Shown: piece by piece, positions 1 through 64,000 of the stretch
Layout of the letters: each line of letters starts with the position of its first letter
Position numbering within the stretch: the first letter of the stretch is position 1
Translations under genes and position numbers: made by a program
The notes under the pieces: model-generated
What the model was told of the DNA's origin: nothing
Seen by the model: the letters and a program-made list of their open reading frames with translations, nothing else
Databases searched by the model: none
Assembly (NCBI GenBank): GCA_951799425.1
Contig: OX637397.1
Location: forward strand, 4,393,001-4,457,000
DNA: 64,000 bases
Source: Ilex aquifolium
Lineage: Eukaryota; Streptophyta; Magnoliopsida; Aquifoliales; Aquifoliaceae
Direction of reading: 5' to 3'

Positions 1-2005
1 ATGGACGTAATTTTTTTAAGCGGGTACGGGGATAGAGACTACACCCCCCGCCCCCGCTTCGGTCCACTGACATCCCTACTCGTAGAGTCGTAGTTGGCCA
101 TTATTTGGATTGGGTTGGATTAGGTGGGGTTACAAATTTCAATCCTCCAATCCCGCTTCTAGCCAAACACGCCTCGGGTCATTTGGTCTGTGGGATTGGG
201 TAACGTAAATTGAGCATCCACAAATTTTAAGAATTCGAGTCCACAATCATTATTTCAAAAAACCTCATGTACATAAGGTAATTGAAATCCACTTGGTGGT
301 GGTATTCAAATGAAAGGTTGGAGATTATAATTAAAATTATTAATGTGTCCTTATATTAAATCAAATACTTCATTGGATGAATGACAAAATTTATATTTAT
401 ATCTATTTATACTACTAATAAAATGAAGCTAAGTAAATTTTTTTTGATTGACTATTATATCCCTATTAAAAATGTTAAAACCAATTATATCTTTATGTAT
501 TTAATTATCAAATATTAATTAAATATTCAAATGACCCTTCATATACTTTCACTTCTACACAAATTATTATTCTTTATAGTGTACATTTATTTGTTTCACA
601 TGTTGATAACTCTCTTTCTCTCCCAAATTCTTTTCACTAACCATTTAGTTTACAATACAACCATTAACTAATTCTATTTTTGTAACCACTTCATTGCCAC
701 TTAATTTTCTATTGATTCATTGATATACTTGTACACGATTGTTCAAATAATAGTATATAAAAAGTCATTTTTTTACCTTCAAATAATTGGACTTTTAATC
801 CTTCCTCCAACACATGCTGTAAAAGCTTCTACTTTGTCTCATTTACTTTTTGACATTTCTGTTTCATATACATTATCTCTTCTTTTGTAAAAATTGAAAC
901 ACAAAAACCAGAAAACTCCTATAGTTGTTAAGTTCTATAATTATGTGAATTATTTTCTTTCCACCAACCAATTGATCTCACTTTTTGTTCTTATTTCTAT
1001 AGTCTGTGTATGTTGATCATTTTATTTTTTGATTCTAATTAAGGTTTGTTCATTTTGACAGTGAAAAAAATTCAATATCCAAAAGTAGCGGACGATGGAT
1101 AACATATGAAGACAATGATTTGACATGAGGTATGACCAAAATTTGCATAATTTTGTTTAATCTCACTATTTTTTGTTGATTTTAATTAGATAAATGTTGG
1201 ACGAATTGAGCAAGTTTAGTGGATTTGGTCAATGTAAATATAGGCTCTCAAGAATATATGATCAATCACAAAACACAAAGAAATAATTTATCAAAACATA
1301 AGAATATTGTTATCTACTAAGATGTGCAAATCCTGTATACTAAGACAACATAAGTTTTATATAGTTATCTATTATTTTGTCTAATCTAAACCATTAGACA
1401 TGCTCATACACTCACTCCTCATAATTTTAGAAGGTAAATTTATTTGGTTTGTTGTTAGTCTCAGTCTTGCTCACTGACTATCTCAAGGTGCAGAAACTAT
1501 AATAGTGAAGTGGGAAAAAAATCTAAGCAGGTTGGGAGGACGAAATAACTTCGGCCACCCTACACTACACTTGATCAAGGCAGTGGAAAAAATGAAGAAT
1601 TTTTTTTTGCCAAAGGGTTGCCTGTAGAGATTTGACAACCTCTTAATTTCAATTAGAAACTCATTTTGTTCTTTAGATGATAGGAAATAAAGTAAATTGA
1701 AACAAAATATTTAATTTTTTTTCTAGAAATTTGAGGGTATTAAGCTAACCTTGATAAAAGTTTAGGAGTTTTTTCTCTTAGAATAAGAAAACAAAACTCT
1801 AATTCGAAATAGTCTATGTGCAACGCACGTGTACACCAACTAGTTGTCAAAAATGTATCTAATTTGGTATTACATCGCATAACCCATATATTTATTCTAT
1901 TTCTATCCAATCATTTTTAAATATAAAATAGGATAAAAATGCATCACATTACTATATCCAAAATTTATCCCAAAAACCTAATTACATGGGTTTATATTGG
2001 TCTTA
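1..2005. other. Gene-free AT-rich intergenic DNA
   Basis: No reading frame here has coding character or a recognisable domain on either strand. The DNA is AT-rich with scattered poly-A and poly-T runs. Nothing beyond probable decayed repeats is visible. Confidence 0.6.
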
Positions 2006-2303
2006 GAGCATCTCCAATAGACTCTTTATTCTCACTCAATTCTCTATTTTAGGGAGTTAACTCTTAAAAATCTATCTCTAATAGAATCTCTATTAGGCCA
2101 GGTATAATAGAGATTCTAATTTGACTCCCTACATTTGGATAGTCAAACTTACTCTCTATTTGATTATTACCTTTTTCATTAAATGAAATTATTCTCCTGT
2201 TAGAATAAAGAGCCTATTTGAGTTGTTTAAAATAATTTTCTCTCTATGCTCTCTATTTTAAAAAAGATTCTCTCCAAAATAAAGAGTACTATTAGAGATG
2301 CTC
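2006..2303. mobile_element. Tourist-like (PIF/Harbinger) MITE, 298 bp
   Basis: The two ends are inverted copies: the left end starts GAGCATCTCCAATAG and the right end, read on the other strand, starts GAGCATCTCTAATAG. TTA lies directly outside both ends (2003-2005 and 2304-2306), the 3-bp target duplication typical of PIF/Harbinger elements. No transposase is encoded, so this is a non-autonomous element. The family assignment rests on TIR form and target site only. Confidence 0.75.
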
Positions 2304-2306
2304 TTA

Positions 2307-5050
2307 TCAAACCAATCAAATCCAAAATAGTGAAACTTGGAGATATTTGTGGTTTGGATAAGAATGGTGATCGATCTAGCTTTTTCTTTCTTTATTGCTG
2401 TTTCTATTAGTATTTGTATTGTTACTATTATGATTCTATAATTACAATAATATAAAACATTGTTATAAGTATTAAGAAGAAGTTTTTGATAACGAGAAAT
2501 ATTACTCCATTGGGATTTAGGAGGCACGGAAATAGTATTTTTGTATATAGAGGTATGACTACGTACATCTAATCCCACAATAACATAAATCTTGTGCATT
2601 GTACTGTGTTTTTATTTTGGGTAAAGCCTCTGAGTTAGTTATCAATAGGATGTTAGGGACTATTTTTTTTTTTTGAGGTTAAAAATTCAAATGTTATTCA
2701 CTCTCTCTTTTTTACTATGACACTCTATCTCTAACAAAAATCACACAAAACTATTAGATTGTTGTAGTTGGAAAGAGAAGTGTTATAAACAGGCTTAAAT
2801 GTTATAAAATGTTGATGGATAGTTATATTTTACATAATTATCGCGTAACCTTGATTTTTAATTGGCGTTCTTATATTCTAATTGCAATAATTAAATCCTT
2901 GAAGTTTAACTTGTGCTCAAATTATGTCCTCCGTGAAATTCCATCAAAAAGTTTTTAATGGAACGATGAAATGTTACCTACACATGATCAGCCCGGGGTA
3001 AGTTTTGACCGGGAAAAATAAAATCTTTTATATCAGCTACTAAACATATCTCATCTATGTTGTCAAAGATACCTACACTTCTTGTCAAACCATAGTCCCT
3101 CATTGTTAGACCATCTCTCCCTCCCTCCCTTGGAACACTATCCCTCGAGACTTTACAACCTTTGTACAATCCCACCAAGAACACACCTGAACCAAGTCGA
3201 AACCATCCCCATCTCTACTCCCCACTTACCATAACCCCTTGCCAAAACCCTTTCTTCCTCCTCCTCTACACCTATTCCTCTCCACAAATCCACGCCAAAA
3301 ATACCCGTAGAGTTTGACAGTGATGATCGATGATGGCAGAGATGGCGATGGATTGGCCATGGGTGGTTGGCTATCACTGTGATATCGATGGAAGAAGAGA
3401 GAGAACCATGGGTGAAGATATGTGACAAGATGGTTGTGAAAGGGTTTTCAGTGATAAAAAATGTACTTGGTGGGCTCACTATTTTTAAGTCACCAAGTCT
3501 TCATAATTGTCAGTCCTTTCATGTCCATCATTTCCATCCAAATTGATCATAAATAATGGGGCGGGCGGCTGGAATATTTGATTGAAACACAACTGAAAGA
3601 TTTGATTGTTGTAATTGAAACAAAAGTACTACAAAACAAATAGAAACCAAAAGCAAAATTCATTGGTATGAAATGTAAATTATCTAAATCTCCATGTTTT
3701 ACTTCAAGATTAATCCAATCTACCCCTTCTGGATAATTAATGACCCATTGGTTGTAATATAATGATGCAACTTCAAGCAAAGACATTGAGTACATTAAGA
3801 ACAAATGAATGCACCAATCAATTTTGCTGCTCATTGGCCCCGGGTACGGCTCTTCTGCTATATAGTTAGGAGTGTTGATCATCAAACGATATTGTTTTAT
3901 ACCTAAAATAACATCATTTTATATGCAAAACAGCATCGTTTTTTAGGAACACCACCTCTACTGAGCCATTGACCCCACTCCAAACATTAATCACTTATTA
4001 TAAGAGATACCTATTATTTTCAGCTTAATACAGTGCATCTGTGCATGTGGGGGCGGCCAAAAGCTTCCCCTACAAAGTTAAGAAAACCACAAACCTAGGC
4101 ACATTATATAATCCTCTTCTCATATAAAAATATATATTTACACACATAAACACACACACATATAGTGTACTTTAGTGATGAATGGATTTTTTTGAGAATG
4201 TTGGGAAGGAGAAGGTTCATAATGAGAAAAGCAGTCAAGATTCTGGGGTATGGCTGAAATTATTAAACAAAGAGTATATAAATTTCTCCCCATCATGAAA
4301 CAGCAAGATATCATAACAATGGCATGTAGCATGTGGCCAGCATTAATGATCTATGATGTTGTTGAGATTTTAGCAATCCTATTTTGAGTGGTGGTAAGTA
4401 TTCATCTCTTTAAGGACAATGTTTTATATTTAAATTTGATAATCAATATCTTCAAAATAAACGTTTAAATTGTCTATCACTTATCTCCTTGACGTTTTTG
4501 TAAGTAGGAAGTCCAAAATTACTATAATTCGTTTCCTTACTACTAATATTTTTTCTATTTTATATATCGGTATATCACTATTACAAATAGTAACTATTGT
4601 AATCTGGCATTATTTATCTATTGCAGAGGAAAAAACACCGACAGAAGATAAAGCAAAGTCTGAATGAGGGGTACAAATGAGAGGGACCACAATGAAAAAC
4701 GTAAAAGAGGGACATGAGAAATTAATTTTTGCCTTCGACAGTGATTAACCCATTAACCTTTGGTTAAGAAAATTAAGAGAAACCCATAAACTTTCTATCC
4801 AAATACATTCTACAAAGTTTTCCAAATAATTACCCATAAACTTTCTTACAAAGTGTCCCAAATAACCACACAAACTTTCTTACAAAATGTCTCAAATAAC
4901 AACCTATAAACTCCCTCAATACCCACTGCTTATTCAATTTCATTAAATTAATTTTTGTAATTCTCTTTCTAATATAACGAGTAAGAGAAAGAAATGGGAG
5001 GAGAAGGGAATTTGACAAAAAAACAAAAGAAGGGAAGAGATAATAAGCTC
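2307..5050. other. Intergenic DNA with minor foldback
   Basis: No supportable gene. The short frames between about 3.0 and 3.5 kb lie in pyrimidine- or purine-biased stretches and lack domains. Around 3868-3960 there is a small imperfect inverted repeat (GTGTT...AAACGATATTG against ATCGTTTT...GGAACACC) resembling a decayed MITE related in motif to the one at 50.9 kb. Confidence 0.5.
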
Positions 5051-5152
5051 TACAAATGGACATTTGGTCTAATGGTACTCCTTGTGAAAACTTTGTCTTC
5101 TTGAAGTTAAGGGTTCAAGTCCCCCTCCCCCTCCCCCTTCCCCCCAAAAAAA
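5051..5152 (+). mobile_element. Very short tRNA-derived SINE, about 100 bp
   Basis: The element has a tRNA-like pol III promoter: an A box (TGGTCTAATGGTA, near 5068) and a B box (GGGTTCAAGTCCC, near 5110), followed by a C-rich stretch and a poly-A tail. It is flanked by the perfect 9-bp direct repeat AATAAGCTC (5042-5050 and 5153-5161), which marks retroposition by target-primed reverse transcription. The poly-A tail and target duplication favour a SINE over a functional tRNA gene. Confidence 0.7.
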
Positions 5153-5161
5153 AATAAGCTC

Positions 5162-6706
5162 CGTGCATCGCTTGAATGGAACCCTAGTAAGTAAATGTAT
5201 TATTCATATACCAAGGGCATTAGGGTCCAGAAAACACTAATTTACTAAAACTTAAAGAACTTAGGTGTCTTATTGGGCCCCACCAACCACTCAAAGTACA
5301 TGGGCCAGTGAATTTTTCAGTGGGGAGTCCATATAATCCCACAATGCTTGAGTTTTGGTCCCCCATGGCTTATGTGCTCCTTTACATTGACGATGGGATT
5401 GTACACACAGTACATTACAAGCTCAGATCACCTCAAGCTGAACTGAATTTCAAAGTACTAAGTTGGGTCTACTACAATTGCGTCATGAAAATTCAACAGT
5501 AAGACATCTGAGAGAACAATGAAACATAGAGCAACATTTTCAAAACGTAAAACAATAAAAGATATCCGAGAGGCGTATGGCAGGCGTGCTTAGTACGAGA
5601 CTCAATAATGTCACTTCACTGCAACATGTTCCGCGACAACTATCTCACCTACATGCTTAATGAGATATCGGAATTTGTGCAAGAAATAATCAAAATCTTG
5701 ACCTCTCAATTCCCCTCCACCCGCATAATTTGGTTGTGAGTTTGTATTACGATCCAAGAATTGGGGACCAAACATCATACCCTGAGAGATTCAAAAATTA
5801 GGGTCATTGGGGAATTTTAACAAATAGGTGGTGAATGATTTTTGGTGCTTCTGATGGAGACATAAGGATATTCTTGCCTTTGATCTTTTGAAAGATGCTT
5901 GATAGGGTTCCAATTCAATCGTGGTGGGTAATAGATGTTACATCATTTTCGTCAAAAGTACTTAGCAAAGGCTTGAAAGGGATTCACTTCACTTTCACTT
6001 TCACTTTAAATTTTTATTGGAGATGACAAAAGGCTGTTTTGTTGGGACCTTTTTAAGAGAATAAGACCAATCCTATTCTTTTCTTTGACTGGTATTTGTA
6101 TTCGAGCCTCACTTTTATCTTTAGATACAAACAACAAGTGGTCTATTTACACAAAATGGATTAAGAACTAAGATAAAATTGTGTAAAACCTTTTTTTCAA
6201 GTGATTTAAATTTCGATTTCTATGAAATTTTAGTACACGAAATAATCTGTAAATTACGCTGATCGAGTCAACCATGATGTCTCTTACGATTCAAACGTAA
6301 GATCTGAAGATATTAATCATTAATGTTCCACCATCAGAACTATAGGACAAGTTAGGAAAATTAAAGAAAAGAGGGAAAAAAAATGAAAAGGGATTCTTTT
6401 TATATATTATTGTTGTTGAAAAGTTTTTTGAAATTTATTTGTCCATGTACAATTTGGGAAAAGTAGATGTCCATGTATGTGGTTAGATGAGGCTGCATGT
6501 GATGCTTGTAATAAAATACAATAAAGCTCTAGCATAAAGGGGAGGATTGGATTTTCTATTAGTATATGAAATGGAGAAGGAATTCACTTTTCATTAGGTT
6601 GTAGAAGTGCAATAGCATTGTACTAAAAAGGTTAATTCTTAGAAAGAAAACTTCATATTTAACTTCAAATAAGTGAACTATCTTGTGCAAGGTAGACACT
6701 TAGTAT
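5162..6706. other. Intergenic DNA, no gene seen
   Basis: Only short frames without domains. A 64-residue frame near 5308-5502 has no recognisable features. Nothing further supportable. Confidence 0.5.
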
Positions 6707-7000
6707 TAGGGGTGTTAATCGAGACGAGTCACTTGGGTTCGACTGAAGTTTGACATGGAATAAGACTCAACTCGAGCTAGATTCGTGTTCTAAACGAGCT
6801 GAGTTTGAACATTTTTTTAGACAAGACTCGGCTCAAGCTCGCAAAACTCGACTCGTTTATATGTAAAATAGTCAAGTTACTCAGACTAAGCTTGAATTCT
6901 AAACCAGCCGAGCTTGAACAATTTTTTAAGCTCGTTTAGAACAACAAGCTCGACAGATTCGGGCTCAAGTTCTCAAAACTCGACTCGATTAAAACCTCTA
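6707..7000. mobile_element. Non-autonomous hAT-type element, 294 bp
   Basis: The left end reads TAGGGGTGTTAATCGAG and the right end, reverse-complemented, TAGAGGTTTTAATCGAG: a near-perfect 17-bp TIR. The element is bracketed by the perfect 8-bp duplication CTTAGTAT (6699-6706 and 7001-7008), the hAT hallmark. The interior carries repeated GAGCTCG/CTCGTTT subterminal motifs. A second copy of the same family lies at 39956-40250. No transposase is encoded. Confidence 0.85.
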
Positions 7001-7008
7001 CTTAGTAT

Positions 7009-8803
7009 TGCATGCATGTTGGGAAGGATGCAGAGGGTAGTAGAGATGCAAATACATTGAAATTTTCCTCCAATACTAGACTATAGTAGTATTGTTGGGA
7101 TGGAATATTGAGAACTTTTTATTTCAGTATAATGGTTACGTTTCAATCATATCAAGTTGTGGTTCAAATACAATAAATGTTGACGTAATAAAATCGGTCT
7201 AAAAGATATTAGACACCTAACCCAAATTTTTATTTTTATTTTTTGAAGCACAAATAAGGGAAAGATAAAGCTTGTGAAAAAGAAAAGCAAATAACAACAG
7301 TTTTCTCACATAAAAGTAGAAAGAGGTAAAATCATATGGTCATCATGATTTTCTTTTTTTCATGAACGTGTCACAAACATTAGCAGCATTATAGCAACTT
7401 GATAGAGATCATGATTAGACCATCCTTTGCAAGTATGACTATGTGAAACTAGCCACAATGTCTCATCATTAAAGAGAATGTTAGGTGTTTCATGTCTTCA
7501 AGTGGGGTGCCAATAATGAATCTTCATCCTCATCATCAATGAAGCATTATTATGGCATACTTCCACTAAGATTTGTGATAGCCCTATGAATCAAAAAGAA
7601 CTATTTGAATAGTGCCATGGCCCAATAAGTGAAAGTTTTCAGCACTAAAAGGCAAATAAAACACTAAAACGTGGATACCAACAACACTTTTTTATCCGGT
7701 CTAACCATCATCTCACAGATCCATATCAGTCTTTTACATTGATATATTGTACTTTCTCGTTCAAGCCATTGTAAGAAAATAATGTTAAATCGTTTTGAAG
7801 CGAGAAAAGATGTAACACAACTAACATAACAATCAACTGAAAAAATTAGCTAACTTGGTTCGAACATTGTCTATCGCAAGTTGGTTAGTCCAAATAGTAC
7901 CGCCTGACCTTCCTCGTGAAAATATATCAAGGTTCAAGCCTGTCTAGGGAGAAGTGGATCGTATTGTGGATTGTAGAGCTCCAATTGTTATTATGGTGTG
8001 TTAAAAGGACAAAAAATTTAGAGAGAGAGAGAGAGGAAGAACATAAATCTCATGCAAGTTCTAAAGAAACAATTAGTAAGAGCGACTCTCAAAATATTTG
8101 TTTCTTATGAAGTCTGGATTCCGATCTTCTCCAATACACTTTCTCTTCAATTCCCTTCTTGGTATATTATCTACCATTAATGAGTGAAAGACCCAGTTAT
8201 TTATAATGGATCCCACTTAAATGTATAGTGAATAATGTGCCAAAAAAAGAATTAAAATAAAAATATATTAGAAAAAATCTCACTCCATGAAGTCTTCTTG
8301 CTTCTAATGTTTAATGACATGACCTCAATTACTAAGGGCAAGTATTCTGGCCCATTCTCTTAGCTCATACATACCAGATCAGCAATAACTTCAAATCTGC
8401 CCCTCTATTACTTATAGATTCTGCCCAAACCAAATACAATCTCTTGTCTTGGACACTATGGATCAGTATAGCCGCGGGCTCACTAGTCCACAGCCCTTCT
8501 CACCAGTGGGTTGGGCTGACAAGGGAAAACTACAGCCCATGGCTTACTCAACAGTCCAGACCTAACGGGCCTTTAATTGGTAAAAGTTGGGCCATTCGGG
8601 CTGAGATAATGGTAGCACCACAATCCAACCAGGCGTGGCCATCATAAATGGTTCACGATGTGGAGGCAAGTTCTAGATAATTCATTGAATTTCTTTTTTT
8701 TCTTCTTCTTCTTTTTTTCTCTTTTTTTGAATTTTCCTCTTCCTATGGAGCTCCCTCTTGAAATATTTCTAAAAACTTGAGTTTTATTTTCTCCTCTGCT
8801 TTC
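7009..8803. other. Intergenic DNA, no gene seen
   Basis: Frames at 7916-8110 and 8444-8647 are short, lack domains and have no splice-compatible partners. No structural RNA or long repeat recognised. Confidence 0.5.
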
Positions 8804-8811
8804 GGTGGAGC

Positions 8812-8987
8812 TTTATTAGAGTGTACCTAATACACGAGACTCTTGTCATTGCCGGATCTGGGGAAGGTTAAATATACGTAGTCTTATCCCTATAAGCAGA
8901 GAGGCTGTTTCGACAATTCGAACCCGTACCTCCAAATCACAATAGAATAACCTTACCGTTGCGCCAAGCTCGCCTTCAAACTATTTT
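8812..8987 (-). mobile_element. Au-like SINE
   Basis: On the minus strand the element begins with GGCGAGCTTGGCGCAACGG (A box, from 8974 downward) followed by a GGTTCGAATTG B box and the Au-family body with its TAAGACTACGTA, TTCCCCAGATCC and GAGTCTCGTG motifs. GGTGGAGC occurs just outside both ends (8804-8811 and 8988-8995), a probable target duplication. Degraded fragments of the same family occur near 9990-10160, 21090-21150 and 26490-26580. Family assignment is from remembered motif structure. Confidence 0.75.
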
Positions 8988-9059
8988 GGTGGAGCCTCTT
9001 TAACAGCCGAAACTCAACTATTAAACCAAGTCAAATACTAATCCAATTGTGAACTAGCC

Positions 9060-9266
9060 CTCCAATTCTTAAAAAGACTGCAAAAACATAGGCTCAAACA
9101 AGTCCATGCCCAAATGCTCACAACAGGTCTCATCCTCCCCACCTACCCTCTTAGTAGCAGCCTTCTATTATCCTCCACCCTAGCTACCTTATCCTACACA
9201 CTAGTCATATTCAACCAGACCCCTCACCCAACTAATGGATTTACATTGTTGGCACTGATTAATTAG
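9060..9266 (+). pseudogene. PPR protein N-terminal relic
   Basis: The frame starting at 9060 translates to a segment containing LKQVHAQMLTTGLILPTYPL and a following SYTLVIFNQTPHPT, the typical N-terminal helices of PLS-class pentatricopeptide repeat proteins (K-Q-[VI]-H-A-[QH]-[ML]...TG...[LI]F[ND]Q.P.P). Homology appears to stop near 9236 and the frame ends at TAG 9264-9266. The flanks do not continue the protein, so this is a truncated retained fragment. A SINE lies about 70 bp upstream. Confidence 0.6.
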
Positions 9267-10405
9267 TACTTGTGCTGATTTCGGTGCACTCTGACTGATC
9301 TGTTTGCAAATTGTAGGTGTCCCAAACTGGCATTTGAGTTGTTTGGTCAATTGCCTAAAAGAGAGACCTTTTCTCCGAAGGTCCCGTTGCGGTACCAAAA
9401 AATGATATTTCGGTACCATATTTCTTCATTTTTAATTTAATAAAAATGTACCACGCATAAAATTTTAATATTCCATTATTTTCTCAATCAATAGTCGTAA
9501 ATTATTCAATTCAAAATCTATGACTGAGATAGATTGTAGTATAATATCGAAGTCGGTGATTTGCAATCCATTATCACGGGTGCAATGCATGAATTTATTA
9601 TGATGATAAGACAGACACACGCGCACACACTCAACAGAAAAATATTATTTCGCATATTTGGACATTGGACTTTTTTCAAATTGGCCTTTGAACTTTAGCA
9701 AATAGTCCATTGGATATCACGGATTGAGAATACAAAAGTTGCAAGTATATGGTCATAGGTGAAGAACCAGTGAAGTGATTTTGGACACTCTCATTTGAGT
9801 CTATGACAGTGAAAGGCTTAGCTACTACTTTTTCTCTCATTGAATCTTATTCCTGGGCACCAATCCGGATTGTAAAGAATTTTTGGCTAATGTAGTGATT
9901 ATCATGCAAGTAAGCTTATTTCAATGATACACGAAAGAGAAATTCTAGAAAGAGATTGACATCGACTTTATTTTGATAGAAAAAGAGGAGTCTAATACAC
10001 GAGATTTCTGCTGTTACGAGAATTGAGAAATGTCATATTTACGTAGTCTTAACTTTGTATAGGGAGAGATTTTTTCTTTTTTTCTTTTTATAACTCAAAA
10101 CTCATAAACGGTCCGGTAACGTAGTCTTTAACTATGACTAGGGAGAGGTTTTTTTTTTTTATGCTTTTCTCGTTTCTTTCTTTCCATAAGCTGAATGAAT
10201 GAATTTCTTTCTTAATTTCATGGCGAAAGAACCAAAATTACTTTGTTTCTCCTACAATGACGTGGGTATGGAATCACATCAACTGTCAAAGAAGAGCACA
10301 TAGGGAGAAAGAAAGTCTTCCTTATCGAAAGAAGGAACGGAGGTAGGAAAACTTTGGATTGAAACCTTCATCTATTCAATGGCCAATTGGACAAGCTATA
10401 AAAAT
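9267..10405. other. Intergenic DNA with SINE fragments
   Basis: No gene. Around 9990-10160 two degraded fragments recur with TACGTAGTCTTAACT...GGGAGAG wording, matching the 3' part of the Au-like SINE at 8812-8987. Confidence 0.45.
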
Positions 10406-10528
10406 TATTAGGTTCATCTACTTGTCTTTCTAAAGATTTTCTTTTATCCTAACAGTCCATCCATATTATTAGGTGCACCGTGCACCTACTTGTCTTTCCA
10501 AAGACTTTCTTTTGTCCTAACAGTCCAT
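10406..10528 (+). repeat. Tandem duplication, about 61-bp unit
   Basis: Two consecutive copies of a unit beginning TATTAGGT and ending CCTAACAGTCCAT (first from 10406, second from 10467). The second copy has a short insertion (GCACCGTGC). No coding or structural role is visible. Confidence 0.7.
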
Positions 10529-10870
10529 GGGTAGCATGTTTGCATTTGGATTACTGTGAATTTCCCCATTAAACCTATAAACGAGAATATATTGTGTTAC
10601 TAAACTTAGTTTTTCAAACAATGTGACATATTTATAATTAATGTACAAATAAATTCTTGACAATTATAAATTAGTCATAATATGTAACGGGTAAATTTTG
10701 GCATAAATTTTTTTGTAAGAATAACATTAAAAAGGAATCAAGAATCGGAGTACAAAGTAAAAAAGAATTGACTTGATTGGTTCATTGACAATCTCGCTCG
10801 CATATCACCCGTTAGATAATCGAACACTCTTCCTTTTTCCTTTGGATTGTGGTTCATCCTTCATGGAGAT

Positions 10871-11350
10871 TGTTAGGGAAATTACGAAATTCCCAAACCT
10901 GTGAGAAACAACAAATATAGAAGAAACACACGCTAAAGAAAACAAGCACATGCACAAGATAATTTTTACGTGGTTCGGTAATTTGCCTACGTTCACGAAG
11001 CTGCAGGAATTTCACTATTTTCAATAAGGAGTACAAAGTATAGCAGCCGTTACATCAAAACCAGAACCCTAATGACCGAACACAATGATATCAACGTCCA
11101 GGGCTACAAAACGGGCCCAAAAATTTTTCCCATGGCCGTTGCCCCCGGACCCCCACGAGGTTTGTCCATGAGCTCTCCGGCTTGGGCCTATTGGCCCCAG
11201 CCTCCGCTCCATGTACTAAGTCTCAGAAAAAATTTCATTGTAAAAACGCAACATTATTTCGGATCGGGTCATCATCCGGATCAAATACACAAACTAGACT
11301 CCACAAAAGGCCCAACAGAGATCACTCTCTCGCTCGTATACTTGAACCTG
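10871..11350. repeat. Probable LTR-type repeat remnant
   Basis: The stretch contains TTTTTACGTGGTTCGG followed by AATTTGCCTACG, wording I associate with dispersed plant LTR-retroelement termini, followed by a GC-richer segment unlike its AT-rich flanks. No paired LTR, primer binding site or coding domain was found, so at most this is a solo or truncated terminal repeat. A 159-residue frame across it (11072-11551) has no recognisable domain. Confidence 0.35.
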
Positions 11351-12241
11351 TTCTATTTAATACTGTTTTCTTTACTCGACTTGTCTAATGACCCCGTTGC
11401 ATATATAGACTCCACCGTATTAGTGATGTTTTCCTATGCAAATATCCGAACCAAAAAATCAGATAGCAAAGCCACTTTTATGTCACATTTGAATCTGGCT
11501 ATGATATGGGCACTATTCAATGAAGAAGAAGAGGTTAACCAAATACACTAAACAAATCTTGGGAGGGATTGCCACTTGTCCAAATAAATATAGTGTTTGG
11601 TGAATGATTGAATTGAATATAAAAAGATTCCTGGAAATGAAAAGCGCCATAAGACAAGGCTAGTCCAACATGTTTTCCAACCACTTATATAAAAAAGTGA
11701 AAGATGTGACAATTTTGATTTGTATACTCCAACCTGCTACAAGTGAAACCTAGGGTGCTACTCGGACTATATTTTGGGATGACATTAGATCAAAGAAAAA
11801 TAGGGATTTGTACAAATTCTGTGGACTGTTCACCCTATACCCTATGAGTAGGGATTATGGTATTCTGTCATTTTATCTGGTATTTTGTGAAAGAATTTTT
11901 TCTTAATCTCTCATATTCAATCAAGTGTACTATTCCTACCCGAATTTCATCCAAAATAATCGAGTAGAAAGTCGGTAGAAAATCAGGTGAATACATATTT
12001 TTTAATTATTAATTTTTGAATTATTTTAATAATTTAATTAAGTAACTTGTACCAAATAATTAACACAATAAACCAATAATACTAAAGAAAACACAATAAA
12101 TTCGATAATACATAAACAATTACAATAAAACATAACAAGAAAGTCATAAATATCAATACATCATATATAAGAAAGTTATAAATATCAATAAAATATTAGT
12201 GTTTCTAGATATAATATTAATACATCATACTCTTATATATA
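11351..12241. other. Intergenic AT-rich DNA
   Basis: No gene or structured feature seen. It leads into the hAT element at 12250. Confidence 0.5.
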
Positions 12242-12249
12242 TATAAGAG

Positions 12250-12956
12250 TAGGGGTGTCAAACGTGTCGAGTTAAACGGTTACGTGTCGGGTTAAACGGG
12301 TGACGGGTGAAAAATATGTAAACCCGTACCCGACACGTTTAATAAACGTGTGAAAAATCTTAACCCAAACACGACCCGTTTAATAAACGGGTAACACGAC
12401 ACGACTCGTTTAACCCGTTTAATTTTAAAAAAAATTATATTAACAAAATTTAATACTCCACTTTTTTTTTATTGCCAATTATACTTACCTCAAAAAATAG
12501 GAATTTTTAGCCAAATCTCATAAAAATCATACTTGAAGGCTTAAAAAAAAATGAAAAAGGCAATTGTCTTTTATAAGCAACTCAATCCTCCCAATCTCCC
12601 CTCATTTTCCAATGTGGGACAAAAACAAAAGGCATTAGTTTGCCTTTGTCTTTGAAGTGCTCCTCATCTCCCCTCATTTGTCTTTAAACTACTATTTTAC
12701 TTCTTTTTTTTATATTAATTTATTTACTTTTTGTTTTCTTGCTAATTTTTTAAAATGATTATTAATTTATTATTATATAAATTTTATTTAAACGGGTAAA
12801 CGTGTGATAAACGGTTTGACAGGTCTCACCCGAACACGACCTGTTTATTAAACATGTTTAGCGTGTCAACCCGTTTATCACCCAAACCCGTTAAGATCTC
12901 ACTCAAACCCGTTTAATTCGTGTCGATTCGTGTCGTGTCAAATTTTGACAGCCCTA
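12250..12956. mobile_element. Non-autonomous hAT-type element, 707 bp
   Basis: The left terminus TAGGGGTGTCAAA matches the reverse complement of the right terminus, TAGGGCTGTCAAA, at 12 of 13 positions. The flanks carry the perfect 8-bp duplication TATAAGAG (12242-12249 and 12957-12964). Both subterminal regions are packed with variants of GTGTCGGGTTAAACGGGT and its complement, as expected for transposase-binding subterminal repeats. There is no coding capacity. Shorter relatives with similar ends lie at 52581-52860, 45.7-45.97 kb and 59.8-60.09 kb. Confidence 0.85.
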
Positions 12957-12964
12957 TATAAGAG

Positions 12965-14467
12965 TAGGAATATTGAAATTTTGTAAATATTTCGCATTTC
13001 TACTCGATTTTTTGTGGAGTACCAAAAAACCTTCCGTTGTCCTACCCGATTCTTTGGGGTAGCCGATCAGTAGAGACGGGTATAATAGGGTAGGGTCAGA
13101 ATTTGCGGGTAATCAAAAATTTGAACACCTCTAAAATTCACCATGTTTGGATTGGGGATGGACCATACGTATTGAATGGTGGACATATATGAGGATATCT
13201 ATATAAACCTGTGCGGGGATGGACTGAAACTTATCCCTACCTCGCCCCGCTAAATCCGTTAGATTTATACATAACAAAAAAAGTTTATTGTGTCTTATTA
13301 GATTATGCCCTTTTAGCCTTCCTTATCTTATGATTTCTTTGTTTTTTGTTTTGATCATATCATGTGATACACACATACAACTTGTACTTTAATTGTTATG
13401 ATTTTGTTTTAAATTTTTTTCTTAAAATTACATAAATTAATTGTTATTGGCGAGGCCAAGGGGGGCGCGGCCGAGGTGAAGGCGAGGACGAGTAGGGGGC
13501 AGGGATTTGAATTTACTCCGGGAGAGGGAATGAGAATTAAAACTTGCCCCGTTAATAAGGTGGAGAAGGGATGGATGAACCTTTTTTAAGAGGGTACAGA
13601 GGTGGAGACTACTCAACCCTTTGCCCCAGCCCCAATTCACTGTCATTCCTAGTTATATTATGGAGATTTCACATAGTATGATTTTAGGTTCGTATGGAGT
13701 ACTAATACATTTATACTTAACTTGTTTATTTAATTGTGCCAGATATTTTAATATTAAACTAACCTATTTATCATTTTTGTTTTGTTCGGATTTATATACA
13801 TAACTCGCAAATTAAGGATATGTTTGATAAGTGTTTTTGTTTGATATTTTTCCAACAAAATAATCAAAAACGAGTTTGATATTTGTTTTTGTTTTTTTTT
13901 TCCATCTAAGTAGTTTTGAAAACAAGCTCAAAATTTGGAAACAAAAAATTCATGTTCGCAAAAACAAAAAAATGTGAGACTTTTTGCTGGGAGTTTAATG
14001 ATATCTCTAAAAACTCAATACTTAAATCTTGTTCCACAAGTTAAAGATCGCCAATCATACACTCAATCCCTATATTATTGAAATCAAGTAGAAAAATCTT
14101 CTAAATGTCCAAAGATTCACATAAAAAACTTATCAAAAAATAATAATTAAAAAATTAGATTATTTTTTATACACTGTTTGATAAACAAGTTTGTCATGTC
14201 AAAACCAATTTTATTCTTCTTTGCCCCCAACTCAAATGCTATTTTTTGAAATTAAACATTTACTCTTCATCTAATAAAAATGTGTCATCTCTAAAATTTT
14301 TCATTTATTATTTTTTTGCTATTTTATTATTATTATTTTAATCAATATTTATAATTTTACAAATCATAACCAATTATTACAAATCAATTTTGACAAGTCT
14401 TTTTCGAACTTTTAAAAACTTTTGGCATTGTACTTCCCTTTCAGTTAGTAGGTACCAAATCAACAGA
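12965..14467. other. Intergenic DNA, no gene seen
   Basis: AT-rich, with a short GC-rich patch at 13450-13500 on which short frames occur by chance. No domain, splice structure or RNA gene recognised. Confidence 0.5.
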
Positions 14468-14476
14468 ATTAAAGAA

Positions 14477-14996
14477 GGGCTAATATCATTTTATACCCTG
14501 AAAGATCTTTTAATTTTTAATTTATATCCTTCAATATTAAAAGTTTTAATTTGTACCATCAATGTAATGAATTGATAGTAAAATGGACTTTACCCAAACT
14601 ATCGTTCAGTTTTTTGTCATAAATTGAAGCACGTGAGTTCCAAGTGTTTCGGACATGAGTTTATCTGTAAATTCACAGACTATTAGTTCCTTATGAGAGT
14701 TACACGTGATAGGATTAGTCTCTATTTAATAAAGAAACCATATTTTCGATACACAAAATAATACCAAATTGATTACAGATAAAAATCTACAGTGATGGAC
14801 ATACTTCATTCTCATGTCCGAAACACTTGCATTTCACGTGCTTTAATTTATGATAAAAAAAAACTGAATGATAGTCTATGTCAGGTCTACATTACTATAA
14901 ATTCATAATATTGAGTGTACAAAGTGAGAGTTTTAATATTTGAAGGTGTAAATTGAGAATCAAAATATTTTTTAGGGTTTAAAGTGAGATTAGCCC
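14477..14996. mobile_element. Mutator-like long-TIR (foldback) element, 520 bp
   Basis: Most of each half is an inverted copy of the other. The left half starts GGGCTAATATCATTTTATACC and the right half, reverse-complemented, GGGCTAATCTCACTTTAAACC. The similarity continues inward through GTTCAGTTTTTT and the TGTTTCGGACATGAG motifs for about 200 bp. It is flanked by the perfect 9-bp duplication ATTAAAGAA (14468-14476 and 14997-15005), typical of Mutator-like elements. Its right end is about 85 bp upstream of the ATP sulfurylase TATA box. Confidence 0.85.
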
Positions 14997-15081
14997 ATTA
15001 AAGAATAGCCCATTTTATATTAAAAGAAAAAAAAAACAGTGTCCAGGTTCATCCTCCCAAACTCCACCCCAACTCGTCCCC

Positions 15082-15088
15082 TATAAAA
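15082..15088 (+). promoter_or_regulatory. Probable TATA box of the ATP sulfurylase gene
   Basis: TATAAAA occurs about 230 bp upstream of the ATP sulfurylase start codon. It is followed by a CT- and CA-rich leader (15150-15300) of the kind common in plant 5' UTRs. No other TATA-like motif is better placed. The transcription start is inferred, not observed. Confidence 0.55.
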
Positions 15089-15315
15089 TCCAACATTAAT
15101 CCAATCCAGAACTCCAACTCAGGAATCCACTGCTCAGGATAACCACATTCCTCTCTCTCTCTCTCACACACACACACAGATTCAGCATGGGCCATCGTAA
15201 ATTCTTTATTTCATAAATGCCCCTCTCTCTGTCTCCCCCTCTCTATATTTTATAACTTCCAAACCACCACCTTAAACAAAAGCACAGAGAGAGACGTTCA
15301 CAGTCTGCACCTCCA

Positions 15316-18300
15316 ATGGCGACCATGGCCGCCCTTTTCATCAAAACTCCAAACCCATCTCGTTCCTTTCCCAAAACCCATTTCACCTCACCCTTCAATC
15401 TCTCTATTTCTTCTGTCGCACAGCCAAAAACCCACTCCAGAACTCGAATTTCTTGCGGGTTGATCGACCCGGATGGTGGCAAACTCGTTGAGCTCGTCGT
15501 TGATGAGTCCCAGAAGGACATCAAGAAGAGACAAGCTTTGTCTTTGCCCCAAATCAAGCTCTCAAAGATCGATCTTCAGTGGGTCCATGTGCTCAGTGAA
15601 GGTTGGGCTAGCCCTTTGAAAGGGTTCATGAGAGAGTCTCAGTTCCTCCAAACACTTCATTTTAACTCGATACGACTTGAAGACGGTTCATTCGTCAACA
15701 TGTCGGTGCCAATCGTGCTCGCCATCGATGACTCGCAGAAGAATCAGATTGGTGGGTCGACCAGTGTTGCTCTCGTTGATTCTAAAGATAATCCTGTTGC
15801 AATTTTGAGCGGGTAAGGGCATTTTGAATTCTACTTTGATTTGCAAGTTTATATACCTGAAGTTTGTTTGTAGTTATCTATGCGGATGTTGTGTTCTTTA
15901 AATTGTAATAATTGTAATCAACAACTTAACTTAACAAAGCCTTAATCCCACCTATTTGGGGTCGACTACATCAATCCTCTTCCTCCATTGCGAGGATCAT
16001 ATGTTACGTTACACCATAAGTTATCATATTTACTATTTCATTCACTGTTATTTTAGGCCTGATATGTATCAAATCACTGTTCTTTATTGGTGCATTGATT
16101 AGGTCTTCTATAAATATGTCTAAACCATTTAAGTGGATTTTTTCTTAATTAGTCTCCTATTGGTCATACTTCTGCTGATTTATGAATATACTCATTTCTA
16201 ATTCTATCTTTACCGTACATCCATCTTTAAATTGTAATAACTGTATTGCTATTTAAGTTATTAAATATAATTTTGCTTCCATTGGTTTAAAAATGTGAAA
16301 GGGAAACAAAGTTTAGTTATTATCTAGGTGGATGTTATGTTCTTTAAATCATAACGGCTGCCTCTGAGCTGATGAAATTTGTGTTTTTGAATGCAATATT
16401 ACGACTAACCTTTGATGAAGCTCAAAATGTTTTTGGTCTGATAACTTCTTTGATAATTTATTTTAGATGTTGTTTCGCGGAAATAATGAAACATATAGTG
16501 TCTTGTTATGAATTCAAAGTAGTCAAGTGAATAAGAGAAATGACAATGGGCCAAAGGTCCTCAGTCTGTGATTGATGATGTTTTACAAAGGCTATGATTG
16601 AGCTGACTGTTTTTTGTCTACAGTAATGTACTTTTGTGAGTGCAATTGTGGTGATTTTATGATCCTTCCCTGAATTTGTTGATGTTGATTTTATGTTGGT
16701 AATTTGTACAACAAAAGTGTGATAACTTTTTTAATTCAATTGACCGACATAGTTTGTAAAACTTCGTGTTTTGACGAAGGTTTCGTGTACACTGCTCTAA
16801 CCCTGAATGAGGGTGTTGGGTGAGATAGTGAGATTTATGTTTTGTTTATAGTTTCCAAGGTTCCACGTTGCTTACAAATTGGTCAAGCAGTCCAATCATA
16901 AATTTAAGATTGTAGTTTGAAAACACTCTTCAACTCAACATTTTCATGGACTAAGTATGGCCTCGTGACGTCTGTGGACATGTCATCGCAGCTGGACTTT
17001 GACTGTGAATGACTTGATAAATCACTACGGTTAATATAAATTGTTGAAGCTGATAGTCATTGCTGATGAATGAAAAGGACATTATATAGGCCTGTCTTAT
17101 TAAAAAATTGGTTTGCCGTAATAAAATTTGGATAACATTCTTTTGGGGCCATTAAGAATTTTTTAGTCGTTATATTGATTTTCCTGGGAAAATATAAGAA
17201 TTAAGATTGGTTAAGTTTGGGGAAAGAAGTCAACTTTCGATTGGTGTTAATTGATACGGGTATTCTTCTGCATGTATCAGATATTAGTATTCTTTTTGCA
17301 TCTATCCGACAAAGGGCAACTTGGGAGAGTGTCTAACCTGTTTTTACTGTTTGAGAATGTAAAAAATAACGATTTTCATGTTGATTTATGTATGGAAACC
17401 CTGTTTCACCCATGCTGTGGGAACCTAACGTAGCATTGTTAAATCTGATTATTTCTTCTTCTACAAGAACTGGTTCAGATATCCACTTTTAAAATTGTAT
17501 ACATGCTTTTCTTACTTTGCATTGAAGGCAAACTGGAAAAGTGATAATTGTTGAGAGGATGTCTCTATTTTGTTGCTCTTCTCAGGACGGTTATTGCTGA
17601 ATACTCGCAAAGTCTCTTCCATGATACAGTTTGTATGTTTGGAAATTTTTGTGGCTTATGACAGATCTTGATTTATGAAACAATGCAGATTGCAATATTG
17701 AGTTGAGATTATCGTAAAGGCTTTTTCATGTTTTTTGTATTATTTTCGGAAATTTTCAACTCCTTCATCATCCTCTCACCTCGATGTGCACTATCTTGTT
17801 AAAACATTGTTTCCTAGTTGCCAAAGGTTGCTTAAAAATTAATTGTGTGACAGTATCTGACAAGTGCATATGAATGGCAAACCACAGAGGAGTGACTTGA
17901 TGGTCACCATGGAGTGTCCAGGTGAAGTCATGCTTCATGGCAAGTGCTCAGCTGGTTGCTTAGAATAGTCAATTTGCTTAATTGTTGCATAATAGGTGGT
18001 TTTTACTAATTGGAGGAAAACATTTTGCCCATTGGCCCTTGTATGTTTTCTAGAACATTTTTCCATAATTCGTTTTCAATTCTTTAGATCAATGACTTGC
18101 CAAAAGTTTCTCTCACCTTTTGCTTTGTGCATTGGGCATTATAGCATTGAAATCTACAAGCATGTCAAGGAAGAAAGAATTGCAAGAACTTGGGGTACCA
18201 TTGCCCCTGGTCTACCTTATGTCGAGCAAGCAATAACAAATGCTGGAAACTGGCTGATTGGAGGTGATCTGGAGGTTATAGAACCAATCAAGTACCATGA

Positions 18301-19659
18301 TGGCCTCGATCGGTTCCGACTGTCCCCAGCAGAACTCCGTGAGGAATTCATGAGGCGGAAAGCAGACGCAGTGTTTGCTTTCCAGCTGAGGAATCCTGTG
18401 CACAATGGCCATGCTCTGCTGATGACTGACACGCGTCGTCGACTTCTTGAAATGGGCTACAATAACCCTGTCCTCTTGCTTCATCCACTGGGAGGCTACA
18501 CAAAGGCCGATGATGTTCCACTTAGTTGGCGAATGAAGCAACATGAGAAGGTTCGTATACTCTTTTTCTGATGTTTACCTCATTGCATTTTGTTGGGGTA
18601 TGCCCACTATCCTCACCATGGGGATGCTGGAAGTAGAGTAGTCACATGTCTCCTATACTTCCATGTTGCGTACTGTGATAACTGTCTGTCTCTCTCTCTC
18701 AAAAATACAAAAAATAAGGAACATAAATGATTGAAAATCATCAAAAGTGCATATTCTTGTTAGTGAAGAAAACGCACTGCTCCAGAGTTTGGAAATTGGA
18801 CCCCAACCTTTTACTGAGAAATACTTCCCATCTCCAAAGCACACTATGTACAATTGCCTCATGACCTCGCTGATTTTCTTTCATGATGGAACTGTTTCCT
18901 CAGGTGCTCGAAGATGGTGTTCTTGATCCAGAGACTACAGTGGTTTCTATATTCCCTTCTCCCATGCACTATGCTGGACCAACGGAGGTGCAGTGGCATG
19001 CAAAGGCTCGGATAAATGCAGGTGCAAACTTTTACATTGTCGGACGGGACCCAGCTGGAATGAGCCATCCGGTGGAGAAAAGAGATCTATATGATGCTGA
19101 TCATGGGAAAAAGGTACTGAGCATGGCTCCTGGATTGGAGCGGTTAAACATACTCCCTTTCAAGGTATACAAACCACCCTTGTTGCAATGATGATTTCTT
19201 TCGTTATATTTTTGGTGAAACTTCAAGTATCTAACAGGTCTCTGTATAACTGCAGGTGGCTGCATATGATAAGACTCAGAGCAAAATGGCATTTTTCGAT
19301 CCATCAAGGCCTGAAGATTTTCTCTTTATCTCAGGGACCAAGGTATCTTTTCAACAGAGTACGCATAGATTCTTTGAATAATAAGAAGAGAAAGTTGCAC
19401 GAAACAGTTTAAAAGAAACAAGAAAACTGGAGGGAAAAATGCATTACATTCAGGTTTTATAGATTTTATTTTTGTTTCTGTTGGTGTGTGTTCTAGCTGA
19501 ATACTTGCATTTGTCTTGCAGATGCGAACTCTTGCGAAGAACGGGGAAAACCCTCCTGATGGATTTATGTGCCCTGGTGGTTGGCAAGTCTTGGTGGAAT
19601 ACTATGATAGTTTGGCTCCCTCTGAGAATGGCAAAGTTCCTGAACCTGTCCCAGCATAA
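15316..19659 (+). CDS. APS: ATP sulfurylase, plastid type (five exons)
   Basis: Catalyses ATP + sulfate to adenosine 5'-phosphosulfate + PPi, the entry step of sulfate assimilation. Exons that splice in frame at GT-AG borders: 15316-15812, 18145-18550, 18904-19164, 19256-19342 and 19522-19659, giving 462 residues, close to Arabidopsis APS1 (463). Residues 1 to about 50 are rich in Ser, Thr, Pro and Lys and poor in acids, as in a plastid transit peptide. The mature part shows the family motifs [10 protein letters not shown] (nucleotide-binding HxGH), HPLGG and GRDPAGM, and ends GFMCPGGW...PEPVPA. Intron 1 is unusually long (2.3 kb). Plants have several APS paralogues and I cannot say which this is. 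No frame breaks; it appears functional. Expression is probably limited by miR395 (see 15640). Confidence 0.96.
15640..15660 (+). promoter_or_regulatory. miR395 target site within the ATP sulfurylase coding region
   Basis: The 21 bases from CAGTTCCTCC to AACACTTCAT, encoding QFLQTLHF, match the known miR395 site in Arabidopsis APS1/3/4 except for the first base (C for G), as remembered. They pair with the miR395 sequence with few mismatches, none in the seed-facing or cleavage-centre segment apart from a probable G:U pair. miR395 is induced by sulfur starvation and cleaves APS and SULTR2;1 transcripts. Pairing was judged by eye. Confidence 0.85.
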
Positions 19660-22137
19660 ACATATTGGCAGCATGGAGATGTAATCCCATTAGTTTGGGA
19701 GAAACCTTAAGATTTACTATTCTCCAATGTACAACTGGTTCCATTATGTTAAAAATTCTCTTTCCAGCTCTCCAATAAATTCTGAGGCACTGGTACAGAG
19801 ACAAAAAACTGGGCCTCGATTTGTAATTAGAGTGCCAAAGCTGGCATTTCAAAGCTGTGCACTTGTGTATGTGTGCACATTGTATCATAGTACCCCTTGT
19901 GTTTATATGAATGAAATTCATTGTGGTTTGCCTCTTTTCATGCTGTGTTTCAAAGAAGTGTTAGCTATGGTAGTTCAAGCCTCACTCTGTCTTCCGAAAC
20001 AAGTACTTCTTGTGGAATGCATTGATAGTTTGCTGTATATGAGATTATTGTTCGTTGGTCTTTGCCCATCCGAAAGTGTCGGGGCGTTGCATTTACACAC
20101 ATAAATAGCACATTGCGCATCTTAGCAGTATTCTGTTTTTGTTCATGTTGGTCTCAAGGCTCATGAGCACACCATGGGACAATAGATTTTGAGGTGCTTT
20201 ATTGCTTATATATTTTTCAAGCAAAGATGCAACTAAGGTATCTTCCAACTTTCTTTTGTGCGCCATGTTGAGGAATAAGGGCATCTAGCAATGTACATCC
20301 CATCTCACTTACATATATGGGAAGGTACTGCTGGGCTAACCCAGAAATTTTAGTGGTTGGACCGCATTTTGGCCCATGGGCAAAAAAATTGTCCAATTAT
20401 GCTCCGGACTTGGGCCAAAAGTCCTGACCCGCAGCTTGGCTTGGTTTGTCCCTCAGCAATAGTTTTTATAAGTCAATTATTTTTATTGAATTTATATTTT
20501 ATTTTTTCAAGCATACAATCTTTTGAAAAGGTTTCATATGGGTTGGTGCTTGGGCTAAGAGCCTAGGAGAATGACCTAGGGATTGGGCCAAGATCGATTC
20601 GAGTCAAGAAGAGTTTGGCCTCCATGCTGCATTTTTATCAGTTGGCCCAGCCCGGCCCAACCCAAACATGCCCTCATTCTCTATTTTTTAAAACTTATTT
20701 ACTGACTAGGGTTGGTTAGGAAAAGCTGGGAAAGAATCTGCACCAGATAGATGCAATTTGCTACAATCATTTCAAGTGCCAATTTTATAGTAAAGGTTGG
20801 TGTAGTGCACTGCCACTAACTCTTCTTTCCATTCCTTTCATTCATAAAAGGTAACAGAAGGGCCCAACATGTTAACTTTATAGCATGTACAAAGGTAGGA
20901 AGTACCAAAAGAAATAATAGCTATAATTAGTTTAGCATTAAAGAAACACAGTTCTAGCCACCCGGAATCTAAAGTAAGCTTTAACACCAAGTAATCTTGG
21001 ACAATAGTCCCACCTGTTCACAGAAAGGGGGGGAACAATAAAGGAATTAGCCTAGTGTATGACTTTTGCACCATTGTAGCGTTTGACCAAAGTCAGACGT
21101 ACACAATTCTAATCTTGTGTGCGGAGAGGTTGTTTCTACGACCTACATGTTCACAAGGCCTAACATAAACCATTATTCACATACCCATGACAGACTAGGA
21201 CAGTTTGCTATGCAGATGTATATCTGGCTCCACCTCTCGATGGATTCAACAATGGAGATTTGATCATCTGAATCATACAGTTCCAATACTGATATATGGT
21301 TTATGTACTGGACTTTACAAGTTTATCCAAATCATAAATGCCATTCATTCATTAGATTAGCTTGGTGGCCTGATGAACCCTGTAGGCCCTTCCAACTTTA
21401 CCTCTTTCTGCAAGTGGACATTTGGATCCTATACTGGAGAGAGAGAGTGTAAAAAATGGAACTCCCTTTTTTCAAAATTCATTGATGTGCCCCTATGGTT
21501 TCATTGGAAACAAACTCATTAGAGCTATGAAGAAAAGGGGAAATGGTTTTAACACGTTTCAAGAGCCAATGAAAAAGTGTCACAGACAAATATATTCTAC
21601 TGACCTTTAGAATATTTGTGATTAAGAGGCTAGCAAAACATAATCATATAAGGAGGATGCTGATAGGATGCACTGAGGCATCGTGTCACCGACAGTGATC
21701 TTTAACTTAGCTAACAATTGTCACCAAGACTCTAAAATCCATGAACACAGATTGTTCCACATCAGAATTGGACTTTGGAGAAGTATATAAGAATGTTAAC
21801 TTACTGTAGACTTTTTTGTGGTTCATCAGTTTAGGCTTTTTGGCTGGCCAATGGCCCGAATGAGGCTTATGCTTTAAGCAATTTGAGTGAAGTGGCCGTA
21901 TTAATCAAGTGCTAACACTCTGGCCGTGTCACTGAGATTAAGCTGTCCTCTAAAGTTTGTAGCAGTTGGCATGTGTATCATCATTAACATCATGGTATGC
22001 AGTTTTCAGATTTGTTGATTTTCGATTTGGACACCCTTTAGTGTTTCATATATTTCTGTTGAAAACAGTTGGTACCCATTGTAATCGACTATTAGAGAGA
22101 TCTATATGTGTACATCACAAATCCATTAATATTGCAG
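19660..22137 (+). other. ATP sulfurylase 3' UTR and intergenic DNA
   Basis: The ATP sulfurylase 3' UTR probably extends to about 19920, where an AATGAA-type signal occurs. From about 20330 to 20680 there is a GC-richer repeat with many GGCCCAA/TTGGGCC words, similar in style to the insertion in the first PR-10 intron. No gene is seen up to 22137, although a 5' UTR exon of the next gene is probably hidden in 21.7-22.1 kb. Confidence 0.5.
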
Positions 22138-22154
22138 GAATTGAGAATTTGAGC

Positions 22155-24787
22155 ATGGGGAATGAGATGGGAAACCGAAACGTATCAGGGATACAAGGTA
22201 TAGTAAGTGGAAGTATTTTTGAAGATTGTAGTTAGTTTTTATTTGAGTTTTGTGATTTGTTAGTATTTCTATTTGTGTAATGCAGAAGAGAGCACAGCAG
22301 TTGAAGCTCCCGAAAAAACTTCACAAGAAGCTGCTCCTACAAATGAAATGAAAGGAGAAAACCATATATTTCCTGAAGCTGAAGGCAAAGATTTTCATGA
22401 AAAAATTGCAGAATTGTCTTCTGATGAGCATTCTGGTACCAGACTTCCTCAAGTCGAAAACCAGAAATCGGGTGGAAGAGGTTAGTGATTCCTTCTTGTT
22501 GCAATGGATGATTGAATCCACTTACCTTTAACCTTTTGATAAATTGAACATTCTATGTTCACATTTTCTTTGGCTTTCGTCTGCAGAAGAAGCTGAGACT
22601 GAACTTAATCCTCCTCCTCAATCTTCAGAAGATCCAATAGAATCCCATGATGCAGCTAGTCAAGACAGTGAAATCCAGAGAGCTTCTTCACCCAAAGATG
22701 ATGGCAACCATGAGAAGTCACAAGGGTCAAATTTGTTGAACAATATGCTGGGAATAAGCGATCAACAGATTCAGGAAGAACTAATTATTGGAACAGGTTA
22801 GTTCTGTAAGTTTTTCTTATTTTTGTGAGATCTTAGTTCTTATTTGCCTCATGTACAATTTAATGTAATGCTTGGTATTCATTTATCAAATTTGTGGTGT
22901 TAGAATTGCTTAGACAAACAAAGATGATCTTAATAACTACAATTGCTAAAAACTGCAGCAGAGAAGGTAGAGACAAGTAGCTCAAATCGCAACTCAGAAT
23001 CTGCATCACTTGATGTAGAATCAAAGTCTGCCCAACATGTACCTGTTGCAAACCATACTGAACCGCCTGTAATAGACCACAGTGAATCGTCACTGAGCAG
23101 TGAGAAAATTCTAGGATCGAGTATATCATGCTTCAGTGAGGAGAATGTTCAGTTGCTTGACACTGAAGAAGCACAAAATCTAGCTGTAAGTGAATTTTTC
23201 GATGCCAAACTTTTGTCCCAACAAGAGAAACTTGTGGAAACAAGAATTTGTGAAGAAAAAAGTGAAATTTCTTGTGGAGTTGAGGGTGGAGGTGATTTGA
23301 GCAAAATAACACTGTCACCAACATTTTTCGTTGGTTTGGGAAACAACTGCAGTGTTCAGCTACCCCCTGAGATAAATTGCCGAACAGATGATTCCCCAAA
23401 TTCATTTTCAGAAGCTGTTCCACAGGCTAGTTCATTAGACCCTTTTCAAGAAGTTTCAGAAGCGCAAGAAAAATGTGTGGTTCTTATAGAAGATGCCAAA
23501 TTGATGAGGAATGGATCAGAAATTGGAGGGAACAAGGGTAAAACGGATCAAACTCAATTTTCTGATTGGGCAGCAAATGAATTGATGACTGAGGAGGCCA
23601 ATTCCTCGCAATCAGAAACGATAATGATTGGATATGATTGCCAAAAGAATGAAAAGGAAACTCTGGTTGTTTCCAATTCTTCTGTTATCGATAAGGTTCA
23701 TCAAATTGAGGAGGTAAAGGTGACTGAGAATGGAGACAAAGTCGGTTTAGATGATACCATACTGAATCCAGTTTCCGAGGAACTAGGCAAGGCTTCTGAA
23801 GAAATCACTGAGAGAATGTCTGAAATTGGAACAGGCCCAACCGAATTCACTGTTGCAGCTGACAGCCATGAAGAAGAAAGGCCAACGGAGAAAGAAATAA
23901 ATTCATGTTCGATGGGAGATGAAACAGAACATTGTATGCAGGAACAAGGTTTGGTCTCACCATCTCCTGCTTCTCCATTTAAGCCCCAGTATAAGAAAGA
24001 GGACACTTTAGTAGTATCTGAGGCTGCTGAAAACAGGACAGCGTCGGTTGCAGACTTGAACCAACAGGATTTTTCCGAACTCTTTCTCAACAAAGTCTCG
24101 ATTGATGATGCCAGGAATGCAACCAAACCAACTTTGGTCTCCACCACGGAAATGGAGAATTCAAAACCTGGGAAAGAACTTGGACAGAATGTCCAAAAAA
24201 CTTTGGTGAAAATTATAGAAACTGAAACTCCAGCAATACAGTCCAATGAACAATGTGCTAACGGCGAAAAATCTGCATTTTCATTTAGAAGTTTTGAAGC
24301 GCGAGAAATCATGGGAAGGCTCAGTACTGAAGCAAATCCAGAGAACCAGAGTAATCAGGTTGAACTAAAGAAATCTCCAAGCTTCCATTTTGATCTCTCC
24401 CTCGGAACAAGGTCAGAAGAATCTGATCAAACTCCACTTCTCCATCATGACAAAATTGCAACCCAAAGTTCATCAAGCCGCGTTGAAATGAGGTCTCAAA
24501 TCCCAACACCACAAACTGGATATGCTCGAGACCTCATACAGTACAAGACAGTGGAAGAGAAGACCATAAGGATGGAAAGAAGTGATTCGGAGAATTCAAG
24601 AGGTTCATTTCTAAGCTTGTTGAAGAAAGAGGACAAAACCAATGTAGTAGTCACAGTACAGGCACAAGAAAGCTGTGTCAGTGACAAGCAGGAAGTGAAT
24701 GTAACTTCACCAAAGGGGAGTGGGAAGCGCAAGCCCCGGGCTTCACTCTTCAGCACTTGCATCTGTTGTGCAGCATCAATCCATTGA
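22155..24787 (+). CDS. Acidic low-complexity protein of unknown function (five coding exons)
   Basis: Exons 22155-22197, 22286-22480, 22587-22796 and 22959-24787 join in frame, all phase 1 after each donor, giving 758 residues; a further 5' UTR exon is implied by a splice acceptor ending at 22137, 17 bp before the ATG. I do not recognise the family. The protein starts MGNEMGNRN (Gly2 could be N-myristoylated). The long middle is rich in Glu, Ser, Thr, Asp and Asn without a globular domain. The C-terminal roughly 170 residues look more ordered and conserved-like (EAREIMGRL, FHFDLSLGTR, TGYARDLIQYKTVEEKTIR, FLSLLKKE), ending in a basic KRKPR stretch and a Cys cluster (CICC) that could be palmitoylated. 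A membrane-peripheral location is inference. Exon 4 starts at a tandem CAGCAG acceptor. Confidence 0.85.
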
Positions 24788-25888
24788 AAGCATCAAGATA
24801 ATTTTAATTGAAAGTTTCATTCTTTATTTGATTTTGTTGGTTTTCCCGTGTGATTTGAGATTTCTGAGTTGGGAGTTTCCTTATCTTTAAGAGAGCATTT
24901 TGCCTAGTGAGTAATTGGTGAGCAACTTGGAGAGAGATTACAGAAAGAGTGAGCATACATTGCCAACTATATATGTTCATTATTTGCATTATTTTATATT
25001 TGTTTTTTCTTCTTTAGTCTCTTCAGTGTACTATTCTTTTGTGCGCATTGCTTGTTACTTTGAAGAAAGATCTGCAAGGTTGAAGAGTTAGAGGGAAAAT
25101 TTGTAATTTAGGTGGCTTTGCTGCCTTTGATTCAGTTGATGGTAATAGTTTCTTTATTTTTTCTATATACAATGAGATTGAAGCCTTAAGTTTTGATCTA
25201 CTAACTTAATTTCTGTTGTGTTTAAATGATAGAATTCATGATGCAAGACTCTAAAAGAAAATAAAGAGAGAGAGCAGAGACTCATCACCAAATTATATAA
25301 AAGATGATTATAACAAAACTGCTGAGAAGTTAGATGACTAACCCAAAGCAGCATTTTCAAGCATTTTAGAGTTTAGATAGAAGTTTTCATAGAGAGTTCC
25401 TCTTATTCTTTCAATAATAAATCTTTTCAAAGAGTTTCTCTTATTTTTCCTATAGATTCAAGTTTGCATGTGTTCTATACATGAAAAAATGATGATTTCT
25501 TTGTGCCATCATTACCGTTGCGTCACATACTACGAGTAGTTTCAATGCTACGTCATTCGGTTATCAAATGCTAAAATCTGACATAAAATAAAAAATCATC
25601 TTTAACGGTGTTTCATTTTTCATGTCAAATTTGGCACAAATGGCAAAAAAATCATCTCCAACGATATTGCATTTGCAATTCCGAATTTTGACACATGATT
25701 TGTTGTGATCATCTCAATCACATGCTCTTTAATCACGATAAACTTAAATGTCCTTTGACCACTCCAAAAGTTAATGCTGACACAGTAAAATCTGAACTTT
25801 TTGCAAGTTCTAGAATATATACCAAACTTTTCTTAACAACCATCTGAAGATATTCCAACACCTCAGTACGGTGAATATTTTTTTTATC
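24788..25888. other. 3' UTR and intergenic DNA
   Basis: The first roughly 250 bases probably form the 3' UTR of the acidic protein gene. The rest is AT-rich without a gene. Near 25580-25700 a short direct repeat (AAAATCATCT with TTTAACG or CCAACG) recurs, perhaps a decayed MITE. Confidence 0.45.
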
Positions 25889-26110
25889 TAATTCTAACCC
25901 CAAGGATATCTCAAGCTGTAAATCCAGAGTCCTGAATTCAATTCTTGATAATCTCTTGGGATCAGACTATGAGAGATTTATCCCTCATGAATATCATAGC
26001 CCCGACTTGGATGATCTATTTTGACTAGACTGAGGAGGAAATTAATCGAAGTTTGAGGTGCGCGTAAACTAGTCGAAACACCTTTGACTGTTGAACAAAA
26101 AAAAAAAAAA
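25889..26110 (+). mobile_element. tRNA-derived SINE (family 2), about 220 bp
   Basis: The element shares order and wording with the minus-strand copies at 50412-50624 and about 32320-32500: a CTCAAGCTGTAAATCC head, a degenerate B box (GAATTCAATTCTTGA), a CATGAATATCATAG...GACTTGGATGA middle, GCGCGTAAACTAGTC, and a 3' poly-A tail (26097-26110). The termini are approximate because the short target duplication (TTTATC-like) is ambiguous. Confidence 0.7.
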
Positions 26111-28062
26111 TTTATCCGGTTGGTGAAGCATGTTGGGTGGTTACTCCTGAAGTACAACGCGGTTGTGTGGATTCATTCAACGTTCCCAATTTCTTGCCCA
26201 TAAAGTTTGAATTAAAAAAAAAAGTTTCTGTCAAAAAGGAGTGTGAAAGGGTCTTATTTTTCAGCTTCTTCTTCAAGTTCTTTATTATAAAAAGGCCAAA
26301 GGGTAGCAGAAGACTAGATCCTTGAAAGAACAAGAAAGACTTTATTAAATTTCCATTCAAAGTCCTCAGTTCACATGCCCAAAGGCAAGTTCAACCTTCC
26401 TTAGTCATGTAATGGACCAAAAACCCAAGAAATTTCAGACCACAATATCAATTACACTTGTTGCATAAAACAAGGTAGCTCATTGCACGAGGTTTGTACC
26501 AGCGCAGGATTTGGAGAGAATCAGTCGTACATAACTTTATCTTGCATGTAGAGAGTCTGTTTTTACGACTCAAACTCTAATTTAATCGTGTGATTTACAA
26601 GTGATTGATTTAAAGTTTATGTTGTAATTATAGATATAAATAACCCCAAAAAAAAAAAAAAGAATTGGAGGTGTTGGGTACTTTTCAGATAGGACGGTGT
26701 TGAAGTTATGGATTACTAGTCAAGGTCACATGCACGATGGATCAAATTAATCATGGAAAATTCTCAGGCCAGCATAGTTTCACTAAGAAGTTTGACCATA
26801 GAAAAAGTGTGTCCTCTTGTACCCCAATGCGTGTTCTGTAGTTTTTTTTCTTGGGCTCATTCAAACATCTTGTCCTAAGTTAAAACTCGATTGGTTAATC
26901 CTTTTTATTGGGCTCGGACTCGATTCAACTCGACTGGCTAAATAAATCGAATTTGAGTTTATATTTGATGGTGTATGTGAAACCGAAAAATAGGAGCGAG
27001 GTGAGTTTGTGTGAGCTCGATGTATATAAACAGAATAACAGTAAGTAAGAACAAAAGAAAGTAAGTGGTTTACTAAACTGATGTATTAGGCTAGTCCACT
27101 CTAATGAAGATTTTTGTTTTTCTGATTTGTATTACTTGGGGAAGAACATGGTTCGTTGGGATATTAGAGAGAATATTTGGCCTTTAGAAACACTTTTTCC
27201 TAGGTATAATATGACTTAGGTAGAAGCTAATGATATGGCATTTTAGAGATGAATTCTCCATGCCCAAGATAAGATTTGATGGTTTAATTTCTTTTTTGTT
27301 TTTTTTTCAGTATAAACTGAGCTATTTCAGATACTGTTGAACTGATTTGATAATTATTGAGTTGATTTATGATCTGACTGACCTGGATCTTGATAGTTCA
27401 GATCAGTTATACCAGGATTATATCAGTCAATCCATCCATTTATGTTGCGGACCTTATTTTATCATATGAATTTATTCTTACTATCATCAAGATTCACCTT
27501 TAGACTAGTCTTTGAGATTAAGTTCAGCTCCTTTAGTGTCATCATTGGCTATTTATGTGGCATGTTATTGTAAACACCAACCACTTATAAAAAACATTGT
27601 AGTTGCCTTAACACAACCGCTATACAGATTATATAGAAAGTACAAAAGAAACTATAATATATACACAATCATAAAAAAAATATTATATGTTTTTCACGAG
27701 ATTAGATGAGTTGAATGAGCCATTGCTCGAGCTTAACTTGTTTGTTAAACGAGCTTTGAAATTCAGTCAACCTCGTTTCGTTTTATAAATAAAAGTATTT
27801 GAACTCGAATCGATCCCGAACTGTTCATGGGAAAATGTCTTCCTCCCATGTTTATTTCTAATAAAAGTAAAAATGAAAGAATACAATCAAGAGTACAAGG
27901 AACATAGTAGAGTAAACTACAGAGTTAATGTCAAGTGATCCTACTTTTTAGATATTAAATAAATTTATTGTTACAAGGACAATTAAACAACTACAGCATT
28001 TAATATGAAAATAAAGGAATTTAAATAGTATTAAATATGATCTATCTTTGATCATAAAACTC
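26111..28062. other. Intergenic DNA with repeat fragments
   Basis: No gene. An Au-like SINE fragment lies near 26490-26580. At 26870-26960 and again at 27705-27830 there are CTCGATTCAACTCGA and GCTCGAGCTTAACTTGTTT motifs like the interior of the 294-bp hAT family, possibly one old element split by later insertion. Confidence 0.45.
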
Positions 28063-29603
28063 TCATCCAGCGGTTAACATCATCTTGACGAATTCTTCAT
28101 AATCAACTTGACCATCACCGTCCAAGTCAGCCTCCCTAATCATCTGATCAACCTCCTCGTCCGTTAATTTTTCACCTAGATTGATCATCACGTGCCTCAG
28201 CTGCACAGGATCATAGATTAATAATACAGTTATTTTTAAAATTGTAGAATATTTTTTGGATTTGCAATAGAAAAATAAAAATTTCAGTGCATTTTCTAAT
28301 TCTAAGCTGGGTAAAGTCCAATGAAGGAGGAAAATATATATATATATCTGTGTGTGTGTGTGTGTGTGTGTGTGTGCTCTAAATCCTTCCTCTTCTTGCT
28401 TAAAATGTCATGACAACACTTAATTTACTATGCAACAATTGATTTGATATTACAAATGCAACTACCACGACGATGGTTTTTTTCTTTTTTCTTTTTTAAA
28501 CATTTATTAAGGATAATTTGTTTTAAAATATGGGTTTGTATAGGTATTTATACAACGTACTAAAAACACTCGGTGCCTAAAGAAATGGTAAATTTTTCTG
28601 GCTAAGAACGATAAACGTTATGTCTGTATTCAATCAAATTTTTTCTGCACTCCCGATTAACGAAGATCAAACTGAGAAAGACTTAAAAGAAAATAAACAC
28701 AAAACATTCCAATATGCAAGAATGACAATATGTTCATTCAGACATAGTACACCAATGTTGAATGAGTACTCAGCCATCAAGAAAAGTTGTATAAAGGCCA
28801 GCTCACCTCACTAGCTGATATGTACCCATTTTGGTCTTTGTCAAAAACTTTGAAAGCTTCTTTGAGCTCTTCCTCAACATCGGTCTCCTGGATATCAACA
28901 CAAATCAATCCAACAATTGAAAGATAGCCATTAGCAAAAAACAGAAAATAAATCTCATGCCTAATAAGTAAATAGACTACTTAAAGGGTGAGCTAACTGT
29001 AATTTTTTTCTCTTTGAAACAAATCCATTGGAGGTTTGAAAAAAAAGAAAGAAAAGGGAAATAATGGGCTATTACCTTCATTTTTTTGGCCATGAGGTTC
29101 AAGAACTCTGCAAAATCTATGGTCCCATTTCCATCAGCATCAACTTCACTAATCATGTCTTGAAGTTCTTCCTCAGTTGGGTTTTGATCCAGTGACCTTA
29201 TCACCGTTGCTAGTTCTTCCACAGTAATGCTACCTATAAATTCAACCACTTCATCAGAAGCTAGATATGTATACATATACATATGTATATACAGAGAGAG
29301 AGAGAGAGGGAGGGAGAGGGAGAGAGAGAGAGAGATCTAACTACAAAAGCAGCTTGTAACTAGGTAGGAATGGAATATTAACAATGAATGAGCAAGACCC
29401 ATTTATCATTCTCCAAGACAAAAGCGTATGAATGATTAAAATCAGAGAGAGAGAGAGAGAGTTGTGAAACATGCAAGGGAGTGTATATAATTATGCATTG
29501 AAAGAAGAAAATAGAAGGAAAAATAACCATCTCCATCTTTGTCAAATAGGCTGAAGGCCTCCTGAAACTCAACAATCTGTTCTTTATTCAGTAAATCACC
29601 CAT
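28063..29603 (-). CDS. Calmodulin, CML8/CML11-like (four exons)
   Basis: Ca2+ sensor that binds and regulates target proteins. Exons on the minus strand: 29603-29528, 29233-29076, 28887-28807 and 28200-28063, all GT-AG and in frame, giving 150 residues. Four canonical EF-hand loops are intact: D21-E32 (DKDGDGSITVEE), D57-E68 ([12 protein letters not shown]), D94-E105 ([12 protein letters not shown]) and D130-E141 ([12 protein letters not shown]). The first intron splits Gly26, the conserved plant calmodulin position. The two extra introns and the [19 protein letters not shown] segment match Arabidopsis CML8/CML11 rather than CAM1-7, which have one intron. No C-terminal CaaX motif. The start is the only ATG giving the normal N-terminus. 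It should be functional. Confidence 0.95.
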
Positions 29604-29699
29604 TGTGCTTGCCTTGACACCAAAAAGACACAAGCAACCTTCAAAGTTTGAGAGAGAGAGAGAAGAGAGTTGTGTATATTGCTCAAGCCTCGCTGGGCT

Positions 29700-29707
29700 T
29701 TATATAG
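29700..29707 (-). promoter_or_regulatory. Probable TATA box of the calmodulin gene
   Basis: The minus strand reads TATATAAA about 100 bp upstream of the calmodulin ATG, with a GA-rich leader in between. The foldback element at 29776 starts within about 75 bp of it. Confidence 0.5.
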
Positions 29708-29775
29708 AACTCTAAGATAATTGGGCTTGTAAATGCTTTTCAATTTCGATGAACTTCCTGTTCATTAAAAAAAGG

Positions 29776-31052
29776 GGGAAATTATACTTAAATCCCTTGA
29801 AATTTATCATTTAATCATTTAAACCCCTGATATTTGAAATATTATACACAAATCCATGATATTTGAAATATTACACACAAACCCCTGAGATTTATATACG
29901 TGTACCGCTTAGACCCGTGCCATCAATGTGTAAATTACAACTAAACTCTCTGAAATTTGTAGGAGTGTAACACTTAGACATCTCAAGTTTAAAATATTAT
30001 ATTTAGACCCCTTATTAGTTACGGAACTAACAAAATTTATTAAACGACCAAATTACCATAATTAAAGATATAAAATATTGTGTCGATTACAGTTTGACCC
30101 CTTATTCAGTTTTTTTAGTTTATTTCAATAGACAGTATAATTATATGCAAATAAGTGTTGAATTGAGTTTTTTAATATATATTGATTACTATTTTTTCCT
30201 CAAAAAATTGAGATTTTGTTTAGTTTTTATGTCACTGAATGATATAATGGAACATGCAAATGAGTTGATTAATCTTATTTCGTATGTTCGTACTTGATTA
30301 TGAAAAAATTGACATAAAGTGAAAAGTCCAAGTCCAACCCATACTGTGAAGAGTTATAATTTGAATAAAATTCTAAATATTATGGATAAATTAAATTTAA
30401 TCGCACATATTACATCAAATCATCGTATAAAGATAAATACATAATCCTTATCTTTCTATGATTAACTAGATCTTTCAATCATTATCCCTATACAATTCAA
30501 ACTGTTCGAAACTCCTATAAATAGAGCTTCATTGATGCTCCAGGTATGTCACTGCTAACTTTTAAACGCAGTTCATACATTTGAGTCACTTACTAACTTA
30601 GGCATCGGAGAGTCGACTCCCGAAACTCCCCTCCAGTCTCCAACTTCTTTTTCAAGTGATCGAAGCCCATTTTGACATCAACAATAGTTACAATACTAAT
30701 TATGATTTTTTTAAGAAAAAAATTGAATTTTTATTTTTGATTTTATTTCAATAAATGACATAATAGAACATGAATTTTGATAATAAAATTTAAAATATTT
30801 GATATTCTATCTTTAATTGAAGTATTTTTATCTAAATGTAATATTTTAAATCTGAGGGGTTTAAGTATTACACGCTTCAAATTTTAGGGGCTTGGATGTA
30901 GTTTATTAACAAATATATTAATGGACATTAGCGGTAGGGGTTTATGTGTAACGCGCGTATAAATTTTGGGGGGTTTTTGTATAATATTTTAAATGTCAAA
31001 GGATCTAGATGATTAAGTAATAAACTTCAGGGGGTCTAGATATAATTTTCCC
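29776..31052. mobile_element. Long-TIR foldback (probably Mutator-like) element, about 1.28 kb
   Basis: The left arm GGGAAATTATACTTAAATCCC and the reverse-complemented right arm GGGAAAATTATATCTAGACCC continue as diverged inverted copies for 150 bp or more (TTTAATCATTTAAACCCCTGA against CTTAATCATCTAGATCCTTTGA). No transposase frame is present. Flanks are A-rich, so the 9-bp target duplication cannot be called. Similar left-arm wording occurs near 33072, 47625 and 57650, suggesting an abundant family. Confidence 0.6.
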
Positions 31053-31604
31053 AAAAAATAAAATTACAATAAAGTTGAACAAAAAAAAAACATATGGACT
31101 TCTCTGACAATGAAAATAAAGAGTCAAAATTGAACGTGTAACCAAATTAGGGTGTTGACAAAGTTATGATATTTATAATCATGAACTATATATATATATA
31201 TATATCCTTCTCAAATATGTTTTTCTTCATTTCTATCAATCTTAGATTACATCTATCATAAACCCAAATAAAACTATTTCTATTTGAGTCTCGCAACTAT
31301 TGAATCTATTTTATTTTTCCTCTTCCTCCCTTAATTTAAAAAAAGGGGGGAGAGAAAAGAGGGAAAGCGGGGGTGGGTCTTTTTTACTCAATCAAGTGTC
31401 TAGGATTAATACATGGTAAATAATTCTTACAATACGAGCAAAGTTAGATCCAAATTCGTGATGGGTTAATAGTGCCATTTTGAACTTTTAATTTTTGTAT
31501 AGAACAAAGAGAGTAGTCAAAATAAGGTTATGACTAAAGTTTGTAGACATGGTCATGATCTTATCCAAGAAGAATCAAATGGCCAAAATTTTCTCAAAAA
31601 TGGT

Positions 31605-31632
31605 CCCACCCCCCCCCCCCCCCCCACCCCCC

Positions 31633-31666
<34 letters not shown>
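31605..31666. repeat. Poly-C followed by (CT)n microsatellite
   Basis: A C run of more than 20 bases with one interrupting A is followed by about 16 CT units. Length is likely polymorphic and prone to assembly error. Confidence 0.9.
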
Positions 31667-31876
31667 GCCTTCCAAGACTATGACCAATCACAACTTCAAC
31701 ATCTTCTTGGATTCATAGAATCAACTTCAATAACTTTACATGTAGCTCAATATTTATGAATTGGGTTACATGTATTGACAATTATATGCTTAATTTTCTT
31801 TATTTATTATATATTTTTTGACAGCTGTATGGTTTGATGGGTAGTTGACAATGGCGCATTGATTCAAAGAGAAGAC

Positions 31877-31879
<3 letters not shown>

Positions 31880-31930
<51 letters not shown>
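31880..31930. repeat. (AG)n microsatellite
   Basis: About 25 uninterrupted AG units. Frames reading Arg-Glu or Leu-Ser repeats through it on either strand are artefacts of the repeat. Confidence 0.95.
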
Positions 31931-31935
<5 letters not shown>

Positions 31936-32319
31936 TGAAGTGCGTAGTCTACCCAAGTTTTCAACCCAAAAAGCACGCTGCGTTGCTTGCACGAGAGGGT
32001 TGTCATTTTTAAAAATTTTAAGGAAAGCTTACTCACGTTTCTGTCTATCTGTGTGACCCGTCGATACTTAGACTCCTTCTCTCATTTAGCTCGGGTAGAC
32101 ACAAAACCCGCGCCTCCATTATTATCTCGAGATCTCAAGTTTAAATTTTACGAGATTATGTTCTAGTTGATTCGGTCCATGTAGTTTATGAGTTATTGTG
32201 AGCATCTTTTAATTTATGTTGAAACAATGAATTAAAGAAACGTGCGATTACGATTCTCCATTATACATCTATATATAGATTCTCCATTATACATACATAT
32301 ATATGTGTGTGTGTGTGTT

Positions 32320-32500
32320 CAGATCAGTTTACGTACACCTCGACTAATTCCTTTCTTGGTCCGATCAAAGACAGACTATCCACGTCAAGATTAGGGTATT
32401 CATGAGGTATGACACCAAAAAATTATCAAAATTTAAACTCAAAACGTCTGGATTTACAGCTCGTATCTGTTACCATTTTTATAGAAATTAATTATAACTC
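32320..32500 (-). mobile_element. tRNA-derived SINE (family 2), degraded copy
   Basis: Read on the minus strand it follows the same order as the copy at 50412-50624: GAGCTGTAAATCC head, TTTTGAGTTTAAA B-box region, CATGAATACCCTAATC middle and GTACGTAAACTGATC end. A (TG)n tract replaces the poly-A tail at its 3' end (32303-32319). Termini are approximate. Confidence 0.6.
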
Positions 32501-34355
32501 CTACTGAATACTACATTTATTAAACTCTGCCGAACCGCTTAGATCAAATTAGGTTTACATTTAAATCATTTTTGGAAACAAACCCGACCTGAGTGACCCA
32601 ATTGGTTGAACCAGTGACTCATTAGTGGATGAATTGACCTATTGACCCGGTAAAAGATTAAAATTGATGTACTTACAAGTAGGTAAATGAATCTCCCAAA
32701 GTTTAATAACTACCCATATAATAAAAAAAGCTAAGATTCATCACTTTTCACTGTTAATTTATCGTCGGAGATGTAGTACAATTGTTACATTGAATATTTA
32801 TTCCAAAGACCCCACAATTTTGTATAATAATTTAAAAAGTCAAACTAAATTAATGTGCTTTGCTGTCAACGCGTTTTGACTTTTTGCTACTTAGCTCAGC
32901 TGCCGTCGTCACTATGCGAGTCCACCACCACACAAGACACAGAAATTTGAAGCAAGTAAACCTTGTCGGAGTTTAGCTAGTTTCTAGATTGGGTTAATTA
33001 CACTTTCCCCCACGAAATTAAATCATTGGTTTCATTTTCCCACCAACCACTTATTCCAACATATATCTTTAAGGATAAATTATACTTTAGCCCTTCTAAC
33101 TATGGATTCAATTTTATTTTACCCCTTTAATTATTGAATTATTTCACATTACCCCTTAAACTATTTGAATCGTTTTACATTGCCTCAAATCTAAATGTCT
33201 ATTACCTTTTGAATGAATATTGTCAACGTGTCGAGAGCAGAGTGAAACAAAACGCATGGTTCAAGGGTAAAATGAAATAACCTTTCTTTAAATTTTTAAC
33301 GGCCATTAATCAGTAGGACAATGTAAAATTAATTAAAGGTGCAATGTGAGATTATATACGTTCTTACTAATTTTCATAATCAAAGGTGCAAGGTATTTAA
33401 GTTAGTAGTCGAAAAAATGAACTAAATCAAAATTCTAATTAAAGGGGACAAAATATAATGGATGCTTCTAGATTTTGACATAGAATTACTATTCTCAAAA
33501 CATAAATAGTGCCAATAATGTAGTCTAGTCCAAGTGATTAAGAATTTCACGTGACATGATTTGAGTTCGAATCTTACGAGCTGGATAGCAATTCTATTCC
33601 TTCTTCCTCTCAAGAATAGTCTAGATTTATCCAATTATTCCTTTGATTGGATCGTTGTTGAAGACAATTTGTAATGGAAACATCAAGAAAAACAATAGAA
33701 ATGAATGCACAAGTGCCTGGAAATTGTGTTGGTGATGGTCCATCTATTGGACTTCCAACTTTAAGAACATGATAGGGAAATTACTACATAGTCATAGGCT
33801 ACAAAAAAATATCCGCATTCCAACTATATGACTAACGAATTAACTCACTTGAGCCTCTTAACTCGCTCGATTAATATTTCCAAACACACGGAGTTCTCTC
33901 ATCTCAAATGTACTCACCAAATACTAGGATAAATTCTCGTGTATGAGAATGACTAAAACATGAGACTTGAACTCAGAACCTTCAAATTCTGTGTGAATTG
34001 CTGACACAAACTTGTCTACCCAGTATTAAAACTCGTTTATTTTCATACGCGACACATTGGTTGATTGAGCTTATTAATTCTAGGTAAGGAGGTCCAGACT
34101 GGTTTGCATCACAGGTTCTCCTACTCCATAGGGAGGGACCAGCAATGTTATCTCTGGTTGGTGACCAATCTTCTTCTGAGTAGTGTTCATGAACATCCAG
34201 CTGGAAACACTGAACATTTATTTCTAGCCTCAAAGCTGCCAAAATCTGATATGCTGTTTGAGATTCAATTTTTTTCTTTTTTTAATTTCTTAGGGCCAGA
34301 TTGGAAATTTGAGATTAAAATCATATTTTTATAACTCATCAAATTTTTTTTTGGT

Positions 34356-35034
34356 GGTAAAATACACTTTTTAGTCCCCAAAGTATACGTGTAGTGTCTA
34401 TTCAATCCCCAAGGTTATCCCACATCGGATAACCTTTGGGTGTGTGTGTGAGTTATAAGTTTACCACTCACTTCTGCTTTTTAAGTAGAAGTGTTTGGAA
34501 TTCCCTATGTCAAAAAAACTAGGCGTGTGCGCGTTCCAGGGTGATCCCATGTGGGTTCAATTGCATCCACTTTAGGCCTGTTTCAAAGTACGGGGAGACC
34601 TCTGGGCCTGGGTGGTGATGGGCTAGGGTTATCCCACATCGGATAATCTTTGGATGTGTGTGTGAGTTATAAGGTTACCACTTACTTCTGTTTTTTAAGT
34701 AAAAGTGTTTGGAATTCCCTGTGTCAAAAAAAGATTTCCTAATTTGGATTTATGTGGTCCAATCTCAAAAGTTCGTCAAAAAATTGTTAACATCTCTCGT
34801 CACGTGCCAATCACGTGGGACCAAATAGACACAAATTAAAAACTTTAGGAACCAAATAGACACAAAATTAAGAACCACGTGATTGACGCATGACCAGAAT
34901 CGTCAGAATTTTCTGACAGACGTTTAAGATTGGACCACATAGATACAAATTAGGAACCAAATAGACATAATTGAAAAATTAGAGACCAAATAGACACTAC
35001 ATGCATACTTTGGGGACTAAAAATGTATTTTACC
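34356..35034. mobile_element. Long-TIR (Mutator-like) element with nested direct repeats
   Basis: The termini are inverted copies over nearly 50 bp: left GGTAAAATACACTTTTTAGT and right, reverse-complemented, GGTAAAATACATTTTTAGTC, both continuing through CCCCAAAGTAT and GTAGTGTCTATT. The flanks are T-rich so the target duplication is uncertain. It contains a pair of 106-bp direct repeats (34413-34518 and 34627-34732). Confidence 0.7.
34413..34732 (+). repeat. Pair of 106-bp direct repeats, TRIM-like
   Basis: Two copies, 34413-34518 and 34627-34732, both begin GGTTATCCCACATCGGATAA and end TGTCAAAAAAA, differing at about ten positions and separated by 108 bp of GC-richer unique sequence. TCCCACATCGG is a motif commonly seen at the ends of plant LTR and TRIM elements, so this may be a miniature LTR element nested inside the foldback element. 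No primer binding site is evident. Confidence 0.55.
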
Positions 35035-35519
35035 CTTTTTCTTTTATATTTTTCTCTTCTTTTTTTTCAGTGGCAGGTGGTGGGGGGAGGAGGGGTTGGC
35101 TTTTGGGTGCCTTGCATCATCATCCTATATGCTGCAATGAGGGGTATCTACAAAATCTCCTAAAAATAAAACATGTAAAAATGAGAAATTAGCAAGAAAT
35201 ATAATTCTTCTTCGAAATGTGAAAGGAAAAAGGGTTCCTGCTGAATTTAAAATCTCCCAACAGCAAGTGATCACAAAACTATTCAATATCCATTACAGGT
35301 AGAAAAAGCAACATAAACTCTTTAAGTTGGTTTCTAGCACAGCATAATATCCAACAGCCTTCCTGAAGATACATATTTGTAAACCTAAACACCAATGCTT
35401 TCAGGCATGTTTGTCCATCTGATACAATAAGTTGTCTTACTTGAGAGAGATGGCAAAGGAAGGCTTGACGCGCCAAGATGCATGCTGATCCATGGGTAAA
35501 TTGCAGTCTTTCTTCTCTT

Positions 35520-38500
35520 TCAGATAGGCATACCCTTCGGAACAATTTGATCCTTGAGCCACATGTAAATTGGAACTAGGACAAAGTAGGTTGCTGCAAT
35601 TGCACCGAGAATGAAGCGCAAGAGAAACACAAATGGATTCACCGGCTTCTCTACATCCTCTGCCTTTGGACCCAGCTGTGACACGAAACACGTCTCAGAA
35701 CTCTTATGAAAACAAGAAATTGAAGGAAAGGTTCGTAAGTAAAAACAATTGATGCACTTGTTGCTGAATTTAACTCCAAAAATACTCATAATACAATGTG
35801 CTAAAGATCAAATCTCGACATCCGCTAATTTGACATTTCCTTTCAAGAAGCAGTGTAGTCCATTTCTAGAAAGTGAAGCCAGATACCAACATACATTTCA
35901 CAAGATTAACTCTCCAAAATGAAATTCATTAGGAGATTACATAAAACTAAGAAGTCTGAGTCACAGAAGCCTTCTTGGATTTCTCTTGGTGAGCCAATCC
36001 TTTTCCAGGGTTTTGATTTGCATGGGATTCTCCTTTTGTATGTTAGCCCAAACTTAATCAAACCTGTTTAGCAATGCACATGCCCTTTTAATAAGCATTT
36101 GTCCTGCCAGTTAAATTGTATCTATCATCTCTAGCAGATAACTAAATTCAAACAGAATTCTTTCAGAAATTGAAACCTTTACCATTGCTAATGCTAGGTA
36201 GTCAGTGAACCACCTAGTAGTCTGTTCACAGCCCTGTTCACAGAACACTGACAGGGATGGAAAGAGCAAATCTGCAACAAGATAACACCACCCTCTCCAA
36301 CTATCCACAGGCATCCATCATTTAGTGATGTTTAAAAGATAAGGAGATGTTCCCCAGCCTTAGAGGCGGTTTCAGCATTGCAATCCTTTTTGCCCTCTAA
36401 ATATCTTTACTATTCATCACTTGATGTACAGAATGATATTTTGTCACCTATTTTAGCGAAAGACGGAGTGAACCTTAAACAGGATTCATTATATTGAATG
36501 ATCATTACAATCTCAAGTCTAAAAAATTTCTTGGTGCCTAAAGCTACCACTGTGCAAAAGTGAAAGTTCAATGAGCAAAGCCTTTACCAGTTGTTCCTTG
36601 TACCAAATTTATCAGTTGCTTTGTGCTTAAACATTTTCTCAAAATTTTTAAATGTTTTAAGGTAGATTAATGGGGGTGACAAAAAATTCAGAACCCAATT
36701 CCACATCCTTTCTCATTTTCTTTGCTTTTTTTTCCTTGTTTAACCTTCCTAAATATAATCAGATTTGGCTAATGCTTTCACTGTAATATATGTATTTTAT
36801 GATTCTCAATAGTCGTTGCTTGGATTAGTCAAACAATGCTCGGGTTGGCAAGCACGAGAACAAGGATTTGAGTGTGAGAGCAACCACTTTGTGCAAAAAT
36901 ATGCCAAAATGATTAGGGTGGCATCCAGTATGTGCCTTTAAGCACTCAGGCAACAGGCTTAAAACTCCACAAATTTTTTTTTTTTTGGGTAAGTAAAAAA
37001 AAAAACTCCACAACTCAACAGATGTCTATAGTGTAAATTTATTGTATAACAAAATTCATTGTAAGAAAGCAGTAGCAACTATGAGAATCTCTAATTAAGA
37101 CCCACAAACCTCAAGTAGAACTATCAAGATGAACTGAGCCCCTATCCCAAATTGACCTTGTAAACAGAGAACTTGCGAGGAGAATTCACCACACTTTCTT
37201 ATCATCCACAATACATGAACACCACTGATGTTTCCTTAAAGATGAAAGACCACTACATTTACATGATCCTAACCACATGATCACTGCCCTGAAGCAGTAA
37301 AAAACTCGCAAGAATTTAAGGTTGTGTTGATATGAAGGTGTGACATTATTTTTAGGCATCACAAAAATGAAGCAAATAAAGCAACAAAATGAATATATTT
37401 TCATGTAGCCGTACCCATGAAAAACACACATATAATGAACAATGCATTTCAGCTACCTGAAGGGGAGAGTCTCCTGACAGAGGCTTCACACCAGTCACAG
37501 AGCAACCCATGATCAGGCCATGTCGACGGACGCCTCGGTACCATTTTGGACCAATCCTCTTTAGTTGAACATCTTTGAAACCAGCCTTTTGAAACCACTC
37601 AATGTACTCCTCTTCTTTTGGGAAGAGCATCCACACATCTGCAAAAAAGCGGGACAGCCAAAACGTTGGGTACACAGGGCCAATTAAGCAGGCTTTTCCC
37701 CCTATCTTGAGTACCCGGTATGCTTCCTTGATGCCTCGCTGTGGATCTGGCCAGTACTCAATGCTGAGGAAGATAATGAACACATACATTATAGACAAGC
37801 TATTGTAAGAAAATGTTTTCTCATATTAGGGAAAAAAAAATCAGCAGTAACAATCGTCAGCTGTTGCGTGAATGTATGTGTGATTAGCATGATTCAAGGT
37901 CACAATATTGGCCATCGACTTAGAGCACATTGAGACGCATTGATCGGAGTGTTGTGGAACCGTATTGTGGAACGACATCAGATGAAAGGCAAGAAATGGT
38001 AGATTAAAAAAAAAAGTTAAGCATAACAATAGATTTAGGGCATATCACGGCATCATGGAAAACTATCAGGTGATATATTGTGATTCAATGATGATAAGTC
38101 AAACGACTAGGTAAGTTATTTGAGATGTCTCCAAGTCAACCATGAGTCAAGTGAGACTTGTGGTCTACACGGAATGTGTATCACAGCACGAAAGGAGTCA
38201 TTCTAAATACGACTCGACCTAGTCATACTGGTATTGACTAATATGCTATCATGCCAAAAAGAACAAAATTAAAAAATCAAAGTGAGGATTGTTACTTCAC
38301 ATCATCAACAGCATATGCCACACCACAACAGCATCTTAATCTTCTTTTTCTTAGTTTTCAAAAATCAATTTTGATAAACTCATAACCGAACATCTACAAA
38401 AGTACATCAAATTCCAGTTTCATTCCAAACTTATAAATGTTGCAACAATTTATCCTTATTCCCCAACTTGAGACTCTGTAAATGCCACCTTTGGCTTCAA

Positions 38501-39095
38501 AAACAGAACCATAAAAAGTAAATAAGAGAAATTACCTTCCAGCAGAAATGTATCTATCAGCATAATCAGTGGGGAAAGGAAGATCCTCAGCATCACCCTC
38601 AATTATCTTGCATTCCTTCAAAGGCTCCTTCTGCTTAGCCTTGGCCAGCTGATGAGGTGACTGGTCCAAAATTGTCACATTCTTGGCATCAACATGCTTG
38701 ATTATACCAAGAGTGGTGAACCCAGTGCCACCACCCACATCAACCACTGTCATATTCCTATCATAAAGATCAGCAGGCTCTAGAGCCTCATCCCTCATAT
38801 CTTCAGTCCAATGGCCAGGGTTTATAACATGATCATAAACTATAGATAGGAACCTATAGAACCAAAATGCCTCTTTTTTGTGTTGTATGAACCTAGGCTG
38901 AGAAACAGGTCTTGAGGAAGATAAACTGCACTTTAGGGTTCTTGTTTTGGCATTGAAATTCCTAGTATAAGACACTAAACCCTTGTTCAGAAAGCATTTT
39001 CTGTGAAATTCTGACCCAATAAAAGCTAACCCCGTTGGAGTTCTTCCACTAATGAGGTTGAGATTTTCAGCTCCATTGATCATTGAAGAAGCCAT
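35520..39095 (-). CDS. VTE3: MPBQ/MSBQ methyltransferase (three exons)
   Basis: Transfers a methyl group from S-adenosylmethionine to 2-methyl-6-phytylbenzoquinol and the solanesyl analogue in tocopherol and plastoquinone synthesis at the plastid inner envelope. Exons 39095-38536, 37763-37457 and 35675-35520 join in frame, giving 340 residues against 338 in Arabidopsis VTE3/APG1. A Ser/Asn/Arg-rich transit peptide covers about residues 1-55. The conserved block begins near QPRFIQHKKEAFWFYRFLS. The SAM-binding motif is VVDVGGGTGFTTLGI, followed by DQSPHQLAKAK and EGDAEDLPFPTDYADRY. A hydrophobic C-terminal segment (FILGAIAATYFVLVPIYMW) matches the family's envelope anchor. An in-frame upstream ATG at 39128 would add 11 residues; the MASSM start is preferred because it matches relatives. 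Intron 2 is 1.8 kb. Confidence 0.97.
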
Positions 39096-39955
39096 GAAAT
39101 GATGAAAATAAATCAAACCCAGAAACAAATTCTAGTGCTTTGGGGGGATTTTGTTATCAAATTTTGAGAACCAGAGAGCAAACCCAGATGCAATCTTGAG
39201 TGAAATTAGGCTTTAGTGTAGTGTGTAATGGCTAAAAATTGGTTCTTTTCCAGTGGTGTAGTTCCTTTACAGAATATGTATGTTTCTCATAAAGCACATT
39301 TCTAAGCGTAGTCAAAGGATGGCTTACCAATTTGATTGCACTAGCAAGAAAGTTCAGTTGGAGAGAAGTACAGAGGTGGTGACTTGAGCAGAGAGAGAGA
39401 CTCGTCTGTTGCTCTGTTGAAAGAGAGTTATCACAGCCACATGTTTGAGGTACTGAGAAGACTGAACGTTCAGGGCCAGAGAATGATAGGAATTAAGAAC
39501 TTCAATACGACGTCGTATCTATTGCTTAAGGCCTAAGGGCATCTTTAATAGTTTAATTCTCCCCCACTTCGTTTGATTTTATAATCTTTCCTAACCAGAA
39601 ATCCCATATCAGGAACAAACATGCAACTTCAGGCCATAGTTTTATTAGAAATGTTGTTATAGCGATATCACGTGTCAATAATAACGTAGGCAGCATTGTT
39701 ATATATTTTTCGTCAAGAATTTGGGCTATTAAAAACTTAACAATATCATATCCTAAAATTTACGGGTTTGCAAAATAACAAATTTTTTTTTTTTTGATCA
39801 AAATCAAAATAACAAGTTCAAATCTGTCGTTTGTAATCTATATGAAGTTTTGGGCTAAGCTCATGGTGCTGTTCAATTAGTGTTAAAAATTGGACATGGT
39901 CTGAATATTGGCCATTTTGATGGGATGGTCTGAATCACCTTTTGTGTATTGTGGG

Positions 39956-40250
39956 TAGGGCTGATAATCGAACGAGTCCGAAAAGCTAGAGCCGAGCATG
40001 TGGAACTCGTTTTTTTAAACAAGCCTAAAAAATTGTTCAAACTCTAATCTGAATGAGCTCAAAACGAGCCAAATCCAAGTCGGACCTGAATATTTACACA
40101 AATGAGTAGAGTCTGTCGAAGTCGTTTTTTAAACGAGTTAAAAAAATTGTTCAAGTTCGACTCGTTTAAAAAATAAACTGAGCTTAAACAAATCCAAAAC
40201 AAATCAAACCCGAGCTGAGCTCGAGTAGCTCGGTTCAATTATCAGTCCTA
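39956..40250. mobile_element. Non-autonomous hAT-type element, 295 bp (second copy)
   Basis: Left terminus TAGGGCTGATAATCGAAC and reverse-complemented right terminus TAGGACTGATAATTGAAC match at 16 of 18 positions. The flanking 8-mers ATTGTGGG and ATTCTTGG agree at 6 of 8, consistent with an aged target duplication. The interior shares the CTCGTTTAAAAA and CGAGCTGAGCTCGAG motifs of the copy at 6707-7000. It lies between VTE3 and the LESV-like gene. Confidence 0.75.
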
Positions 40251-40560
40251 ATTCTTGGACCTCGTAGCAGCAGCTGCAAGAATCACCTGGGATGCTCTAA
40301 TGCTGAATGGATAAGTGAGACATGAAGCAAAGACTAGCTAAAAACATACAATAAATACGGTTGAATGAGAAAATATATATATATACAAACACACATAGCG
40401 CCACATTTTATTCCATAAATGTTGTCATAATTTCTAAAACGATTATATTAACTAACGATTGTAAATGGCCCAGCAATTGTTCCTTTTTGCATGTTATGAG
40501 ATAGCAGTAGCTTATGTTGTCTTCCTTTTTTGTTCCGGGGACAGCAAACTCCAAAATGTC

Positions 40561-43500
40561 TCATGACCACTCGGATGGTTTCTTAACTTCCCGGAGCTGG
40601 ACCGAGTTGTCGAAGCAATGGTAAAAACCATAATGTGGGAACCTCTCATACCATGTATCTTGCTGTTCATGGGTGTCCCAATGTTCACCACTGCTGCTCT
40701 TGCCATACTTGTGCACCCATCCAGAAGCATTGTGTCCTTCACCCCAGGTCCGATTCCAACGTTCTCCATACTTGCCTTCCCACCATGTCTCCCCTTGTTT
40801 CACACCGCGACCTGTGGATCAAAGTGCTCGTCCCATTTATCGCCCCATTTTGTCCAGCCATCACCCTCTGAACGCTCAGCCCATTTGTCGGTGTATTTCA
40901 TGCTGCCACCTTGCCCATCATACTTCTCACCCCACCTGCCAAAAATTGTTGAACAATTACACTTGGTATATAATGAGGGACAACGCTGCCAAGCTGAGTA
41001 TGACATATTGTTAAACCAAACTATGGAGATATTGCAATTTCTTAATCACACTTTTTACAATCAACTATCACAATGAAAATTTGTTGGAGTGAACGAGCAA
41101 GATAAACATGACAGCAGGTATGTGATAAAAGGTAATCTGATTGCACCTGTCATGTGAAGGTATTTACCTAATCTCACTGGACGATAGTCAAACCCTATGA
41201 CTTGATTTTTGTCGATTTATCATACCACAAAACCTAATTTGTATATGTTTGCTTTTTAAACTGATTGCAGAACAATGTCAAACGTTTCCCAAATGGAATG
41301 TATCACACAATAGATCCTTAAGAGTAGCCTCTAGCATCCAAAAGTAACTTTCAAAACATGTATTGATAGAGTAGGTGAGTAGAAAGAATCACAGAGAAGT
41401 TGATGGAATTACAGTGTCCAATCTAAAGAAAATCAGAGATAGAATCAAAGACTTCAAAATCTCAAGAAAACATAGAAGTCTTTTAATGGATGAGCTACGT
41501 GGCACTCCCATAACCATTCTAAGGAACAAAGAACCCGAGCAGAAATCAAATCCTAATCAATGCAGAATGAGTAAAATTTGGTACCTTTCATGCCAAACAT
41601 GAGCATGACCGACCTCAACGGGTGTATTTGGGTCAATGCTGCACCACTTGTGCGCCCATTTCTCCGCTTGGCCAGAGGCATCATAGTGTTCCCACCACTT
41701 CTCCTGCCACTCATCACCTTTTCCATTCTTCCCCCATTTATCTGCAGTTTTCTCGAGAGTCACAATCCCATGATTCTGCATAAATCCGCAACAGATACAC
41801 AAAAGAAACATAAAGATCAAAAGTGGCATAATTTTAGAATACACATATTCATAGAGCTATGTCCAATCTGAGCCACAGTAAGACCGAATTCATTTGGTGC
41901 TTAATAAAGTCATGCAATGGGCAAAGATTTGGAAGGCAAGAGACAAAGCCAGATTTTTTTGATGACTTCAGGGGTAAGCAAACCAAACCAATCAAAACAA
42001 AATCTTTTCCTCATTATTTTGGGTTGGCTACATAAAGCATTTTTCACCATTTGATCTGTCAAGGGCTAGATGCTTTAATAAATTACTAGGAAGTATATCT
42101 TTCTTCTTTACACTTAAGAGATGTAGGATGAATATTACAGTTGAGTATCAAGAGTCCAATTTGTAACAGATGATTAAAAACTTAGAGGGACAAAAGGAAT
42201 GCATGAATCTTGTTGTAACATGGTGGTAATAGGACGATAAGAAAACAGCAAGACAGAGCTTAGTCATCGAGCAGGTGGATGGGATCAGTCTAAAAACTTC
42301 GGTGAAGAAGTCGATAAAACTACATATAACCTTGCTCACACATCTCGTCTTCAGAATAAGTGAGAGCACCGAGCAAGGGTTTGGGGGGTGAAGGTAGTTG
42401 TGAAGATAAGTAATGTGTATGAAATAGAAGTATGCACTATATGATGGTCAATACACAACTGCATACACACCTGCGATATTGATTCTCTCCAGAATTCATG
42501 CCAAACATTTCCTGCAGCATCACGTCCTGATTTCTCTGAACCGAGTTCCTTATAAATAAATTCATCAGAAGCCTCCCAATATTTTTCTTCCCATTCGATA
42601 GCTTTGTCAGCACTGACACCTCTGGTCAGTGTCCACCTGCAAACCACCCCATCAGATCTTCGCTCAATTCCCGTCTCTTTCCACCACCGTGATCCATCTG
42701 GATAAACTCCCTGGGATATCACTTCATTTACCTTATCAAGAGCATGAGCTGCTTCAGCCGCATGTGCTGAAAATTGAACACCAAGTTCACGTTCCTCATC
42801 CAAGTAAGGTGTCTCTGGACTTGAGCTGGAAACTTCCACTTTTTCAACCTCCATCAGTGACTGAAGAGGTGGAAGGGGAGGGTTGTGGTTACTCTCAAAA
42901 AGTTTACTCTCATATGGGACTGACAGAAAATCTGCAGGTCTATCTTTCTCCATCACGGGGCTAATTAAAGTAGAAGGAGAAGTTTTTGTGGCTGGCTTCA
43001 TATTACTTTCATCGTCCATATCACTATCTGGAGGCGGAGTCCAGGACCAGAAATTTGGACCTGGTGTTCCATTTCCAACATTTCCTGACTCAGATACAAA
43101 GGAGCTCCCATTCTGCATTCCTGGTCAAATTCAAAATTATGTAATGCTGCCTTGTACAGTTGGAATGCATAAATAAGAGGGAATAAATACACAATACAAT
43201 TTACAGGAGGAATGACAATCCTGAAGAAGAGATATTAAGTGTTAACAGCTCCCAAACTGATTATTTAATTTAATAAAGCAGAGATTAGTTCACAAATTTA
43301 ATCAAGAACAATAAGGCCAAATGGCACAGAAGAGACGGAGAAAAGTCAGCAATCACACAATCAGACTTACATATAGTTGACAAAGTAGGGTTTCAGCAGC
43401 TGATATTGAAATATAAGTAACTGAAGCTTGCACATTAAAACAAAGAAAGAAAAACTCATGATAGGAAAGTGTCACAACAAATATCTCATCTATCAATACA

Positions 43501-44643
43501 CATTCTTAAATCCAGAATCAACAAAACTCAAAGGCTTTGAGTGAATCCATGCAGTCATGAGATCATATCATGTTTCATACAGTTTGATGTTTTCACCTAG
43601 TACCACTTGACTAGTCTGTCTTACCAGTTACGAAGCTATGACAGTTATAGTAAAAACTGTGGAAACACACTAATAGTGTACTCAAAATGCTATTCTGTTA
43701 AGGGTTCACTTCATCTCAGTCAAGGCAAGCATTATTTCAATTCTAACGAGTCAAAGACTTCACTTTGTTCCCTCATAATTTTTCCTCACTTCCAATATAA
43801 GATTTTGTTTGAATAAATGTATTGGGTCCATATTATGGCACTCCTAGCTGCTGTTTCTTGTCTATCTACCTGCACAATCAATTAAATTCACTTTCTGGTG
43901 AACAAAAATTTCAATCTAGTAGTTCAATCAATGCTGCACTGAAAAGATTTTTTATTCCCCTCGCTACCTGACCTAAATTGGTGCATATACTTTTGGGCAG
44001 ACAATACCTCGATTTTTGGCAAACTTTGTTGAAGGCTGCAAGTGCCAGCTTCCTACTACTGTATCCATATGTCAACCCACAAAGAGGGTCAACCCTTCTA
44101 CTCCATCTTGTATAAGGAAAAATAAAATCTTGTATAAAAATAATTTTCATTGATTTCTTAAACCCACAATTTCTCTACGATTAGTATAGCAATAAGCAGA
44201 TGTTTGCATGTCTAATTTCTGCACTACAATAATACTATTGGTATGATAGGCACTAATACATCCAAAAGCCTCAAAATTTTGGTGAAAAATACTCAATTGT
44301 GAGCAGTTCTTCATAATAAATATTATAGATAATGTTTACATTTGATATTTAATGTAATTGGATTTTCCGAATCTCTCACAGTCTCATTAAAAAAAAAAGA
44401 GAGAGAGGCTTCCAAGATTATTAATTATTAGGGGGTTGACTCTAATCCTAAACCATCGGCTACAAGAACAGTTCCATTCTCTTTAACACAATCATTCTAA
44501 AGCATAATCAAATGGTTTGCCATAAACAAAAGGACCTTTCAGTTCCATTCCAACATCAAAATCACTTGCATGGTTTGTTATAACATACTGAAACCAATAA
44601 TTAAACAAAATAAACTATCTTCAATAAGTTCTAATTGCAAATA

Positions 44644-44729
<86 letters not shown>

Positions 44730-45492
44730 TGAGCAAGTATACAACAAAGAGATCAGAACTCCTGGTTAATAGCCCAACCAGATATCATGTGGCCTATAAG
44801 GCTGGTGGCAGAACATTCCCTATAGAAACTCCTATTTAGTTTTACTTACAATTAGCACAATGCATCACTGTTCACCAACAATTTCAAAGACATAAAATAA
44901 TTTAAAAGTGCATTGTTTTGCTAAGGAACAAAGCTTAATTACCTCCTAGCTGAGCCTCATTGTCCCCACCACTCTCAACTTTCCCATCCTCAATCCCCAG
45001 TGACCCCGAACCACCGGAAACCTTCTTTGCTGGCAACAAATCCTCTGTTAGCAATGCTCTGGCGGCCGCAATTGCCGCCGCAGCCCGATCAATCACCTGC
45101 ATTCTCTGTATTCTGTCTCTCTCCTCCGTGGACACTTCCAGAATCTTCTGGAACTCGCTGCTTCTTCTCTCCAACACCTCTGGACTCTCTGTATCTTCTT
45201 CCTCATCACCACCAACAGTTCCTGCTGAGTTCTTGGCCATTTCCTCAAACTCAATCGACTTTCTTTCCCGATCCACCGCCTTCTTCCACATGTCCAAGAA
45301 TGAATCACCCTCATTTAAAACCCTAATTCTTGTACTTCTTATGGTTCTGGGTTTAGTTCTTTCTGTCGATTTTGACTGGTCTGGTGGTTCTATGGTGAAA
45401 AACGAAAATGGGTTTTTGTGTTTGTGTCTGTGAGGTGGCAACACGGTGGCGCGTGTAGCGACGCGTGCATAAACATTGAAATGGGACGCCAT
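40561..45492 (-). CDS. LESV: LESV/ESV1-family starch-associated protein, with frameshift in last exon
   Basis: The family (EARLY STARVATION 1 and LIKE ESV) binds starch glucans in the plastid and organises granule structure and turnover. Exons 45492-44943, 43120-42471, 41775-41585 and 40935-40561 have matching GT-AG phases. The N-terminus looks like a transit peptide, followed by GDSFLDMWKKA, an Ala-rich helix, GPNFWSWTPPPDSD, and then the Trp-rich repeat domain (WKETGIERR, WHEFWRES, EWQEKWWEHYD, WTKWGDKWDEHFDP, GETWWEGKYGERW). About 588 residues would be expected, close to LESV (578). However, at about 40812-40818, between the FDP and GVKQGETWW motifs, one base is missing. As written the frame ends at 40800 after 508 residues, while the last 80 codons stay open and well conserved in the next frame. 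LESV is preferred over ESV1 because of the long N-terminal region. Confidence 0.88.
44644..44727. repeat. Poly-C and (TC)n microsatellite in LESV intron 1
   Basis: A ten-base C run is followed by about 37 TC units, inside the first intron of the LESV-like gene. Serine-leucine repeat frames reading through it are artefacts. Confidence 0.95.
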
Positions 45493-45511
45493 TCTTGATA
45501 CTGCAATGTTC

Positions 45512-45537
45512 AGTAGAGAGAGAGAGAGAGAGAGAGA
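45512..45537. repeat. (GA)n tract in LESV 5' leader
   Basis: About 13 GA units 20-45 bp upstream of the LESV ATG (CT on the transcribed strand). CT-rich 5' leaders are common in plant genes. Confidence 0.8.
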
Positions 45538-45689
45538 TCCAAAGATGTGTACTTCCGTGAATCAATTTATAATATTTTGGAAAAGCTAAAAGATTTTCTT
45601 GAATTTGAAGGAAGCTTGTGATGCTGTCCCTTTTGGATTGGTACTTGTTCAGGTTTTAACGGATTTACCTGTCGGGTGAAGCTTGTACA

Positions 45690-45970
45690 TCCCGGGTCTT
45701 TAATACTTCCTATCAAAAATATTTCATCTACACTTGGATTTATTTATTAATTTTTATCTAACAAATTGTATCATATTGGATATCGTGTATAATTAATATA
45801 TAAACGAATTATATCGTATATATTTTTTTAATTATCTTCACTTATACCCGATTCGTTTATTAATCGTATCGTATCTGATCCATTCATTTATGAAACGGAG
45901 ACTTAAAAAATTATCAAACCCTCTAATTTCGTATCATGTTAATGAGTTCTATCATATTTTGACACCCCTA
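45690..45970. mobile_element. hAT-type element copy, left end unclear
   Basis: The right terminus TATTTTGACACCCCTA (ending 45970) and the upstream interior (TATCGTGTATAATTAATATA, CCGATTCGTTTATTAATCG, CATGTTAATGAG) match the 280-bp element at 52581-52860. The left terminus and target duplication could not be identified, so this copy is old or truncated. Confidence 0.55.
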
Positions 45971-46184
45971 CTCATATCCTACCAAAATTTATAAGTTTTT
46001 TTAATTATATTATAATTTTTTGAGGTAAAATTTATAATTATACAAAATATTACAAATATTAAAATACTAGTTATTTCTCATGTCTTAAGGCACAGAATAA
46101 TAAAAAAAATAGTCAATAATTAGTATATTTATATTCACACCCAAAATCAATTTACAAAGATAGAGAATAGAGAAATGAATTTAA

Positions 46185-46740
46185 GCACTGGTTGTAGTGG
46201 GGGATAGTGGTGGGCGACAGTGGTGGTGATGGGAAACGGTGATGGTTGTGATGGGTGATAACGATCGGTTGTGATGGTAGTAGTCGTGGGTAGCAATGGT
46301 GATAGTAATGGTGGGGCGGTAGGGTGGTAGTGGTGGGACAATGACGGTGATGATAAGGTGACAGTAGCAGTTATAGTTGTGGGGGGGTGGTGGTAGTGGA
46401 GATGGTGGTGGTGGGGGCAGTGGTGGGTTAGCGACAGTGGTGATTGTGGTTGTTATGGGAAGAGGTGGTGGTGGGGTAACAACAGTGGTGGTAGTGGTTA
46501 GGCGATGAGAGTGGTGGTGGTGGTAATGGGGGGGGGGGGGAGATGGTGGTGGTAGGGCGATGGGGGTAGTGGTAGTGGTGATGGTGGTGGTAGGGTGGTG
46601 ACAGTAATGGTTGTTGTTGTGACATGGGTGGTAGTATGGTGGCGATAGCAGGGGTAGTGGTGATGTTGGTGGTGGTGGTGGTGGTGGGGCGGTGGGGGGG
46701 AGGAGTGATGGTGGTGGGGCGGTGGGATGGGACAGTTCCA
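46185..46740. repeat. (GGT)n-like imperfect simple-sequence block, about 550 bp
   Basis: On the plus strand the block is almost entirely imperfect GGT/GAT/AGT triplets. The long frames on the minus strand (Pro-Pro, Thr-Thr, His-His runs in several frames at once) follow from the repeat. Several overlapping frames being open simultaneously argues against a protein-coding gene. Confidence 0.9.
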
Positions 46741-48807
46741 AACACTATTTTTTTTTTTTAAAAGTATTTATGAGAAGTTATAAGTTCTAAAAGCACTTTT
46801 AAAAAATTAACCCAAACACACTCTTAGAGGTCTATTTTCCTAATAAATTTGGGGTGTTAATATTAGTCGTCGGATTAACTTTAAAATAAAATTTAAAAAA
46901 ATCTCAACCGTGAAAAACAAAAATCATTTTGTTTATCTTTTAAAATTTGAATTGTATTGTACTTTATTATATAGATTAAGATAGATCATAAAAATTATAA
47001 TTGAAAAATAAAATTATAATTTTTAAACGGTACTTTTATATCTTTCGAATGTAAAATTATAATTGATCTGAAAGTGTTCATGGCCGATCGTAACATTTTA
47101 TCATAGATTATAAAATATCTTAAAGAAAAAAGGACCTCAATTAAAGGTAGTACTGGTCACATGGCAGTTAGTGGGTGGCTCTTTTTGAACCCTGATAAGA
47201 TATTTTTTTGATCCGAAAACCCTGAGATTCTGAGAAGATTGGGGCTCCTCTCAATTATATATTTTGTCTCACTATAAATAATTGGAGAAGAATATGTTCC
47301 CAACAAAAATGGGTTCATAATCGCCAAATTTTATAAATTTATATATAATTTTTTAGATTTATTTACAATAGAAAATTTTGAGATCAATTCTAATATATTA
47401 CGATTGATCCTAAAAAATTTATAATCTTTGGGATTATGTCACAATTTTTAGGGTTTAAATTATAATTTTTTGGGGGTCATAATAATTTTAAAATCGAGCT
47501 TATGTACTTCCAAAAATTGTAACACCTAAAAATTATTTTAAAAAAAAAATTCACAAAATGTGTACATGTTATACGATGCCAATTTTTTTCGATGTTTTAA
47601 TCTTCTCCTAAATAATAATAGGGTGAATGACACTTTATACACTAAAAAATTCTTAAAATTTTAATTTACACCCTCAAATTAAAATTCTAACATTACACCC
47701 TCAATTAGGAAAAAAGAAGTAATAATATAGTCCAATCGTTGCCTTTTTTAATTCTTTTTTTGTCATATAATCCTATTTTTGTATATAATTTTTTGCATAA
47801 TACTCTATTTTAAGTGTTTTCAATAGAAATTTGGTACTCAATTTTCTTAAAATGGAATATTTTGCTATTTTTTTGTCCAGTTGAGGGTGTCATATGAGAT
47901 TTTTAATTTTTGTAGGGTACAAAATGAGAACACGAAAATCTTTCAAAATACAAAATGTACCCTTAATTATATCATTTATTATCGCTCATTTAAAATTTTA
48001 TGATGAGGGTTCTTGCACATTTCCACTTTGCCATATTGCTCTTATATTAAATTATGACTTAATCTAATTAAGTTAAGATTCAATGATGCTTAAAAAATCA
48101 ACTCAAGATCCGAGGTTTTTGTATTGATTTTAATTGACTGAGTTGAATCGTGTCTTTTTCATTTTTCAGATATTGAACACGGTATCTTATTCTTTTACCT
48201 CAGCTCGATACTTATGTTTTCGAAAAATATTTTACATATATTTTTTAAACTCTTTACTGCTGATATCATAAAACCGGCAAGAGCTTAAATTATAAAATTC
48301 AACAAGATGAAAATACAACCACAATATAATTTCTATCAGGGACGAAGGATTTTTTTGCAACGACCAGATGAATTTTTAAGTGACTAAGTTTTTTGTTGTT
48401 AATAGTCTAGTTTAGTGGTAATACTTTTGTTGGTCACGCAAAAAATTTCAAAGACGAGCCTACTGTGACAAATTGGGGACAAAATTTTTTTCAAAAACTT
48501 TTAGTGGCGAATTATTCATGTTTGCATATCTTCAGTCCTAGATAAAGAAAGACATGTTCAACTCGCAAGAGAATTTCAACAGAAGTCATAAACCATTGAA
48601 TCTTCATTTTATTGAATGCATAAACAACAGGACAAAGTATTTCAACAAGCATAATCTTCCCACAAGCATAATCTTCCCACAGTGTCACAAACTAGGCAGG
48701 ATCCTTATTCTAAAAACCACATACAATACTCCCAAACAAACCAAATCAAAAGCAAATTTTTTTATTTTTATTTTCGAAAACAAACTTGAGAAAACATTTG
48801 AAGTACA
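46741..48807. other. Intergenic DNA with foldback arms
   Basis: No gene. At 47625-47960 there are inverted ACACTTTATAC/GTACAAAATG and ACACCCTCAA/TTGAGGGTGT segments, probably another long-TIR element of about 340 bp. The last 250 bases belong to the 3' region of the first PR-10 gene. Confidence 0.45.
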
Positions 48808-48987
48808 CAAATTAGAAAAACAAGAACACAGGAGATTAGGCGTAGGCATCGGGATTTTGAAGGAGATGGGTTCCACAACCTTTTACATTCAAATAGCACA
48901 AGTCAGAAAACAAGAACGAGGGAGATTAGGCGTAGGCGTTGGGATTTTGAAGGAGGTAGGCTTCCACAACCTTGTACATTGCCATAA
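48808..48987 (-). repeat. 90-bp tandem duplication of the PR-10 3' end
   Basis: Two units offset by exactly 90 bp both contain GATTAGGCGTAGGC (48834 and 48924) followed by GGGATTTTGAAGGAG and TTCCACAACCTT. The second unit is the real end of the last exon of the first PR-10 gene. The first lies downstream of the stop codon and still encodes an untranslated relic of the C-terminus (LLQNPDAYA plus stop). Confidence 0.85.
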
Positions 48988-49953
48988 CCTTTTCTTTGCC
49001 TGCCTTGATATCTTCTTCTTTGAGCACAAAATCACCCTCTGTATAATAGTTGCTGGTCACCTTAGAGATTGAACCACCATCCGAGGCCTGCTCGAATTTG
49101 ATCTCGTATGTTATTTTCTGGAGATTTTTTTCCAAGGAATCACCCCCGATCAATGTGTAATTGTATGTGTATGTTTTTTCATTGAGTTCATCTATGCGAT
49201 ACTTCACAGAATTGAATTCTCTACCTGCATGAAAAAAAGACTCATGTTAGTTCATGTTTATCATTGAATAATTGGCTTAGGGTTGTCCATGGCCCGAGCC
49301 CAAACCTAGAAAAATTCAGGCCTTAGGCCATGCCCCATCCCACAAAGACCGGGCTGGGCTGTGAGTTTTCACCAATCACCTTGTCCCGTCTCGTAAAATG
49401 GCTCTCAGGTGGGCAATATTACGAGCCGAGCCAGACTGAGCTGCGTGCTGTTTTTTTTATTAAAAAAAATAGTGAAAATATAGCCTAAAAGTCGCAATTT
49501 ATAACTTATTATTTGTTACTTATACAATTTAAGAACCAAAGCTTAAAATTATAAACTAAAAAATTGAATATTAGGTGGCTTTATAGGCCAAGTTTCGAGC
49601 CAGCTCATGGGCTTCTGGAAGGGTTGTGGCCCGTTTGTGGAGTCAGTGGGCCTCTTTTTGGGCCAAGGTGGACCACAGGTCATTTTTTGGACTGTCACAA
49701 GTTAGCCCAGCCCATGCACAACCATATGAAAAATAATGTGTGTACGAAAACATATGTATATGATGTAACCTTCAACGAAGTTGATTTGCTTAATGCTTCC
49801 TGCCCCTCCATCGCCCTCAATGAATTCGATGCTCTTAATACCTTGTGGCATGAGTTTCGGAATCAAGTTGTGAGAGTCGATGATCGACGCCTTGAATAAC
49901 CTGGAAGGTGGGATCGGGGAAGCGTACTCCTCGGTGAAGGTGGTGACACCCAT
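48926..49953 (-). CDS. PR-10 / Bet v 1-family protein, array copy 1
   Basis: Exons 49953-49770 and 49224-48926 give 160 residues, the normal PR-10 length. The family folds into a small cytosolic protein with a hydrophobic cavity for cytokinins, flavonoids or other ligands and is induced by stress and pathogens; some members are allergens. Visible are the start [20 protein letters not shown], the glycine-rich loop EGDGGAGSIK (residues 46-55), and the C-terminal helix [20 protein letters not shown]. The single intron splits a Gly codon after residue 61, the classic PR-10 position. The intron is 545 bp, enlarged by an insertion. A tandem paralogue lies about 3.1 kb upstream. Ligand unknown. Confidence 0.95.
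49278..49735. mobile_element. Transposon-like insertion in PR-10 copy 1 intron
   Basis: The insertion starts TAGGGTTGTCCATGGCCCGAG and ends with a sequence whose complement is TATGGTTGTGCATGGGCTGGG, an imperfect inverted terminal repeat. The interior is rich in GGCCC and GAGCC words and much more GC-rich than the intron edges. Without it the intron would be about 90 bp, like copy 3 (97 bp). No clear target duplication was found. PR-10 copy 2 retains a TAGGGCTGTCCATG fragment at 52876, possibly the same ancestral insertion. Confidence 0.55.
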
Positions 49954-50055
49954 GATTTTTCTGGGATTTTTGAAGGTAGGTGAGGAACTAGAAAGAAGGG
50001 CTAATTGAGTTTTTGTGGTGCTTCTTTGTTGGAAAGAAGAGACTACTAGAGAATT

Positions 50056-50064
50056 GTATTTATA
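50056..50064 (-). promoter_or_regulatory. TATA box of PR-10 copy 1
   Basis: TATAAATAC on the minus strand about 105 bp upstream of the ATG, in a block (TATTTATAG..TGAAG on the plus strand) shared by all three PR-10 genes. Confidence 0.7.
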
Positions 50065-50411
50065 GACTGAAGTAAAAGGCTCTTTATTTTTAAAATATTG
50101 TTTATAATATTTTGGTAATAGGATTGGTGATGGGCCTGATGGCCGAATATATTCGGTTGCTTGTCCATTTTGGATGTCATCGGCCATAGAAAGCTAAAAA
50201 CAATCACAAAATAACTTGTTCAGTGTCCATAGTGCATAGAATTCCTCCCAAGTGAATCATTATTGTAATTTTCAAGACCATGTCTTAGGACAGAGAGAGA
50301 GAGCTAAAATCCATGTCATTGTGGATAGAATTTGTCTACATATTTTGAATATACATATGTACAGGACAAATCCTTGGATCTCCACTAGATATAAACAAAT
50401 AGACAAAATAA

Positions 50412-50624
50412 TTTTTTTTTTTGTTTATGGTTTGTCTGGGCAGTTTACGTGCATTTTGACTAATCCTCTCCAGTCCGGTCAAAGGCATGTCATCCCCGTG
50501 GAGACTAGGGTATTCATAAGAGATAAATCGTTCATGACCTAGCCCAATGAATTGTTAAGATTCAAATTCAAGACGTTTGAGTTTACAACTCATCTCTATT
50601 TACCATTTAAACTATCATTGGGGC
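50412..50624 (-). mobile_element. tRNA-derived SINE (family 2), full copy with 12-bp TSD
   Basis: A poly-T run at the left end is the poly-A tail of a minus-strand element. Read from 50624 downward it has an A-box-like TAGTTTAAATGGTAAATAG, a degenerate B box (GAATTTGAATC) and the family body (CATGAATACCC, GTAAACTGCC). A perfect 12-bp duplication, TAGACAAAATAA, flanks it (50400-50411 and 50625-50636). It interrupts upstream DNA that is continuous in the paralogous region of PR-10 copy 3 (about 56290-56380). Confidence 0.9.
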
Positions 50625-50916
50625 TAGACAAAATAACTTTAAGACAACAGAGAGAATCTCTCATATAGCAATTGGGAAGCGAGAGTGATTTTCTTTCTTT
50701 GGTGGCATACTTTACTTTAACGATAGATGATTAAACTTGAATGAAATTCATACGTTTTGAATCTTAGTGCTTAAAAAAATTGGAGGAAATAATATGGACA
50801 TTCCTTTGTTTTGTAGTAAATACATTGAGACTCCCAAATGAAAGACAAAGAGGGATCCTTGTAGAGATTGACAATTATTTCATGATCCTTAGAGGAAAGT
50901 TTTATAGCTTTTTGAG

Positions 50917-51097
50917 GGATCCGGCTCCTCTACTTTTAATTTTTAACAACAGAAGTGATGTTGATTAAAACAACGTCGTTTTGCATCAAAAAGTCGTCAT
51001 TCTGTTTAACAAAACAACATCGTTTTAGTGCAAAACAACGTTTTTTAATCAACAACACTTTTGCTGTTGATTTTCTAACAACAGAGGATCCTCACCT
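50917..51097. mobile_element. Foldback MITE, 181 bp, 9-bp TSD
   Basis: The two halves are inverted copies (GTGATGTTGATTAAAACAACG against the complement GTGTTGTTGATTAAAAAACG) around an AACAAAACAACATCG loop, with GGATCC near each end. The perfect 9-bp duplication CTTTTTGAG flanks it (50908-50916 and 51098-51106), consistent with a Mutator-like origin. Confidence 0.8.
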
Positions 51098-51106
51098 CTT
51101 TTTGAG

Positions 51107-52235
51107 TGGTGTGATGCTGATGATTCCAATTTTTTTATGAGGAAATGGTTCAAGTTGAACTACTCGCCCGCTTGAATAAATAAAGCTTCTAATAAATTAA
51201 TTACAAATTTTTTGAAGAGTTGATACATTTCAGGTCACGGTTGTCACGTCTACTACTGCAATTTTGTAGTTTCTTTTTAGAGTTCCAGCCGAGGTTAGAC
51301 TTTATATCAAAATATGACACGTGGAAAGTCATTTTATTATATTGGTTTACTTTTCTAATTGTTTATATGGTTAATGACTATAAATAACTTAAATCAAGAT
51401 CTACATTTAGTTCACTTCTCAATACAGTATCGATAAGTTATTTTTTGGTACCATAACTAATTCCTTCTAGCCCTCGGTGAAATCGAACAAGCTGAAATGT
51501 GCTGTGAAGATTTAATATTACCGTTGTCAACAGTTTTTACTTCTACAAGTTATAGTCCTGAGCAGCCTTGCAATGCACTTGCCTTGCTGCAACAATTCCT
51601 TGTTTTTGAAGTTTATGTTGTCTTAAACTAATTTTTCAAGACTTCTGTTAGCATCCCTAAGTGTGCCACATCAATCAAGTCGATTTTCACAGATGAATTA
51701 CTCACATGCACATATCATTTGGTATTAGGGTCTGATAACACCTCGAGTATGATCGGAAATAAGATAAGATCGAATTCAGTACTTGTAGTATTAGATTAAA
51801 ATCACCGATAGACTTAGTGGGTAAGCGTCATGTTGGAGGGTTAGAGTTGATAGTAATTAAATAGTTACATGATGTGAAGGAAGTGCTTAAATTTTGAATG
51901 CAAAATTACATTTTGCATAAAATGCTTCTCACTTATCATTTGCTTATTATTTCCAAGTTCCAAATCAAACCATACAGGTTTTCACGAAAGTCATAAACAG
52001 TGAAATCTTTCATTTTATTTCTGCATTTTCATCCAATTACAGTACAAAACATTTCTTAAAAGGAACATAAATCACAATGTCTATACCCACAACATCACAA
52101 GCTGGGTAAGTTCCTTATTCTAAAACCAGATGCAACATTACAACCAAACAAACCAAATCAGAAGCCAAAGTTTCAGACAAACAGACTTGAACAAACATCC
52201 AAAGAGCATTAGTCACAAGACAAGAACACTGAAGA
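51107..52235. other. Intergenic DNA between PR-10 copies 1 and 2
   Basis: No gene. The right end (from about 52000) is the PR-10 copy 2 3' UTR, similar to the equivalent regions below copies 1 and 3. The remainder is unremarkable AT-rich DNA. Confidence 0.5.
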
Positions 52236-53106
52236 TTAGGCGTAGGCGTCGGGGTTTTGAAGAAGATAGGCTTCCACAACCTTGTACATTGCCATGACCT
52301 TTTCTTTTCCTGCCTTGATATCATCTTCTTTGAGCACAAAATCACCATCTGTATAATAATTGCTGGTCACCTTAGAGATTGAACCACCATCCGGTGACTG
52401 CTCGAACTTGACCTCGTAAGTTATTTTCTGGAGCTTTTCAGCCAAGGAATCACCTCCAACTAATGAGTAGTTATACGTGTATGTCTCTTCATTGAGATCG
52501 TCGATGCGATACTTCACAGAATTGAAATCTCTACCTGCATGTAAAAGGCTCATGTTAGATTCGTGTTTTAGGATTGTGTATAGGACTGTCAATCGTATTA
52601 GGTGAGGGGAGTTTATGTCGAGTTGTGGTGAATTCGTGTCAAAAAGTACTCCACTTATATCTAATAGATTTATTAATCCGTGTTTATTGAATCATGTGAT
52701 ATTGGATTTGTATCGTATAATATATAAATGATTTGTGTCGTGTATTTCTTAATTGTGTCGTGTAGGAATCGCTCGTTTACAAAACGAGTTGTTTAAGAAA
52801 GACTTAAACTTTCTAATTTCATGTCGTGTTAACAAATCGTGTCATATTTTGACACCTCTAATTGTGTATAGAGCGTAGGGCTGTCCATGATCAGGACACA
52901 AAGCATAACTAAGTAATCTGACCTTCAACGAAGTTGATTTGCTTAATGCTTCCGACCCCTCCATCACCTTCGACGAATTCGATGCTCTTAATACCCTGTG
53001 GCATGAGTTTTGGAATCAAGTTGTGAGAGTCGATGATCGAGGCCTTGAATAACCTGGAAGGCGGGATCGGGGAAGCGTACTCCTCGGTGAAGGTGGTGAC
53101 ACCCAT
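52236..53106 (-). CDS. PR-10 / Bet v 1-family protein, array copy 2
   Basis: Exons 53106-52923 and 52534-52236 give 160 residues. The glycine-rich loop is [10 protein letters not shown]. Compared with copy 1 it has [26 protein letters not shown] and [12 protein letters not shown], and it ends QNPDAYA. Splice position and phase are identical to copies 1 and 3. The 388-bp intron contains a complete 280-bp hAT element plus its 8-bp duplication; without these it would be 100 bp. No lesions seen, so it should be functional. Which copy is expressed where cannot be judged from sequence. Confidence 0.95.
52581..52860. mobile_element. hAT-type MITE inside PR-10 copy 2 intron, 280 bp
   Basis: The left end TAGGACTGTCAA and right end TTGACACCTCTA (complement TAGAGGTGTCAA) form imperfect TIRs. 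The perfect 8-bp duplication ATTGTGTA occupies 52573-52580 and 52861-52868. The interior carries GTGTCGTGTA and GTTTACAAAACGAGT subterminal motifs shared with copies near 45.9 and 60.0 kb. It lies wholly within the intron and away from both splice sites. Confidence 0.9.
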
Positions 53107-53203
53107 GACTTGTGTAGGGTTTTGAAGATTGGAATGCAACTACAAAGAAAAGGTTGGATTTGGTGGTAACTCTTTGATGGAGAGAAGAGAAGTCGAGAGG
53201 ATG

Positions 53204-53212
53204 GTATTTATA
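53204..53212 (-). promoter_or_regulatory. TATA box of PR-10 copy 2
   Basis: TATAAATAC on the minus strand about 100 bp upstream of the ATG. The surrounding TATTTATAGGTTGAAG (plus strand) is shared with copy 3 exactly. Confidence 0.7.
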
Positions 53213-53469
53213 GGTTGAAGTAAAAGAACCCTTTGTTCTTAAAGTTGTTTCCAACATTTTGGAAATAGCATCAGGGGACGGCTAAATATATTCCAATGCT
53301 TGTTCATTTACAAAAAGAACAAGATCAGTTTCCAAAGTTTATAGAATTCATCCAATGTGAATCATTATTCTAGTTTTCAAAGACCGTTTGCTAGGACCAT
53401 CACACACATTGACACTAAAAAAAACACGCACACTCAGAGAGAGAGAGAGAGAGAGGGGCAATTTTATAA

Positions 53470-53765
53470 AAAAAAATTATACCGTACCACCGATTATAAC
53501 TTTTTATGATAAAATTATACCTTTAAAAACAGAAGTTACAACTGCTCAAGGAAAGACTATGATCGATTATGGGTTTCCTTTGAGCAATTATTACTTCTCA
53601 TTTCTCTCTTAGAAGTTTTAAGTTGACTTTTAAAAGTTGTAACCTAATTTTTGAAAGTTGTAACTTCAGTATCAATCACATTCTCCCATGATTGATCATA
53701 CTCTTTAAAACTTGTAAACTTAACTTTAAAAAGTTGTAATTTTTTGTACGGTACCGCTAACAAAT
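53470..53765. mobile_element. Probable foldback MITE upstream of PR-10 copy 2
   Basis: Near-inverted ends: TTATACCGTACCACCG on the left and the complement of GTACGGTACCGCTAAC on the right, with several internal AAGTTGTAAC/GTTACAACTT pairs. No unambiguous target duplication, so the boundaries are approximate. Confidence 0.5.
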
Positions 53766-55147
53766 TTTCAAAATGATTTTTAAAGCAAAAAAAAAAAAAA
53801 AATCCATTAAAATAAAAATATATATTTGAAGACTGTTATACGCGGAATTAAACTTGGAAGAAGAAAGTAAGTCTGGAAAAAAAAAAGTTAAAATTAATAC
53901 ATAAAACACTCGCCATTTAAAAATACTAAATAAAAGCAAAAAAAGCAAAAACTAAAGCATTGATAGATCACTATTGTAATGAACAATCATTTTTTTTTTA
54001 ATTTAGATGAATGCATCTTTAACAGACGAGAAATTAGAAAGCACAAACAAAGAGGTAAAGAAAAATTCAAAAAAAAAAAGTACAATAGAACCCCTAAAGA
54101 GATGGACATAAGAAATCAGACTGATTCTTTTGGCAATTTATTGGCCCCTTTGATACCTTCCAAAAATAAAATTATTGACCCTTGACTCTTAGATAGAATT
54201 TTAAAAAAATCAAGGATGACCAATCAAGCTCGGTGTTGTTGCTTCGCAACAACATTCAACTGGCACAAAGTTAGGGATGGCAAAGCCTGCACATTTTTAA
54301 GTTTGGACAAGGTGAAGAATTTGACTCCGACTAATATGATTGTCCATGGTGTAACGAGCACAACCCAAATAACCCTCGGGTACAACATGCTATAGAGGCC
54401 TGTGGATCACTGAGAGGCGTACATATAAATGCTACTCCTCGTTGCCATCTTTGACTGGGACGACCTGGATCCATCACCATCAATTAGTGCCTTCTACCTT
54501 AGCACCCGTTGGACCTTTTATTTGAAGGAAAAGTATGGCAGTAAGATCATATAGCATGCTGACAATGCTAAGGTGCTCTAAGCTATATCAAAAACACAGT
54601 GGAAATGAAAATTTCTATCTCTGCACTTAAAGGAGCTGCAAAAGAATGATCTCCCACTAGACTTTAGACCTCATCACCTCATGTTCAAAAATAAAGATTG
54701 GGTTGTATGGACTTTGATGGCCTTATATTCTCTTAGAAAATTCTACCACGTGAAACGCTCATTTAATTAAACATTAGCTTTAGATCTTCTCAACTGCATT
54801 TTTTTGGATTTATGGTAACAATACAAACTTTAAATATAATAGTTATTCACTAGCATGTGCATCGTTTGAACCCCAGTTTCAAGCTACCAAGGAAGTACAA
54901 TCAAATCGACCTGTCACTTTAACCACTGAAACTTTATTTGCTTTATGGTTGCAATTTTTCATAACAACAGGACAAAGCTGAATATAGATCACATTCTTCC
55001 CCAACTTATCACTAGCTGGGTAAGATCCTTATTCTAAAACAAGACTCAATACAACCCAAACAAACCAAATCAAAAGCCAAAGTTTCAGACAAACAGACTT
55101 GAACAAACATACAAAGAGCTTTAGTCACAAAACAAGGACACCGAGGA
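53766..55147. other. Intergenic DNA between PR-10 copies 2 and 3
   Basis: A stretch from about 54230 to 54720 has more even base composition and fragments that look like decayed coding sequence, but frames are broken and I could not assign a family. The last 200 bp is the PR-10 copy 3 3' UTR. Confidence 0.4.
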
Positions 55148-55727
55148 TTAGGCATAGGCGTTGGGATTTTGAAGGAGATAGGCTTCGACAACCTTGTACA
55201 TTGCCCAAACCTTTTCTTTGCCTGCCTTGATATCCTCTTCTTTGAGTGCAAAATCACCATCTGTGTAGTACTTGCTGGTCACCTTAGAGATAGAACCGCC
55301 ATCCGGTGACTGCTCGAACTTGATCTCATAAGTTATTTTCTGGAGCTTATCTACTAAAGAATCACCCCCAACCAATGTGTAATTGTATGTGTATGTCTTT
55401 TCATTAAGCTCGTCGATGCGGTACTTCACAGTATTAAAATCTCTACCTGCATGAAAAAGACTCATGTGAGATTCATCTTTGATGATACAGTGTATATATA
55501 TATATATTGGATAGAAAAACTGTGACAATATGGTGAATCTAACCTTCAACAAAGTTGATTTGCTTAATGCTTCCAGCCCCTCCGTCACCTTCGATGAATT
55601 CGATGCTCTTAATACCCTGTGGCATGAGTTTTGGAATCAAGTTGTGTGAGTCGAGGATCGATGCCTTGAATAACCTGGAAGGTGGGATCGGTGAAGCGTA
55701 CTCCTCAGTAAAGGTGGTGACAGCCAT
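55148..55727 (-). CDS. PR-10 / Bet v 1-family protein, array copy 3
   Basis: Exons 55727-55544 and 55446-55148 give 160 residues. The second residue is Ala (MAVTTF) where the other copies have Gly. The loop EGDGGAGSIK is intact. Distinct residues include SKYYTDGDFALKEEDIK and EKVWAMYKVVE, a Met-to-Trp change in the C-terminal helix that lines the ligand cavity. The 97-bp intron is compact and free of transposons, so it is the best model of the ancestral intron. Upstream sequence to about 56380 is recognisably homologous to that of copy 1. Confidence 0.95.
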
Positions 55728-55818
55728 GATTTTGAAAGATTTTTGAAGATTGGTGAGCTACTAGTAGGAATGATTTGGTGGTGACTCCTTGTTGGGAAGA
55801 AGAGAATGTGGGAGGGTA

Positions 55819-55827
55819 GTATTTATA
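55819..55827 (-). promoter_or_regulatory. TATA box of PR-10 copy 3
   Basis: TATAAATAC on the minus strand about 95 bp upstream of the ATG, in the same conserved block as copies 1 and 2. Confidence 0.7.
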
Positions 55828-55899
55828 GGTTGAAGCAAGGGGTTCTTTGTTCTCTCCAACCTTATAGAAATTAACATGGAAGAAGGCCAAATATATTCA

Positions 55900-56844
55900 C
55901 CTTCTTGTCCATTTTGGATATGCCATGGGTAGAGAAAGCCGACAACAATTTACAAAAGAACAAAGTTCATAGTTTGTACAACTCTTCCAAGGTGAATCAT
56001 TTTCCTAGTCTTCATGACCAATACCACACACACACACACACACGATGTTAAACAATAATGCTACTTGTATTTAATTTGAGAACTTAATTTAAAGACCTAA
56101 GGAGTATAACCATTTAACTTCATTCAATGTTAGAACCCACAACGATACCGATAATCATAATTCATTAAATCCTCCAATTAAACTTTTAAATTAAGTTCTG
56201 ACAACATTGCTCTTAGTGGTAATTAACATACCCTTATCATTTGTGGATATAGTTTGGACTCATTTTCAATATGTAAAGATGCACAGGACAAATCATTGGA
56301 TCTCCACTAGATATCAACATACATACAAAATTCCTTCAAGACAAGAGAGAGAATAACATAGCAATTTAGAAGAGTGGGTGCCCAATTCCAAGAGTTCGGA
56401 TCGAATCGTATTGATAGTGGAATTGGTATTGATGGTGGAATTTGATTAAATTAGCCCAGTGGCTAAGTGAGGATCATATTATAAGACCAAGGATTACAAT
56501 TTTTTTTTAACATTACATACTTGGTATGAAATAAAAACATAAGTCTGTGGGAGTTTAGTCTGCAACATGACTTTTAGAGTTGCCTTTCCTTGGAAAGCTA
56601 CCAAGGGAGAAAATCCAGAATTAACTTGGTGAAATCCAGTATTTCTACCATTAGAAGAATACTTGAACATTTGAACTCAAGAAGGTAAAGGTAAGGAGTA
56701 CCATTGAACAAAAAATCCGTTGGTCTAGGTTAATTTACTCACCTTAATTATCAAACTTAATACCAGACAACACTCTTGAAACTTATTCACATGAATTAAT
56801 ACATACTAGCCTGCCACCTTCTAGATAACAATTGGACGTCCCAC
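55900..56844. other. PR-10 copy 3 upstream region and intergenic DNA
   Basis: Contains the duplicated PR-10 upstream block (conserved GAATCATT...TCATGACC and TTGGATCTCCACTAGATAT) and a short (AC)n tract near 56026-56043. No separate gene is seen. Confidence 0.5.
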
Positions 56845-57465
56845 CTAGTCACACACCGGTGGTGGAATTTCCGGCGACAGTGGGTCTGGTGGCCCAACAT
56901 CAGGTGGCTTCGGCGGGATAAAATCAGGAGCACGCGGCGGAAACACATCCGGCGGCCCCTGCGGGATGTCGGGACCTGGCCACGAAGGCATCGGCGGCTG
57001 CGGAATGTCAGGAGGCGGCAGCGACGGCATCGATGGCAGAGGAATGTCAGGAGGCGGCGTCGATGGCATCGGTGACCCCGGAAAATCAGGCGTCGGCCCT
57101 GGAGACAGCGGCGGAGTATCAGCAGGCTTTTCTGGCGGAATTGGGTCGTAGTCCCTAACATTAGGGGTCCAGGACCAAGGCACTTCCGGAGGCACAGCGG
57201 GGTTGTGCTCGGGTGGCTCAGAGGGAAACTCCGGCGGAGTTCTTAGAGGCACGTCAGATTGGTGGTGACGCATTTGGCAGGAAATTAGAGAGATTGAAGC
57301 TGGGCAGCCATGGATAGGGTTGATTTCTTTGAGAGAGATGGCATTGGAAGATTGAGACACAGGTGATGGTTTGGTTATGGTTGAGATTAATGGAGAAAAA
57401 GGGATAGTTTTCTTCATGAGGTTTAATGAGACTGCAGAGACGGTGGACATGTTGCAAAACATCAC
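56845..57465 (-). CDS. Small proline-rich protein of unknown function, copy 1
   Basis: A single-exon frame of 206 codons; I do not recognise a named family. Residues about 1-60 are rich in Ser, Thr, Ile and Lys and almost free of acids, so they could be an organelle-targeting or signal segment. Residues about 75-206 are a proline-rich array of PD[IF]P, PPMPS and PPK repeats, with EVPWSWTPNVRDYDPIPPEKP before them. The C-terminal signature GPPDVFPPRAPDFIPPKPPD is nearly identical in the paralogue at 58335. Start choice is uncertain: ATGs at 57465, 57462, 57450 and 57417 are all in frame. The one at 57450 (MSTVS) aligns with an ATG in the paralogue, and MKKTI (57417) is the first segment shared at protein level. 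The upstream RY/ABRE block suggests ABA- or seed-linked expression. Confidence 0.75.
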   Translation of the reverse strand: MMFCNMSTVSAVSLNLMKKTIPFSPLISTITKPSPVSQSSNAISLKEINPIHGCPASISLISCQMRHHQSDVPLRTPPEFPSEPPEHNPAVPPEVPWSWTPNVRDYDPIPPEKPADTPPLSPGPTPDFPGSPMPSTPPPDIPLPSMPSLPPPDIPQPPMPSWPGPDIPQGPPDVFPPRAPDFIPPKPPDVGPPDPLSPEIPPPVCD

Positions 57466-57545
57466 CTAATTTTTACTAGTAAAAATGAAGTAATATAAAA
57501 GGTGGGTTTGCATGAGGTGGAAGATTAAGTGAGTAGGAGAAAGAT

Positions 57546-57582
57546 GTTGCATGTGGGTGTTTGACACGTGCATATACGTGGC
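57546..57582 (-). promoter_or_regulatory. RY plus double ACGT-core promoter block, copy 1
   Basis: A 37-bp block that is identical at 32 positions to the block upstream of the paralogue. It contains an RY motif (TGCATG, 57548-57553), an ACACGTG G-box/ABRE and a second TACGTGGC ABRE within GACACGTGCATATACGTGGC. RY plus ABRE is the known arrangement at ABI3/bZIP-controlled seed maturation promoters. It lies 80-120 bp upstream of the ATGs. Confidence 0.75.
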
Positions 57583-58334
57583 TTTCCTAGGACACCTGGA
57601 CGGCTTACAGGAAAGTGTCAGCATATGGAATTAAAAAATAGAATAAATTATACCAATAGTCCCCAAAATTTATCACTTATTATAATTTGATCCTTAAACT
57701 TTTAATTTTATTAATTTCATCTCTAAAATTTAAAAATTCAACTAATATAATCCTTAACACTAATTAGGACAAAAAATATCACGTACAAATCCCATGCACC
57801 TTAAGAAATAGTTTTGATATCTTTTAGACAAAAGAGAGGGTAAATGAGTTTGCATTGCTCTATGAACTTAATGGGGATTATCCTCAGCCTATGGTCTAAT
57901 GATTAATGAAATAAACTTAGAATTTCCCAAATCATAAAAGATGTGGACGGTACCAACACTATACTCGAAACTTAGATTAAGTGAAACGAGTTATAAATTC
58001 AGATATCTTAAACTTAAATTTTGACAATCTCTTGAGATCGTAACTGATATGTCTTTAATTGAGTAGAATAATGTTTTTTATATTTAATTTACTAATTGAT
58101 AGTAAATTCCAGTACCCCTAAATATCATGACCCCAACAAATCTGATAGTTATGATGATAAATTAAATCAATAAATTATATTATTAAATTATATCTCGATA
58201 ACATTAATGTATTTGTAGAATGCAACAATTTCAATATTAGACAACCCTAACTGGGTAATTGTTTACATGTGTATCACAAGCTTTCCACCACCTAGGGAAC
58301 AAGGGACATAAACGAGGAGGCCACCGACTTTCGA
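57583..58334. other. Intergenic DNA between the proline-rich genes
   Basis: A foldback-family arm (AAATTATACCAATAGTCCCC, near 57645) and a fragment of SINE family 2 (ATAAATTCAGATATCTTAAAC with TTGACAATCTCTTG, near 57990-58040) are visible. No gene. Confidence 0.45.
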
Positions 58335-58781
58335 TTATCCGGCCACATACTTTGGGGGTGGCGACCCAGGCTCCGGCGGCTTTGGCGGTATAATCTCAGG
58401 TGCACGCGGCGGAAATACTTCTGGTGGCCCCCGAGGGATGTCTGGACCGGGCGGCGAAGGAGTCGGCGGCCGTGGACCATCAGGCCGAGGTGGGGACGGC
58501 GTCGGTGGGCCTGGAAAATCTGGGCCTGGATTCGGCCCAGGAGATGATGGTGGTGGATCAGAAGGCTTTTCTGATAGTAACAATGGATCAAAGTCTGGAA
58601 CATTAGGAGTCCGAGGCTGCTCCGGTGGCGCCAAGGTAGCCTCCGGAGGCGCGTGAGATGGATCATGGGCTAGCTTTTGACCCGAAAGAAAGATTGGATT
58701 CAGACTGTAAGATTGAAAGAGTGATGAAGCTTTTATTTTCGTTGAGGTTGATGCATAAAACTGGATCGTCTTCTTCATCAC
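58335..58781 (-). CDS. Small proline-rich protein of unknown function, copy 2
   Basis: A single-exon frame of 148 codons, paralogous to the gene at 56845. Shared features are the MKKTI start with a Ser/Thr/Lys-rich first 40 residues, the TPNV[RP]D[YF]DP segment, EKP.D.PP.SPGP repeats, and the C-terminal G-P-P-E-V-F-P-P-R-A-P-E-I-I-P-P-K-P-P signature. It lacks several of the PPDIP repeats of copy 1. An upstream ATG at 58823, aligned with the 57450 ATG of copy 1, opens only an eight-codon uORF ending at 58797, so the main start is 58781 or 58778. Function unknown; possibly a hydrophilic seed or dehydration protein judging by the promoter. Confidence 0.75.
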   Translation of the reverse strand: MMKKTIQFYASTSTKIKASSLFQSYSLNPIFLSGQKLAHDPSHAPPEATLAPPEQPRTPNVPDFDPLLLSEKPSDPPPSSPGPNPGPDFPGPPTPSPPRPDGPRPPTPSPPGPDIPRGPPEVFPPRAPEIIPPKPPEPGSPPPKYVAG

Positions 58782-58796
58782 GAGGTTGGATGAGAA

Positions 58797-58823
58797 TCAT
58801 GAGATTGTAGAGACACTGCACAT
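58797..58823 (-). other. uORF in the leader of proline-rich copy 2
   Basis: ATG at 58823 followed by seven codons and TGA. The wording aligns with the translated N-terminus (MSTVSAVS) of copy 1. The reading frame was lost here through small changes between this point and MKKT, leaving a short uORF 15 bp before the main ATG. Confidence 0.6.
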
Positions 58824-58914
58824 ATTGGCAAGAACAAAAGAATTTTTGGTAGTTGGCGATGAAATGGTGCTTTTTTCCTGCATGCGGTGAAATATAAGAA
58901 CACGGCAATAATAT

Positions 58915-58951
58915 GGTGCATGTGGGTGAATGACACGTGTACATACGTGGC
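58915..58951 (-). promoter_or_regulatory. RY plus double ACGT-core promoter block, copy 2
   Basis: The same block as at 57546-57582, with an RY motif TGCATG (58917-58922) and GACACGTGTACATACGTGGC. Only five substitutions separate the two blocks, while the surrounding promoter has diverged much more. A hAT element begins 13 bp further upstream (58965). Confidence 0.75.
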
Positions 58952-58964
58952 ATAAGAGCAGACG

Positions 58965-59771
58965 TAGAGATGGGAAATGGGTGAGTTGGGTTGGTTATGG
59001 GTTGAGTTGAATTGGATTGGGTTAAAATAAATCCAATCTATTTTTCACTCAAGTAGTAAATGAGTTATAATAGGTTGGGTTTATAACGGGTTGGGTTAAA
59101 CCGATTAACTCATAAAATAATTAAAATTCTTAATAGACACGTTAGTACATCAAAACACACACACACACACATTAGTAGTACATCAAAATACAAACATACA
59201 CTTACACACACAAATTAATACATTAAAAATATACACACTAATATACTAAAATACACACTAATACACCACAAATACACACACATATACTAACACAAAAATT
59301 AAAACACATTTAATAAAAAAAAATACACACATAATGGGTTGGGGTCAGTTGCGGGCTATGAGTTGATTGTGATTTATGGGTCGACTCATGGGTCGTGGGG
59401 CCGACCCATGAGTTATGGGTCACCCCATGGGTCGTGGATCAACTCGTGCGTCATGGGTGGTGTATTAGTGTGTGTGTTTTTGGTGTACTAGTGTATGTAT
59501 ATTTTAGTGTATTAGTGTATATGTGTGTATTTTTTAGTGTAATAATGTGTGTATTTTTTGGTATATTAATATATTTATTTAATTTTATTATTTGTGCTAT
59601 TTAATAAAAAGATAAATACTCAACCCAATGGATACCCATTTGTAATCCAAATTAACCCGCTTAATTAAAATGGATCATATTACCCAATCCGTTTAGAACC
59701 TATATTAATTAATATATGTACCCAGCGGATTGGGCGGATTAATGGGTAATGAATTAAGATTGCCACCTCCA
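58965..59771. mobile_element. Non-autonomous hAT-type element, 807 bp
   Basis: The left end TAGAGATGGGAAATGGGT and the reverse complement of the right end, TGGAGGTGGCAATC, form a degenerate TIR. The perfect 8-bp duplication AGCAGACG flanks it (58957-58964 and 59772-59779). The interior has subterminal GGGTTGGGTT and TAATGGGTAAT motifs and long imperfect (AC)n and (TG)n stretches. It is inserted directly upstream of the RY/ABRE block of proline-rich copy 2. Confidence 0.8.
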
Positions 59772-59804
59772 AGCAGACGTGTAGGCGCATGTATATAATG
59801 TCGA

Positions 59805-60085
59805 GTGTTCATGTCAAAATACACTTTATTCATTTCTGATTCATTTATGAATTCGTATCTAATAAATTATGTTATGTCAAGTTTGTATCGTATATGAATT
59901 ATGTATAACTGATATATAATTAAGTCATATTGTGCATTTTTTTTATGGCTTCATTCATACCCAATTTATTTATTAATCGTCGTGTAGTATTGTGTCCACT
60001 TGTTTACGAAACATGTAGTTTAAAGAAAACTCAAATCTTTTAATTTTGTGGCGTATTAGTGTCGTGTTATATTTTGACACCCCTA
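59805..60085. mobile_element. hAT-type element copy, left end unclear
   Basis: It ends TATTTTGACACCCCTA at 60085 and its interior follows the 280-bp family at 52581 (GTTTGTATCGTATATGAATT, TTGTTTACGAAACATG). Left terminus and target duplication are not identifiable, so the copy is degraded. Confidence 0.55.
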
Positions 60086-61221
60086 ACTTTAGAGCATGCA
60101 TGAAAGTACAACCATACAAATTTGATGTAAATTTTCATAATAATACTAGTGGGGCTGAAAATTATTAGATCTTCATAATTATTATATTATTAAGTCAAAA
60201 AATTAGTTCGGCTTTTCAGGTATAAATAATATTACACAAATTTGTTTAAGAAAAATAAAATTGCAATTCGCAATTTGAACTTTTCAATCAATTATGTCAG
60301 ATGGATTATATAATATTGTCCATCTCTTATCAATCCATCCGGTCCTTGGACTAATTATAGTAATAATCCCTCCTCATCCCATGTTTGGTTTAAGTATTAA
60401 TAAATAGTGGGTTCCATATTTATCTCTTCCAATAGTTTGTTTAAATGAAATATTGAATGATGGTATAAATATTAAATTACTAAAAAACCCTCAAAATAAA
60501 GAGTGATATCCTAAAAATACTTGAGGGTAAAAATGTCTTTTATCCAAATACATCCCAATTTGATTATTTAAACCCACCAAAAGGTAAGTTTATTTAAGAG
60601 GTTATATGTAGGATTAAATACACTATTCATCAGGACTGATATTATTTTTAGATGATAATATCAGGCTCAAAATGTGTATTCAAATAAAGGTATAAAAGGG
60701 ATAAGATGGACCTGACATTATCTTTTTCAATCTTTTTTAGCTAATACATAAAGCAAACACACCCTAATAGTGTTTCCAATGAGAGCTTTGCGTCTTAATG
60801 TATTATAGTCATTAAAATAAAAGTGAATCTCATTTGACAATGAAATTTATTGTTAGTTTAATGATAATAATGCATTAAATTGTTACAATTAAGATACAAG
60901 AAAATCATAAGTGGGTTACTCATCCATTGGGATAGAATCCGAGTCCCAATTCTTAGAATTAGATTCGATATTGCATTTCATATCTTAATTGATACTACTC
61001 ATACGATTGTTGTTTAATGTGCATCATGGAGGTGTGATCAAATATTTATCTTAACACAAAACAATTACTGTCGTAACATGTCCAACCGTAACATGTCCCA
61101 TATGTATGATGTTTGTGATATAGTAACCAACTAATAGGCAATCATTTAAATTATGGAAATAGAAACAAACTGTAAACTCAGACGTCTTAACTTTGAATAT
61201 TGACAAACTCTTGGAATTAGA
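60086..61221. other. Intergenic DNA ending in a SINE fragment
   Basis: No gene. From about 61160 to 61221 the sequence (CTGTAAACTCAGACGTCTTA, then TTGACAAACTCTTGG) matches the head of SINE family 2. It is cut by the copia LTR starting at 61222, so the retrotransposon inserted into an existing SINE. Confidence 0.5.
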
Positions 61222-61445
61222 TGTTGAGATTTGCTGAGATTTGATTAACGCTAGTTTTGGAAATAATCTTTACTGCACATATTTAGGAATTTGTAATCCC
61301 TTCATTCAAAGGAATTAGTTGAGATTTTATTTTCTTTCCTTGCTGATCAGATCATGACTTGATCTGTATATGTGTATATATTGTAGTCTTTTAACACAGA
61401 AAATAGGGTGAGAAATATAGAGCTTTCACAATTCCTATTTTGTCA
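61222..61445 (+). repeat. 5' LTR, about 224 bp
   Basis: Starts TGTTGAGATT and ends TTTTGTCA immediately before the primer binding site. It contains a TATATA motif near 61375. LTR length fits compact copia lineages. The start is inferred from the TG...CA rule and the break in the underlying SINE fragment. Confidence 0.7.
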
Positions 61446-61458
61446 TGGTATCAGAGCA
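61446..61458 (+). other. Primer binding site, initiator tRNA-Met
   Basis: TGGTATCAGAGCA is the standard plant copia primer binding site, complementary to the 3' end of initiator methionine tRNA. It lies directly after the LTR. Confidence 0.93.
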
Positions 61459-61502
61459 ATGATCCTATTGCTTCTGTAAAATTCCGCATACTCTAACTAA
61501 AG

Positions 61503-62286
61503 ATGTCTACACCAGCGATTGATCCAGCAGATCCTCTGTTTCTTCACTCTTCTGATCATCCTGGACTGATCCTTGTTCCGAAGGTCTTAGATGGAACCAA
61601 TTATGCCATGTGGAAACGATCAATGCTAATCAGCCTTAGTGCCAAAAAACAAATTGGGATTCATCGAAGGAACAGTTACCACTCCAGAAGCAAAAGGTCC
61701 CACATACTCTTTATGGCAGCGTTGCAATGCTATGGTACTCTCTTGGATATTCAATTCTCTAAGTCAAGACCTTATGCACAGTGTTCTCTATGCTGAAACT
61801 CCCTCAGAAATTTGGACAGATCTTCAAGATAGATTCTCTCAAGGTGATTTTTCTCATCATTATCAAACTAAACGATCCATTGTTGAACTGAAACAAAATC
61901 AAGAATCCATTTTTTCTTACTATACAAAGATGAAAATGTTGTGGGATGAGCTAACCACCTGTAGCCCCTCAATCACCTGCACGTGTGGAGGTCAAAAAGA
62001 TCAAAAAGAAAAAGAAGAAAGAATTCGCCTTGGTCAATTTCTTATGGGACTCAATGAGACATATTCAGCTGTACGAGGACAAATTATGCTCATGCATCCT
62101 TTACCAACTGTCAAAAAGGCATATTCACTTTTATGTGAAGAAGAAAAGCAGCGAGGCCTCACTGAAACAAAGAGCAGTGATCTTATTCATGCCATGAGTA
62201 TTCACACTTATGACAACTCCAAGGAGTCACAAACTACGGCCTCAAGACAACGAAAAAAATGGTCCTCCACTCATTCCAAGCCTTAA
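61503..62286 (+). pseudogene. Copia gag, frameshifted, with in-frame stop
   Basis: The reading frame starts at ATG 61503 with a Retrotran_gag_3-like N-terminus (LHSSDHPGLILVPKVLDGTN). An A6 run at 61644-61649 shifts the frame, and the gag core (UBN2-like, with ETPSEIWTDLQDRFSQ and LGQFLMGLNETY) continues in the frame that uses codons starting at 61639. That frame meets TAA at 62284-62286 just before the zinc knuckle. Either lesion would stop a full Gag-Pol polyprotein. Confidence 0.85.
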
Positions 62287-64000
62287 GGCAGTCGAAAACC
62301 TCTCCATTGCTCTTATTGTGAAGGCACTACTCACACTGTGGATCGATGTTATTTTCTCAATGGGTTTCCAGTTGGTCACAAACTACATGGCAAAGAAGTT
62401 CAGCCACCTAATCGTAGCAAAAAAACTGCTGCTCACCAAGCCAGTGCAACCATCATTTCAGATTCACACAAGTCTTCCATCGATCCTACTCCTCAATTCA
62501 CTTCTCAAGAACTTGCTCAAATCAAAACCTTTTTCAATGGTAAACAATCTACTCAAGCAAACTCTACAGGTAGTTCTGCCCCTTTCTGTTCTTCATTTAC
62601 TGCACAAAAGACAGCCTTGAGTCACTGGATCATTGACAGTGGCGCCACTAATCACGTAGCCACATCTGTTTCAATTACCTCTCCTATCTCTTCTCAAGTA
62701 ACCTTACCCAATGGTGCTTGCTCTGCCATAACTGGCATAGGTTCCACCCAACTTTCAGCCTACATGCATGTTAAAAACATACTCTGTGCTCCATCTTTCC
62801 ATGTCAATTTACTGTCAGTCAGTCAACTCACAACTACCTTAAATTGTTCTATTCATTTTTTTCCTACTTTTTGTGTACTGCAAGACCTAACTTCGAAGAA
62901 GATGATTGGTTTGGGGAAGCAACTTAATGGCCTGTACTACTTCGTGCCATCAATAAAATCTGCATCATCTAGCACACCGATCACTTATCATGTTGCTTCC
63001 ACTCCAAAAATTCCATGGCACCAGCGGTTGGGACATCCCTCCAAGGCACCTTCACAGTTTTTGAGTCATGTTATTCCTTCATTTGTATTTAATTCTCAAC
63101 ATTTGTGTGAAACTTGTCATTTGGCCAAGCAAACACGGCAATCTTTTCCTTCTAATACTATTCAAACTATACATTCTTTTGATCTTCTTCATTGTGATAT
63201 TTGGGTACCTCTTCGTACTGCAACTCATATAGGGGCACATTATTTTTTAACAATTGTTGACGACTATACTAGATTCACATGGATATTCCTCATGCAATTT
63301 AAATCTGAAACACAAGGGTTACTCAAAACATTTATCTCTTTTGTCAATACTCAGTTTAATTGCCAAGTTAAATGTATTCGTAGTGATAATGAATTAGAAT
63401 TCATATCCATGAAACAATATTTTTCCAATCTTGGCATATCATTTCAAAGCTCTTGTAGATCTACACCTCAACAAAATGGTGTAGTTGAACGCAATCATCG
63501 ACATCTCTTAAACGTTGGCAGGGCTTTAAGGCTTGATGCTAATCTTCCATTGCAATTTTGGGGGGAAAGTTTACTCACTGCCACCTATCTCATCAATCGA
63601 CTTCCTACCCCTGTGCTGCAATACAAATCTCCCTATGAAATGTTGTATAACAAGCCACCCAATTACTCTAACTTGCGAGTGTTTGGATGTCTTTGTTATG
63701 CAACAAATCTGCACCCCACTCACAAATTTGACTCTCGTGCCAGAAAATGCATCTTTGTTGGCTATCCCATTGGCCAAAAAGCTTACCGTTTATATGACCT
63801 CAAAACTCATCAATTTTTCTCAAGTCGAGATGTCATCTTTCATGAGGAAATGTTTCCTTTTCATACAACAGAATCCTCACCAGCTCCATCCATTTCTCAA
63901 CCTGAGATAACCGACTATCCTGTTGAATCCCCTTCTCTTCCAACTTCCCTTCATTCCTCATTACCTGAGACCGCTTCTACAGAAAATTCCTCCTCTCCTG
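62287..64000 (+). CDS. Copia pol region (zinc knuckle, protease, integrase), open to window edge
   Basis: The same frame as the gag core, with no stop for 571 codons. In order: CCHC zinc knuckle (C-x2-C-x4-H-x4-C, 62308-62349); aspartic protease active site in WIIDSGATNHV (DSG at 62635-62643); GAG-pre-integrase WHQRLGHPS with a C-x2-C pair (about 63016-63120); integrase with catalytic Asp in HCDIW (63196), the DDYTRFTW block, Asp in RSDNE (63385) and Glu in GVVERNH (63487), 33 residues after the second Asp. A Ser/Pro-rich linker follows. Reverse transcriptase and RNase H should lie beyond the window. There is no separate start codon because the region is normally made as part of Gag-Pol. Confidence 0.92.

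What the first reader, a model, noticed from the sequence alone, without database searches (positions are those of the whole stretch)
57546..58951. Tandem proline-rich genes of unknown function under a conserved RY + double-ABRE promoter block
Two adjacent paralogues share a proline-rich C-terminal signature (GPP[DE]VFPPRAP[DE]xIPPKPP[DE]) that I cannot assign to a named family, and a 37-bp promoter block with 32 identical positions containing TGCATG plus two ACGT cores. RY plus ABRE is the known arrangement at ABI3/bZIP-regulated seed maturation genes. Inference: a small seed- or dehydration-responsive protein family. Conservation of the block against a diverged background suggests selection.
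Basis: partly seen in the sequence, partly recalled or inferred. Interest (0 to 1): 0.75.

Follow-up and report, generated by a model that had tools for sequence, protein, structure and literature searches.

The report
Seed-type promoters on unnamed proline-rich genes
Two neighbouring plant genes for an unnamed, probably unfolded, proline-rich protein each carry the same seed-maturation style control switch, which makes them good candidates for a little-studied seed or drying-protection protein family; nothing about their expression has been measured here.

Summary
Two adjacent minus-strand paralogues (g1 56845-57450, g2 58335-58778) each carry an upstream block identical at 32 of 37 positions; 500 shuffles reached at most 25. 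A 34-base form of it occurs only at these two places in the 800-Mb genome at up to 3 mismatches. It exceeds fourfold coding sites in identity (30 of 59). It holds an RY, a G-box/ABRE and a second ABRE, with another RY 38-39 bp on; g1 also has the exact napin proxB element.

New test in the same genome: an RY within 50 bp of an ACGTG core, in the 300 bp upstream, is found in 9 of 10 intact oleosin genes and 0 of 30 SAUR genes; g1 and g2 both have it.

The protein has no Pfam match. Its 17 named relatives are all asterids. The N-terminus resembles a transit peptide, not a signal peptide; the rest is acidic polyproline. 'Vegetative cell wall protein gp1-like' is probably a wrong name.

Best reading: seed-maturation genes under B3/bZIP control for a disordered, probably organelle-imported protein. 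Expression, orthologous promoters and localisation are untested.

The parts
56845..57450 (-). g1 coding region, single open frame, 201 aa from the Met that matches relatives (an in-frame Met 12 nt further up, at 57462, is also possible)
   Evidence: open frame and alignment to relatives
58335..58778 (-). g2 coding region, single open frame, 147 aa, starting at MKKTIQF
   Evidence: open frame and alignment
58788..58814 (-). remnant of the ancestral g2 start: eight codons beginning with ATG, then in-frame TGA; now an 8-codon upstream ORF
   Evidence: translation and tblastn of g1 running through it
57546..57582 (-). conserved block of g1: ABRE, G-box/ABRE, proxB element, RY
58915..58951 (-). conserved block of g2: ABRE, G-box/ABRE, RY
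57575..57582 (+). TACGTGGC, ABRE core of g1
   Evidence: sequence, core position
57565..57570 (-). CACGTG G-box of g1
   Evidence: -120
57556..57564 (-). TCAAACACC in g1, identical to the napA proxB element
   Evidence: -114; element named in PMC2770497 (passages)
57548..57553 (-). CATGCA, first RY of g1
   Evidence: -103
57509..57514 (-). CATGCA, second RY of g1, upstream of the TATA-like site
   Evidence: -64
57492..57497 (-). TATA-like site of g1 (TATATT)
   Evidence: -47; motif match only
58944..58951 (+). TACGTGGC, ABRE core of g2
   Evidence: sequence, core position
58934..58939 (-). CACGTG G-box of g2
   Evidence: -161
58917..58922 (-). CATGCA, first RY of g2
   Evidence: -144
58879..58884 (-). 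CATGCA, second RY of g2, downstream of the TATA-like site
   Evidence: -106
58891..58896 (-). TATA-like site of g2 (TATATT)
   Evidence: -118; motif match only

Best explanation
A tandem pair of seed-maturation genes. Shown from sequence: each promoter carries a compact, conserved module of two ABRE/G-box cores and one RY, plus a second RY 38-39 bp on. Inferred: B3 factors (ABI3/FUS3/LEC2) on the RY and bZIP factors on the ACGT cores switch both genes on together in the maturing embryo. Shown from sequence: the product is a small protein of about 30% proline, whose acidic polyproline part follows a basic, Ser/Thr-rich, acid-poor N-terminus without a signal-peptide-like core; the structure model gives no confident fold. 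Inferred: it is imported into mitochondria or plastids, loses that N-terminus, and acts as an extended, hydrated, LEA-like chain during seed drying. Likelihoods: regulatory half about 0.8; organelle import about 0.5; protectant role about 0.35.
For: Block 32/37, not reached by 500 shuffles; a 34-base form found only at these two genes in 800 Mb at up to 3 mismatches; more conserved than fourfold sites, p = 4e-4, with NG86 dS about 0.89. RY within 50 bp of ACGTG in 300 bp upstream: oleosins 9 of 10 intact genes, SAUR 0 of 30 fetched (95 matched), LEA_1 2 of 4 first exons (8 matches in all), g1 and g2 2 of 2. Published grammar: napA B-box and RY/G complex, RY close upstream of the TATA box (PMC2770497 passages); RY and G-boxes abundant in ABI3- and FUS3-bound regions (PMC8940821 passages); RY enriched in the first 200 bp of Arabidopsis ABI3-regulon genes (PMC7187197 passages). 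N-termini: 13 of 19 with no acidic residue in the first 40 and 6 with one, highest 10-residue hydropathy mean 0.33 to 1.98. AlphaFold on 23 sequences: mean pLDDT 64.7, pTM 0.19.
Against: No expression, binding or localisation data. The strict grammar ACGTGKC-RY-RY does not by itself pick out seed genes: 18 of 31 matches look like one dispersed repeat, and among 12 other loci read by eye only g1, g2 and L024 (an ORF that looks like a lectin receptor kinase, recalled, not scanned) precede a recognisable ORF. In g2 the second RY lies downstream of the TATA-like site, unlike storage-protein promoters. proxB is exact only in g1. The YN00 estimate (dN 0.45, dS 0.36) contradicts NG86 (0.28, 0.89), so the divergence of the background is rough. 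No Pfam LEA match; g1 has only 3.0% glycine. The transit-peptide reading rests on composition alone; g2 has lost about the first 11 residues. One control oleosin (L039) lacks the grammar at every candidate start; half of the LEA_1 controls lack it. DSSP gave no output for the model, so absence of secondary structure is not established.
Confidence: 0.6

Rival explanations
1. Vegetative ABA or drought genes: the ACGT cores are the working elements, bound by ABF-type bZIPs in leaves and roots, and the RY copies are secondary.
For: Two ABRE cores per promoter. [quoted passage not shown]
Against: Two RY per promoter within 150 bp of the ATG; RY near ACGTG also marks 9 of 10 intact oleosins of the same genome, while the LEA_1 genes L057 and L058 have ABRE without RY.
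Confidence: 0.2
2. Secreted hydroxyproline-rich cell-wall proteins, as the name given to four relatives ('vegetative cell wall protein gp1-like': P0003, P0009, P0015, P0017) says.
For: About 30% proline; source names.
Against: No strongly hydrophobic core in the N-termini of 19 sequences (highest 10-residue mean 1.98), SP3+ motif in only 2 of 19, no PPV[YE]K in any of 19, regular acidic residues instead.
Confidence: 0.12
3. The shared block is only shared descent or local gene conversion, not selection.
For: The genes are tandem paralogues, so some promoter identity comes by descent; YN00 gives a lower dS of 0.36.
Against: Third codon positions are only 53% and fourfold sites 51% identical; the block is 86% identical, its similarity fades on the gene side and stops on the other, and all motif cores except proxB are unchanged between the copies.
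Confidence: 0.08
4. Pollen or tapetum genes using the same RY/ABRE modules.
For: PMC7187197 passages note that several ABI3-regulon genes are expressed in stamen or maturing pollen.
Against: No positive evidence here; not tested.
Confidence: 0.05

Closest known systems
napA (Brassica napus 2S albumin) promoter B-box and RY/G complex
   Same: G-box CACGTG, two RY CATGCA, and in g1 an exact proxB TCAAACACC beside the ACGT element
   Different: all elements lie within about 75 bp; ABRE TACGTGGC in place of distB GCCACTTGTC; g2 lacks exact proxB; the product is no storage albumin
Oleosin promoters of the same genome (L038-L049)
   Same: RY within 50 bp of an ACGTG core, about 90-240 bp before the ATG, in 9 of 10 intact genes
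   Different: they do not carry the block itself: only g1 and g2 match its 34-base form at up to 3 mismatches
Mitochondrial or plastid LEA proteins (for example LEA_3/SAG21; recalled, no call)
   Same: probably disordered, acid-poor basic N-terminus, predicted seed/ABA control
   Different: no Pfam match; proline-rich
Extensin / vegetative cell wall protein gp1-like
   Same: high proline; the name that sources give to four relatives
   Different: no signal-peptide-like core, hardly any SP3+ motifs, acidic residues at regular intervals

Membership tests
RY/ABRE (B3 plus bZIP) regulated seed-maturation gene | RY CATGCA within about 200 bp upstream | tested here: met
   g1 -103 and -64, g2 -144 and -106
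RY/ABRE (B3 plus bZIP) regulated seed-maturation gene | ABRE/G-box core within 50 bp of an RY, as in seed genes of the same genome and not in non-seed genes | tested here: met
   oleosin 9/10 intact (13 matched), SAUR 0/30 fetched (95 matched), LEA_1 2/4, g1 and g2 2/2
RY/ABRE (B3 plus bZIP) regulated seed-maturation gene | transcript in maturing seed | not testable with these tools
   no expression data held
RY/ABRE (B3 plus bZIP) regulated seed-maturation gene | binding by ABI3/FUS3/LEC2 and bZIP | not testable with these tools
   no DAP-seq or ChIP data held
RY/ABRE (B3 plus bZIP) regulated seed-maturation gene | block conserved at orthologues in other species | not tested
   no other plant DNA fetched; tandem order g2-g1 is implied in Ilex paraguariensis by the fused protein P0001
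Late embryogenesis abundant (LEA) protein | match to a curated LEA model | tested here: not met
   0 Pfam families at E up to 1 for g1 and g2
Late embryogenesis abundant (LEA) protein | no stable fold, hydrophilic | tested here: inconclusive
   pTM 0.19, mean pLDDT 64.7, DSSP gave no output (g1 only); GRAVY -0.50 and -0.85. A low-confidence model is consistent with disorder but does not prove it
Late embryogenesis abundant (LEA) protein | hydrophilin glycine content above 6% (threshold recalled) | tested here: inconclusive
   g1 3.0%, g2 6.1%
Secreted extensin / HRGP | N-terminal signal peptide | tested here: not met
   no 10-residue stretch above mean hydropathy 1.98 in the first 40 residues of 19 sequences; composition only, no trained predictor
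Secreted extensin / HRGP | repeated SP3-5 or PPVYK motifs | tested here: not met
   SP3+ in 2 of 19 (one each), PPV[YE]K in 0 of 19
Mitochondrion- or plastid-imported protein | acid-poor, basic, Ser/Thr-rich N-terminus ahead of an acidic mature part | tested here: met
   13 of 19 with no D/E and 6 of 19 with one in the first 40; 3-8 K/R; D+E exceeds K+R in the second half of all 19 (narrowly, 7 to 6, in g2)
Mitochondrion- or plastid-imported protein | import shown | not testable with these tools
   needs a GFP or import assay

The most novel reading that the evidence does not exclude
An asterid-specific class of seed protectant: an organelle-imported, acidic polyproline chain, chemically unlike the known LEA groups, recruited to the seed-maturation programme by a compact RY/ABRE module.
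Probability: 0.3. Interest if true: 0.6.

Novelty: new member of a known kind. Interest (0 to 1): 0.45.

Why it matters
Seed drying tolerance is usually described through LEA proteins, small heat-shock proteins and sugars (recalled). A conserved, unnamed polyproline family under seed-type control in asterids (relatives found in endive, carrot, olive and kiwifruit, among others) would be an untested contributor, and it can be tested in transformable crops. Sources currently give it cell-wall, gibberellin or hypothetical names. The in-genome comparison used here (seed family against non-seed family) is also a cheap test for other genes of unknown function.

Tried and rejected
Cell-wall glycoprotein: disfavoured on N-terminal and motif evidence. 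Known domain: none in Pfam for g1 and g2, none in PDB sequences at E up to 1 with the 23-sequence profile. More family copies: only g1 and g2 in the own genome at E up to 0.001, of 12 candidates scored. Weak tblastn matches at 46.4-46.7 kb are low-complexity proline/histidine-rich sequence, not a relative. A fold search was not run because the model has too little confidence.

Grammar pattern as genome-wide predictor: 31 places against 1 in the reversed control, but by eye 18 of them are one dispersed repeat (two pairs of these overlap). Of the other 13, 12 were read, by eye and without a family scan; g1, g2 and L024 (lectin-receptor-kinase-like ORF, recalled) precede a recognisable ORF. So the strict pattern is not a predictor and I do not use it as support. 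The third match to the looser block (L007) lies in a GT-rich stretch near what looks like retroelement remains.

Control details: of 13 oleosin loci, L047, L048 and L050 were dropped because no intact start in frame was found; in a first script L038 and L040 were read on the wrong strand, corrected. L039 fails at every candidate start. Of 8 LEA_1 matches only the 4 with a first exon were scored; one of them (L051) has a stop inside the match. Of 95 SAUR matches the tool fetched 30 and all 30 were scored; many are tandem copies, and some oleosins are near-duplicates, so neither set is independent and the p value is overstated. The 105 extra background segments (19 with any RY, 5 with the grammar, 1 with two cores) come partly from loci chosen for RY content, so they overstate the background.

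The last protein search did not list four relatives that were already in its own alignment (P0004, P0005, P0009, P0012), so its list is incomplete and absence outside asterids is not proven. Papers: in the listings (titles and starts of abstracts) I saw none that describes this family; two searches returned no paper. In PMC9104375 I searched two terms and saw one passage, not relevant. PMC10439957, which uses the phrase 'vegetative cell wall protein' six times, was listed but not opened. The library lacks most subscription journals.

Full report
The window is plant DNA. It lies at C7:4393001-4457000 of an 800-Mb genome of 103 contigs. The best named relative of g1 is a 337-aa protein of Ilex paraguariensis (94% identity over all of g1), whose sequence is a g2-like part followed by a g1-like part, evidently one gene model run across the same tandem pair. 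The window is therefore probably from a holly or a close relative; the genome itself is unnamed.

The blocks at 57546-57582 and 58915-58951 agree at 32 of 37 positions, and the similarity continues more weakly to 55 of 74, ending on a second RY. Shuffled upstream sequences never exceeded 25 of 37 in 500 trials. A 34-base pattern with 28 specified letters of the block is found twice in the whole genome at up to 3 mismatches, both here, with none for the reversed control. A 23-base form at up to 2 mismatches adds one match in a GT-rich stretch.

Selection. The two coding regions align over 143 codons with 86 identical residues; third positions are 53% identical, fourfold sites 30 of 59, NG86 dN 0.28 and dS 0.89. 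The YN00 estimate in the same call disagrees (dN 0.45, dS 0.36), so the rates are rough on this repetitive sequence. The block at 32 of 37 is more conserved than the fourfold sites (Fisher p = 4e-4) and than all third positions (p = 1.5e-4). Gene conversion confined to 37 bp is possible but unlikely.

Anatomy. Reading with the genes (minus strand), from the ATG of g1 at 57450: ACGTG cores at -129 and -119, the second inside a CACGTG, TCAAACACC at -114, CATGCA at -103 and -64, TATATT at -47. For g2 from 58778: cores at -170 and -160, CACGTG at -161, CATGCA at -144 and -106, TATATT at -118. PMC2770497 (passages) describes the napA promoter as a B-box (distB GCCACTTGTC plus proxB TCAAACACC) and an RY/G complex (two CATGCA and one CACGTG), and reports one RY close upstream of the TATA box in Brassicaceae and Fabaceae storage-protein promoters. 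g1 has the exact proxB sequence between its G-box and RY and has its second RY just before the TATA-like site. g2 has TCATTCACC instead, and its second RY follows the TATA-like site.

Control within the genome. Oleosins served as the seed family and SAURs, an auxin-related family, as the non-seed family (functions and their mostly intronless genes recalled). Scoring was the same: an RY within 50 bp of an ACGTG core in the 300 bp before the ATG. Oleosins: 13 matches, 3 without an intact start dropped, 9 of 10 positive, 3 of 10 with two or more cores. SAURs: 95 matches, 30 fetched, 0 of 30 positive, 3 of 30 with any RY (6 of 30 if the most upstream Met is taken); Fisher p = 4e-8, overstated because family members are related. 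LEA_1: 8 matches, 4 first exons scored, 2 of 4 positive, the other two with ABRE only. Random 300-bp segments of the window: about 1.1%. The PR-10-like gene starting at 55727 has none (the second PR-10 position in that output was not a start codon on the right strand and is not counted). g1 and g2 are positive with two cores each.

Published context. PMC8940821 (passages): B3 factors bind RY; ABI3 cooperates with bZIP10, 25 and 53 at storage-protein genes; RY and G-boxes are abundant in ABI3- and FUS3-bound regions. PMC7187197 (passages): RY enriched in the first 200 bp and ABRE in the first 200-300 bp of Arabidopsis ABI3-regulon genes; in Xerophyta ABRE but not RY.

The protein. Neither matches any Pfam family at E up to 1. 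Three searches gave 22 relatives, P0001-P0022: 17 named, from 16 species (of Ilex, Cichorium, Forsythia, Paulownia (two proteins), Rehmannia, Abeliophyllum, Rhododendron (two species), Tanacetum, Actinidia, Daucus, Handroanthus, Ipomoea, Tagetes, Olea and Bertholletia), all asterids (classification recalled), and 5 without a name. In the profile search 18 of 5889 candidates scored at E up to 1, the weakest at 4.4e-4. The candidate step is word-limited and missed four known relatives, so restriction to asterids is likely but not proven. The shared core reads roughly TPNVPDFDPIPPEKPxDPPPLSPGPNPGPEFPGPPxPSPP...PEVxPPxxPDxIPPKPPExGPP...PDIPPP.

N-termini and fold. Of 24 sequences (22 plus g1 and g2), 5 were left out for fused, missing or unalignable N-termini; 3 of the other 19 were trimmed to an internal Met. 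In the first 40 residues 13 of 19 have no acidic residue and 6 have one, with 3-8 basic residues; the most hydrophobic 10-residue stretch ranges from 0.33 to 1.98. That fits a transit peptide rather than a signal peptide, though no trained predictor was available. AlphaFold of g1 with 23 sequences gave mean pLDDT 64.7 and pTM 0.19; DSSP gave no output for the model, so secondary structure was not assessed. The proline-rich half scores mostly 70-85 per block, which would fit an extended chain.

g2 start. The codon matching the g1 start begins an 8-codon frame closed by an in-frame TGA, and the next in-frame Met begins MKKTIQF. P0001 likewise begins MMKKTIQF, so the shortened start is probably shared by both species. 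It leaves an 8-codon upstream ORF before g2.

Verdict. The regulatory inference survives a control that could have failed; expression is untested. The protein half is an inference from composition.

Noticed in passing
window 49702-55727 (-): Tandem PR-10/Bet v 1-like genes (at least three, from translations; label recalled, no Pfam scan run) next to the pair; the one starting at 55727 has no RY or ABRE in 300 bp.
   Followed up: partly
own genome: L009-L014, L021, L023, L026-L028, L030-L035, L037: A dispersed repeat carries mostly ACGTGTCCATGCATG followed by a further CATGCA, that is a ready-made ABRE plus RY arrangement (18 of 31 pattern matches by eye); it could seed new seed-type promoters.
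   Followed up: no
window 58788-58814 (-): Ancestral g2 start turned into an 8-codon upstream ORF by an in-frame TGA.
   Followed up: partly
P0001: Public Ilex paraguariensis gene model appears to fuse the two paralogues into one 337-aa protein.
   Followed up: partly
P0003, P0009, P0015, P0017 and P0011: Source names 'vegetative cell wall protein gp1-like' (four) and 'Gibberellin-regulated protein' (one) on members of this family look wrong.
   Followed up: partly
window 61630-62286 (+): Copia-type retroelement gag-like frame beyond g2 (label recalled from the translation).
   Followed up: no
window 15256-18571 (+) and 37352-39131 (-): Exons resembling plastid ATP sulfurylase and an MPBQ/MSBQ-type methyltransferase (labels recalled from translations).
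   Followed up: no
window 46181-46744 (-): Low-complexity proline/histidine/threonine-rich frame that gives weak false matches to the family.
   Followed up: partly
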